DNA from: Chalara sp. BL73
Taxonomy: Eukaryota; Ascomycota; Leotiomycetes; Helotiales
DNA: 64,000 bases
Direction of reading: 5' to 3'
Assembly (NCBI GenBank): GCA_918026815.1
Contig: CAKJVC010000049.1
Span: 372,001-436,000 of the forward strand
Shown: in pieces, positions 1-64,000 of the stretch
Numbering within the stretch: position 1 is the first letter of the stretch
Layout: every line of letters begins with the position of its first letter
Program-made: the position numbers and the translations under genes
Notes under the pieces: generated by a model
Seen by the model: only the letters and a program-made list of their open reading frames with translations
The model's database searches: none
What the model was told of the DNA's origin: nothing

Positions 1-2575
1 GTTCGTCAGTCAAAGTAGCATGTTTAGTAAACATAAACACCTACTTGTCTTTGGAAATTTTTTTGATTGCACTATCCGCCTGACAAAGAGCTTCTCTTAA
101 ACCAGCGCTTTCTTTATTATTCTGCAAGAGCAAACACAGTATAAGTAACTGACTATCAGAGCTCAAGTTCCGATGAAAGTGAAGGAAAATTAGCGGAGAA
201 TCTGTGCTGAACTCAATCCTATTCAAACCCTCGAGCACAATGTCTGGCAGCCTAGGGACACTCTCATGCCGCCGAAGCAGCCTCGCCTTTGTGGCTTCGT
301 GAAGGAGGAGGCATGGCGATGGTTGAAGATCGCAGACTAGACCCTCAGAAGATGATTCGAGGATTCGGCAAGCGTGGTATTCCTGCTGCGCTGTAGTATT
401 ATTGGATGCACCTCGCTTCCGCTTGCCAATTTTAGATGGTCCAGGGTCAAGTTTAGGGTGGTTGTATCCATTCTTGGATAGCTTCGTCTCAAATGTGGAA
501 GGCTTGATATCCGATTCGACACGTTTGTAATCATCCGAGCTCTGAGAACCACCCTGTGAACCAAGGTCTTTCTCATCATCAGAGCTAGACAGCTGTTTAT
601 ATTGTCTTTGCTTTGCGAGTAATGTTCTTGCTACCATCAAATGACTTGCATCTCCGCTGCTGACACGCGAGCTCTGTAGATCGTCGAGGTTATGTATGGT
701 TTCATATTTAGTGCTTGAACGAGAGAGATCTTTTTGTCCATCCTGTTGTACTTTTGGTCTCTTTCCCTTTCCCGAAGGACGATAATTCTGATGCCCTTCA
801 CTGATCTGAGAAGAGTCATGAATAGAGAGCTCATCTTTCTCATCGAAATATCTTGAGGTATTGGAGTGCTTCGGCTTCTTGGAGGGTCGCTTAGTCTCCT
901 CATTGTCGTAGATGACTTCAATGCGATCGTCAGGATCTTCAAATGCATCATCTAGTCGAACGGCTGTATACGCAGGTTCCATGCTATTGGAGCCTTCTCT
1001 TGATGCTGAATGGCCTGAGTTTCCATTGGTACTCGGCTGTGAATTTTTGCGCCGTTCCCGTTTTCGTCTTGGATTCACATTGTCTTCAACAACTCGATAC
1101 TCTTGCACACCTGTGTCTCTCTTCAAAACTACACCATTTGAGCCTACATTCTGATGACTTTGTGATGATCGTGTGAGAGATGCCCTTCTGTTCGGTTGAG
1201 CTGATTCACCTGCTTCGAGAACTATGACTTTGTTGTGATTTGGAAGAGAGGTACGTGTTCTGGGAGGGTTGTGTTTTCCATTCTGTAGGTCGAAAGGCTT
1301 TTCTCGCGAATATACCGCCTGAGTGCTTGGAGTTTGTGCTAGAGTATTCTTAACCTTGAAGCTGCCGATATCCTTAGGCTTCTAAACGCTATTAGACAGT
1401 ACGTAACTCCAGAAGAGCCTCTCACCATCTTTACGCTCCCAAAAAGCCTAGGTGAGCGGGGGTTCACGGCACGCGAATTGGCAGTATTCCAAGTACGCCT
1501 ATAAAGAATGTTAGGCTTGCCTTATGGTGTGTGAATGCGAGAAATACCTTGGGACGGGAAATCGAGGTTCAAGGCGTCTATGTCGTTCAGGTCGCAAGCT
1601 GGAAACACAACATTAGCGGTCCTGTAGCAGTTCAGCCTAAGGTCTAATGTACCATCCGACTGCTGCTTCCTTCGGCGCGTCCTCTTTTTTGAAGAAACCT
1701 GGGGTGTGATGTGCCCTGGCATATCTATCGGCGTACCAGTCTTTGGCGTCGCTGCTTCTTTGTTAAAACGTCTCAAAGCTGTGGTGGCAAAAAAGACGTA
1801 CTTCTTTATTTGAACTGCGTCCTCAAGACTCCGGCCATAACGCTTGAGAATGGGTGCTGAGTGAGTGGGTTTGATCCGCGTTGAGGACTCTGCGTTGCCT
1901 TCCTTTTCCTGGAGGTTGAAATGTTAGTGGTTGGATTGTCCCCAAACGGGTGCTAGCCGATGATCATGGACAAGGGATACAATCAACTAGTTGATGATTG
2001 GCGTGGAACGACGACAACAACATGTAACATACATAAGCAGTACTCTCTCCATCCGAGTCCAAATCGATCAACTCACGAAGGACTGTTCTTCCTAGCGCAT
2101 CTGTGTGCCGAATAAATGAATTATATGATAGCGTAGCCCCTGCCTTTGTTGCCATTGCGGATAGTAGCGGATCTAAAGTTTTATTTGGCGTAGGCGATAA
2201 AGTTCTTGGCCGTATATATCTATTCTGTGATTTTTCGGTCGCCCGGAATGAATCCGCTGAGCCAAAGGCGTCAGCCCAATTGACATTTGTACTGTTGTTT
2301 ATATAGGTAGGAATATTTTCGCGTTGAATATTTCGAAGCTCTTCCAGATCCAAGTCATCCATGGCCGTGCGCTTGCCGGACAGCGTCGTGCCTTCTGCAT
2401 TTTGACGTCCCCGAAGCCTCTTTGTTCCTACATGGGAGAATCGAGCAATGATATCTTGAAAATTTACGGCAGAAAGTCCTGCTGGTGCCTCAAGGGCCGC
2501 CCTCTCCAATGTATTCACTTCCTGTAGACCCTTCAAATCTGCTGAGGAGCCTGGCTCGCACCGAGTGGCAGCCAT
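1..2575 (-). CDS. Ulp-like (SUMO protease-type) protein, N-terminal part; runs off the window
   Basis: A multi-exon gene whose 3' end lies beyond base 1. The start is the ATG at 2575 in a GCCGCCATGG-type context. Exon-like reading frames are 2575 to about 2033 (donor GTATGT), about 1908 to 1548 (donor GTATTT after a PSQG codon stretch), and 1381 to about 44 (acceptor TTTAG, donor GTAGGT). One short exon between 1498 and 1425 was not resolved. The protein is polar, Ser/Lys/Arg-rich and low-complexity, then has a folded-looking stretch (RLPDIVLEGLNRIEFS, then LIFLHFHRNLSSDSQLL). This resembles the region before the catalytic domain in fungal Ulp2-type C48 proteases. The catalytic His/Asp/Cys domain would be outside the window, so the family call is an inference. 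It could instead be an unrelated disordered nuclear protein. Confidence 0.4.
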
Positions 2576-3978
2576 GGCGGGGTGTGGATAGATATCGCGA
2601 ATATTACAAGTTGTTGAGGAATGAGAGGGATGTGGATTCTCTAAGAGGTGGACCCCCTGAGGTTCAGGGATCCTATGGAAGGGAGGTGAATAGATTATGC
2701 TGCTTGAGCGTGAAGCTTGAGCGATGGCTTGTATTCGCAGATGCCAGGGTCGTGTAACCCTAGGCTCTTATCTGAAAGCACTGCGTCTTGGAAGCTTCTT
2801 GTTTTTGACGCAGTCCCTCGATTAATCAGCTTTTGCTCGCTGAAAACGCTGCTCTCGAGAATGGAGTCATTGATAGCCTCAAGTTCTCGGATTCATAAAG
2901 ACGAAAAGTATTTGCGGCTGGCATGCGGCGGCACCAGGGTATCGCTGCTGGTTATAGATAATGAAATGCTGATATGTGGATTGTGAAGGAGCTGTCTCGT
3001 TGAGCATGAGACCCAGGTTGAAAGTGCGTCGGCAAGTCTCACTATGGTGCAGTTCTGGTGGAGATCTTCAGATCCTCTAGGAGGCATGTACATAGGCCAG
3101 CCTTACTTCACCTCACCTCACCTTTTCTTTGGCGTCTAGTCCTTCTTGTCAGCTGCTAGCATACGGTTATGTACAACAGAAATTGCTTCAACTCTTCTGG
3201 CATTGAGATTAACACGGTATTCTACTTTTTGGGGGCAGTTTCGGTCAAATGCTTTTAGCTGGATGAGTATTGTTATCCGTAGGGGGCAAGGCAGTCGAAG
3301 TCGATTTTCCTGAGCTTCATGGTTGTCGTGTGACACTGCGAGGGAAGAATTTAGATAGAGAAATACTTCCAAAATCAAAATTCACATGTATTCAGCAATG
3401 TGACGTAGATCAAGGAGGGAGTTGAGGGCATGTATAGCACTTCTGCAAGCCCTAGTAGCACATAGGCAGCCAACACATATACTAGCTGACGGTGGCAAAG
3501 AGAGTCAGCTCCGCGGTGTTTAATTATAAGCTAGAAATTGTGATCGGCCTAATGATTGTCTTATGCGCTTTTGTAGTTTTTCCTATATCATGTGCTGTGT
3601 GGTATGCACAGGTTGACTGAAACTTATAATTCCTCAGTCAAGAGCTTCGCACAAACCAATTATACCATGCTCTATTGAGTTTCACTCCAAATACTCTACA
3701 ACCCATAATACTCGCAGCATTTGAACGAATTCTTTCCTATTCCAACTCACCATCCCTCTAGAAACATTTTTTGGTTGTGCACCCAGTATCATCTGTCTAC
3801 CTCGGAAAACCCCTGGCCATGCATATTGACCGAAAGCACAGCAGAATAAGGCATACATTTTACGATTCTTGATACAACTGTACAGATAGGAGACTTTGCA
3901 ATGAAGAGCCGCATCGGTATGCCCATTCCAATCTATCCCGGAAATCCATCTACAAGTCTCTCCCCTCACACTTCTCAT
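2576..3978. other. Spacer without a supported gene
   Basis: Between the Ulp-like gene and COX6, both on the minus strand. It should hold the promoter of the first and the 3' UTR of the second. The longest minus-strand frame (3136-3378) has no upstream exon, splice sites or recognisable family, so it is not called a gene. Confidence 0.5.
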
Positions 3979-4748
3979 CTACTTTTCCTCCGGATACAGG
4001 TCCTCCTTGAGGGCGACTCCCAGTTCTTCCCGCAGCGGCTTCAACTCTTCCAAGTATTGTTCATATTGGCCCTTGTTCTCGACCTTTGCCTTGATACCTA
4101 TTCCCACCATGAGATTAGCAAACTTCTGTCATGAGAACCGTGTTCTCATCCCAACTGAGCCGAGTGACGAGAGGTATGTGCGATTCCTACCTTCGAAGAT
4201 CCGCACGGCGGTAGGGAAGTCATTGACTCGTCTTGCAGCCTTCAATGCAGCAACAAGAACGGATGGCGAAGGAACAAGATCGTATGCAAAAGCATTATTC
4301 AGGTTGCGCTGTTCACACGATATTATGATTAGCCCTTATCCTTACTCTGATGGCCCACCCGATCGCACCTCCTCCCCGTTATCAAAGACGCACCTGAAGC
4401 TCGAAAACATCCTGTACTTGCTCAAACTCCTTCTCGAATCTAATAGTCCAACGCAAACAAGTTAGCAATTGCCTTTCGTTCCACGTCATGCTATCGCATA
4501 AATACGCCAGCTTTCCGAGGAGGGGACGAGTCAATTGACACATACCTAGCAGAAAATTCCTCAAAGCTCTCTTCCGCATGAGCATCACTCATCACCCTCG
4601 CACTTGTGCTGAAGCTCGCACTCCCGCTAGTAGCCATTAGAGCTGGGACAGCATACACAATACTGTTGCTGCGGGCGAAGCTCTGTCGTATGCCATTGGG
4701 GCGGAAGAATGTTCGCCCCGCGATACGGAGCAATGATGTCGACGACAT
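3979..4748 (-). CDS. COX6: Cytochrome c oxidase subunit VI (subunit Va family)
   Basis: Nuclear-encoded subunit of mitochondrial respiratory complex IV. There are four coding exons. The first has an Arg/Ser-rich mitochondrial presequence (MSSTSLLRIAGRTFFR...) followed by SDAHAEESFEEFSARF. The second gives EKEFEQVQDVFELQ. The third gives RNLNNAFAYDLVPSPS and an alpha-helical ALKAARRVNDFPTAVRIFE. The last gives GQYEQYLEELKPLREELGV, ending DLYPEEK before the TAG at 3979-3981. These are the hallmarks of the COX5A/Cox6 helical-repeat fold on the matrix side. Splice junctions keep the frame (AG|GTATGT, CAG|GTGCGT, GAAG|GTAGGA). The start is the ATG at 4748, immediately before the presequence. Length and order match fungal Cox6. 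Confidence 0.95.
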
Positions 4749-5540
4749 TAGGAAACACGAATTGGTATTATTAGTTTTGGTGGTGAGGGTGGATTGAATG
4801 GAGAGCTTGACGGGATCTGGAGGGTGGTTAGGTTGTGAACTTACGATTTTCCAGGAGATGAGAATGGACTAGCCTTGATTGGCTACGTCAGGTGGGGCCA
4901 AATTTTACCCTGTTCGTTCATGCCTGAGGGTGATACTCTCAGAACCGAGTTCATCACTTTCATGCGAGGGATGAATGGAATCTTGACCTGCAGAGGGGCA
5001 TCATTGATCATCTTGTGTTGCCATTCTATCAATAAAATGAACCGAATTGTAGCATATACATAATTCTGATTAAATAAACTGAATGCATCTCAATGGGAGG
5101 CTTTGGACCGCGGTACGTTGAGAATCGGGGAGACTGTCCGTCGGAATAACCTCCACATAGATCCATAAGCTTCTTGCGGCTGCCACCGTGAGTCTCGACT
5201 GAAGGGCCGAATATTCAAGGGATGTCATATCACGTCACAGTCATACTCCTCAAGCCAAAATACAAAACCATGCTTCAATCATATCAGCTCTGGTTGGAAG
5301 CAGGATATCAGTACCAATCAGCCCGTCTTCACCAAGTGATCCATACTGCCATAATAGATATGTAAATTTCTTCCTAAGTAGCCCAACGCTCTGTGTGCTC
5401 TGATGCAATCGATCTACCACGCCATGAAATCCCAGGATCGCTTGCTCATGAGGCTTATGAGACCATGCCAGTTTTACCTCCCCCAAGCGCCTTGCAAATA
5501 TACCGCAGAATGATACCGTACATAATCACAATGCTTAAAT
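4749..5540. other. Intergenic: COX6 promoter side and UBP15 3' side
   Basis: No supported gene. The short frames seen have no family resemblance and no matching exons. Confidence 0.5.
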
Positions 5541-8500
5541 CTACTTTAAGAACAGTTCCTGTTGGCCACCATTCCGTAATTGTCTATGCTTATCCACATG
5601 GTCCAAACCGAGGAAATCCTCACTGGCAGTTTTCTCCCAGATAATATCATCATCTGTGAGATATTGTGGTTTAGGATTCGGGAACGACTGTTTTTTAACC
5701 ACAGCAAACTTAATCTTTTCAAAGGCCTTTCCTTTGATGCCGATGCGCTGTTCGAGTCGCTTCTTCGTTTCCGAAAATTTCTCGCCTTCCATGATTCTGA
5801 AATAGAAGGGTATTCCATGGGACTTCGCAGGGTCTTTCTCAAAGTGGAAAGTGCTGATAAAGTCGGTCTGTTTCTCGTCACGTTCATCCTCTGGTACGCG
5901 TTCTGCAACTAGCTTCACATAGTCATTTATGTTGGAAACGCTGGTTTCGTGGCTAAGAGACCGGTGTATTTTGTTGTGGCTGGTGACTTCATAGACTCGA
6001 ATTGCACCTGCCTCAAGTTCTTTCTCAAGTCCGGCCTTCATGATGAGAATAGCGATGATATCAGAAACACTCCCATTTTTGGGAGCGAGTACATCGAAGG
6101 TTTCCTATTTATCCATTAGAGACGTCTAGTAGCGAGGGTAGAGACAGAACTTACTTCCTTGGTGATGTCATCACTCCACCAAGTGACCTTCAGAAGTTTC
6201 TTGGTTTCGAGCTCTGCTAAGCTCATATCTAAGACCTCGTACATCAGCGAATCGGTTTTCTGATTGGTATTGGCGAAGGTTGATGGCTGAAGAATATTGT
6301 GCAGAACCTGGGTATTGATGCGCTTGACAGGATTTTTGGGGTTGCCGTTGTTTAATACCGTGTAGAACTTTAAATGCGTTGGTCGAATATCCAACTTTTC
6401 GCCAACTCTAGCGGCTAGCTGTTCGTATGTGGTCTTGGAGCTAAGCTCCAGGCGGAATCCTGGATTATCAGGTTGCTTGACCCACGGTAAGAAAGTGACA
6501 GTTTTCTTGTGGATCAGGAAGTCATAAAAGCTTCGAACATCTTCAAGTGTAGATCCTACTGTACTTCTTGATGAGAGCGATCTGTCACCAACGTCAGCAA
6601 GTGATTTTTCACTGGTGGGGAAGCATAAGTACTTTTGGTTCGCTTCCGTGGATGCGTCTGTGCTATTGTCTGCAGCACTGTCACTGGGAGCCTTCTGGAA
6701 GCATACAATGTCGCCATCTTGTAATTCAGCAGCTTTTAATGTCTGCTTAGCTTTAAGAGGCTCAATCATTTGAGGTTTGATCTCCTACATAACTGTTAGT
6801 CATTGACTGCTGGAAAAATATCACTAAAATACCTCAAAGAGTGATATCTGTGTCTCCTTTGGCCAGTTCAACTTGCTTATAATAAGGCTTCCCAAATCTT
6901 CGACCCTCTTCTCTCTACTTATGTAGACATGACCAACGCCTGACAGAGTTTGCTGTTCATAATCGAAATGTTTGAAAAAGATGCAGATCAAATCGCCATG
7001 TGGACTGGGCCATTTAGGCTCACCATCCTCACTAACATCTTGACAAACCTCAGCCCAAAGTCGGAGTTCTGTAGATCGCATGGCTGTCTTCTGGTGAACG
7101 GCCTCTAAAGTTGCATCTCGCTCTTGCAAAGGTTGATCTGGCCGAGTCGTTTTATTCTGACGATTAACCATATTCCAAAAACGTAAAAGTTTTGGATCCA
7201 TGTCCAATTCAGCTCCAATCTTCTCTGTTAGTTGCTGTAGGGTAGACTGTCTCAAGACACGATACAATTTGGCGGCGCCTGGGTTTTCTTCATTTGCTGG
7301 AACATCCCATACAGTGAGATCTGTTCCGCCGAATGCTCGGAAGGTGTTTTGGGTGATCACTTTAACGTTCATGTAAAGATGTGATTCTTCCCGCTCCTTC
7401 CTTCGTGCCTCACGTTCTGCCGCCTCGGCTTCGAATCGTTTTTCTAGGCATGTTAGCCTGGTTATTGTTCAGTAGTATGACAAAGCTTACGGAGATGTGA
7501 TGGAGTATCATCCACAGTCAGAGGCAGCAGTATCTTCTCAGCTCGACTTTGGCGAATGTAAACAAGCATATATGCGCTGCTGGTGCGAAGTATGGGTTTT
7601 CCATACTTGTCTAATTCAGGTTTGCCATCTGCAGTTAGATAGGGGCCTCCATAATTCTCCTCCAAAACCTCTCTCATCGTTGCTTTATTGACACGGTCAT
7701 CATCATATCTATAAAACCACCCGTCTATTGTAGGTCGTATAAAAGCGTAATAATGCCCGGCGTTCAGATCACCAGCATGCACAAGAACACTATGAAGCTG
7801 ATAGATATAAGATTCCGACTTATCTGCGTCATTTGATAGGTAGGGAGTAGCATCGAATGTCTCAGGGAATTCGTATCTTGAGTTGACCTTCGTCATGGCA
7901 TCCGCCTCGATATTGTACTCGAAGCGCTTCAGCTGCAAGTTGAGGATATCAGGAAAACTCTCGAAGATGACGCCTTTGTTGGCATCCTGTAGTTTGTACT
8001 CATCGCCGGCATAATACTTGTTGTCGCCGTCCATCGTTTCGACACTTATATAATCCGCGAGACTCTGCTCCAGATTTTTGGTTCCCTGAACGTTCAATTG
8101 GATATCCCAAAAGTCCTCCACACGAGAGGACACATAATCAACGTGTATACACTCTATATAGGTCCTTACCTTCGCAGAGAAGAGCTGGGGAAGAACATTC
8201 TCCGCCTGCGTTCCTTTCATCTTTTCTTCCAAACGCTCCATCAGCTTACGAGAAAGCTCTTGCACATCCTGCTGTTCAAAAATTTGCTTCGTATCCCAGC
8301 CAAATGATTTTGTGAGCTCGTTGGTACTAACAGCATTGGAGGAGATCTGAAGTTGGTAAAATAGGCGTTGAAGTGTATATGCGCTATTCTCAAGTGTTTC
8401 CTCATCCTGTGTAGGAATCTGGTATACAGCCTGGGAAAGTTAGTAGAGGCATAGATTTTGTAGAACAGCACTTGCCTTTCTGAAAGCATTAGTTAGATAC

Positions 8501-9533
8501 AGGGATTGCAGGAGGGAGTTTAAGTAGCAGGTTGCTCCTTGATTCTTGAGTCCGGCAAAGCCGGTCTCTTTTTTAGAATCATAATTATGAAAGTTGTGCC
8601 ATAGAACTCCAGTCTCATCCTCGACAATGCGGACATAGGCAGTCATATTTGCCTCATCATTTTCCACTAATGGCCTGCCATGGCCTTCCCAGTTGTTGTG
8701 GAATAGCTTCCGCAATTCTACAAATCGCGTAAATCCCCAGTCCCCTTCTTCGCCTGTAAATCGGTGGTGAGCAGTATGGAAGTGGTATATCGTAGGATCC
8801 TTAGGGTTCCATAGGACCAGGGCAAACTGCACACAGCACACAAAATCATCCGGCGGTTTATCAGTAAATCCGTGCTCGAGATAGAACGAAGCTTGATCGA
8901 CAGAGTTTCCAGTTGGAAACATAAGAATACGCCTAGAAATATTAGCTCCATTCTCAAAAACGGGTACACATGTATAGCTCTACTAACCATGGGAATCCGC
9001 CAGCTTCGAAGACAGGCCCACGGGTCCTCCTCGGCAGTTTTCGCCAGTCCTTTATCTCCCAAGTATTTATGGTGTCCGATAATATGCGAGGCTGCTCTAG
9101 TAGGGGAGGGAGGACAGCCTCTTTCATAACCTCAACTATCAAGTATATTAGCAGATAGCAGATAGCAGCAACTGGGTCGACAGTCTTACATTCATCGGCA
9201 CGAGGTTTCTCTGATGGTGTCTCCAGATCTCCGTTAGACTGATCTAGGGTAATAATGGCAACATCGTCCTTCTCATTCTCGGATTCTCCGGTGTCCAGCA
9301 TGTGAGTGTCATTGGTCGCGTCCAACGATTGTATGTTTAAGCCATTCAAGTGGTCCTGCACATGATATATATTGTCAGAATTTAGGTATCTGCTGTGTGG
9401 CGGCGAGCGCTCGAATTTGTTTTGTCTGAAAGCCATAGGAGCCATGGTGGATGAGGTAACAATCTGCTATTTGGAGGGGAATGAGGGGCGATAGAAGTGG
9501 TTAAAGAGAAGACAAGCTACTCACGCTCGTCAT
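5541..9533 (-). CDS. UBP15: Ubiquitin carboxyl-terminal hydrolase of the USP7/Ubp15 type
   Basis: Cysteine deubiquitinase that removes ubiquitin from substrates. Domains in order: an acidic N-terminus; a MATH/TRAF domain (from INTWEIKDWRKLP to the NNWEGHGRPLVENDEA region, about residues 100-270); the USP catalytic domain with Cys box GLKNQGATCYLNSLLQ and His box NAGHYYAFIRPTIDGWFYRYDDD; then long USP7 C-terminal ubiquitin-like modules (LYRVLRQSTLQQL and YFRIMEGEKFSETKKRL regions). It ends FLGLDHVDKHRQLRN. At least seven exons, including about 9445-8954, 8922-8440, 8265-7462, 7372-6824, 6769-6116 and 6041-5541. The first exon is probably only three codons (ATG at 9533, donor GTGAGT, acceptor AATAG near 9460). 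Alternatively translation starts at the ATG at 9445. Both catalytic boxes are intact. Confidence 0.93.
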
Positions 9534-10313
9534 TTTGGGAAGAAGGCTGCCTGCCTGAGGTTATGTGCAAAGTCGTAAACAGAAAGCAGCAATAATCAGC
9601 GAATAATAAGATATGGCAAGAGTGAATTGGCAACGGTGGTATGGGCTATGGTGGTGGTTTGTGCCTTCTGGTTTATGAACCTTGGCCAAGAGTGGTAAGG
9701 TTATGGGTGCTGCCAGGCTGGGCGATTGGTGGCGGACCACAATGACAATGACGCTGTCTGAGTGGTACATCGAGGGTTGATTACCTATAGGCAGCTGAAG
9801 ATACAAGAGATAGAACATTCGGATCCACCCAAAAAGGGAGAGAATCTCTAAATCACATATGTCAAAATGAATGCACAGGAAAATCTGACTTTGGTTTTAT
9901 CATGTATATATGCTTGGGTGTCCTTTCTTTGATGTTCGCCATCAGGCGAGGCTGAAAGAAATAACGCCGCCGAGGGTGTCACTATCGAGGCACAAGGCTA
10001 TTTAGCCTAGCCAAATCTATAATACGCACCATTTCTTTCATACTTGGACAAATTAGGGCTTACTATCTCATTCTTTAAAGGGCAATAACATCCTCTTATT
10101 ATGCCGTATCACGAAGTGCAAAAGCTATCAAGGCTGAGATGTGAATTTTGGTATTATTCGAGGTGGGGTATCTAGCCGCTAGACGCACTGATGGACACAC
10201 ATCATCTATTGATGTTGAAAAAAAGAGATATATCCCCGAGCATTGACTGCTACGTAGAACCAGATCGCCACCATGCATGTTTCCTCCTAAATTTGCTGCT
10301 TTGCGTGCAAAAC
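9534..10313. other. Intergenic: UBP15 promoter and SFH5 3' side
   Basis: Holds the UBP15 upstream region and the SFH5 3' untranslated region. No gene supported. Confidence 0.5.
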
Positions 10314-11739
10314 CTATGCTGCAGCAGTAGGTTGATCACCAGTGGCATCCTTTGCCGTATCTGGAATGGGAGCATATTCGACGGTACGGCCATCCTTAAG
10401 ATCTGCAGAAGACGAGAATCAGCTTAGGTGTACATATAGAGATCTAAATGTGGGCGATATACCCTAAGATCTTGTAGGGAGGATATGCATACCGAGTTTA
10501 CCTTCTCCGCCATATGGCTTTGGCAAATGCTTTCCAATACTTGGTAGCTCCCCAGCTAAACTCTGTCCATAACTTAATAGGTGAAACTTCTTTATAGTCT
10601 CGGGGCTCAAAAATAGCTTCATGGCGGCAAATACCCAAGCCATGAGTACAGGTATCTATAACATTGAACAAGTACATAAGTACGATCCTATAGAGTCATA
10701 TATACGGGTTAAAGATAATCAGGGTACACTTACATTAACAAAGAACTTCTCCTTTAATAGCTCAGGATAGGCCATACTAAAGACTTTAATAACCTCCGTC
10801 GAGGCAGCCTTTATAACAGGATCCATTCTTAAGAAGCTGACATTAAGATAGTCATGAACTTGGATCGTTCGATATGGATCAACACCATTTTCTGGGATCT
10901 TCTCAGTAGCTGAGGCAAGATCAAGTTCCTGGACGGAGAGTTCCATTAGAGCCGCCCTCCACTTGATGAATCTAACAATAGTCAGCAAAGGTGTGCTGTA
11001 GAGGAACATTACGAAAATAATACTCCTCCAGATTTCCAAACGTAGCCTTGTTGTCCTTCACAGCTCCATAGATGTTCCAAGTGATTATCTCTTTTTTCCC
11101 ACCATCAGTTCCGGGATAAGTCGTGACGTAGCCGACACCTCCAAACTTGGTAGCATCAAACTCGTTATCGGCAAGAAGCTTAGCTGGCTGAATTTTTTTT
11201 CTCCATTTAAGGGCTTCGATCAATTGAGCTTTGGCCTTAGCAACATCCTTGTTATTCGCTCGCAGAAACTTCTCGAGGACGATAGTTGTAGGAATATGAG
11301 AGCCCTCAGAAAGCTGGACACCCCACATCTCAGTATAGTCGGCAGTCTCCATAATGAACGGAAGTTCTGCCAAAAGTGCTATGAGAGGTCCCCCTGGTGG
11401 AGCTAGTACTGGTGCCTGTTTTTCTGTTTCCTTTTCCGTAGCCACTGTATCAGTAGTAGGTATTACTGGCTTTGGCTCGTCCACGGTCAACTTGTCAAGC
11501 TTCTCCGCTGTGTCCGCGACCTGAGCAGCTGTTTCAGCTTGAGCAAGATCTGCGTTTGTCGCAATGGGATTGCTGGCATCATTTGGTCCAGGAATATCGG
11601 TCTTCGGCTCTCTGATAACTGCTGAAGCTGGAACTGTGGTTGGAACCACGCTTGGTTGATTTTCTGTAGCCATATTTGGAAAATCTGACTCTCGTAGAGT
11701 TGTTGATGAAGGAGAAATATCACCTGAGGCTGTAGCCAT
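10314..11739 (-). CDS. SFH5: Sec14-like phosphatidylinositol transfer protein SFH5
   Basis: Non-classical phosphatidylinositol transfer protein of the CRAL-TRIO (Sec14) family; the yeast homologue acts at ER and plasma membrane contact regions and regulates phosphoinositides. It has a long Pro/Thr/Ala-rich disordered N-terminus (about 130 residues), then LLAELPFIMETADYTEMWGV and LEKFLRANNKDVAKAKAQL, the CRAL-TRIO N-terminal helices. The lipid-binding lobe follows (GGVGYVTTYP, YRTIQVHDYLNVSFLRMDP, FSMAYPELLKEKFFVNVP, AWVFAAMKLFLSPETIKKFH, LPSIGKHLPKPYGGEGKL). The C-terminus is DATGDQPTAAA before the stop at 10314-10316. Introns lie near 10970-10985, 10700-10735 and 10415-10495. The ADYTEMWGV motif and the disordered head match filamentous-fungal Sfh5 better than Sec14. 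Confidence 0.9.
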
Positions 11740-12146
11740 TCTGGGCTCTGTGTGCTAGTTATCAAGTATAGCTGTAGCTCTATCACCTTATCGCAATCGT
11801 TGCAGTAGTTGCCTTAGAGAAGCTATGGCTAATCTTTAAACCGGATGTATACATTATTTAGATCAAGCCTACCGATGTTTTGGATTCCTTGATGCGTTGC
11901 ACATTCTTAAAATATCATCACACTTCTAGTTGCTGAGAAGATTAATCATTGATGTACAGTTTGTACTCCTTCTCGCGTGCATGTGAAGATACCCATGCCT
12001 CCGATAACGCGGGGTGAAGAATACAAGACGAACAACGTATGAGTCAAATCTAGACTAAGCATTAGACTAGCTCCAGTATCGAATACGGAGCCATACAGCA
12101 TTTCTAGTATATCGTTATATATCTGGTTTCGTATGGAATCGACGGA
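11740..12146. other. Divergent intergenic region, SFH5 and mitochondrial kinase
   Basis: About 400 bp between two start codons on opposite strands, so it should hold both promoters. No ORF of note. Confidence 0.5.
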
Positions 12147-13654
12147 ATGCTGCGATCCTGGTCGCATTATGGGGCAAGAACTTTCAGGTTAACAGGAAGA
12201 CCTGGATTTCGTGCTGCCATACATGCACAAACCATACATCAAGGCAGTGCGCCTCCGTGGCGACCTGCTTCTACATTAGATGAGTGAGTCCCTAGCTTCA
12301 AAGCTTAGGTGGCTTCTGCTAATAAAGCTAGATGGGTTGCTAGAGAAGCAAGGCCTATATCACTACGTCAGCTCATGGTCTTCGGAAGGTCTTTGACGGA
12401 GAATCGACTCATTAGCTCTGCCAATTATGTTAGGACTGAACTCCCAACTAGGTAGGCCACTGAGTTTGAACTATTGCAGATTGCAGAAGATAATATCAAC
12501 AGGTTGGCGCATCGAATCCGAGACATGCAAACCCTACCATATGTTGTAGTCACGAATCCGCATATAAGTCAGGTGTATGAGCTATATTACAAAGCATTCG
12601 AGACGCTACGGCGTGTGCGAGAAATCCAATCACTAGAGGATAATGAGAGGTTTTGCAAGAAGATCAGTCAGACTCTACAAGAGCATTTAACGGTTATTCC
12701 AAAACTTGCAATGGGGGTATTAGAATGCAGAGATCTGATGAAGCCTGAGGATATGGACAAGTTTATGAACACTATACTCCGATCAGTAAGCAACCCCAGT
12801 ATGTTAGAGAACGCATCGCGCGTATCCAAAAGCTGACAGACATCCTAAAGCGAATTTCCAGAAGGGTCATCGCAGAGCAACATTTAGCACTAACGGAAAC
12901 CTTCAACTCGCCATGGCACTTCCCAGACGCCAAACCTCTTGAAGCGGAGTTCGTAGGAGAAGTCTTTCTAAAGTGCAATGCTAAAGAAGTAGTCGAGCGC
13001 ATTGGAAAAGAAGTCCAATCCCTAGCTGTAGCCGCATACGGAGCCTCCACCATTCTACCGGAAATAAAGCTTGAAGGGCATCTCGACGCGACGTTCCCCT
13101 ACATCCTCTCGCACCTGGAGTATATAATCGGCGAGTTGCTGCGAAACTCGATTCAAGCAATAGTAGAGAAGCAAGCTAGGGAAGGTAAGGCAGAGAGGGA
13201 GCCACCACCTATTGAGGTCACGGTCTGTGAAGCGCCACAACATGTTATCATCCGGGTCTCAGACCAAGGAGGCGGTGTTCCACGGGATATCTTGCCCTAC
13301 CTTTGGGCCTTCAGTAAAGGTCCACGCAGCCACCAACGTTTGGAGAATTTGCATCAGGTGCCTAAGATGGCCGCCACTTTACAGGAGGTACGCGTAGGCG
13401 AATTACCTAAAGGCGTTATTACCGCACCACACAGTCCTTTGCACGATAACTCACTCTCTTCATTATCAAGCAGGCCACCCAATTTGAGGTTGGGTATGGG
13501 ATTACCTTTGAGCAGGGTTTATGCAGAGTATTGGGCGGGAGGGTTGGAATTGCATAGTCTAGAGGGGTACGGCGTAGATGCATTTTTGCAGATTTCAAAA
13601 CTGGGGAATAAGAATGAGCAGCTGACAATGCGAGCTAGCATAGATGCAGTGTAG
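12147..13654 (+). CDS. Mitochondrial pyruvate / branched-chain 2-oxoacid dehydrogenase kinase
   Basis: Protein kinase of the GHKL type that phosphorylates and inactivates E1 of a mitochondrial 2-oxoacid dehydrogenase complex. Exons: 12147-12283, about 12332-12451, about 12500-12785 and 12851-13654, all in frame. The N-terminus (MLRSWSHYGARTFRLTGR) looks like a mitochondrial presequence. The regulatory domain has RPISLRQLMVFGRSLTENRL and TRLAHRIRDMQTLPYVVV. The ATP-binding domain has the N-box ELLRNSIQAIVE, the G1 box VSDQGGGVPRD and the GMGLPLSRVYAEYWAGG segment, then LEGYGVDAFLQI. All catalytic boxes are present. An insert of about 60 residues lies between the G1 and G2 boxes. The sequence does not decide between pyruvate and branched-chain substrates. 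It is homologous to yeast Pkp1/Pkp2. Confidence 0.9.
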
Positions 13655-13969
13655 CAGTATATATAAGCATCAGACGATAACAAATCTGCAGTGTTAAATA
13701 TATCTCATAGCCGTACTTAGGCACTTCATATTTCGATGTTCACCTTGTTTTGTTTCAAAATCGAGATACGAATAGTTTCTGCTGTTCATAAAACGTGAAT
13801 TACATGGTAGCTAAAGCTATGGAAGAGTGAAGCTCATGACGAATGTAGAATTATGCCCTTCTGAAATACATCATACCAGAAGGAAGAAGAACCTGCTTGC
13901 AACGACCATTTTATCCTCCCTGAAGACTGCCAAATAGACTCCTGCAGCAAATGGATATCAAAGACAAGC
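13655..13969. other. Convergent 3' spacer
   Basis: About 315 bp between the stop codons of the mitochondrial kinase and CDC12. Nothing else seen. Confidence 0.5.
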
Positions 13970-15275
13970 TTAACGACGCCCGTGGCTGCGAGCAGCGCTG
14001 CTACCCTGCATCTGCTCGAGCTCCTGCTCCAAGGCCTTGATAGCGGCGTGGGTGCTCTCCAGATCCTTATTCAAACGATCACGCTCACTAATAAGCTTCT
14101 GCTCCCATTGTCTGAATCGGTGCTCCTCGATCTTCACCTGCTCCGTAAATCTCTTTCGCAAGCTCTCTTCCTCCTCCTTGAACTTGGGATTGTCGAGCTT
14201 TCGTGGTCTTGCTTCGCCGAATTTGCGAGTCTCCATTTGCTGAGCGCGGTATGCCTCATAATGGGCTTCTTCGGTGGTGTGGATAAGGTCGAGCATGTGT
14301 GTTCTAATCAAGATTGAGCGCAGTTTCTTGAAATCACAGTGATCCTCGTTCTCGACTTCGGCGACACCCCATGAGTATTGACGCCCCTTTACGATGCGGC
14401 CGTCACTTGTCTTAACATCCTTCTCAGAACCGATGACGGCAAAGGGCATGGCTGCCATAAGGCTTCGTGCGTGTTGAGCGGCTTGCTCATCATCCTCCTC
14501 AACTGGTGGGGTATATATCTTGATACCTTGGGCTTCGATGACTGCGCGAATCTGAGTCTTATTAGCATCCTCAGTAAAATTATATATTCCTTCTACGCAC
14601 TCTTTGCTTGTATTTGAGTAAATCAGCCGGGCTAAGAGTATCAGCCTTTGCAACTACTGGAATCAAATTGACTCTAGAGCTCAATCTCTTCATGACCTCA
14701 ATATCCAATGGTTTCAAGGTGTGTCCAGTAGGTCTAATGAAGTACAAACAAGCGTGAACACGGAGATCAATTTTATCGGTACGACGAGGTTGTTGCTCCT
14801 GCAGCATATACGACTCATGCTGATCATCTAAGAATTCGATAATGGGCATCCAAGAATCGCGGTTGTTTACATAGTCTCCAAAACCAGGGGTATCAATAAC
14901 GGTGAGGCGGACTACAGCTGTATTAGCTATGGCCAAAGTTTTCCATTCAACAATGCATACCTTTGAAGAACTTCTCCTCTAACTCTGCCTTCGTAATCTC
15001 AATCTCCACGGTCTTGTCAACCTGCTTTGCGTGTCTTCGCTTATGGTCTGCATAATTCTTGATGGTGGTAGAGAAAAGGGTGTTAATAAACGTCGTCTTT
15101 CCGAGTCCAGATTCACCAGCAACCTATATATGGTCAGCATTTGTCCGTAGGCGCTCAGATATATGCATACCATGATAGTGAAAGCAGCTCCTCTCTTTGC
15201 GACAATCTTATGTCTCTGGTTTGGCAGGTTCGCAATCCCAATTGGGGACGCGCTCTCTGCAGCTGGTGGAGCCAT
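13970..15275 (-). CDS. CDC12: Septin, Cdc12/AspC class
   Basis: GTP-binding septin that assembles into heteromeric filaments at septa, branch points and tips. It starts MAPPAAESASPIGIANLPNQ at 15275, close to yeast Cdc12 PVGISNLPNQ. It has a P-loop GESGLGKTTFINT across an intron at about 15125-15172, the switch motif VIDTPGFGDYVNN, and the septin marker KADTLSPADLLKYKQ. The Cdc12-like body includes AMPFAVIGSEKDV and WGVAEVENEDHCDF. The septin unique element (FRQWEQKLISERDRLN) leads into a C-terminal coiled coil ending ARSHGRR. Introns near 14938-14985 and 14575-14611 (donor GTGCGT, acceptor ACTCAG) restore YKQR-IRAVIEAQG. The LPNQRHKIVAKRG start and the coiled coil separate it from Cdc10-, Cdc3- and Cdc11-type septins. 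Confidence 0.93.
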
Positions 15276-15631
15276 TGTGAGGAGGTTGTTATGTGCTTTG
15301 TGTAGGTCTACTCTTGTGAATATGGGTGTCTTTGCAATCTCGTGAATTGCTACCGATTGAAAATGTAAAGAGTTGAGAAAGAGCTTTGTTTAGTACTCAG
15401 TTTCTCAAATCTAAATTTCCCTTTCCCCTGAGACGACAATTCAGGTCTGGGGTTCTTGCCAAGTCTATGCTAGTCTGTTTTAGTATGTGTGGATCCGGAA
15501 TAACGTTGATTCGGAGCCGCTGATTGCGATAAGAAAAAAATATATAGTCGAGGCTGGAGGAGAGCTGGTAATCGGGAGATGAACTTGCGACACTTCAATT
15601 GAAAGATGTATAACCCCCTGTGACAGTTATC
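15276..15631. promoter_or_regulatory. Divergent promoter region between CDC12 and PWP2
   Basis: 356 bp between the two start codons; both promoters must be here. An AT-rich stretch (GATAAGAAAAAAATATATAG) lies about 110 bp before the PWP2 ATG. No site was assigned with confidence. Confidence 0.45.
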
Positions 15632-18428
15632 ATGAAGACGGAATTCAAGGTACATACATCATTTACTAATTCTGAAAGAACTTTGGACACCTCTAACATA
15701 GAGCTTAGTTTTCTAACCTGCTAGGGACCGTATATAGCCAAGGAAACCTGCTCTTCAGTCCCGATGGGACATGTTTGTTTTCTCCAGTCGGAAATCGTGT
15801 AACGATTTTTGATTTGGTAAAGTATGCTTGAGCAAGGTTCTTCCCAAAGTAAACGACTAAGGAAGTTCTAGTAATACATCTCATACACTACCATTTGCAC
15901 ATCGAAAAAATATAGCACGCTTAGGCATCACTCCGCGGGGTAATCTACTTCTCTCAGTTGATGAAGACGGTCATGCCATATTGACGAACATACTAAAAAA
16001 GCTTCCTCTACACCATTTCCGATTTAAGGACAAAGTTTCGACTCTTGCATTTTCACCTTCTGGCCGACATTTTGCTGTTGGGGTAGGTCGGCATATCGAG
16101 GTATGGCATACACCGTCAACGCCAGATCAGAATGTGGATGGAGAACTAGAGTTTGCCCCATTCGTGCGACATAGAGTGTACACTGGTCATTATGATATCG
16201 TCTCGAGCTTGGAATGGTCGAGCGATTCACGATTCTTCTTGAGCGGAGCCAAGGATTTAACCGCCAAAATATGGAGCCTAGATCCAGAAGAGGGCTTTCA
16301 ACCTACAACATTGGCAGGGCATAAAGACGATGTCGTAGGAGCCTATTTCACCAAGGATCAAGAAAATATATATACAATAAGTAAAGATGGGGCCGCTTTT
16401 CGGTGGGAGTACATGAATAATCCGAATGCTCCTGAGCTAGACGAGAATGAGGAGATGGAAGACTTCAATAATGATACCCATATGCAGTGGAGAATAGCGG
16501 AAAGGCACTACTTCCTGCAAAGCAATGCAAAAGTGAAATGTGCAGCATACCATCCTGATACGAATATACTAGTGGCTGGCTTCTCGAATGGTGTGTTTGG
16601 TCTATACGACATGCCGGATTTCAACATGGTTCACACCCTCAGTATATCACAGAACGATATTGATTTTGTAACGATTAACAAGACTGGTGAGTGGTTATCA
16701 TTTGGCGCTTCGAAACTTGGGCAGCTGTTGGTTTGGGAATGGCAGTCCGAATCGTATGTTCTGAAACAGCAGGGGCATTTTGACTCTATGAACGCATTGG
16801 TATATACGCCTGACGGACAGCGAGTCATCACGGTCGCTGATGACGGAAAGATCAAAGTATGGGATATAAAGTCGGGATTTTGCATAGTAACTTTCACGGA
16901 ACATACAAGTGGAATCACAGCATGCGAGTTTACCAAAAAGGGTAATGTACTGTTCACGTCAAGTCTTGATGGCTCGATCAGAGCGTGGGACTTGGTCCGT
17001 TATAGAAATTTTCGCACATTCACAGCACCGACACGACTCTCGTTTTCATGTCTGGCGGTCGATCCCAGTGGTGAAGTAATCTGTGCTGGATCTGTGGACT
17101 CCTTTGATATCCATACCTGGTCAGTCCAAAATGGACAATTACTCGATAGATTAGCAGGGCATGAAGGCCCTGTGTCATCTCTGGCATTCGCTCCTGATGG
17201 AAGTGTTCTCTTGAGTGGAAGCTGGGATCACACAGTAAGGATATGGAACATTTTCGACCGGACGCAGACCAGCGAACCTCTCCAACTTCAGGCTGATGTC
17301 CTTGACCTTGCCCTTCGGCCAGACTCAAAACAGCTCGCGGTTTCGACGCTCGATGGGCAGTTGACATTCTGGTCTGTGTCTGATGCACAGCAACAATCTG
17401 GAGTTGATGGTCGGAGAGATGTATCTGGTGGCCGCAAAATTACAGACCGGAGGACAGCCGCAAACGCTTCTGGGACCAAGAGCTTTACTACCATCAGATA
17501 CAGTGCGGACGGAAGCTGTGTCTTAGCAGGCGGCAACAGCAAATATATCTGTCTGTACTCCGTCTCCTCACTTGTACTCCTCAAAAAGTTCACTGTCAGC
17601 ATAAATCTATCATTGTCAGGAACGCAAGAGTTCCTAAACAGCAAGCTTTTGACCGAGGCCGGCCCAGAAGGCATGTTCGATGATCGAGGCGAGGCCTCAG
17701 ATCTAGAAGACCGTCTGGACAACTCATTACCTGGTTCAAAGCGAGGCGGTGATCCATCTGTCCGAAAACGAGTCCCAGAAGTACGAGTAACAAGCGTAGC
17801 ATTCTCGCCCACTGGAAGATCGTTCTGCGCTGCATCGACAGAAGGACTATTAATATACAGCTTAGATACAACGCTAGCATTCGATCCAGTCGATCTCGAC
17901 ATAGAAATCACTCCAGCATCCACGCTCCAAGTTCTAGAACAAGAGCAAGATTACCTCAAAGCTCTCGTGATGGCATTTCGACTCAACGAAGCGTCTTTGC
18001 TCCGCCGCATTTTCGAGGGCATTCCGCATGGAAACATAAGTCTTGTCGTCTCCGGCCTTCCAGTCGTCTATCTCCCTCGCCTACTTCGATTCGTAGCCAT
18101 CCAAACCGAGTCTTCACCACACCTAGAGTTCTGTCTCTTGTGGATAAAAGCCATTCTCGAGTCGCATGGGACATGGGTCAGTGAGAACAGAGGAACAATG
18201 GAAGCTGAGCTCAGAACTGTAAATAGAGCTGTCACGAAGATCAAGGAGGAGTTGAGGAGGTTGGCTGAGGAAAATGTGTATACGATTGATTATTTGCTTG
18301 GGCAGCCTGCAACTGAGGAAACTGGTTTTTCGGATGGGCAAAAAACGCTTGCTAATGGGGAGGCGAAAATTGTGGATATTGATATGGATGAAGACGGTGA
18401 GGATGGTTGGATCGGATTAGAGGACTAA
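15632..18428 (+). CDS. PWP2: U3 snoRNP/SSU processome WD40 protein PWP2 (UTP1)
   Basis: Core subunit of the UTP-B complex of the small-subunit processome, needed for early 18S rRNA processing in the nucleolus. The first exon has only six codons (15632-15649, MKTEFK). The second (about 15710-15814) gives FSNLLGTVYSQGNLLFSPDG and ends at VTIFDLVN with donor GTATGC. The third begins near 15873 (NTSHTLPFAHRKNIARLG) and runs to 18428. Two WD40 propellers follow, with typical blades FAPFVRHRVYTGH, TAKIWSLD, KIKVWDIKSG, LAGHEGPVSSLAFAPDGS and GSWDHTVRIWNIFD. After them come a linker (about 550-640) and the C-terminal Utp12-type helical domain with DYLKALVMAFRLNEASLL. The tail is acidic (DIDMDEDGEDGW). 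Start and gene structure agree with Pwp2 from other fungi. Confidence 0.95.
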
Positions 18429-18898
18429 TTGATGATCATCTTCCTGTTCTGGTTCCCGCAATCTGCTAACGGTGATGACAAATATCCATCTTTGGCATGT
18501 ATTGATGCAAATAGCTCTCTTATCGCGTGTAGATGCTTGCAGCCACGCTCGGAATACGCAGCACAATTATGGACTCGTTCCTTGCTTATTACTGGTAGAT
18601 ATCCTCTTCGTGACGACACTTCAAGACGTTCATAACCTGGGGTAGTGTAAGGTGGTAGTGAACAACCATGGCTAGCATCATAGTCTTATGCTTATACAGG
18701 AGATCTGCCCTGTAGGGTTAGGGTTACGTTTGGAACTGGGTTAACTTTTATTACACAGTGGAAAGAACTACCAGGGATTTCACTTCCAAAACTGAAGGGC
18801 AAAAGAATATGCATACATAAATCCATAAAATACTGTTTCAGAAACCACCATTGCTCAAATAAATACTTCTCCCATGATAGCACAGTCCAATAAAGCAA
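18429..18898. other. Convergent 3' spacer with a short telomere-like repeat
   Basis: 470 bp between PWP2 and the questin-oxidase-like gene. It contains TAGGGTTAGGGTTA at 18713-18726, a two-unit telobox-like sequence. No gene. Confidence 0.5.
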
Positions 18899-20553
18899 CT
18901 ATAGCTTACCCTTCCTTGGCCTGTCCCCAAAATCTCTCCATGCCTCCTCAAACCCTGCGCTCCTAACCCACTTCGCACCACTATCCTCCACGCTATCAAC
19001 TATCATATTGCCTACTTTCTCCCACATAAAACCCTTGATTCTCGCCCATTCTTCCGCATCATAATTCCCATCCCTCATCATTTTTTCAGCGAAAGCCACT
19101 GTACGAGCTAGTTTAATTGCATGCCCGTCGTCATTGAATTCGAAGAGCCGGTTGAACAGCCCGGGCCATTCTGCGTCTCCTGCTTCAAGCAGTTTAGGTA
19201 CATATGTTGCTACTTCTTCAGGATGGAGAGCAGGAGAACGACGGGATGCGTAGAGTGCGAGGTCCATCTATCTCAGATCAGTTCCTGGATTGGAGAGAGG
19301 CTATTTCGTGTCCTCGTTATGTGGAAGATTAGATTTAGGAGGGGATTTCATGGGAAGGATAACTTACGTATACTTTGAACTTCAAAAGTCGAATCTTAGA
19401 TTCAGTTGAAAGCCAAGATTGCGTGTTGAAGGTTGGGAAGAAGATACTGCAGTTCACACAATGCATGAGAAAGAAGTCGAATTTGACCTTTCCCATCCCG
19501 TGTTAGCTTATGTCCTCTAAATGAAAGTAGGAATAGACTGTAACATGCCTGTTTTGGCGGCCTCTGCGCACATACAGTGAACCAAATACTGCTTGCAATC
19601 ATCTCCGCCGTCTTCTTCTCTAGTTCCCCTTCTTCAACTGTCCACTGCTTCGCATACCTAATCATTTCGTCCGGCGCTCTTTTCAAGGTCCCATCGCGGA
19701 CCTTATTTCCATCGTCCCATTCCACTGCATTCGTCAATTTCTTGTCTGCATGGATTTCGTCGATGAGGTTGGGAACAGTCTTCGAATTTGGGGAAACGGA
19801 GGCAGCGGCAGCTTCGACCGCGTGGAGGTAGAGAGAGACCCAATTATCATGCACCGCTGCTTGGGCGAGGGCTTCGGCGATGATGGCGGGCTGCTTGAAT
19901 TCGATGCCGAATCCGAGGTGGATTAAGGGATGAAGAAATCCTTTTATATTTTGTCAGTATATATAATGCTAGAGCACATCAAGGAACCACACCAGCAAAC
20001 AGTCTCGTCAACAGATCTTCGGCTTGCTCACTGCGGGAGAAGAGATATTCATTCAACACATTCTCCCAACCTTTCCTGTCCATCTCATTCTGCCAGAAAA
20101 CGAGAAAATCTGGGTAGTGTTTTCCCTTCCCAAGATATTTCTTATAGAGTTCCGGCTTGCTCATCTCCTCGACGACTTTCTCATTTGCCGGGTCGAGCTT
20201 GCGTTGGTAAGAGACATTGTCCCTATAACCTTTCTCGATGGCTGATGCTGGGGCACCGACGCCGTATAGACTCAGCACATGATGGACGATGTGGTTGTGG
20301 AAGCCACTGTTGTTAAAGAACACGTGATGGTTCTGTTTATATCAGGGAATAAAGGTAAAAATGACCTGGAAACATACGGTATGGTTGTCCTGGAGAAGCT
20401 CAGAGGTCTTTGCTGCCGTCTCCGTGGATTGAGGTTTGACCTTGAAGATGCCAATATCCTCAACGTCCAGATGGATCTTCGTACTATAAGTCTTGTTAGT
20501 ATAACAATTGTAGACGTGCATTATATATGATACTCTACTTACGGAGCTGCCAT
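18899..20553 (-). CDS. Questin oxidase-like protein (DUF4243 family)
   Basis: Belongs to the family of GedK/AflY-type Baeyer-Villiger-like oxidases that open anthraquinone-derived rings in fungal polyketide pathways. Exons: a short one at 20553 (MAAP, donor GTAAGT); TKIHLDVEDIGIFKVKPQ...LLQDNHT; FFNNSGFHNHIVHHVLSLYG...PDFLVFWQNEM; FGIEFKQPAIIAEALAQAAVHDNWVSLY (given here in parts: FGIEFKQPAI, EALAQAAVHDNW); KFDFFLMHCVNCSIFFPTF; and DLALYASRRSPALHPEEV to the stop at 18899. The paired His motif FHNHIVHHVLSLYGVGAP and the FxMHxVN motif are family hallmarks. No polyketide synthase or other pathway gene lies nearby, so a role in secondary metabolism is not supported by context. Confidence 0.8.
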
Positions 20554-21572
20554 TGCAGTAGATTCTGCAGGGGTATCTCGCCACTTTTGGAAGCTTGACA
20601 CTGTCACTAGCGACTTCCTTTGGAATAATGGTCTAAGATGTGATAGCTTCTCATTCATCGAACTACGACTGCAAGTTCTCAAAATCATGAGCATAATATG
20701 CAGCACAAATATCGCCCGACTTTTCTACTTTGATATATTGGAAGGAAGAACGTGATTGGATGACGTAGGGCACGCAGGATTGGTTCCCCGCATTACCAAC
20801 AGACCAGTTGGAATGTCTCACTAAAAAAGATCAATTCGGCCTTCGGTGCTGGCCTAGAGCATCCTACTGGGCGAAAGAAAGTATATAGACGAGATTATTA
20901 CCAATATCAACTGAAAGAGTGCTTACGCAGAGTAGTAGTCCGGCGGAGCCGCTTGTCAGATATACAAAATCTGGACCACGGCTTACCAAGCAGAAAGAGC
21001 ACATGCTCAGTAGCGCAGGTACAGTATTGAGGGATCAAACAAAGCACGATTGGGAATCAAGAGTTGTCTAGACGTCCATACACTAACAACTAAAGAACGA
21101 TTCTGTTCAACTAACCTAGAACAGATTCGATGTAGCAAAGGTACACAAGCGTTGGCGTACCCCCTCATTCGTCCACGCGCAGGAGAGCAAAGCCAGCAAT
21201 CGTTGATTTGTTGCACATCTGCGGCACATGCAATTGCTCGAATAGCATGTCGTATTCTCATCTTTGGGAAAATGCAGATGATAGATATCTCGGGGGGTAA
21301 TCCAAGGACTCTGCTTGCTGGCCCCGTCCCGTATCCCGCCTGCCCCAGCCACATCGGCAAGTGGGGTCCAGCTTGGCACTGACTGGAGGCTAAGCTCCCA
21401 TTGGCCGCCGGACGGTTTATCATACAACGTCATTCGAGTTGACGTCGATTCAAGAACCCCCCCCCCCCCCCTGGATGAGCCTGGTGCCCAAACTTCTTCG
21501 CCCCAATGTATAGTATTTGTGTTTCTTTTCCTTATATCTGGATTCTATAGATTATCCTCCAGCTGCATCACA
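20554..21572. other. Divergent intergenic region with a 15-base C run
   Basis: About 1 kb between the questin-oxidase-like and PhoD-like genes, both starting here. Holds a run of 15 C at 21457-21471, about 100 bp before the PhoD-like start. No gene supported, although several short frames are open on both strands. Confidence 0.5.
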
Positions 21573-23577
21573 ATGGCAACTCTGCAGGATCAGGTGGCCG
21601 CTGGAAGCTCTATCCTGCTGCGTATAGCCACATATATCTTCTTGAGATGGATACCTGGACATGTCAGTAGTAGCCTCTCAGAGTGAAAGTATTACCAATT
21701 GACAGTAATAAGCATTTCCCACCAATCATCTGGACCTTGGCCGGAATATACTTACCATCCTTCATCACGAGCTTCCTAACACAAGCGCAATACGAATTAT
21801 TGGGAGATGATATCAACGTTACAATCACGGAGAAGGAAGTCGAAGATAGCCCTCCCGATTTTGCTTCTACGGCAGCGCACTCTTACAATCTACGCGGCGC
21901 AGACAAGTCAACACATACAGAAGAAGAGGTTGAGATTGAGGAAACTGTTCTCTTGGAGGAGCGATCTGCGAAGCCATGGAGGACATTATTGACCGGCATG
22001 CCAAGCCCCACATCGTCTTTGCTGTCTTTAGCGACTCTCTTGATTAATCTGGGCCTTATTTTGGCTACCACTGACCTAGTATATCGCGCAAAAACGCTCC
22101 ATCCCAGCCATGACTTGTCTTTCGCGCGATTGGGCTATGTTGGAACGTCAGAGGCAAGGCTGTTAGTAAGAGAACCACATCCTTCACAACTACCGATTGA
22201 AGTTTTCTACCGAGTGGTGACTCCTGGCGCTTTAAATGAAGACCCATTTTGGCAGCCTGCAGGTTCAATACCCTCCCTAGGCAATGACACAGACTTTACC
22301 GGAGTGGTCAATATTCCACTACCAAATTACCCAGATAGGCAATACCAATGGAAGACTTCCAACAATCATACTGGCTTCTTCACTGTCCCACCACGGCCGG
22401 GTGTGGTGCCAAAGAACGGCTTCACCTTTCTTACCACTAGTTGCATTAAGCCAAGATTCCCATATAATCCACTTAAGCATGCTTTAAGCATTCCAGGTTT
22501 TCAACATTTAGCGAGGGTCATCAACACCATACCTATAAGTGCACAGTTTATGCTATTTCTCGGAGACTTCATATACATAGATGTTCCAAGGCGATTTGGT
22601 ACGACCACAGAAGACTATCGACGAGAATATCGTCAAGTCTACGCCTCTCCTGATTGGCCATCTGTTGGTCAGAACTTGAGCTGGATTCACGTTCTAGATG
22701 ACCATGAAATAGCAAATGACTGGGACAAGAGTATAGAAGGTGTATATGACGCCGCTGTGGATCCGTGGCACCATTATCAAACGGCAGTAAACCCTCCACG
22801 ATCCCGCCAAGCGGGATCACTCCATGCAGTCCGCCAAAATGCTACTTACTTCGAGTTTACACAAGGTCCGGCATCATTCTTCATGATGGATACGCGGACC
22901 TATCGTGATCCCTCTGGCTCGGTTTCGAGGAATGCTCTTCATACAAGCAATACCTCGAAATCCATGCTTGGCGCGGAACAGCTCGCTGACCTTCTAGCAT
23001 TCTTGAAACGCCCAGAACCCAAAGGTGTGAAGTGGAAGATTGTCGCCTCCAGCATTCCGTTCACCAAGAACTGGCGAGTCAATAGTCTTGACACATGGGC
23101 TGGATATCTTGGCGAGCGGCAGACAATCCTTGAGGCAATGTGGGACGTTGGTGCGCGTGGTGGCGTTGGCGTTGTCGTTCTGTCAGGCGATAGGCATGAA
23201 TTTGCTGCTACCGCATTTCCGCCACCTGTTGGGAGTAGATGGCCTGTCAGCGCTACAGTAAATGAATTCTCAACAAGCCCATTGAGCCAGTTCTACTTGC
23301 CTGTGCCAACATATAAGCAAACTGATGACGAGGATGTCATGGTAAAGTAAGTTTTGTCACTGTAAAACGATATGCAATTGAGAAACTTATTTCTTACAGA
23401 TATATACCAAAAGGCAACTCAAAGGTTGGTGCCATCACCATTGAAGATGCAGCAAGCGATCAGAGCATTCTAAAATTTAGGTTATTTGTTGACGGTGTCG
23501 AAACATGGTCGTCCATAATACTATCCCCACCTGTCGCTACTGGGAGCCGAAGGAGCAAGGATGCTCTTTGGGGCTAG
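21573..23577 (+). CDS. Membrane-anchored PhoD-like alkaline phosphatase
   Basis: Metallophosphoesterase of the PhoD type; the substrate is unknown. Exon 1 (from the ATG at 21573) encodes MATLQDQVAAGSSILLRIAT and a hydrophobic segment ending IPGH. The intron GTCAGT...AATAAG then joins HFPPIIWTLAGIYLPSF; an AAG acceptor is the only one that keeps the frame. A second hydrophobic segment is LLSLATLLINLGLILAT (about residue 145). The catalytic domain has FLGDFIYID, HVLDDHEIANDWD, FMMDTRTYRDP and VVLSGDRHEFAA, the metal-binding motifs of PhoD. The last exon starts after an intron (GTAAGT...TTACAG, about 23348-23400) and gives YIPKGNSKVGAITIE, ending SKDALWG before the TAG at 23575-23577. The predicted topology places the enzyme in an endomembrane or outside the cell. 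Confidence 0.88.
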
Positions 23578-26405
23578 GGTCAGGTTCTGTCTGCGAGGCG
23601 TTATTTGGCGTCGCTTATTATAGGATAGGGACGGATTAGAGGCTAAATTTGCTTAGATGGGTGGGCAATAGCATGCCTTTCTCTTGAATATCTATATCTG
23701 CATTTGCGTTTGTTCTGCTTCTGTCGGTACCCTCTGGTAATATTGATTGATACGTGCTTTATGGAACCTCAATTGCTCATGTCACTACACTTCAGCCTGG
23801 TCATTAACACATCATGTAGACAACCTTTGAAAGTTCGGGGCCTAAGAGTGTCGTGTCAGTTGCGCAGTCGATGGACATTTTTTAGAGTTCTCTATATCCA
23901 ATTATTCAATATTCACCAAGGTGAATATCACTGCTACTGACTAGCCAATTCTAGGCAAAACACGTTTAATACTATATTTACTTAGCAAAAATTCTAGCAA
24001 TAGGTGAGTCTTCAAACCTTAAATTTCTACATCTCAAAAGACATCACTTTTTCTAATTGTCTTATTCTCTCTTCCATCAATCTTCAAAATTGTATCCTTC
24101 ACCACGACATGGATATCCAGCAAACCGAGAGATACTTGGCACCAGTTCTTAGCAATATATTTCTTAGGGTTATTCAAACTATTTCCTCTGCTCCTTCCAT
24201 GATTTACCACATTTTAACTTATGCATACGTTTCAGTCCTCAGTCTTCGAGCGTCAGCCGCACCATTCCTTTGTGGGCCCATACACTATATCACAGGTACA
24301 AACGACAACCCCTTTTACATGTAGCAATTACATTATCCCTAGCCGGCGCAGGCGTCATTGGTAGGGGCTCGCGTTACTACAAAAATTGCTTCGCTATGTC
24401 CATGTGCTATGGCCGCAGCACCTTTCTTAGACGCAGATTTCCATCCTTATCTAGTCCTTGCATTCAAACCTTGTATTAAAACGGTTTGACAGGAAAATCA
24501 TGGTCGCCACCAAGACTCAAAGTTAACTTATTTTATTGCTCAGGACAGATGACCTTTTGGCAGTCTACCAACCATTGAAACATTTTGACCCACGACATAA
24601 ACTTTCTTGAGGAAAGCAACGCTTGATACAGCAGGCGTATTCAGCCTGGTTCTTTCTTGCTATGATATCAAGATCTTTCACCTCTCCAATATGGACGCTA
24701 ATTGTTGCAGAAGTATACGGTCCAAGTTTGAATAGTAATTTTGCTGAATGATCCGCGGGTAGATAGGTTGATACATGTAATCCTATTGGAATGGTATTTG
24801 ACGGCTGAGCCTATTCATTACATCTCCCCAACACACACTTCCCTAAGACAGAATACATTAACCCTATGAAACACAACCTGCCATGCTCTCATCCGAAACA
24901 GTAGTTTCATACCGTAATAACTGGCGGCGCACGCGGGTATCCGTTCGTCGAGCTTGTATTCATAATTTATGCTAGCACGGGACCTCGTCACTATACCCTA
25001 GCTGTTGCACTCTGTTGTAAGTGCATGGCCGACACTTTTACAAGCACAATTGCGCTTGTAAATTTTCCAAGGCCGCTCCTTCCTTGTCTGGCCAATCACT
25101 TCTCTAAGGCAAGTTTCCTCATTGGGCAGTCACACTGGGCATAGTCTTTATTTCCCGTTGCGCCAGCTTCTAATATTTAGCGAGTGATTCTTATCACAGG
25201 TCTAGTAATCCGATATCTGTAAGAAGATTCCTTGGGATTTGTCGACCGTCATCCTGACAATAACCCCAGTTGTTCACGTTCCGTTCGCGTTCCGCACATA
25301 TTTTGGAGAGAGGTGGCACTAGTGTGATGTTTGCTCTTTGTTTAATGGCCTTCTCTGTTTCTACTTAGGGTACTTCTGGTTTACCGTTCCCAGGTTTCTC
25401 TTCTTACGTGTTGAAATTTGAAGTTCTTGGGTTATTCACAGTCTACGTTAAAGCAGCTACAAGAACTAGTAGCCAGTCTCACCAAGATCCGCTTTCCTGC
25501 TTTTTTGTTTTTCGCCTGAATATTGAACGATAAAATGCTTTGCATTTAGAATGACGAAAGCCTTTGAATACAAATTCCTTGCAGTAACTAAGGCAGATTA
25601 AGCAAGCGCATTGTGGTTTCCAGTGAGAGGCAAGGCTTATCTCACCTTTTTCCTTCAACAGATGCCTCAATCCAAGGTAATGATTTAGCGGATTCAGTTT
25701 CGGTCTTCTTGAGCGAAATACACGGCTTTCTCAGGTATTTCTAGAAGACATATCAGATAAGACAGCCTCAGCCTTTTGCTCTACTGTCTACAATTCTTAA
25801 ACTAATACTGCTCGTAGCTGCAGGTTCTCTCTAGATCGCTTCGTGTTACAGATCCGTAAAATAGAGAGACAAGAAACTTGCACTCTACTTGTACTTGATA
25901 CTTTCAAGGTGATTCAAGTTGATAAGCGGGAACTTGTCCAGCTTGGTGCAGCGCCTGATCGAATGGCCTGGTATTCCAGATTTGTTACCGCTTTTTGATC
26001 TCGCTTCTTATTTTAGCGGTCACAAACTTGTTATTGCCTTCCTGCCTGATCGCTTCCTGAATGAATCAGCACCAGTTAGGGTAAATGACATAGAAAGCCT
26101 TGTTACACGGGCCTTTGCCGATTTCTCTCCCTACCTCACACATCGCAACTTCCCATACATTCGACGCTAACAATTTTGAGCCTGCCTCACACATAAAACC
26201 GGCGTCATCAGACAAAAGCAGGAGATTTTTCAAGAACAAAACTCTCTTCGGTTTGCTTTTTCAACTAGTAGTCATCTCCAATCCATCTTGAATTTATATT
26301 CACCATATTTATTATATACATATCTCTAACCATAGTGACATAGGAGGGACCAGGTTTTGGATATACTCGACAAACTCACAATCTTCATCTCAAAGGACTC
26401 CCAAT
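23578..26405. other. Long gene-poor spacer (2.8 kb)
   Basis: Apart from the weak small gene at 24109-24479, no coding region is supported. It holds a 26-bp near-palindrome at 25037-25062 and repeated GTTCC/GTTCG units near 25276-25297. It may contain a long promoter or 5' leader of the gene at 26406. Confidence 0.5.
24109..24479 (+). CDS. Possible small spliced protein, unknown function
   Basis: The ATG at 24109 opens MDIQQTERYLAPVLSNIFLR, then a hydrophobic stretch (MIYHILTYAYVSVLSLRASA) and GPIHYIT. A 47-bp candidate intron (24297-24343, GTACAA...CCCTAG) joins in frame to AGAGVIGRGSRYYKNCF, ending PCIQTLY at a TAA (24477-24479). The product would be about 107 residues with one or two hydrophobic segments. 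The intron lacks a clear branch site and no family is recognised. It may be chance. Confidence 0.25.
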
Positions 26406-28016
26406 ATGGAGGCTTACAAAGACAGCCCGATATCTTTTTCAACACCGACCGTCGAGTATACGGATGCAGCCACTGTAGGTGGAGCAGTCAAGGCACTTGA
26501 GGCTGGCCCAGCAAATTCGTCAAAGACGGGATCTACTCGCAAGGACAAGCACTCCAAGAAGACTGAGCGCCAAGTAGAGACTACCCCATCTAAGGTTGAG
26601 GAGGCTCACGAGGCCGACAGCAATAAAAATCTAGATAAGAAATCGGCAGGATTGAATTTGCGATCTCCATTGGGAACGGCTTCTGCTCAGACAGATGGTA
26701 AGAAGGCTGCTATAGGTGCCCAGGCTACACTAAATCAGCTCCCTTTCAAGTCATACCGCACCGGCACTCTCATGACCAACAATTTTGTTCCAACTGGCCA
26801 ATATGCCCAGCCTCCCGAACCATCACCAACTGTGAAGTCTTCTGCGCTTTCTGCTACCTCTGCAGTTTTTGTCCCTCAGAAGAAGCTACCTGAAGGTGGC
26901 GGAGCTTATCTTGAGTCACCTGCAGCCTCTGGTTCAAGCTCTCCACAAATCGCACTTGCCAAGTTAAAGTCGTTAATCAAGGCTATGCCACCACCAGTTT
27001 CAAATCATAATGGCTCAACATTCTCCCGTGGTCCTACACCTGTCACGCAAGGTCCATTCTATGTCCGTGAAATTCCAGCTGAGCAGGTGCAGCTTATTCA
27101 AGGCCCCACTGAGCGTCGTTATCTGGCTCGTGCTGATCCATTTAAAAAGGACATACTTATCACGGTTGATTCTATTGTTCACAACATCGAACGAGTCATG
27201 GAGATAGTCACGGTTGATGGACTTGTGGATCGTATAGCTACTGATGAGTTTGAAGTCGGCAAGTACAATGTCATCGACGCACTCCACAGGATGAGCGAGG
27301 CTGAGAAAGAGGACTTTTGGTTCAAGAACTGGATTGAAATCACTCTTGACTTTGGAGACGGCGTCGGGACAATTGAGAGTACAAACAACAAGGGCGAGCT
27401 TGTAACGAAGGTCAAGAAGAGCGTGGTTGATTCATTACTGAAATTTGATCAAGGTACAGGAATGCGGAAGTATGCCAAGAGCATTTTTATTAGCATAAAA
27501 TGCCCTCTTCAACCCAAGCAAGACGTTACCGTTCGAGCTCTTACCCAGGTACAGCAACGTTGCCCTGAGTTCAGAGAGATTGTCGATATCGTTACTGAGA
27601 TCAACAAGTTCGAGATGCTTACTAAGATCGAGTGCATCCTCATGAACAAGTCCGGCAATCGCTCTCCTCTTACCTTCGAGCAGCTTAACTACGCTATTCC
27701 TTTCTACGATTGCGTTTATGAGGACTGGTCTCTGATGTGGCAAACCGAGTTCATGACTTACCCCGAGGCTGTATCTGCTTGGCCAATTTCTTACTTGGAC
27801 CGTGAGATGCACAAGGTACATCAAGCTCGAGAGCGTGACTTCCAGATGGCCAAGCGTGCTCACATTCGAGGTAGCGAGGAATCTTCAGCGTTCCAGTCTC
27901 AACTGGAGACAGTCAGTCAATACACTAAAAATGATCCTCGTGGTCATACTTATGAGCATCGTCTTGAAGCGGAGGATGAGCCTATTCGCCCTTTGTCGTA
28001 CTATCATCATCCATAA
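26406..28016 (+). CDS. Unrecognised 536-residue protein
   Basis: A single intronless frame. Residues 1-225 are low-complexity and Ser/Thr/Pro/Lys-rich (KDKHSKKTERQ and similar). From about residue 230 (RYLARADPFKKDILITVD) to 480 the protein looks folded, with alternating charged and hydrophobic segments: VGKYNVIDALHRMSEAEKED, YAKSIFISIKCPLQPKQDV, EIVDIVTEINKFEMLTKIE, FYDCVYEDWSLMWQTEF. The tail is charged and ends PLSYYHHP. No signal peptide or membrane segment. I do not recognise the family. The regular codon structure and length make it a real gene, probably restricted to related fungi. The stop is followed by a long spacer. Confidence 0.8.
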   Translation: MEAYKDSPISFSTPTVEYTDAATVGGAVKALEAGPANSSKTGSTRKDKHSKKTERQVETTPSKVEEAHEADSNKNLDKKSAGLNLRSPLGTASAQTDGKKAAIGAQATLNQLPFKSYRTGTLMTNNFVPTGQYAQPPEPSPTVKSSALSATSAVFVPQKKLPEGGGAYLESPAASGSSSPQIALAKLKSLIKAMPPPVSNHNGSTFSRGPTPVTQGPFYVREIPAEQVQLIQGPTERRYLARADPFKKDILITVDSIVHNIERVMEIVTVDGLVDRIATDEFEVGKYNVIDALHRMSEAEKEDFWFKNWIEITLDFGDGVGTIESTNNKGELVTKVKKSVVDSLLKFDQGTGMRKYAKSIFISIKCPLQPKQDVTVRALTQVQQRCPEFREIVDIVTEINKFEMLTKIECILMNKSGNRSPLTFEQLNYAIPFYDCVYEDWSLMWQTEFMTYPEAVSAWPISYLDREMHKVHQARERDFQMAKRAHIRGSEESSAFQSQLETVSQYTKNDPRGHTYEHRLEAEDEPIRPLSYYHHP

Positions 28017-29743
28017 GCAGCTCTCGATTGCTATCTTCATTAGTGAAAAGCCCAAGATCTTCTCTATCTGCTTTCTTTTTCATTGGCGACCTCCACCTTT
28101 GAGAAATATTTTTGAGAGGTCTTTCTAGGCTCTCATCCAACCATGGATAGTATTCAGAGCAGATTCGTTTGCTTCGCACAGTACTGGTAATTTGAGCAAC
28201 GAGTATCGATGACAGTAACCTTCATCTTTGCCTTTCGTAAGTGGCTTATTCCGGTAAGCGATTTCTTAGTACAGTTTATTACGTATCAAAAATACTGATA
28301 TAGAAGTAGAAATACAAGGAAACAAGAGGTTGAGAATATATTGGTGAATTTCAATCGAAACCATGTCTCACGACCCCAGAATCAGCATACAAAACATCAT
28401 TTTATCAAATGATTCTCGACAACTTGCTTTTTTCCCACTTCCGCTTCCGTCTTCTCATAGCATTGCTGCATAAACATCCGAGATAAGTTCTCTGGCTGGA
28501 TTTATAGGCGTGTAATAAGGAGAAGACTATTTGTATAGTAGTTAAACCGGCGTTGTTTCTTTTTCTTTTTCAAAACACACGTTCTTGATTCTTGGAGGTG
28601 GAGTTGTGGGTGGAATTAAGATTGTTTCCTCTTCCAGATTCGCATTATTTTGACTTATGCAATGTGAAACTATTGTAATGTTGGTGATTTTTATTTCAAA
28701 TTTGTAGATAATTTATGTATAGTGAATGTTTCACTCATTGTTAGATATTGGTGAGCGATGGCTTGGTAGCGGAGCATCATTCGGAGAACCAGCTTCAGGA
28801 CACAAAACTCGCTCATTTTCCAAGCCCTTTAAATGTAGCCTTCACTTTTGAGGATTACTAAGGTGACCTTTCTTTACGGATGCATGCGCACGTCATGTTT
28901 TGGCAAGCAAAAATTTGCGCATTTCCAGGTTTATTGAATGCATTGTTCCCTATTGAAAACTAGAGGAGTGATATTCGCCTCCAGTGGGAATCTATTCATT
29001 GTGAATGTCGGACATCGAGGGGAAATTTTATTGCTAAGTAGCTTGAAAATGGACATCCACTTGGTTGGGGAGTATGTGGCAGTTTCTCCATGTAGTAGTT
29101 CTTGCCGGGCGTCAAGCAACTGAATTTGAGTACAAATTGATTGATATTCAGGACAAGCACCAGTTTGTATATTAATATGAGGCATGTGGGAAGCGGGAAT
29201 GCCAGGGCAGCCCTGGGCGACCTTGCAGGCGCTAGTAGTTAGGTAACGTGATATTTATCTCTAGTATAGCAGTTACCCAAGTGGATTGTTTATGATTGCG
29301 TGACTAGATGGCCTCTGCCTGAAAATTTCAAGGCAAACTACCGGTGAAGAAGACAGGTCACCGATAACGGGTTCCAGGCTTTCAGAGTGAGAGATCCACG
29401 CTTCAAGCTTGCAGTTCGAGCTTGATAGGCGAGGGTGAGTTCATAGATAATTTAGCAAGAATCATACCCTTTGGTCAAATTATGATGATCTTAATTCTTT
29501 GGTTTGAATTAGGACTTCTGGTTTCATTTAATTGTACTAGCTATAAATGAAAATGAAGATAAAATAATGTTAATTATTTATAGTTGGATACAACATGGTA
29601 GGTAATTATTAGCATCTTTTTTCTATCACTGCTTCTTCTCACATTCACTGCAACAGAGCTTGGAAATTTACTCCACATATATACCATTCAATCGAAGTCA
29701 CTTACAACACAATGATCAATCAAGTCTTTGCTAGGAAGCATGA
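28017..29743. other. Gene-poor spacer (1.7 kb)
   Basis: AT-rich. No frame with splice sites or family resemblance. A uORF lies at 29712-29747, just before the next candidate gene. Confidence 0.5.
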
Positions 29744-30289
29744 ATGAGCGTCGGAAGGAATACGTATTTACTTGCCACTAATACAAACTTCTGCTGTCAG
29801 CAGATTGGGCTTGTCACAGGGATGACCAGGGATAATGAATGCAAGATAAAGCAGCACATTTTCCACCGCGTAACAAAACACGACGATATATACTTTACGA
29901 AGAAAGCTTTGGCGTTCCAGGAGCAGAAGAATACGCTAGATACCGAGTTACAGAAAGAGCCAAACAGCAAGATCTCCAGGAGCTTAGTGATGACAACAGA
30001 AAAGATGCTGAAGAATAAAAGTAAACCTTGGGACGAAGGAAGAGGGGGAAAGCACCTCCAGAAGCGTGGTGGTGAAGTGGCAAGGACAAGAAAAAGTGGC
30101 GCATGTGGGAAAGAACGGTTGAAGAGCCGTTATAAAAAGCTACAGCAATATCAAGTAGCAATGGAGTTTGTAACGGGGATGGTGAGGAGTCCTTCAAGTG
30201 TTCTTAGAGGTTGGCATAGTCCCCTGAATAAGGGTATCACCCATGCTTCAGAGGTTTTTGGTGGCCTTGAGGCACATTCGCAGCAGTAA
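29744..30289 (+). CDS. Possible basic protein, 181 residues, unknown
   Basis: Open frame from an ATG at 29744 to 30289. The product is very rich in Lys/Arg (TTEKMLKNKSKPWDEGRGGK, KERLKSRYKKLQQYQ). No family recognised, no intron evident, and no clear conserved motif. An 11-codon uORF overlaps its start codon. It could be a lineage-specific gene or a chance frame. Confidence 0.35.
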   Translation: MSVGRNTYLLATNTNFCCQQIGLVTGMTRDNECKIKQHIFHRVTKHDDIYFTKKALAFQEQKNTLDTELQKEPNSKISRSLVMTTEKMLKNKSKPWDEGRGGKHLQKRGGEVARTRKSGACGKERLKSRYKKLQQYQVAMEFVTGMVRSPSSVLRGWHSPLNKGITHASEVFGGLEAHSQQ

Positions 30290-31073
30290 CAGTAACAGCC
30301 AGACCAAGGATACTAGAGAAGCTCTGGTAAGCTTTGAGTAAAGAAAATATGAGTGGTGTAGTTTTTGAGGAGAAACTTTATGTGAATATATATTGTTCGT
30401 GACGACTTGAATGTAGCTGATTTGAAATCCAACAATAGCCCAAGGCACGCGTTCTAATCTCGTTGAGGATCATCCAGCTCCACTAGAGAAAGGAATCATT
30501 CTTAGTAACTGTATAAGTGTAAGTATTTGGCCTACGTAACTCAACAGCGGAACCGCTCTTGATGTAATGTACTGCAGTGATCTGTCAAGTCGTTTTATCT
30601 TCACAATGAAGAACATGGCTTACTGGCTGACTCTTATTCAAGCCTGCTTCGCTTCAAGGGTGTCCAGTGCAGCATCAAGTCTCTTTAAGGTACATATGTA
30701 GGATCTTCACTTTGAATGGGAACACCAAAGGCGCCGTTGAACAAGCCTTCTTTTCTTCTTCCTCTTCCAGCCTCGGCCAAAGTCTCGTTGAATATAGGAT
30801 CAGATCCCTTCCAGCTGCTCTTCTTGAGCACCATCACAGGATCTTTTTGAATTTCTGATGAGTACAGATAGCTCTTTGACCACGATGCAATAGTTAATTA
30901 AGGTAATGTGAATATTTGGTAGGAGAAGGACAACTTGCCTCGTGACAAGTGGGCCTGCCTTGTGACGGTCGGTCCTTCCGGTTTTGCTCTCGCCTTTGAT
31001 TCCCGTCCTCCCCAAATTCGGTTTCCTTCTTCAAACTCGAAATGCTAATCGAACATCTCATCATCTCCTCAAG
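30290..31073. other. Spacer before the BTB gene
   Basis: Contains a short frame from 30606 starting MKNMAYWLTLIQACFASRVS, signal-peptide-like, but it stops after about 31 codons and no convincing second exon follows. Otherwise the BTB promoter. Confidence 0.45.
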
Positions 31074-32598
31074 ATGTCTTCCATCATTGGTGCCCCAAAG
31101 ACTCAAAACATCCCTGGTCTACTCTGCGCGTAGGTTGATCCATATCACGAACTGCATCACGCATTTTGACATATTCATAGGCTGTATCGAAGCGGTGAAT
31201 ATAGCGATTTGACCATCAAGGGTAGCATGGGCAAGGTGTGGAAGGTGCATCGTGCCATCGTCTGTCCACAAGCAAAGCCTCTAGCTGTCAACATCGATTA
31301 TCAATTCAATGTGAGATATTGAGATCGACCTCTGAGCAAGGCTTTCCAATCAAAGGCCAGATCTTGCTTATGAAACATACCCTATTGTAATATCTATGCT
31401 AAGTAATTCACAGGACGAGAAGATGGCAGAAATTGATTTGAGTGAGCACGACTCATCCACGCTAGAACGCTTCATAACCTTTTTGTACACCGGAAATTTT
31501 GATGAAAATGCATCGAAAGGATACATCTCCTCAACAAGTCTGTCATCAACAACTGGAAGCGAAACTTTAGGAGGAGTGTCTTCAAGCTCGGCGCTATCTC
31601 AGTCAGTCAGCACCAATGTTATGTCGGATGGTACAGAGGTAGATACGAAACCATCTTTGACTCCGAACTCAATTTTGAAGGCGCCACCAGTGTCAACATC
31701 ATTTGGCGTGACTTCGTTATCCTCCTCAAGTACCGATCCCCCAGCTTTTAGCGTCTCAACCAACCAGAATACTGAAGGGCCAAGCGTCCTCTTCTCAATG
31801 TTCTCCTCAGGTAACGCATTCAGTATTCCAAATTCTTCAGGCAACAACGTTCTCCCGCCAGCGAATTCTGCTTTGAAACCAGTATTTGGGAGTTCAAGAT
31901 CCCCTGGAAGATTTGGCAACGGCGCAGCCGCCTCGAGTCTCATAAATAATGGCATTGGCAATACGATAAATTCTGTTCCCTCAAGCGCTGGCTATAACTT
32001 TCCCCAAATCTCTTTCAATGCGCAACCGCTCGTTGTCATCACCAAGGTCTACGCCATGGCCGAGAAGTATGATGTCCAACCTTTGAAGCATGTTGCAGCA
32101 CAGAAATATGCTAAGATTTTGCCAAACGCATTGATGACCTCTCAATTTATTGAAAGTCTGAGAATCATGTACGAGGATAACTCAAGCGCTAAGGTTAATG
32201 ATATTCTGAGACTTGAAGCTAGTAAGTACCCATTGCCTTTTACATTAGATGGATGTCTTTCGCCCTTCTGATGATCTCCAATGAGCTGGGAAGATGAGAG
32301 GTATCAAATTCCCACGCGTCAAGGTACTTAGCTGACCACCGTCTTAGGCAAATTTGCAGGTCGTCACGCGAAACAGCTGATGGCGAAGCAAGAATTTGTC
32401 AGTCTTTGCCGTCAAAAGGGAGACTTAGCTACCGATGTACTCAGAGGCATGCTAGCAGCAAAAGAGGAGAAGGCTGGACCAAAACCGGGTCTAATCAAGC
32501 TATGCCCAAAAGATCCTACCCACACTATTATCCCATCTACCCCTTTCGGCGGATTCAGTAGTGAGAAATGTAGAGACTGCAACACCTTTCTATCTTGA
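31074..32598 (+). CDS. BTB/POZ domain protein with a long Ser-rich insert
   Basis: BTB proteins act as dimerising adaptors, often for cullin-3 ligases or transcription complexes. Exons: about 31074-31128 (MSSIIGAPKTQNIPGLLC), about 31182-31311 (RSGEYSDLTIKGSMGKVWKV, HRAIVCPQAKPL), about 31419-32221 and about 32348-32598. The BTB core (YSDLTI, VHRAIVC, IDLSEHDSSTLERFITFLYT) is interrupted after YTGNFDE by about 165 residues rich in Ser/Asn/Gly/Phe. The fold then resumes with ITKVYAMAEKYDVQPLKHVA. The C-terminus has two Cys pairs (LCPKDP and CRDC) that could form a small zinc site. It ends NTFLS. Splice sites GTGAGA and GTAAGT keep the frame. Partner unknown. Confidence 0.85.
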
Positions 32599-32811
32599 AG
32601 GATATTGGGAAACTATCACGATAGTGGGGTGTTAATAGATTGAGTACTATGGCGTAATATGTGGGAGTCAATTCCCCTGCTCTCGAATGTTTTATGAAGT
32701 CTGAATACTGGCATCACTGCGAAGCACGCGAACAAAAAAAAAACTCCGCCGGTCTAGTGCATTTTTAGGTTTCTAGAGCCACATTGATAGGGTTACGCCC
32801 ATAAACCAGAC

Positions 32812-33607
32812 TCAGAATGTGTATTTCTCTACCTTTTTCATCAGCTTTGCAAATGTATCGTCACCGTACAATGTAAATAATTTGTCGCGCTTTGCTGGTG
32901 ACGACACCTCGATCCATTTCACCAGGCCAGCATCCTTGAAATCAAGATAATTCGCTGTAAATAGTCAGTGAGTTGTTGCCGGTGCCTTCGTAAGTCTAGC
33001 AAACTCAGGTAATAGAGAGATACTCACGTTCCCCCGTCCCATCATCATCCTTCATCCTCCTTTGCAAATTCGCCCAATTATTCTTAATAGCCTCTAACAC
33101 AGCCTCCTCGCCACCGCCTTTCACCTCCAAAACATCCTTAAGCTCAACTCCCAAAAACTCCTCTCTTGTCCTCTTGAAAAACTCCTTCGACCCATCACTG
33201 GGATCAAGCGCATTCTGGTAAACATCATACATAATCCATCTCAGGAGGCTTCTGACGAGAAACTTCTGCTCTCCCTCATACTTCTCTACCTCCTCCAGGC
33301 CACTGAGGTCCTTGAAGCCATCTTTCTCGGTGAACCGCTCGTTTAGGAGCAGGGCTATTGGAGTGCTGTCATTGATGGCCGCGTAGGGCGGAGCCAGGAT
33401 CTCGACGATGGGCACGGTGGCATCGAGCCCTTCCATGGATGGGAAGAGTGACTTGCAGGTGGGTTCTATGGCTGGGTAGGAGAGCTTGGTCACGCTGTAG
33501 GGGATGCCTTTGTAGTTGAGCGCGTAGCGAATGCCCCAGCATGGTGGGGACCAGGATTTTGGGCCTGAGAGCTCGTAGAAACGAACTAGCGGCTCTTGGG
33601 TTGCCAT
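32812..33607 (-). CDS. Glutathione S-transferase-like protein
   Basis: About 250 residues in two exons. The thioredoxin-like N-terminal half is visible: VRFYELSGPKSWSPPCWGIR, ALNYKGIPYSVTKLSYPAIE, LDATVPIVEI with the cis-Pro site, and NDSTPIALLLNERF, where the ST pair suits glutathione binding. The second exon (after donor GTGAGT near 33027) gives NYLDFKDAGLVKWIEV and ends KVEKYTF at 32812. It resembles fungal GST-like proteins related to beta-etherases, whose substrates are mostly unknown. The Trp/Ser-Pro-Pro-Cys-Trp motif takes the place of the usual active-site segment. The start at 33607 gives MATQEPLVRFYEL. Confidence 0.78.
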
Positions 33608-36236
33608 TTTTGTGGTTTGTTGGTATCTGTGCGAAAACTTTATATCTGGGGATGGTGGAAGAATCGCTATATATGTGCTGACATGGCAGCCTAATTGGTC
33701 AATACTGTGTCACATGACGTTTCCTGCGATTCGAACTATGGTCACGTGCAAAACATGGCCGGTTTAACAATTGTGCTTATATGCTTGAATAGAAGGAGAG
33801 TTGGTATTGGACTTCTATATGAGGCAAACTTGAGCTGGTGTTGCTTTGGCGAGATTGGATTGTGTCGCTATTCATGGAAGAGCAATAGCGCGGGACCTTC
33901 TGTCTATGTGAATAATTGACAAGCATTTAAAGATGTGATGAATCAATCTTTATGATCATTTGTCCTGCTACAGGTTTCATTTTTTTTTCTATAACCACCG
34001 CTTTTCAGGAGAGCTCGCGGCTTGACTCCCTTTCCAATTCTGCCAATGTTTCTAACTAGACATAAACTCTCTTACACACTTGGAGAAGCTCGTCACGGCT
34101 CGATGCTAGGAAACAAAAAGTCCCTCTCACTTCCCTTTTGCGAAATGACGTGAGCGCTTGAATTACTCAAAGTCTATGGAAAAGAAACCTTCCAGAGTAT
34201 GAAATGAGTTACCAAGGAATAGTTGAAACAGAGCCAGGAACTTGTTTTCACTGCCCCAAGTGGGATTGTTTTTGCTGTTTTTCAGGTTTCTGTAACTGCT
34301 AGTGAAGTTACCTTGCGTACCTGGAAGGCTCCTTGTTATAAAGCTTATGGTATTACGCAAATGGTAGTAAGCTCTCTAGGTTGAAGTACCAAGGTCCTAA
34401 TTCAAGACCAAGCTTTCAGAGATCTTAGTGGCGAAGGAGAGAAATAAATGACGATCTGTGATGTGACAAAAGGAACACGATATTTTAATTCAGAAACCTG
34501 GATATCTTCCAGCTGTGTTTGCTATTCTATTGACATCAGGGGCTAAGCGAGGGCTTGGCAGACCTGATCGAAGTATAGGCAGCGGCTCTACGGTCTCTTT
34601 TGCCTCCTCTTGACCTATATCTTTCTATTTTGTTCATTTATCGGCTTCTGGCATTTTTTATGATCCTAATTGTGGGCAGTCCTCATTGACCTCAAGAAAA
34701 TATATGTCGGAGCAGGCAGTCAGATGAAAGCGCTATTGATCAAGCAATTCATGCTGGATTACATGCAACATCGCTACCAAGACTGGTCGCCTTGGAACAA
34801 ACATTCTTCCATATTCCAGGAGCATGGTATCCGAATTTGCTGTCTGGTAACGCCGATCTGGATGGAACGAGACGCGTGGAAGCAGTAGTTGATCGTCGAC
34901 CACATCATGGCTTCGGTCCTTTTTCTGAGGAGCAAGGTTTGGATGCTGCGCTAGATATGCGATACAACAGTAGTGCGACAGGTGGAAATTTACATTCGTT
35001 CAGTTCAAAACTATCAAGCCCAATTCGCATTGTCCTAGCAGGAATGGCTGACTAAGGTGTATTGACTCGAAAAGCCCTGATACTTGTGACTCGGTCTAGC
35101 AGATAAGGATTGAATGACTAAGAGTGACTAAGTCTCAGCGACAGCCCTGCTTAAATGTCGCTAACTTTGATACATGAAGAACTCATAGTAGAGATGGCCA
35201 CGAGACATCTAACCCTGTGTCTATGAAAGTTAGCCAATCATTCTACCGCATTTAACATCAATCAAAGCTGTAATAGTGCCGTCACATTGAGATGTTTTGG
35301 CGGGCCGTGAAGGCGATTAATCTAAGCAAGACTGAAGTAAGATTAGGTCAAAAAATATCTACCACGAAAACAAGGAAATGGCGGAGGACGGCCTGCCACT
35401 GAAGTGCTATCTGAGCAATCCAACACACCATCAACCCGTACTGACTTAAACTAGCTAGAGAAGGAGGCTGGAGCCTTTGAAAAGAACAGCGAAGAGGTTG
35501 TCGAGAGGAGGTAACACTTGTGCCGGGGGGATCAATTGACAATTGGTCAAAAATTATAGATTTTAGGTTTTATCCTGCTACCACGTGCTGCTGCTATGTA
35601 AATCATTGAAGTGGCCAGGATCGCTTTTGGTGAACGATACTTTGCATTAAGCATGGTGGGACCTGGAGTAGATGTCACTCTGTAGGCGTCTTAGTGAAAA
35701 CACGTGCAGGAGAGTATTTTTGAGCCAGGGGCACGGCTTGGAAGACCATCGTCATGTGGCCAAGCGGAACCGGTTAAATGAATAATTGGGATTCGACCCA
35801 AATATTGCATATTTGTTGTTCGTTGACGGCCGTTCTTCGGTGTCGTCGAATTCTTCAGTCTTCTGTGAGGTTTCCAATTGGTGGGTATCATTCTCGCCTG
35901 TCTACCACAGTCAGTATGCGCAATGCATAATTGATATGGTGCATGATCTTCGGTATGGAGCGAACATAAGGATATTCTGGGGCTCCGGCCATCTATGCTC
36001 GAAATGGCTAGAGCCCGTTCCCATGCCGCCTCCCCAGCCTGTTCTTTTCCCCGCAATATGGACCGAATCTGCCGATTAAAGATCAGGTCGATTGAAACTG
36101 GTAAGTCTTTGAGCTGGAATCTCCGTTCCATCTCCAAAATCCCATTAAAACGAGGATTCTATCCCCTGTCTTGGTACAACTGGTCAGGTGCTTCAACTTC
36201 TTTCATCACGACCACCTAGTGTATTTTCACGACCAC
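33608..36236. other. Gene-poor spacer (2.6 kb) upstream of the AA13 gene
   Basis: Between divergent genes. Open frames at 34670-35055 (+) and 35691-36137 (-) have no family resemblance or exon support and are not called. The proximal promoter of the AA13 gene is listed separately. Confidence 0.5.
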
Positions 36237-36250
36237 CGGAAGTATGTCGG
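36237..36250 (+). promoter_or_regulatory. CGGN8CGG, AmyR-type site (1)
   Basis: Sequence CGGAAGTATGTCGG, 180 bp before the AA13 start codon. It matches the known Aspergillus AmyR consensus CGGN8(C/A)GG exactly. AmyR is the Zn2Cys6 activator of starch-degrading genes. Binding here is inferred. Confidence 0.6.
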
Positions 36251-36268
36251 GCATACACATTACTTCGT

Positions 36269-36282
36269 CCGCAATATGGCCG
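36269..36282 (-). promoter_or_regulatory. CGGN8CGG, AmyR-type site (2)
   Basis: CCGCAATATGGCCG on the plus strand, that is CGGN8CGG on the minus strand, 18 bp after the first site and about 148 bp before the start codon. Two exact matches this close are unlikely by chance. Confidence 0.6.
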
Positions 36283-36429
36283 ACGAGACAGCTGCTTTGC
36301 GAAGCTTCGTGAGTGCAATCGGGGTATTGCGATGGCTACAAAGATGTTGATGTATTCTTGAATTTTGGATTTCAGATGACCTTCTCATCAAACGAATACA
36401 TTAGGTTTTCATCCTTTGCTACAGCTAAG

Positions 36430-37619
36430 ATGAAGGCTGTCAACCCAATTGTTGTTATTGTATTTGGAACGCTTGCGAATGGCCATGGATATTTGACCAT
36501 TCCATATTCTCGTACTCGACTTGGATTTGAGGTAAGAACGTATCTTTAAAAGTGACTATATGCTTACACAATTGACAGGCTGGTACAGACACGTGCCCTG
36601 AATGTACCATTAGAGAACCCGTCTCTGCTTGGCCTGATCTATATGCAGCAACTGTTGATAGAAGTGGCCCTTGCGGGTATAATGCCCGCGTAAGCGTGGA
36701 CTACAATCAGCCAGGAGCTTCCTGGGGACAAAATACCGTGGCAACATATGCTCCAGGCCAAATTGTTGATGTTCAGTGGTGTGTGGACGCTAACGGAGAT
36801 CATGGAGGCATGTTCAGTTACCGAATCTGTCAGGATCAAAGCCTTGTAAACAAGCTGATAACTCCTGGATATCTGCCGACAACTGCTGAGAAGGAAGCTG
36901 CTGAAGCTTGTTTTGAAGCGGGGCTTTTGCCATGTACCGACGTTTCGGGCCAAACCTGCAATTATAGTCCAGATTGTACATCCGTTCAAGCGTGTTGGCG
37001 AAATGACTGGTTCACGTGCAATGCTTTCTCAGCTGATAGCCGTCGCGGCTGCGAGGGAGTTGATAATGCGCCGTTGAACTCTTGCGCAACGACGATCGCC
37101 GGTGGATACACGGTTTCCAAGAAGATCAAGATCCCTAATTATGTCTCAAACCACACCCTTCTCTCTCTGAGATGGAACAGCTTTCAAACTGGTCAAATAT
37201 ACCTGACTTGTGCAGATATTGCAATTTCTGGAGGAAGCGGTGGAGGCTCATCAACCACAACCAGGCCAGCTTCAAGCACAACAGCTAGCACCTGCGCGAC
37301 GCCAGTTGCTAACGTTGCTGTCACATTTAATGAACTGGTGACGACCATCTACGGGCAGACAATCAAGGTCGCTGGATCCATATCGCAGCTCGGTAATTGG
37401 GATCCTAGTGCTGCACCCGCGCTTTCTGCCTCTGCATACACAAGCTCCAACCCACTCTGGTCCTATACTGTTTCATTGCCAGCAGGCACAACATTCACGT
37501 ACAAATTCATCAATATCGCTTCTTCCGGTGCCGTGACATGGGAAAGTGATCCTAACCGGTCATACACTGTTCCATCAAGCTGTGCAACTGCCGTCACTGT
37601 TAGCGACTCCTGGCGATAG
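36430..37619 (+). CDS. Starch-active lytic polysaccharide monooxygenase (AA13) with CBM20
   Basis: Secreted copper enzyme that oxidatively cleaves starch. The start chosen is the ATG at 36430, because it gives a clean signal peptide ([18 protein letters not shown]) and puts His at position 1 of the mature protein ([18 protein letters not shown]), the AA13 signature and first ligand of the copper brace. The in-frame ATG at 36376 would spoil the signal. One intron, 36532-36578 (GTAAGA...GACAG). [16 protein letters not shown] follows. The second His is in [17 protein letters not shown]. The catalytic domain is Cys-rich and ends near [12 protein letters not shown] Ser/Thr linker ([14 protein letters not shown]) leads to the CBM20 starch-binding domain ([27 protein letters not shown]). 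Length about 380 residues, complete. Confidence 0.93.
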
Positions 37620-38147
37620 GGCGAGAGTTGAAGGAACGCCGGACTTACGCGTGGTGGGAGGTATGAAGGAGGAAATGCATATAGGTTCCGCAGGCTCTTG
37701 TATGGCAAAAAAAATTGAAGCGAGTAGATAAGAACAACTCGAGCAGAGAGCAGGGTTTTTAATTGTGATTGAAATCGAATACAAGTTGGTCTTTGAGTCA
37801 CCAAGGTTGGATGAAGTCCAAAACTTCATCCCCTAGAGAGTCTCATGATGACCCTTTCCTAAGGATTGTAATGGATGTAAAAGATTGTAAACGCCATACC
37901 AAGCAGCAGACGGTTTCATCGACAATGCTCTCACCTATCGTTTAGCAGATCTTAAAACTATAGAGAGAACACTACCACTCCGTATAGTAGAAAGTTCTAG
38001 CCTTTATACCAATATGCTCCAATAGGAGTTTTGAATGTAAACAATACATAGAAACATCAAGCCGCTTGGCTACGAGTATACAGTAGATTTTCTCTTGTTA
38101 CATTAATTTTACAGACCTTCCGTCTCTAACGCCAATAATGTAATACG
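37620..38147. other. Convergent 3' spacer
   Basis: 528 bp between the stop codons of the AA13 and bL19m genes. No gene seen. Confidence 0.5.
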
Positions 38148-38894
38148 TCAATGCTTTCTGCCCTTCCGGGCCTTCCTCTTTCCGCCCTTGAGACCCTCTT
38201 GTACCTGTCCTGATGCAGCAGCCGTTCCACCTCTAGTGCGTTGGTACTGCAGAACAATATTCTGAACACTTCCCATATCGTGCTTTGGCTTACGCATATA
38301 CGTCAATCTCTCTCTTCTCGCCCTCTTTGCGGCTCTCTGTACAACCTCGATACCCTCCACATTCGGACTATAGATCTTATACCACATCTCCACGCCGACT
38401 CTTGTCAGCTGATTTCTTAACAGGATCCCAGTTTCTACGCCTCGTCGCCGGATGTTGATGCATACACCCGCAAAAGGGTCACCCGTCTTCAACCGCACAA
38501 GCAAAATGTCACCGACTTTCGCAGCTTCGCGGTTCTTACGTGAGAAGAGATTCGTTCGGGCGCCTGTAGGATCGAGCCCTTTGATTTGGTCTTCTTCGAA
38601 AGACTTGATGGGCTCTTTGAAGGTATTAGCAGGGGTTGGAGGAGGCGCAATAGCCTTCAGCTTCCTCAGCACTAAAATAATTAGCAGCAGGTTCGAGTTG
38701 TCTGAAGATCGGGTTATCCTACCATGAGCGGCTCCTGGCTGAGCAGCTGGCGGGATTTTCCATTGAGGCCATGGTTCGTGTTTATGGTATGTTGAGGTTG
38801 TCAATGACCTGGCTGTAGATTTCAGTTGTCGTGTGCGCCTCAATAGAGACTTCCAGCAGCTCAACGGCCGTAATGTAGGCGTTAATGTCGCCAT
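38148..38894 (-). CDS. IMG1: Mitochondrial large-subunit ribosomal protein bL19m
   Basis: Component of the 54S mitochondrial ribosomal subunit, homologous to bacterial L19. The start is MATLTPTLRPLSCWKSLLRR at 38894, a basic presequence. An intron (donor ATG|GTAGGA, acceptor TTTTAG, about 38673-38722) joins AAH to VLRKLKAIAPPP. The L19 core is KVGDILLVRLKTGDPFAGVC, INIRRRGVETGILLRNQL, GVEMWYKIYSPNVEGIEVVQ. A fungal C-terminal extension is very basic (GGKRKARKGRKH). The further upstream ATG in the same frame (38945) is less likely, because the 38894 start gives the presequence. Divergent from the next gene with only 214 bp between starts. Confidence 0.9.
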   Translation of the reverse strand: MATLTPTLRPLSCWKSLLRRTRQLKSTARSLTTSTYHKHEPWPQWKIPPAAQPGAAHGRITRSSDNSNLLLIILVLRKLKAIAPPPTPANTFKEPIKSFEEDQIKGLDPTGARTNLFSRKNREAAKVGDILLVRLKTGDPFAGVCINIRRRGVETGILLRNQLTRVGVEMWYKIYSPNVEGIEVVQRAAKRARRERLTYMRKPKHDMGSVQNIVLQYQRTRGGTAAASGQVQEGLKGGKRKARKGRKH

Positions 38895-39108
38895 GATGGT
38901 GAGAAACCTTGAGTAGTTGATGGGGTTGAGGTTGTGGTTATACAATTAAGCATGCCAAGATTTTGAAACTTTGGTCCACTCTGGTTGGCGAATGACATCC
39001 ATGTCGTGTTTTATACTACATCAAAATTTCTGGTAGGAAGTCTAGAGGCTCACAACACTTAAGTACGTCGAATAGCAAAATTTGTATGGTTCGTGTTATA
39101 GAATCACG
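38895..39108. promoter_or_regulatory. Shared promoter of two mitochondrial ribosomal protein genes
   Basis: 214 bp between divergent start codons. Both promoters must lie in it or overlap flanking transcribed sequence. No site assigned. Confidence 0.5.
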
Positions 39109-40432
39109 ATGAAGGGGCTTCATACAGCTACGCGGTGTAGTGGCTTTGTGCAAATATGCTGTCTACGGGGAGCACCAGCACGAGTATTCTCAACCTCTCC
39201 AAGAGTCCATGGGAATGGTAATGCGCAGGTCCACGTCCTTACATTTTTCAGTAATTAATAGGTTGCACAGGAATCCCGAAATTTCTACCAACTTCATCTT
39301 CTGAACTCGACGAAATTCTCTCCCAAATCCGAACTAGAGTGCTTCTACCAGCGCACCTATCAAAGTCTCAACAACGCCTCATATTTAGCCCGAAAAATAC
39401 AGCCAGGTTACAATCGGAGCCGGCATATATCACCATTTCTGGAGAGCAATTCAAGCTAGAGCCTCTAGATCGGACGAAGGATTTGCCAAAGTCCCTAGGA
39501 AGCTTAAATCGAGCAATTGATTTGATGTCTGACAGGAAGGACTGGGAGAATTTTCCTTTACTTGTTCGAGGCTATGTCGATACTAAGCATGAGATAAAGC
39601 CAGGGATGACAGCAAGGTGGATCACGCAAGCACGAAAAGCTGGGTGTATGGACATCATATTCGAGTGTGTGAGACGTGGCACCATTTACAATCTTCGAAC
39701 CCTCTCTCAAGGACGCGCAGTTGTTTCGGGTTTACAAACACAAGCTTTTGAGAGTGGCTGGGCGGAAGCTACGACTAAAAAATCTCTCTCTTGGGCAGAG
39801 CAGCTATTAGAGATGGTTGAGGAGGAGAAGCATAGACCCAGTTCCATGGAGGAGGACATTCGGAAGGATCCCATTGTCATTGGTACAATTCTGGAGCTTT
39901 CTGCAATCCGAGCTTCGATGCATCTGAACGGTGCTGATGCTGGTGGCAAGGTAGCCTTGTATGCCAGGAAACTGCTGAAAATCCTTGGGGCAAAGACCAT
40001 TGCTAGGGCCGATAACGAGATGTCTGAACAATTCCTTAAGAGAACAGTACCTGTGGTGCATGGCATACAGGTTGCGCAAACAGTGCTTGGCCCAGATTCT
40101 ACTATAACAACTCAGTTAAAAGCTGCGGCAAATAATCTGGAAAATGTAGTCCATACTGAAGCAAAGCGCGCGCAAGAAGATCTTAGAAAAGGTTAGTTAA
40201 TCTGTATTTTCATTCTATATTATTCACGCTATATATGGATGACCATAGACACCATTGCCCATTGTGATACAGAGCACTTTGGGAGTGTCATTTTTTTAAA
40301 GCAATTTCTACTCCTCATGCAACTTCTGCTAACTTTACTTCAGAAAAGAGGAACCCTGAACGGGTTTATGGCATTAAGTTTTACAATGAATTGGGATTTG
40401 CAGAGACAACATCCCCACGAGTCAATGTGTAG
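39109..40432 (+). CDS. Probable mitochondrial ribosomal protein mL50
   Basis: Exons: 39109 to about 39217 (MKGLHTATRCSGFVQICCLR, a presequence ending STSPRVHGN), about 39272-40192 and about 40346-40432. The junctions GAATG|GTAATG...CACAG and AAAG|GTTAGT...TTCAG restore GIPKFLPTSSSELDEILSQI and EKRNPERVYGIKFYNELGF. The body begins TRVLLPAHLSKSQQRLIFSP and has a helical middle (GSLNRAIDLMSDRKDWENFP; RKAGCMDIIFECVRRGTIYN). The resemblance to fungal mL50/Mrpl13 is from general recall and less secure than the gene model. The presequence and head-to-head pairing with bL19m support a mitochondrial ribosome role. The stop lies 29 bp from the stop of the convergent cysteine synthase gene. Confidence 0.6.
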
Positions 40433-40461
40433 AGTATGTATTCATATAGTGTAATATTAGT

Positions 40462-41643
40462 CTAAGGAAGGACTATGTACTTTTCAAGGTGTTTTGGAAT
40501 GGCATCAAGCAGTTTCTTTTCTGAAAGCCACTTTTTAGAGAACAACCTATCGGCATATCTATATGCTCCGTCGCAAAGAACAGTCACCACTGTATGTCCT
40601 TTGCCAAGCTTTTCCGCGACCTCTTTTGCCGCGGCCACATTCAAGCATGAACTAGCTCCAAGATACAATCCTTCTTCGTCTAAGCACCGATACACCATCT
40701 CTATGCTCTTTTCGTCACTTATATGGAGAGATCCATCTAACAAGTCGATATCTGGCTGCAAATTGTCGGTGACACGTCCTTGACCAATACCTTCTGTGAT
40801 ACTAGATCCTGAACGCTCAACTAGTTTTCCACCAGAGCTGATGTATGAATGTAACACACTTCCAGGTGGGTCAGCTAGATAGCATTTGACCTTCCCATCA
40901 GAAACTGACTTCAGGTAACGTGTCGTCCCTGCAAGAGTTCCGCCAGTTCCAGTCGCACAAGTGAAAGCATCGACATTTCCCTTTGTTTGTGCCCAAATCT
41001 CCGGGCCTGTAGTCTCGATGTGTGCTCTCCTATTAGCGATATTATCAAATTGGTTCGTCCATACTGCGTTCTCTAGGCGATCAGCGTGGCGCTTTGCTTG
41101 GTGATTATAGTTTTCCTGATTTTCAAATGCTACAGCTGGAACTGGGTAAACTTCAGCTCCAAGCAGCCTGAGCAGATCAATCTTTCCTTGTGATTGAGTG
41201 TTGGGCATATAGATGACCAGTTTGTAACCTTTCGATCTACAGACATGGGCGAGCCCAATTCCTGTGTTTCCAGCAGTCCCCTCAACCACGGTTCCTCCTG
41301 GCTTCAGCAACCCCCGTTCCTCGGCATCCTGGACCACAAAGAGCGCAGCTCGGTCTTTGATTGAGCCTCCTGGGTTCATAAATTCTGCTTTCCCAAGTAC
41401 TTCACAGCCGGTCACCTCAGAGATATGATTGAGGCGAATTAAAGGAGTGTTTCCGATTGCTATGGGATGTCAGAACTATCCCTCAATTGCTGTGGTAAAT
41501 AACAAACCTCCAGTAAGCCCTTTCACCACACCTTGAGTTTTGGAGACCGCAATTCCATACTGATTTGCACTCTCCATTTGCGCAACGGTCTCTGCAGCCC
41601 TCCATGCTGTCGTACCAAAGCGCCGTACGCCAGTCCTGAACAT
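40462..41643 (-). CDS. Mitochondrial cysteine synthase-like PLP enzyme
   Basis: O-acetylserine/cystathionine synthase fold (fold-type II PLP). The start is [20 protein letters not shown] at 41643, a likely mitochondrial presequence. An intron (GTTTGT...CCATAG, about 41462-41509) joins GVVKGLTG to [18 protein letters not shown]. The PLP lysine is in [12 protein letters not shown]. The substrate loop is [10 protein letters not shown] and the phosphate-binding loop is [11 protein letters not shown]. The [17 protein letters not shown] segment and the C-terminus [18 protein letters not shown] follow. The long C-terminal half resembles yeast Ygr012w/Mcy1 and fungal cysteine synthase 2, located at mitochondria, more than a classical O-acetylserine sulfhydrylase. 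Length about 377 residues, complete. Its first exon is present again at 50949-51099. Confidence 0.9.
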
Positions 41644-41889
41644 GGTTGGAATTAGTCGTGTGGTTGACTTCGCTGCCTTTCTTTAGCCAGCTTTAATGTC
41701 GCAATTCATTAGCATTTAGTGTGTGCAGGGGTGGCTTTATCATGCACCCCGATAAGATAGCATGGTGTGGTTTGTTTTGATGTCAACAGACGCGTCAACC
41801 TAAGACGAAGGTTGCATGGGACAACATCAACAAGATTATTATCACGACTTTGACCTGTAACGAAATAAGACGCGACTAATACGTTGATA
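41644..41889. promoter_or_regulatory. Divergent promoter, cysteine synthase and YCG1 (copy 1)
   Basis: 246 bp between starts. Repeated unchanged, as far as compared, at 51100-51345. Confidence 0.45.
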
Positions 41890-44800
41890 ATGCCCGCGCG
41901 AGTCTCAACGGCACGTTCTGCGAGAACCTCCACAGCAGTCTCGCGAAAAGGTTCTACTCAAACACTCAACTCCCGCGCCTCAACTGCCTCTAGGATTTCT
42001 GTACCCTATGTTGAAGTACCAGAAGAAACACCCGAGAATGAGCTTCGAACTCAGGTCTCATCTATTTTTCGCGATGCGCAAAGAACAACGGCCTCTCACA
42101 GAAAGCTTGTAATCAACCTACGAAAGATCCAGGAAGCTTGCTGCTATGAGCCCACAAGCAGCCATAAGAAGAAGACTGGCGCAGAAGATTTCGATGAAGA
42201 GCAGTTCACGTATGAGTTTACAAGATGCGTTCTCAGGGTTATGCCAGTGAAGAAGAGCGAGAGTGTAGGGGAAAGGTCGATTCGATTTATTGGTCTCTTT
42301 TTGCGCCATGCTAATGAAAAGGATGCTGAACTGGAAGAGGGAAACGAAGATGAGACTGGGATTATGGTTGAAAACCCAAGCACAAGACTTACATCCCATG
42401 TAATGTCCACAGTCTTACCACTCTTAACATCCAAAGAGAAGTTTGTCAGATACAGGTCAACACAACTGATTTCGCATATTATTAATTCTCTGGACTCGAT
42501 AGATGATGATCTCTTTCAGTTACTTCGACATGGACTTTTGAAGAGGATCCGGGATAAAGAAGCTATGGTCCGAGTTCAAGCAGTATTGGGACTTGGCCGG
42601 CTTGCTGGCAATGAAGCAGAGGGCGGGGCTGAAGATAGTGACGATGATGACTCCGGAGCTGGACTACTAGACAAACTTTTAGAAGTTCTGCAAAACGACC
42701 CGAGTGCTGATGTGCGGAGATCGCTTTTGGTTAACTTGCCGATACTGCCAGGCACATTGCCCTTTCTGCTAGAAAGAGCAAGAGACCAAGATCCCTTGAC
42801 TCGGCGAGCGCTTTATTCTCGGTTACTGCCTGCTTTAGGAGACTTCCGACATTTGTCACTATCTATGCGTGAGAAACTTCTCAGATGGGGACTCAGAGAC
42901 AGAGATGAGAATGTCCGCAAAGCCGCTGGAAAGCTATTCCGGGAAAGATGGATCGAGGATTGTGCCGGAACTGCTGAGCAAGAGACAGCGGAAGAAACAA
43001 AAGCTGCAAAAACTGATGCAAACCCCCCTAGCTTCGATGGCTTGCTAGAGCTTCTAGAACGTGTTGATGTGGTCAACTCTGGTGTCGAGAATGGGGTTGC
43101 GCTAGAAGCAATGAAAGGGTTCTGGGAGGGTCGTCCAGATTATCGAGACGCTGTGAATTTTGACGATAACTTCTGGAATACTCTGACTGCCGAAGCTGTT
43201 TTCATGGCAAGAAGCTTCAATGACTTTTGTAGAAGTGAGGGAAACGGCAAGTTTGAAGCGTTGCTCGAGGAAAAGATGCCAGAAGTCACCAAACTAGCCT
43301 TCTATCTAGATCGCTATATCTCGGTACTTGTAGCAGCTCTTAAGCGCGTTGCGATACAGGAAATCACGGAGGATGAAGAAGAAGAAGATACCGTCGAGCA
43401 GGAGTTCATCGTTGAGCAACTGCTTCATATGGCTCATACCCTTGACTATTCTGACGAAGTTGGACGCAGGAAGATGTTTGCTCTCTTGCGACAATCTCTG
43501 TCAGTACCAGACCTTCCAGAAGAGGTCACGAAACTCACTGTAGAGGTCTTGCGTGGGCTCTGTGCTCAGGATGCTGCAGGTGAAAGCGAGTTTACCAGCG
43601 TTGTTCTGGAAGCAGTCGCAGATGTTCATGATACCATTATGGATGAGCCTGCCTCGGAAATAGGAGAAGATGAGAGTTTCCACTCAGCGAGATCAGAAAT
43701 AAGCGGTGATAATACTCCAACAAGATCTAGCAATTCTAAGAACACCGAGACGACTGAAGAAGAGGATCAAGAGAAAGCTATTCGAGTCATCATGGTCAAC
43801 ATGAAATGCTTGCACATAGTTCAATGCATGCTAGAGAACGTTGAAGGGAACCTGCAGCAGAATCCTTCCTTGGTAGCTATGCTTAACAATTTGGTCGTGC
43901 CTGCAGTTCGAAGTCATGAGGCGCCGGTAAGAGAACGGGGACTTCTATGTCTAGGCCTTTGCTCTCTCCTAGACAAATCGCTCGCTGAAGAGAACCTAAC
44001 ACTGTTCATGCACTTCTTCTCCAAAGGACACTCAGCACTTCAAATAACGGCTCTCCAGATCCTCACTGATATCCTTAATCAGCATGGCGCTCATCTTCTT
44101 GACACTAATCCCACACTTCTCAAAGTATATCTTAAAGCTCTCAAGTCTGGTTCCAAAACCCCCGAAGTACAAGCTGCAGCTACTGTGGCTATTGCAAAAC
44201 TCATGCTTGGCCGCGTTATCTCCGATGCCTCGACAGCCATTGACGACTTACTTAGGACGCTGGTTGTTCTTTACTTTGACCCCAGCACCGCGCACAATCA
44301 AGGCGTACGACAGACGCTGTCCTATTTCCTTCCGGTATATAGCTTCAGCAGAAAGGAAAACCAGGACAGGATGAGGGAAAGTGGCTATGGATGCTCTACA
44401 CAAACTATTCGAGATCCAGGAGAACATTGATGATGATGGCGATGCTGAGGCGGATATGGTCTCCATCAGCACAATCGGAGCACATCTTGTAGACTGGACT
44501 GATCCACGGAAATGCTATGTCCCTGGGAACCAGCTCTCTTTCGCGGACGAAAACAAGAAAGCTGTTAATGGAGACGTACATTTGGACTTTGCAAAGGATA
44601 TTTTAGAGCGTTTGGAATCAGGCGTGAGCAGTAAGTTTCGTAGCCATTCTCTCGTAATAGAATGATATTTGAGCTGACAACTGAGAAGAAGAAGAAAAGA
44701 AGACAATCGCGCCTCTGCTTGGGAAACTCCACGTTTCTCCAGCATCAACAGAAGAAAAAATCCGTGAACTCTACCAAGAAGTTTCTTCAGCTATCGATAA

Positions 44801-45116
44801 CAAATTGATCGCAGATGCCACCGGCCGCAATGCACTCTTCAAGATCCACGTTAGTTTAGGCAAAATTGTCAATAATCTGACCGAAAAAGAATCTGGGGGC
44901 AGAAAGAGCAGTCCTGCGATCGATGATAAAACTGTTTTAACTGAAGTAGATGATGATGGCGACGCAAGTGATCATACAGTTGTAGACTCAACGAGGCGGG
45001 TCAAAAGTGAAGAAGTAGAAAACCCAACAATTATTACTGGTGATACAGATACAACTAAGGACTCTGTATTGGAGGAGCTACTGAGTGACGAAGATGTTGA
45101 GATGTCTGGGCTGTAA
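41890..45116 (+). CDS. YCG1: Condensin subunit CAP-G/Ycg1, copy 1 (one frame break)
   Basis: HEAT-repeat subunit of condensin, needed for mitotic chromosome compaction; works with the Smc2/Smc4, Brn1 and Ycs4 subunits. Start at 41890 (MPARVSTARSARTSTAVSRK). HEAT repeats run throughout (TSHVMSTVLPLLTSKEKFVR, RYRSTQLISHIINSLDSIDD, MVRVQAVLGLGRLAGNEAEG, DPSADVRRSLLVNLPIL). Acidic insert near residue 500 (TEDEEEEDTVEQE). An intron near 44630-44688 (GTAAGT...CTGAG) leads to a final exon ending DEDVEMSGL. In this copy the frame breaks at 44375-44377 (GGG, GG in copy 2) after QDRMR, giving a false stop at 44430. All other positions agree with an open frame. Probably a sequencing error rather than a pseudogene. 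Confidence 0.9.
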
Positions 45117-45676
45117 TATGTAACATGATTTGGGACTTGGTATTAAGAATCGGGTTGTATTTATGGCATTGTTATGATTAACAGTAATGAATTATGTCTC
45201 TTTATGCATGTCGGCTGTCTTCCAAGGTTGAATTTAGACTCCTGAAGTGTCTCAACTGCCGTAGACAAGCAGCAAGTTCTATTCACGGCATTCTTATGTC
45301 AAACTCTATAATTTTAAACTTTCTTTGAAATGCCCTCTCATTTCTACCCACGTATTCATCCCATTCAGGCGAACTATGGATGCTGATTCCTAAAAACTTC
45401 ACTGGTACCATCTCACAGATGGCAAGATATCCAAACCGGCTACAATTCTAATGTGGTCTATCCAATTATCTACAATTGGAGAAACCAAATCTATATACCC
45501 CTCAATGCGGCTAGTGCAAGAAGCACATGGCAGCTAGAGACGGCATATTCTATGCGTTCTGTAACATGGAAGCATGCTACCTCTTTCCTCAGACACCTTG
45601 TGGAACTTTACGCTACTACCGATCTCCTCACTTCCACTCCGTGACTGTGGCGTAGTCGTTGCTAGTGCTCCTATTA

Positions 45677-46198
45677 TCAAACGTCCTGACCGTCATTTGG
45701 CGCCTCCGTCTCAACATCAAAGTATTTATCCTTGAAATTAGCACTACACAATAACCACAAAGTATGCATTCCCATATCACATAATGTGGCCTTAACCATG
45801 CTCACAAATCCGGCCCAAACTTGTATGCGAGTCGTAAAAGCCTGAAGCCCAGTGCCCACCCTGATGACCCATTGCACGCTTGGATACCATAGCAGCAGGT
45901 CTTTTTCTCACCTGGCGCTTCGCTTGGTTTTTGTGTATCCGTTGGTGATGTTGAATCTGCGTGCGACGTCGCCTTGCTCATCAGGATCGGACTCGTCTCC
46001 AGGTCGAGATTGGGGGGCCAGGTATAGTGGGTCGTACCCTCCTTCTCATAGATTTGCGTGACGGCGTAGTGGCGACAGTGCCATTTGGTGGCTGTTGAGG
46101 TAGGCTCCGAGACGTAGGGTGGAGTTTGAGTCTGGGGCGGTGAGGAAGAGCGAGGGGATGAAGCTGATTATGTCATAGCAGTATTTATGATTCCGAGC
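45677..46198 (-). pseudogene. Unrecognised protein, frame broken (copy 1)
   Basis: Counterpart of 55130-55652. The same internal frame break is present. This copy also lacks one base near 45899 (GGTCTTTTTC against GGTCGTTTTTC), so MSKATSHADS and the downstream LLLWYPSVQWVIRVGTG fall in different frames. See the copy 2 entry for the protein. Confidence 0.35.
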
Positions 46199-47348
46199 CT
46201 ATGGGCCATTTTGAGAGTTTGTAGGATAAGATCACAGATGAGTTGCAAAGGTCAAAAGCTTAAAAAAATGCCCTGGGTGTGGGGCTGGTATTGAGAACTT
46301 TGTGGATTTCAGCTGTTGATAGCAAGATTAAGAGGTTGACCGAGCGTTAAATCTGATTTAGGATAAATAAAAGTCATATTCGCCTTCTTCGATGCATCTC
46401 ATATACTGGCACCATTATAGTCACCAAGGGTCATGATGAGAAGGCAGAACCATCAACAGTACATCGCTGTACAGCGGTATCACTGACATCTGTAGACTAA
46501 TATTCACCTTGAATCTTGCCATAGCTTCTATAAGGTAGCATCAACAAATACTCTTCAGCTGTTCAGAGTCAACTTAGGCCTCTGATCAAATAGCAAACCT
46601 TAATCGCTTAGTTACTGATCTCTCTACATCTCGTCAAGTTTTCTGCTGTGTGATTTGTAAGATGTGTTAGGAACCACTTTAAATCACAACGTCTGTGGGG
46701 GGGCCATATACAACAACATCTAGCCGGTTGGGGCTGAAATGCAGGGAAGTATTTTTGCTGGTGCTGAACAACTAAATCATTTCATTGGTACGTAATATAT
46801 GCTTCAAGTGTCCCTTAAGTACTATGGTGGTGGGAAAATCCGGCTGCTACCACTCCTAAAAACCTTGGCGCTGCTTATCAAAGGTTCTTCGATCAAGGCT
46901 GAGTATTGGAACTATGTTTTTGTTGTGGAGAATACTGTGACATCAATGCTTTGTGACTTCCAGGTGCATCGGAAGTGGAGGTTTCGAAAGTGGGTTAGCA
47001 CGTTAATTTCGAAGAGCTGAGCTTCATGGTCAGCGAGATGAGAGAATCGAGAGATAGTGATCAATGTATCTGGTAAGTTGCGGCATTGGGTGCTATGAAT
47101 ACTGACATTATCTCGATGTATCGTAAAATATGTCTTAGAGCATATTTTGGAAAGTCGAACTGACAGCTTACAGAAAGCCCGTGGGTTTTAACAATGCAAG
47201 GAAGAAATTTGACAGTACCCGACGATTATTCACCGCCGAAATAAAGGAGCATCGCTTATCCAATTGGGCCTAGCTATGTATAAAGAATTCATTAAGCACT
47301 TTGCATTTTAATCAAATCAAACAGAGTTTGTCTCCAAAACAAACATTT

Positions 47349-47597
47349 CCCAGAGCCCTGTCTGGGTGACCAAAGTTGTGGCATTTGGCGTAGCGAGCGT
47401 CACGGGAGGGGGAGATGGGCGAAAGAGGAAGCTGTGGGAAGACCCAGTACTCGAGTAGGCACGCCGTTGCGACTTTAAATAACCCACAGGGTTTTCTATG
47501 GGGTCCCCCGAGAGGGTGACCCCGGAGTTTTGCTGTTTGTGTGACCTGCGGGGACTCGATAATGTTCTTGTTTGCTGGGATCGAGTCAGATTATCGA
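47349..47597. ncRNA. Cluster of hairpins, possible structured RNA (copy 1)
   Basis: Four inverted repeats: CCCAGA/TCTGGG (47349-47366, 6-nt loop); AACCC-ACA-GGGTT (47481-47493); GGGGTC...GACCCC (47500-47523) with an inner CCC-GAGA-GGG, a GNRA-type tetraloop; and GACTCGAT/ATCGAGTC (47553-47560 with 47580-47587), which competes with TCGATAAT/ATTATCGA (47556-47563 with 47590-47597). Locally GC-rich in an AT-rich spacer. No known RNA family recognised. Strand and transcription unknown; could equally be protein-binding DNA. Confidence 0.3.
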
Positions 47598-48357
47598 CTT
47601 GGAAAGGAGAAAATCAATCAGGGCTTAGTAACCTTCTGAAATGAGCAGACTGAGGCAGCCGCTGGAACAAATCTCTATAGCTGCAGCAGCCGGAAGGCCG
47701 AGGGCCTGATTAAGCACAGAACAGAAGATGTGAGGTATAGTAGGAAAGAATGCTTTTTCAACGAAGTATTCCACAGATGAGAGCACTAATGCTTCGGTCT
47801 CTTGAGGGCAATTAGGATTCTGCAAGGCAGTTGTCCGAGGAGAAGGAGACGTAATATTAATTTTAATCACAAATTACGCATCTAATCAGGGAAAGCTAGT
47901 ATGCATCTCTTTGTATAACCCCATAGGCTTTAAAAATCAGGAGAGCTGCCAAAGCATCAGCGTAACACGTTTTGTTGGAGTAGCTCAGAAAGTAGGCTGG
48001 GGTGAGGCACCCACAATCTCCTCGCCACCCAAAAGATCAGATCTGCACAAGCAAATACACCAGAAAATCCAACAGCTATCCACCCCACAACCTTTGAATA
48101 CGAAACTAGGCTCAAGCCCAAAAGGAAGAATGCGCCAAGCTGCAAAACCTCAAGCACAAAACTTATCCCCGACACGCCAAACTGGAAGTCCCGCTTTTGC
48201 CAACAAGCCTTGTCTGATCGCATTTCGGTGGAAGTTTAGCAGATCACTGGACTACAGTCCACTTAATATCAAGGTCGAATTCCATACTGTGATATGATAT
48301 TGCAAGTTGAGTCTCTAATTTGTGATCTTACTATTCCTTCTAATGACCTGCCCGAGA

Positions 48358-50947
48358 CTATGATGCATATTCATCGATCACGCTTCTAGGCTTTTGAAAG
48401 TTCCAAGCGGGACGTATTTCTCATCCATCCCAAATCCTTGCGGGCCGCCAATTTCAATCCCTCTTGGTGTTGATGTCCATCGCTCGGAGGCGACTATACC
48501 AAGAACAAAAACGAGCAGGCCGTACCGATATTCAGGAGTGCCAATCGCCTCACCATTCTGCGAATCGATAACGCATATAAGGTCGGGTACTGATGCCAGC
48601 AGCTTGAAAAAGATGTCAGTCTAGAAGGTGTCAAACTTAGGTGAGCGAAGCATACCGTTTCTGTCCCACTGGCCGCCACTTTCACCGCCAAGATGTTTTC
48701 ATTCTTAAAAGGGGACCTTTTAGCGTCTTCTTTTCTGTCCGTCCGTCTCTGTCAATGCTTCAATGATCACTTCTCCATAGACATGACCCAACTTCAGGAG
48801 CCTATCAACGCCAACTATCTTCCCTCTAAATAGAACTTTAGCGGAGTCAGCGCCACCCACCTCACTAATAATTGCTTCTGCAACATTGTCGATATCATTT
48901 CTACTCCTTGAAAGAGCCACTGCTCTACCTATTCTCCATGACAAGGATATTGTGTGCTCAACAACCCATTTCTTGGTATTAACACCTGTTACTGGCCCTT
49001 TTGCACATGCAACATATGACCCTAGTTGTGAAAGTGCAGCGCGAAAGGTACGCTCAACCATTAATTCATTTTTTGCTTTTGTCACCAGCTAAACAACCTT
49101 AGTCTTAATCATTATGAACAATCTGCCAGAACCTTTTGCTCAAACTTACCATCGTATGGCCATTTCCATCACATATTGTTGAAGGAAGGAATGCAGGTTC
49201 TTTCTGAAATACTACAGGCGTAGTCTGCCATGCCACGGGGTACGCGCGCCCCATCCAGTCTCCATCCACAGTTGGCAGATTCATGTTTGTGGACGCGCCC
49301 AGAATCATGCCTTGCAAGCCATTGCCGCCTCCAATCTCGAGAGCAATGACAGCGTTTGGCTTGACTTTCATGTACTCGTATAGTTCGTTTTGCGACTCCA
49401 TCATTCTACAAACCATTAGTTCTAGTACTTCTGAGGATGAAGAGACACTTACTCATCTCCCGGGAGCTTCTCAATGGTTACTGTTGGGGATCCCTTCCTC
49501 CTCCACATGCTACAAGATCTGAGTCTTTCAAGTCGTCGGGCGAAATAACACGCACAACACCGCCTCTTCTCATAACTTCCCTGAGCCTGAGCATATGGCC
49601 GTATGGTGAACCCCCACCCCAGTACCGAGTATGTAGCATCCGATTGTGATCCAATCGAGGTCAATCTCTGAAATTAACCATTCTCGATTGACGATCTTAG
49701 GCCTATATGCAGCAACATCAAGTCTGTTGATATCAGGCACTTTGTCTGATGAAACGTAATGGCTCAGCTCTGGCTTTTCTACTCTGCCAAATTCTTTCAT
49801 TTCATCTTCGACATTCTCCTTAAGAAGTGTCTCAGTCGTAATACTAGTCTTCGTAAAGTCAAAATTGCCAACAGCTTTCACGATGAATCGCGACTTATTG
49901 GCAATGTACTACAAATATGTCAGGCATGGAATTGCAAAACGATTAGGCAACTAACTTGCAAGGGAATGCTGTCCATCTCTGCTATTTGCACTGTCTCTCG
50001 TAGGGCACCGTTCGCCACAGCTCGCTCAGTCGCTCGATCTGAGATCTCGTCAAGAATTTGGGCGGTAGTCTTACCCTCCGTATTCTCTATGGTGTCTATT
50101 ATACCGCTGACACGGGCTGTGGCGGCTCCGATGGCATTGGCGACACCAGCCCATTCCGGTTTGATAACCTTGCTCGCTCCTTTCAGTGTACCTGGGGCAA
50201 TCACAGCACCACCGCGCCAACTAACAAAACAGGAATATCGCTAGCTGAAGTCTTCATCGTATCAATGATGTTCTCTAACATTTCTGCTACTTTGGCTTGA
50301 AATTCCAGGATGCCACTCTCTAGTTCTGAGCCGATAATTAATTTGCGGTCCCCAATGTTTGCTTCGGGATATCCGAGCACAGCATAATCCGTCGTGGTAG
50401 GCACAGAACCACCAAATACTAGAGCTCTTTCTTGTATATCATATCCCACGCTATCTGGACCAATTGTCATACGACCATTTGCGTCCCGGCGAACGATCGA
50501 TCCGCCTCCCAAACCAATGCTCTTTACATCCGGGTAAGAGAAGTTCGTCCTAACGCCTGCAACCTCACTGAAGGCAGCAGCTTGACGTGGGAAACCGTTC
50601 GCCAAAAGCAGCCCAACGTCCGTTGTAGTTCCACCAATGTCTACGACCATCATAGCCTCCTTGAGCTTATTCTGGGTAAGGAAAGCTGCTCCCCTCATAC
50701 TATTTGTGGGCCCAGAAGAGAAAGTACGAATAGGCAATCGAGCAGCAGCACTTGCAAGCAAGATGGTTCCATCATTCTGAGTTAGGAAGACTGGGCATCG
50801 AAGTCCTAACTGAACAATGGCTTGTTGAAAGGATCTGATTGTCCGACGAGCAAATGGCAGGATCGACGCATTCAAGATTGCAGCGTTCTCACGTTCCAAG
50901 AATCCAAGATTTGCCACATCTTTTGACATAAACTATGTCAGCATCTG
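48358..50947 (-). CDS. Hydantoinase/oxoprolinase + DUF917, copy 1 (5' truncated, frame breaks)
   Basis: Same gene as 57813-61022 but cut off at the repeat edge. The first about 190 residues of the HyuA domain are missing, and the readable part starts just before MSKDVANLGFLERENAAILN. Indels relative to copy 2 break the frame at about 50214 (GCGCC against GCC), 49612 (a C fewer), 49494 (a C fewer), 48708-48730 (several) and 48392 (a T fewer). Copy 2 is open at each. The pattern is that of a poor-quality contig end, not of decay. Confidence 0.85.
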
Positions 50948-50948
50948 T

Positions 50949-51099
50949 TAAATAACAAACCTCCAGTAAGAAGCCCTTTCACCACACCTTGAGTTTTGGA
51001 GACCGCAATTCCATACTGATTTGCACTCTCCATTTGCGCAACGGTCTCTGCAGCCCTCCATGCTGTCGTACCAAAGCGCCGTACGCCAGTCCTGAACAT
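50949..51099 (-). pseudogene. First exon of the cysteine synthase gene, duplicated fragment
   Basis: Repeats the presequence exon ([20 protein letters not shown] to the intron donor) but nothing downstream of it. The sequence upstream in the gene direction (below 50948) is hydantoinase. A 3-base insertion (TAAGAAGCCC against TAAGCCC) distinguishes it from 41509. It cannot make an enzyme. Confidence 0.9.
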
Positions 51100-51345
51100 G
51101 GTTGGAATTAGTCGTGTGGTTGACTTCGCTGCCTTTCTTTAGCCAGCTTTAATGTCGCAATTCATTAGCATTTAGTGTGTGCAGGGGTGGCTTTATCATG
51201 CACCCCGATAAGATAGCATGGTGTGGTTTGTTTTGATGTCAACAGACGCGTCAACCTAAGACGAAGGTTGCATGGGACAACATCAACAAGATTATTATCA
51301 CGACTTTGACCTGTAACGAAATAAGACGCGACTAATACGTTGATA

Positions 51346-54300
51346 ATGCCCGCGCGAGTCTCAACGGCACGTTCTGCGAGAACCTCCACAGCAGTCTCGC
51401 GAAAGGTTCTACTCAAACACTCAACTCCCGCGCCTCAACTGCCTCTAGGATTTCTGTACCCTATGTTGAAGTACCAGAAGAAACACCCGAGAATGAGCTT
51501 CGAACTCAGGTCTCATCTATTTTTCGCGATGCGCAAAGAACAACGGCCTCTCACAGAAAGCTTGTAATCAACCTACGAAAGATCCAGGAAGCTTGCTGCT
51601 ATGAGCCCACAAGCAGCCATAAGAAGAAGACTGGCGCAGAAGATTTCGATGAAGAGCAGTTCACGTATGAGTTTACAAGATGCGTTCTCAGGGTTATGCC
51701 AGTGAAGAAGAGCGAGAGTGTAGAGGGAAAGGTCGATTCGATTTATTGGTCTCTTTTGCGCCATGCTAATGAAAAGGATGCTGAACTGGAAGAGGGAAAC
51801 GAAGATGAGACTGGGATTATGGTTGAAAACCCAAGCACAAGACTTACATCCCATGTAATGTCCACAGTCTTACCACTCTTAACATCCAAAGAGAAGTTTG
51901 TCAGATACAGGTCAACACAACTGATTTCGCATATTATTAATTCTCTGGACTCGATAGATGATGATCTCTTTCAGTTACTTCGACATGGACTTTTGAAGAG
52001 GATCCGGGATAAAGAAGCTATGGTCCGAGTTCAAGCAGTATTGGGACTTGGCCGGCTTGCTGGCAATGAAGCAGAGGGCGGGGCTGAAGATAGTGACGAT
52101 GATGACTCCGGAGCTGGACTACTAGACAAACTTTTAGAAGTTCTGCAAAACGACCCGAGTGCTGATGTGCGGAGATCGCTTTTGGTTAACTTGCCGATAC
52201 TGCCAGGCACATTGCCCTTTCTGCTAGAAAGAGCAAGAGACCAAGATCCCTTGACTCGGCGAGCGCTTTATTCTCGGTTACTGCCTGCTTTAGGAGACTT
52301 CCGACATTTGTCACTATCTATGCGTGAGAAACTTCTCAGATGGGGACTCAGAGACAGAGATGAGAATGTCCGCAAAGCCGCTGGAAAGCTATTCCGGGAA
52401 AGATGGATCGAGGATTGTGCCGGAACTGCTGAGCAAGAGACAGCGGAAGAAACAAAAGCTGCAAAAACTGATGCAAACCCCCTAGCTTCGATGGCTTGCT
52501 AGAGCTTCTAGAACGTGTTGATGTGGTCAACTCTGGTGTCGAGAATGGGGTTGCGCTAGAAGCAATGAAAGGGTTCTGGGAGGGTCGTCCAGATTATCGA
52601 GACGCTGTGAATTTTGACGATAACTTCTGGAATACTCTGACTGCCGAAGCTGTTTTCATGGCAAGAAGCTTCAATGACTTTTGTAGAAGTGAGGGAAACG
52701 GCAAGTTTGAAGCGTTGCTCGAGGAAAAGATGCCAGAAGTCACCAAACTAGCCTTCTATCTAGATCGCTATATCTCGGTACTTGTAGCAGCTCTTAAGCG
52801 CGTTGCGATACAGGAAATCACGGAGGATGAAGAAGAAGAAGATACCGTCGAGCAGGAGTTCATCGTTGAGCAACTGCTTCATATGGCTCATACCCTTGAC
52901 TATTCTGACGAAGTTGGACGCAGGAAGATGTTTGCTCTCTTGCGACAATCTCTGTCAGTACCAGACCTTCCAGAAGAGGTCACGAAACTCACTGTAGAGG
53001 TCTTGCGTGGGCTCTGTGCTCAGGATGCTGCAGGTGAAAGCGAGTTTACCAGCGTTGTTCTGGAAGCAGTCGCAGATGTTCATGATACCATTATGGATGA
53101 GCCTGCCTCGGAAATAGGAGAAGATGAGAGTTTCCACTCAGCGAGATCAGAAATAAGCGGTGATAATACTCCAACAAGATCTAGCAATTCTAAGAACACC
53201 GAGACGACTGAAGAAGAGGATCAAGAGAAAGCTATTCGAGTCATCATGGTCAACATGAAATGCTTGCACATAGTTCAATGCATGCTAGAGAACGTTGAAG
53301 GGAACCTGCAGCAGAATCCTTCCTTGGTAGCTATGCTTAACAATTTGGTCGTGCCTGCAGTTCGAAGTCATGAGGCGCCGGTAAGAGAACGGGGACTTCT
53401 ATGTCTAGGCCTTTGCTCTCTCCTAGACAAATCGCTCGCTGAAGAGAACCTAACACTGTTCATGCACTTCTTCTCCAAAGGACACTCAGCACTTCAAATA
53501 ACGGCTCTCCAGATCCTCACTGATATCCTTAATCAGCATGGCGCTCATCTTCTTGACACTAATCCCACACTTCTCAAAGTATATCTTAAAGCTCTCAAGT
53601 CTGGTTCCAAAACCCCCGAAGTACAAGCTGCAGCTACTGTGGCTATTGCAAAACTCATGCTTGGCCGCGTTATCTCCGATGCCTCGACAGCCATTGACGA
53701 CTTACTTAGGACGCTGGTTGTTCTTTACTTTGACCCCAGCACCGCGCACAATCAAGGCGTACGACAGACGCTGTCCTATTTCCTTCCGGTATATAGCTTC
53801 AGCAGAAAGGAAAACCAGGACAGGATGAGGAAAGTGGCTATGGATGCTCTACACAAACTATTCGAGATCCAGGAGAACATTGATGATGATGGCGATGCTG
53901 AGGCGGATATGGTCTCCATCAGCACAATCGGAGCACATCTTGTAGACTGGACTGATCCACGGAAATGCTATGTCCCTGGGAACCAGCTCTCTTTCGCGGA
54001 CGAAAACAAGAAAGCTGTTAATGGAGACGTACATTTGGACTTTGCAAAGGATATTTTAGAGCGTTTGGAATCAGGCGTGAGCAGTAAGTTTCGTAGCCAT
54101 TCTCTCGTAATAGAATGATATTTGAGCTGACAACTGAGAAGAAGAAGAAAAGAAGACAATCGCGCCTCTGCTTGGGAAACTCCACGTTTCTCCAGCATCA
54201 ACAGAAGAAAAAATCCGTGAACTCTACCAAGAAGTTTCTTCAGCTATCGATAACAAATTGATCGCAGATGCCACCGGCCGCAATGCACTCTTCAAGATCC

Positions 54301-54568
54301 ACGTTAGTTTAGGCAAAATTGTCAATAATCTGACCGAAAAGAATCTGGGGGCAGAAAGAGCAGTCCTGCGATCGATGATAAAACTGTTTTAACTGAAGTA
54401 GATGATGATGGCGACGCAAGTGATCATACAGTTGTAGACTCAACGAGGCGGGTCAAAAGTGAAGAAGTAGAAAACCCAACAATTATTACTGGTGATACAG
54501 ATACAACTAAGGACTCTGTATTGGAGGAGCTACTGAGTGACGAAGATGTTGAGATGTCTGGGCTGTAA
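51346..54568 (+). CDS. YCG1: Condensin subunit CAP-G/Ycg1, copy 2 (several frame breaks)
   Basis: Same gene as 41890-45116. The frame is broken by a missing A at 51402-51404 (AAA against AAAA), a compensating pair at about 51724 and 51753 that turns SIRFIGLFLRHANE into VDSIYWSLLRHANE, a missing C near 52480 (CCCCC against CCCCCC), and a missing A near 54340. Copy 1 is correct at all of these. Copy 2 in turn is correct at 53829-53830, where copy 1 breaks. The long frame 52496-54118 carries the C-terminal two thirds. Treat both copies as one gene. Confidence 0.9.
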
Positions 54569-55129
54569 TATGTAACATGATTTGGGACTTGGTATTAAGA
54601 ATCGGGTTGTATTTATGGCATTGTTATGATTAACAGTAATGAATTATGTCTCTTTATGCATGTCGGCTGTCTTCCAAGGTTGAATTTAGACTCCTGAAGT
54701 GTCTCAACTGCCGTAGACAAGCAGCAAGTTCTATTCACGGCATTCTTATGTCAAACTCTATAATTTTAAACTTTCTTTGAAATGCCCTCTCATTTCTACC
54801 CACGTATTCATCCCATTCAGGCGAACTATGGATGCTGATTCCTAAAAACTTCACTGGTACCATCTCACAGATGGCAAGATATCCAAACCGGCTACAATTC
54901 TAATGTGGTCTATCCAATTATCTACAATTGGAGAAACCAAATCTATATACCCCTCAATGCGGCTAGTGCAAGAAGCACATGGCAGCTAGAGACGGCATAT
55001 TCTATGCGTTCTGTAACATGGAAGCATGCTACCTCTTTCCTCAGACACCTTGTGGAACTTTTACGCTACTACCGATCTCCTCACTTCCACTCCGTGACTG
55101 TGGCGTAGTCGTTGCTAGTGCTCCTATTA

Positions 55130-55652
55130 TCAAACGTCCTGACCGTCATTTGGCGCCTCCGTCTCAACATCAAAGTATTTATCCTTGAAATTAGCACTAC
55201 ACAATAACCACAAAGTATGCATTCCCATATCACATAATGTGGCCTTAACCATGCTCACAAATCCGGCCCAAACTTGTATGCGAGTCGTAAAAGCCTGAAG
55301 CCCAGTGCCCACCCTGATGACCCATTGCACGCTTGGATACCATAGCAGCAGGTCGTTTTTCTCACCTGGCGCTTCGCTTGGTTTTTGTGTATCCGTTGGT
55401 GATGTTGAATCTGCGTGCGACGTCGCCTTGCTCATCAGGATCGGACTCGTCTCCAGGTCGAGATTGGGGGGCCAGGTATAGTGGGTCGTACCCTCCTTCT
55501 CATAGATTTGCGTGACGGCGTAGTGGCGACAGTGCCATTTGGTGGCTGTTGAGGTAGGCTCCGAGACGTAGGGTGGAGTTTGAGTCTGGGGCGGTGAGGA
55601 AGAGCGAGGGGATGAAGCTGATTATGTCATAGCAGTATTTATGATTCCGAGC
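55130..55652 (-). pseudogene. Unrecognised protein, probable frame break (copy 2)
   Basis: From a possible acceptor CATAG at 55653-55654 the frame reads NHKYCYDIISFIPSLFLTAP, then SNSTLRLGAYLNSHQ. About 20 codons later the coding-like text continues in another frame (KWHCRHYAVTQIYEKEG, THYTWPPNLDLETSPILM). This runs through MSKATSHADSTSPTDTQ and YPSVQWVIRVGTGLQAFTTR to QDV at 55130. Two bases seem to be missing near CACCAAATGG. Both copies have the same state there, so it is not specific to one contig. No first exon was found. It may be a pseudogene or a mis-modelled intron. Family not recognised. Confidence 0.35.
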
Positions 55653-56802
55653 CTATGGGCCATTTTGAGAGTTTGTAGGATAAGATCACAGATGAGTTGC
55701 AAAGGTCAAAAGCTTAAAAAAATGCCCTGGGTGTGGGGCTGGTATTGAGAACTTTGTGGATTTCAGCTGTTGATAGCAAGATTAAGAGGTTGACCGAGCG
55801 TTAAATCTGATTTAGGATAAATAAAAGTCATATTCGCCTTCTTCGATGCATCTCATATACTGGCACCATTATAGTCACCAAGGGTCATGATGAGAAGGCA
55901 GAACCATCAACAGTACATCGCTGTACAGCGGTATCACTGACATCTGTAGACTAATATTCACCTTGAATCTTGCCATAGCTTCTATAAGGTAGCATCAACA
56001 AATACTCTTCAGCTGTTCAGAGTCAACTTAGGCCTCTGATCAAATAGCAAACCTTAATCGCTTAGTTACTGATCTCTCTACATCTCGTCAAGTTTTCTGC
56101 TGTGTGATTTGTAAGATGTGTTAGGAACCACTTTAAATCACAACGTCTGTGGGGGGGCCATATACAACAACATCTAGCCGGTTGGGGCTGAAATGCAGGG
56201 AAGTATTTTTGCTGGTGCTGAACAACTAAATCATTTCATTGGTACGTAATATATGCTTCAAGTGTCCCTTAAGTACTATGGTGGTGGGAAAATCCGGCTG
56301 CTACCACTCCTAAAAACCTTGGCGCTGCTTATCAAAGGTTCTTCGATCAAGGCTGAGTATTGGAACTATGTTTTTGTTGTGGAGAATACTGTGACATCAA
56401 TGCTTTGTGACTTCCAGGTGCATCGGAAGTGGAGGTTTCGAAAGTGGGTTAGCACGTTAATTTCGAAGAGCTGAGCTTCATGGTCAGCGAGATGAGAGAA
56501 TCGAGAGATAGTGATCAATGTATCTGGTAAGTTGCGGCATTGGGTGCTATGAATACTGACATTATCTCGATGTATCGTAAAATATGTCTTAGAGCATATT
56601 TTGGAAAGTCGAACTGACAGCTTACAGAAAGCCCGTGGGTTTTAACAATGCAAGGAAGAAATTTGACAGTACCCGACGATTATTCACCGCCGAAATAAAG
56701 GAGCATCGCTTATCCAATTGGGCCTAGCTATGTATAAAGAATTCATTAAGCACTTTGCATTTTAATCAAATCAAACAGAGTTTGTCTCCAAAACAAACAT
56801 TT

Positions 56803-57051
56803 CCCAGAGCCCTGTCTGGGTGACCAAAGTTGTGGCATTTGGCGTAGCGAGCGTCACGGGAGGGGGAGATGGGCGAAAGAGGAAGCTGTGGGAAGACCCA
56901 GTACTCGAGTAGGCACGCCGTTGCGACTTTAAATAACCCACAGGGTTTTCTATGGGGTCCCCCGAGAGGGTGACCCCGGAGTTTTGCTGTTTGTGTGACC
57001 TGCGGGGACTCGATAATGTTCTTGTTTGCTGGGATCGAGTCAGATTATCGA
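56803..57051. ncRNA. Cluster of hairpins, possible structured RNA (copy 2)
   Basis: Repeat of 47349-47597 with all the same inverted repeats. The GAGA-loop hairpin starts at 56954. Confidence 0.3.
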
Positions 57052-57812
57052 CTTGGAAAGGAGAAAATCAATCAGGGCTTAGTAACCTTCTGAAATGAGC
57101 AGACTGAGGCAGCCGCTGGAACAAATCTCTATAGCTGCAGCAGCCGGAAGGCCGAGGGCCTGATTAAGCACAGAACAGAAGATGTGAGGTATAGTAGGAA
57201 AGAATGCTTTTTCAACGAAGTATTCCACAGATGAGAGCACTAATGCTTCGGTCTCTTGAGGGCAATTAGGATTCTGCAAGGCAGTTGTCCGAGGAGAAGG
57301 AGACGTAATATTAATTTTAATCACAAATTACGCATCTAATCAGGGAAAGCTAGTATGCATCTCTTTGTATAACCCCATAGGCTTTAAAAATCAGGAGAGC
57401 TGCCAAAGCATCAGCGTAACACGTTTTGTTGGAGTAGCTCAGAAAGTAGGCTGGGGTGAGGCACCCACAATCTCCTCGCCACCCAAAAGATCAGATCTGC
57501 ACAAGCAAATACACCAGAAAATCCAACAGCTATCCACCCCACAACCTTTGAATACGAAACTAGGCTCAAGCCCAAAAGGAAGAATGCGCCAAGCTGCAAA
57601 ACCTCAAGCACAAAACTTATCCCCGACACGCCAAACTGGAAGTCCCGCTTTTTGCCAACAAGCCTTGTCTGATCGCATTTCGGTGGAAGTTTAGCAGATC
57701 ACTGGACTACAGTCCACTTAATATCAAGGTCGAATTCCATACTGTGATATGATATTGCAAGTTGAGTCTCTAATTTGTGATCTTACTATTCCTTCTAATG
57801 ACCTGCCCGAGA

Positions 57813-60800
57813 CTATGATGCATATTCATCGATCACGCTTCTAGGCTTTTTGAAAGTTCCAAGCGGGACGTATTTCTCATCCATCCCAAATCCTTGCGGG
57901 CCGCCAATTTCAATCCCTCTTGGTGTTGATGTCCATCGCTCGGAGGCGACTATACCAAGAACAAAAACGAGCAGGCCGTACCGATATTCAGGAGTGCCAA
58001 TCGCCTCACCATTCTGCGAATCGATAACGCATATAAGGTCGGGTACTGATGCCAGCAGCTTGAAAAAGATGTCAGTCTAGAAGGTGTCAAACTTAGGTGA
58101 GCGAAGCATACCGTTTCTGTCCCACTGGCCGCCACTTTCACCGCCAAGATGTTTTCATTCTTAAAGGGGACCTTTAGCGTCTCTTTCTGTCCGTCCGTCT
58201 CTGTCAATGCTTCAATGATCACTTCTCCATAGACATGACCCAACTTCAGGAGCCTATCAACGCCAACTATCTTCCCTCTAAATAGAACTTTAGCGGAGTC
58301 AGCGCCACCCACCTCACTAATAATTGCTTCTGCAACATTGTCGATATCATTTCTACTCCTTGAAAGAGCCACTGCTCTACCTATTCTCCATGACAAGGAT
58401 ATTGTGTGCTCAACAACCCATTTCTTGGTATTAACACCTGTTACTGGCCCTTTTGCACATGCAACATATGACCCTAGTTGTGAAAGTGCAGCGCGAAAGG
58501 TACGCTCAACCATTAATTCATTTTTTGCTTTTGTCACCAGCTAAACAACCTTAGTCTTAATCATTATGAACAATCTGCCAGAACCTTTTGCTCAAACTTA
58601 CCATCGTATGGCCATTTCCATCACATATTGTTGAAGGAAGGAATGCAGGTTCTTTCTGAAATACTACAGGCGTAGTCTGCCATGCCACGGGGTACGCGCG
58701 CCCCATCCAGTCTCCATCCACAGTTGGCAGATTCATGTTTGTGGACGCGCCCAGAATCATGCCTTGCAAGCCATTGCCGCCTCCAATCTCGAGAGCAATG
58801 ACAGCGTTTGGCTTGACTTTCATGTACTCGTATAGTTCGTTTTGCGACTCCATCATTCTACAAACCATTAGTTCTAGTACTTCTGAGGATGAAGAGACAC
58901 TTACTCATCTCCCGGGAGCTTCTCAATGGTTACTGTTGGGGATCCCTTCCCTCCTCCACATGCTACAAGATCTGAGTCTTTCAAGTCGTCGGGCGAAATA
59001 ACACGCACAACACCGCCTCTTCTCATAACTTCCCTGAGCCTGAGCATATGGCCGTATGGTGAACCCCCACCCCCAGTACCGAGTATGTAGCATCCGATTG
59101 TGATCCAATCGAGGTCAATCTCTGAAATTAACCATTCTCGATTGACGATCTTAGGCCTATATGCAGCAACATCAAGTCTGTTGATATCAGGCACTTTGTC
59201 TGATGAAACGTAATGGCTCAGCTCTGGCTTTTCTACTCTGCCAAATTCTTTCATTTCATCTTCGACATTCTCCTTAAGAAGTGTCTCAGTCGTAATACTA
59301 GTCTTCGTAAAGTCAAAATTGCCAACAGCTTTCACGATGAATCGCGACTTATTGGCAATGTACTACAAATATGTCAGGCATGGAATTGCAAAACGATTAG
59401 GCAACTAACTTGCAAGGGAATGCTGTCCATCTCTGCTATTTGCACTGTCTCTCGTAGGGCACCGTTCGCCACAGCTCGCTCAGTCGCTCGATCTGAGATC
59501 TCGTCAAGAATTTGGGCGGTAGTCTTACCCTCCGTATTCTCTATGGTGTCTATTATACCGCTGACACGGGCTGTGGCGGCTCCGATGGCATTGGCGACAC
59601 CAGCCCATTCCGGTTTGATAACCTTGCTCGCTCCTTTCAGTGTACCTGGGGCAATCACAGCACCACCGCCAACTAACAAAACAGGAATATCGCTAGCTGA
59701 AGTCTTCATCGTATCAATGATGTTCTCTAACATTTCTGCTACTTTGGCTTGAAATTCCAGGATGCCACTCTCTAGTTCTGAGCCGATAATTAATTTGCGG
59801 TCCCCAATGTTTGCTTCGGGATATCCGAGCACAGCATAATCCGTCGTGGTAGGCACAGAACCACCAAATACTAGAGCTCTTTCTTGTATATCATATCCCA
59901 CGCTATCTGGACCAATTGTCATACGACCATTTGCGTCCCGGCGAACGATCGATCCGCCTCCCAAACCAATGCTCTTTACATCCGGGTAAGAGAAGTTCGT
60001 CCTAACGCCTGCAACCTCACTGAAGGCAGCAGCTTGACGTGGGAAACCGTTCGCCAAAAGCAGCCCAACGTCCGTTGTAGTTCCACCAATGTCTACGACC
60101 ATCATAGCCTCCTTGAGCTTATTCTGGGTAAGGAAAGCTGCTCCCCTCATACTATTTGTGGGCCCAGAAGAGAAAGTACGAATAGGCAATCGAGCAGCAG
60201 CACTTGCAAGCAAGATGGTTCCATCATTCTGAGTTAGGAAGACTGGGCATCGAAGTCCTAACTGAACAATGGCTTGTTGAAAGGATCTGATTGTCCGACG
60301 AGCAAATGGCAGGATCGACGCATTCAAGATTGCAGCGTTCTCACGTTCCAAGAATCCAAGATTTGCCACATCTTTTGACATAACTATGTCAGCATCTGGA
60401 TAAAGCTCTCGGACAACTTTGGCTGCGTGCTCTTCCTGTTGAGCGACCATGTCAACAGGACTGAACACTCCATTAATCACAATGCTTTTAATGCCTTTGG
60501 TCTTTATTATCTGGCACTGCTTCTTGATCTCCTCCTCTTCAACGTCAGCAATTGGGCTTCCATCCACCTCCACTCCCCCAGACACGCGGCAATGATAAGC
60601 GCAGATCAAGTTTCTCAGCTTAACAGGCCAGTCAATACCAGGATCTACACCTTTGGAGAAAGGTCCGCAGAGTCGAATGACAGCAACTTTTGCGAGTCGT
60701 GCGCGATCCATCTCAACAACGGCATTTATGAAATGTGTAGTTCCAATTGTCACACTAGCCACATGTGCAGGGCTTATATATCCTTTTGAGAACATTGCAG

Positions 60801-61022
60801 TGATAGTGCTGTTAATGCCCTCGCTCGGGTTTCCCGTCGTTCGCGCTTTGTGCCATGCTAAAATTCCTCGATTTTGCTCAGAAGATCGACTGGGATCGAG
60901 GATCACTCCATCCGTATTCGTCCTGTTAAGTATCATGTTAATTTTCAACTCCTCTTAATGGGACTATTTTGTCATGTGACTTACCCGCCAACATCTACTC
61001 CAATTCTCAAGTTTGGCCCCAT
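57813..61022 (-). CDS. Hydantoinase/oxoprolinase (HyuA) fused to DUF917, complete copy
   Basis: ATP-dependent lactam hydrolase family acting on 5-oxoproline, hydantoins or related rings. The start is ATG at 61022: MGPNLRIGVDVGG, then intron GGCGG|GTAAGT...AACAG, giving the phosphate-binding motif GVDVGGTNTDGVILDPS. HyuA continues with GTTHFINAVVEMDRARLAKV, then SSGPTNSMRGAAFLTQ, VVDIGGTTTDVGLLLANG and VGGGAVIAPGTLKGASKV, to about residue 540. Exon 2 ends near 59410. The C-terminal DUF917 part has FTKTSITTETLLKENVEDEM, LDWITIGCYILGTGGGGSPY, NAVIALEIGGGNGLQGMILG and IGGPQGFGMDEKYVPLGTF, ending VIDEYAS. Introns lie near 58890, 58545 and 58085. No HyuB partner is needed in this fungal architecture. 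Divergent from an NCS1 permease. All frames open. Confidence 0.9.
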
Positions 61023-61586
61023 GATGAATATTAGGCCAGCATTCACGTTCGAGTTTAGGCCGCCACTCTCTTTCTCTATGACTAGTCGAGCATGAGATTA
61101 GATTGTTCCTTGATACTCTGGACATCGATCTTTGGTTCTTTCTCATCCGTTATTCGGATGTGCAAGAAATGCGAAGTACGTCAAATGTTCGGAGCAGATA
61201 CTCATCGATTAAAGATAGGAGGCCAATGGCCGACCCTAGGACCTTGGGACCGGCCAGCGGACTGCCAACCTATATTCGAGCAATATCTGTTGCTCGAAAA
61301 CACCCTTTTGGCAAGTAATATGGAGTTCTCGGCCAACATCAGGATCAAAATTGGGGGCAATGCCCCTAGCTCCGCCGAGCCAAGAATGGGATGCATTCTG
61401 GGTCGCACGTAAATTAGCGGTAGCAACCACCTACTCTCTAATATAACATTAATAATGGGTCTTCGAAGGCAGATAAGATTCACGGTCTAGATAACGGAGA
61501 GGGGTAATCTTTTGTTATATTGAAAGCAATACCTCTGGAAAAATTATGGTTGAGCTTGCTTTCAAACCCACGCACATTAGAACGCC
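61023..61586. promoter_or_regulatory. Divergent promoter region with three GATA-factor sites
   Basis: 564 bp between the hydantoinase and permease start codons. HGATAR sites (AreA/NIT2 type) at 61213-61218 (AGATAG), 61471-61476 (AGATAA) and 61489-61494 (AGATAA), the last two 12 bp apart. A GC-richer patch at about 61220-61400 contains an imperfect dyad (GGCCGACCC...GGGACCGGCC) near 61227-61256. Regulation by nitrogen source is inferred. Confidence 0.5.
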
Positions 61587-63949
61587 ATGGCATCCCGAGT
61601 GTTTCATCGTGTTAGAGAGAAAGTGGTACTAAAAGGAGATGAGAGTAAACATGAACAAACAGAGTATGTATTCCATTGAGAAGCCGTGATCACTGCACCC
61701 GACATTAATGCCTTTACTGGTTGTCCTAAACTTGCATTTATATATGGGGCCAATGCTAACTCCAAATTCTATTAAGCGCCTGGAGCAACCGAGACCTGAT
61801 TCCGCTACCACCATCCCGAAGAACATGGAGCTCCTTTCATTACTTTGGAATATGGACATTGTAAGGATATCCTTCGCAATGATCAAAGCTCCCGCTGATC
61901 ACGACAGATCGTCTCTTAATATTGCAACATGGCAAACTCCTAATACGTTTCTAAGTACGAATCCCCCTATAAACGATAACGGGATCCATACTTACCCACG
62001 CAGCTCAGGGTCTGTCAGTCAGTCAAGCTATGGCCATCATCATACTAGCACGAGCAATTATCACGCTATTTGCTTGTTTTGTTGCTTGGTGTGGCGTAAG
62101 GTAGATATATGACTCTGTTAATGTTTGTACAGTGGCTGATATTCCAAGGTGGCACATTGGTTTCACAATTCAAAATCGTTTTACGTGGGGAATGCGTGGT
62201 AGCTTCATACCATTATTACAGAGAATTTTGCTTAACTTTATCTGGAATGCTGTTCAAAGTATATCCTCAGTCACTCGCGTCCCGCAGAATCAAGCTAACC
62301 TACGTCCAGCATGGAACGGTGGAAAGCTCGCAACGTAAGATCTCAATGTCTTAATATATTTCAAGCAATAATTTAACATCGATGCCTCTAGCGTCTGTAT
62401 AACCGCAATCTGGCCTTCATTTGCTAAGATACCTAATACGCTCTCCCCATCGCTTCCCACCACGACCTATGAAATGATTGGCTTCATCGTATTCTGGGTG
62501 ATTTCGGTACCTTTCCTTTTCATTCGCCCAGAGCACTTCAAGAGGCCTTTCCAATTTATATCAATTTACTGCGGCGTCGGGATGGTGGGTATGATGATAT
62601 GGTCGCTTTCCGTAGCCCGCGGCGTAGGACCGATCTTCTCAAAAGGCGAAACAATCGCCAGCGGCGCAAAGTGGAATTCTAGTTGGCTTATGATGGCAGG
62701 GATCAACCAGGCTATTGGACAAAAAGCAGCTGGGATGACGAACGGAAGCGATTTCTCCAGATATGCTAAGAGAGGGAAGCATTACCTGATAGGCACAATC
62801 TCTTGTTTGTGGCTCACAGGTACGGTTGTTAGTTTTGTTGGATTAGTCACCACTGCTGCTTGTCAGAAAATCTACGGCAAGATCTACTGGAATCCCCCCG
62901 ATCTGCTTATGGTAATGATGGACTATGGACAAGGCTCATCTGCTGCCCGAGCTGCTGCCTTTTTCTTGGCTCTGGGCTTTGGATTAACATCAATGTTTGA
63001 AAATATATGCGGCAACGCCGTTGCTGGAGGCATCGATCTGGCAGGTCTTTTCCCAAGGTACATTGACATTCGCCGAGGTGCTATTATCACCTTTATTGCT
63101 GCATGGGTAGGTACAGGATTTCCTCTTTGCATGTGATCACTACTCATAAGTCAAATAGATTGTCCAACCGTGGTATCTCATCAACCGTGCAGCGGCCTTC
63201 ATTGCGGTCCTCAACTCATTTTCTGTATTTTTGGCACCTATTATCGGGGTTATGTGCGCTGACTACCATTTAATTCGCCGTCAACGCATCAAGCTCAGTG
63301 CTCTCTATCACCCAGATGGCTCCATCTATTGGTTTACGCATGGTATTAATTGGCGCGTCATTCCTGCGTGGATAGCTGGATGGGCGCCTACGATCGGTGG
63401 TAAGTTAGCTTCTCGCAGCAACATACCCATACTCTAGAATGTTTAGTCAGTGCTTTCGCCTCAAGATTTGTATACATGGTCGAAGCATGTCTTTGAGTGG
63501 ATATTGAGATGACGTTTCTACCATGAAATATTGCTGGAATAATGAAACTGACTCCTTGATTTTGATGATAGGTCTGATAGTGAGTGTGCGTGGTGAGAAG
63601 AACGCATCCCGGGCTATCTATCAACTTTATTATATGGCTTTCTTCTTAGGTGAGTGTCTCTACTTTTTTTTATTCGTGTACTAATAATGTCATAACAACA
63701 GGCTTCAGCATAAGCTGCCTGCTTTTCTATCTGATGAACGTTTTGTTCCCGGTGAAGACAGGGACACAAGAAGTAGACGATACTGATGTATATGGAACAT
63801 TTACAAATGCAGAATGCAAGAGGCGTGGTATTATTAGTCAAAATCTGACACAAGGACTTGATCCGACTACAGAGAAGTCGGGTGCAGTGGAGGAGGTTGC
63901 CTGGATGGAGTCGAGGTCGGCGAAGTTCAAGCAATGGCTTAAGGGATAA
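61587..63949 (+). CDS. NCS1-family nucleobase/allantoin/hydantoin permease
   Basis: Twelve-segment proton symporter for purines, pyrimidines, allantoin or hydantoins in the plasma membrane. Exon 1 from ATG 61587 (MASRVFHRVREKVVLKGDES) ends at GA|GTATGT. Exon 2 gives AWSNRDLIPLPPSRRTWSSF, the conserved NCS1 N-terminal motif. Later exons give LNIATWQTPNTFL, QAMAIIILARAIITLFACFV, RWHIGFTIQNRFTWGMRGSF, TWNGGKLATVCITAIWPSFA, then the long exon 62474-63120 with KWNSSWLMMAGINQAIGQKA and GMTNGSDFSRYAKRGKHYL. The substrate-site motifs GINQAIG and NGSDFSRY are those of NCS1 (Fur-like). The last exons start IVQPWYLINRAAAFIAVLNS, LIVSVRGEKNASRAIYQLYY and FSISCLLFYLMNVLFPV. Two introns need AAG acceptors. 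Specificity is not decided by sequence. The neighbour suggests a hydantoin-like substrate. Confidence 0.9.
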
Positions 63950-64000
63950 TCCATCTTAAAAAAAAAGGGACGAGGAAACATAGGAGATCTGGCAGTGTTA
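63950..64000. other. 3' flank of the permease gene
   Basis: 51 bp after the stop codon with an A-rich run. Nothing else visible. Confidence 0.4.

Follow-up and report, generated by a model that had tools for sequence, protein, structure and literature searches.

The 9.45-kb head-to-tail repeat in this stretch of DNA is very probably an assembly artefact, in which the unmerged overlap of two assembly pieces was set end to end and a single locus was counted twice. The window, i.e., the whole stretch of DNA that was analysed, comprises 64 kb (positions 372001-436000) of the 928,781-base contig C44, which belongs to a 58.66-Mb assembly of 199 contigs. The first-pass annotation had described 41496-50947 and 50949-60398 as the same sequence, arranged head to tail with one base between them, and had read the arrangement as two overlapping contigs that were never merged. 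The arrangement itself was confirmed by blastn and alignment, and its reading is supported by the polarity of the sequence errors, judged from reading frames compared with outside proteins, and by the redundancy of four contig starts. Comparison of the window with itself by blastn listed one repeat, pairing 41493-50947 with 50946-60398 in direct orientation over 9465 columns, with 99.76% identity, one mismatch and 22 gap columns. The features of the repeat and its flanks are as follows.

40462..41469, minus strand: cysteine synthase, main exon, located in the left flank (Pfam PALP, PDB cysteine synthases).
41496..50947, no strand: copy 1 of the 9.45-kb repeat (self-alignment); its right end resembles the poorly sequenced right-hand terminus of an assembly piece placed on the left.
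41890..45113, plus strand: YCG1 / condensin subunit 3 (Cnd3), copy 1 (Pfam Cnd3, alignment to P0121, PDB condensin subunit 3).
48364..50947, minus strand: hydantoinase A + S-Me-THD gene, copy 1, N-terminal part missing (tblastn and frameshift-aware alignment).
50948..50948, no strand: stray base T between the copies (direct reading of the sequence and alignment).
50949..60398, no strand: copy 2 of the 9.45-kb repeat (self-alignment); its left end resembles the poorly sequenced left-hand terminus of an assembly piece placed on the right.
51346..54565, plus strand: YCG1, copy 2, with five frameshifts (tblastn and frameshift-aware alignment).
57819..60954, minus strand: hydantoinase / S-Me-THD gene, copy 2, extending into the right flank (Pfam PF05378, PF01968, PF06032 and PF20906).

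Across the whole 58.66-Mb assembly, the initial 1 kb of the repeat is matched at two places, which are these two copies. Likewise, all eight matches listed when YCG1 was compared with its own assembly lie inside them. YCG1 occupies the left half of the repeat and most of the hydantoinase A / S-Me-THD gene its right half. Exon 1 of cysteine synthase, with limits drawn by eye, is apparently contained in the repeat (at about 41505-41630 of copy 1), and copy 2 seems to repeat this exon without the remainder of the gene. That copy 1 ends and copy 2 starts in mid-gene had been taken as a mark of contig ends. Both do so, but any tandem duplication, real or false, predicts the same, and we therefore set the mid-gene ends aside as evidence. 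The overall geometry, with two native outer junctions, one new junction and one added base, fits equally well with a real and very recent tandem duplication carried by all nuclei, which would have a blunt junction with one untemplated base and would have been sequenced with noisy reads. In such a case the indels between the copies would be errors left uncorrected because reads from a repeat map ambiguously. We regard this explanation as very unlikely on the evidence given below. Two properties of the locus count against an artefact: the repeat is located in the middle of a 929-kb contig, and no N is present at the join, the window consisting of A, C, G and T only. The T at 50948 would most simply be the wrong terminal base of either assembly piece.

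Under a linear gap cost, 19 indel events totalling 22 bases separate the two copies (17 of one base, one of two bases and one of three bases), whereas the number of internal substitutions over the 9.45 kb is zero. Only at the boundary base (G at 41495, T at 50948) does a difference resemble a substitution, and the density of differences between the copies is 2 per kb. Homopolymer runs of at least three bases, which make up 16% of the bases of copy 1, contain 14 of the 17 single-base indels. The earlier estimate of about eighteen indels, mostly in homopolymers and accompanied by no substitution, comes within one of our count and agrees in both other respects; the size range of 1-4 bases given with it has to be corrected to 1-3. 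Differences that are confined to indels and rich in homopolymers represent the error spectrum of long reads rather than a mutation spectrum. From natural mutation one would expect substitutions, and few indels that break the frame of a conserved gene; here zero substitutions stand against 19 indels, 15 of which shift a frame. Taken alone, the indel errors are compatible with a real tandem duplication. With no substitution in 9.45 kb, however, this duplication would have to be extremely young, despite the 12 differences from the closest relative that both YCG1 copies share. The missing spectrum of natural mutation is also what is expected of a duplication too young for any mutation, and it thus bears on age as well.

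The best match of YCG1 was P0121 (1055 aa), a condensin subunit from Bisporella sp. PMI_857, with 99% identity over 97% of the query. Bisporella is a genus of the Helotiales, Leotiomycetes. In the part considered here, a paper that mentions PMI_857 (PMC10734572) has gene clusters as its subject and is without bearing on this repeat. When exon edges are left out, 12 amino-acid differences from P0121 are common to both copies of YCG1; copy 1 has one further difference, at residue 378, where the frame of copy 2 is broken. Judging by the 12 shared differences, the sequence of the window is close to that of Bisporella sp. PMI_857, yet not identical to it. In copy 1, two blocks were aligned to P0121 (41890-44635 and 44688-45113) with one frameshift (+1) near 44377. 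The frameshifts of copy 2 relative to the same protein are found near 51401, 51723, 51758, 52474 and 54337, all of them at most 3.4 kb from the junction. Thus, an intact YCG1 is encoded by neither copy as printed. YCG1 is essential in yeasts. Since the gene is broken in both copies while P0121 aligns end to end, at least some of the differences are sequence errors. Errors in the copies are certain whichever explanation is preferred, and only the existence of an underlying real duplication is at issue.

To identify the faulty copy at each indel, protein frames were judged by tblastn and frameshift-aware alignment to outside proteins (P0121 for YCG1; P0043, P0113 and P0111 for the hydantoinase / S-Me-THD gene). 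This assigned 16 of the 19 indels, 15 by frame and one by eye, leaving out those at 45610, 45902 and 48199, which lie outside the testable coding sequence. The indel at 45902/55355 falls into an ORF of 163 aa at 55130-55621, for which a homologue search at E 0.001 returned no match among 13 candidates. In copy 1 of the hydantoinase / S-Me-THD gene, the exon blocks that could be aligned contain frameshifts at five places. Three of these breaks are near 50214-50218, 49619-49621 and 49494-49499. A fourth is the cluster at 48710-48740, where four single-base differences produce a net frame shift whose placement varies among P0043, P0113 and P0111; the four indels at 48710-48734 were assigned as a block, only the net shift being visible. 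The fifth, near 48394, was seen with P0113 alone, the one protein that aligns well to this last exon block. In addition, the extra base at 50932 cuts the frame of copy 1, and alignments of copy 1 end at 50926-50929, whereas those of copy 2 reach 60387-60396. Against the same three proteins, no frameshift was found in the five exon blocks of copy 2 (57810-60398). The 3-base insertion at 50971-50973 can be ascribed to copy 2 if cysteine synthase exon 1 has been read correctly by eye.

The 16 assigned errors are distributed very unevenly. In the left half of the repeat six are found in copy 2 and one in copy 1, and in the right half nine are found in copy 1 and none in copy 2 (Fisher p = 0.00087 over all 16 events). 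Without the 3-base event p is 0.0020, with the four-indel cluster counted as one it is 0.0047, and after further collapsing it is 0.015. The junction-side half of its own copy holds each of 15 of the 16 errors; 15 of 16 are at most 4.7 kb from the junction, the nearest at 15 and 23 bases. If contig ends overlap here, errors should become more frequent toward the right-hand end of copy 1 and toward the left-hand end of copy 2, and they do so with the exception of the copy 1 error at 44377, which is 6.6 kb from the junction and counts against an artefact. Errors piled up on both sides of the junction are the pattern that two poor contig ends would give when they meet tail to head. A real duplication present in all nuclei should have left the opposite trace, with reads crossing the junction anchoring and correcting both copies there. 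A duplication confined to part of the nuclei of the culture (heterokaryon or subclone) would be covered by few junction reads and have a poor consensus on both sides, so that errors would be expected to mount toward the junction just as they do with two contig ends. It requires an extra event, though, and the redundant contig starts described below already suggest that overlaps were kept unmerged in this assembly; we consider it less likely still than a duplication in all nuclei. Least credible of all is a single chimeric long read, made from two molecules of the locus that became linked during library preparation or through read splitting, that bridged the assembly: it would also yield a junction with a stray base and a poor surrounding consensus, but a single read would have to contain two fragments of this locus. 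Such a chimera would still be an artefact, with an unchanged consequence for the gene count.

As a background for frameshifts in the flanks, which hold 27 ORFs of at least 150 aa, 20 of these ORFs were inspected through their Pfam matches, and four more were scanned separately. In a USP7-like gene at 5544-9466 the domain is split across neighbouring ORFs, and by arithmetic the gaps resemble introns of about 40-50 bases. This check is a weak one, as long ORFs are preselected as unbroken.

Redundancy was also found elsewhere in the assembly. The survey covered left-hand contig starts, and four of seven (C44, C2, C199 and C1) were searched with 5-kb queries; the other three are the starts of C3 and C100, which carry telomere repeats, and of C150, which has a subtelomeric repeat in common with C3. 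Each of the four searched starts recurs in nearly identical form on another contig. C44:1-5000 corresponds to C11:56877-61886 and C199:1-5000 to C86:18551-23555, and both overlaps continue to at least 10 kb. The first 4 kb of the C199 start also correspond to C94:25535-29521 (minus strand), and C2:1-5000 corresponds to C10:431695-436697 on the minus strand. C1:1-5000 is found again at C3:1871207-1876214 in the same orientation, at C4:409-5411 and partly on C5. C3 is 1,881,163 bases long, and its match to C1 stops about 5 kb short of the contig end; the two contigs thus look like ends that overlap by up to about 10 kb and were left unmerged, and the first 5 kb of this overlap were tested. It is the only one of the four redundancies positioned like an end-to-end overlap, and the start of C1 is rich in dispersed repeats. 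C11, C10 and C86 extend well past the matched places, so that the starts of C44, C2 and C199 fall inside other contigs; these redundancies could in part be real duplications. None of the two interior 5-kb controls had a second high-identity place in its own genome, one of them also listing a 65% match of about 300 bases.

The bit scores of the contig-start overlaps fit differences that are mostly indels, at about 1-4 per kb, a solution that is not unique because substitutions could replace some gaps; for the overlap of C199:5001-10000 no exact single-base-indel solution exists. Between the first 5 kb and the next, the implied differences decrease in C44/C11 and increase in C199/C86, giving no consistent gradient. 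The redundant contig starts demonstrate unmerged sequence and not the joining step. In a self-comparison of 288 kb of C44 and six other contig starts (matches of at least 200 bases), no other long near-identical direct repeat was present; the further matches were a tandem pair of 235 bases (82%) within C44, an inverted repeat within C150 and the pair shared by C3 and C150. That this repeat is the only case in the 288 kb of C44 gives no sign of end-to-end joins being common inside contigs, and counts against an artefact. A search of the genome for 5.8S rRNA gave no match among 39 scored of 1911 candidates.

The subtelomeric starts of C3 and C150 form a repeat pair in which transitions account for 418 of the 467 mismatches counted over 3.7 kb; with a high TpA/ApT as well, this pair carries a RIP-type signature. 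Between the two 9.45-kb copies no C-to-T or G-to-A change was present in the linear-gap alignment, and the RIP indices of both copies (0.73/1.35) are like those of the window (0.75/1.34). The absence of RIP had been put forward earlier as an argument against a real duplication. The observation stands, as does the presence of a RIP-type signature in one other repeat pair; its weight as evidence is small. RIP requires meiosis, and its absence proves little for that reason: it speaks weakly against an old or meiotically transmitted duplication but has no force where the duplication is very young. A real duplication, whether carried by every nucleus or by part of them and perhaps arisen in culture, would accordingly have to be so recent that no substitution had occurred and RIP had been escaped, and in this broad form, too, we find it improbable. 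If it were real, 9.45 kb with YCG1 and most of the hydantoinase / S-Me-THD gene would have been duplicated in a helotialean fungus with a RIP-type signature elsewhere in its genome.

The preferred explanation, a false duplication of one locus, can be put as a sequence of steps. Two assembly pieces (contigs, unitigs or long-read layouts) would have overlapped by about 9.45 kb. Their ends may have rested on few noisy long reads and thus have carried homopolymer indels, owing to which the overlap would have gone unrecognised. A later step, such as scaffolding, gap filling or contig joining, could then have placed the pieces end to end with one stray base between them. The low read depth at the ends, the long-read technology and the joining step are assumed in this scheme, and the chromosome would carry the locus once. 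In that case one YCG1, one hydantoinase / S-Me-THD gene and one cysteine synthase exon 1 are located here, and the contig is about 9.45 kb too long. Counts of two YCG1 or two hydantoinase genes, or the claim of a young RIP-free duplication, are probably false. The redundancy at the four searched contig starts suggests that the assembly size of 58.66 Mb may be inflated. The test of error polarity, in which the faulty copy is identified by protein frame and errors are examined for a rise toward the junction, is of help in telling unmerged contig ends and real tandem duplications apart without reads and is applicable to other draft assemblies. The case is a caution more than a discovery.

Compared with known systems, the repeat resembles a recent tandem segmental duplication in being arranged head to tail with one new junction. 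Unlike such a duplication, it has its errors concentrated at the junction, no substitutions and a YCG1 gene that is broken in both copies. Unmerged dovetail overlaps between contigs are a general kind of structure in long-read assemblies. An overlap of about 9.5 kb with indel-only differences that grow toward the ends of both pieces is like them, and C1/C3 of the same assembly is a possible parallel; here, in contrast, both ends are within one contig, so that a join of the unmerged pieces must have followed. A further class is the homotype false duplication, defined in the part of Ko et al. (2022; PMC9516828) considered here as under-collapsed sequence resulting from accumulated errors, particularly in long reads. 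The cases described in that part are from vertebrates, and they are classified by read depth, ours by its sequence. False duplications are mostly separated there by a gap and sometimes by unsupported sequence; at this locus there is no run of N and one extra base, and apart from the missing gap the repeat agrees in its sequence with the class. Their share on the same scaffold is given as 7-24% of total false duplications in earlier assemblies and 61-92% in newer ones, and thus same-scaffold cases like the present one are on record. As in that class, near-identical copies that can be mistaken for gene gains are held apart by sequencing errors and not by allelic variants (19 indels, no internal substitutions, 15 of 19 frame-shifting, 12 shared amino-acid differences).

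The first 10 kb of the contig that carries the window (G000:C44:1-10000) are nearly identical to C11:56877-66879, a segment located internally in another contig of the same assembly. Since this sequence recurs in near-identical form within C11, the two contigs are in mutual conflict or redundant. Redundancy was likewise found at the starts of other contigs. C199:1-10000 is near-identical to C86:18551-28543 and, over its first 4 kb, is also matched by C94:25535-29521, and C2:1-5000 is near-identical to C10:431695-436697. The start of C1 (C1:1-5000) matches C3:1871207-1876214, close to the end of this contig (length 1881163). The placement resembles two contig ends that overlap by up to about 10 kb and were left unmerged; the C1-start sequence is also common to the start of C4 and part of the start of C5. 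The 58.66 Mb of the assembly may overstate the size of the genome.

The YCG1 frame of copy 1, the left copy of the head-to-tail repeat, differs from the Bisporella sp. PMI_857 protein (P0121) in one residue at the AAACCCCC run (43023-43028 in copy 1, 52478-52483 in copy 2). Because N replaces the K of P0121 at position 378, copy 1 may also be wrong at this run. In the hydantoinase gene, the frame read through between two exon blocks contains the same stop codon in both copies (58537-58611 in copy 2 and its equivalent in copy 1), and this stretch is probably an intron. A further gene in the window was found outside the repeat:

5544-9466 (minus strand): gene for a USP7-like ubiquitin protease, in several ORFs, with Pfam domains UCH and USP7

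Its ORFs are probably exons separated by short introns.

The C1 start (L003:1-5000) also contains a dispersed element with 156 matches in the assembly, fragments counted, several of them 98-99% and many about 75% identical. CCCTAA-type telomere repeats open contigs C3 and C100 (first ~110-130 bases). Adjoining those of C3 is one member of a repeat pair shared with the start of C150 (L005:157-3849 and L010:1-3680), in which 418 of the 467 mismatches are transitions; this mismatch spectrum is a RIP-type signature.
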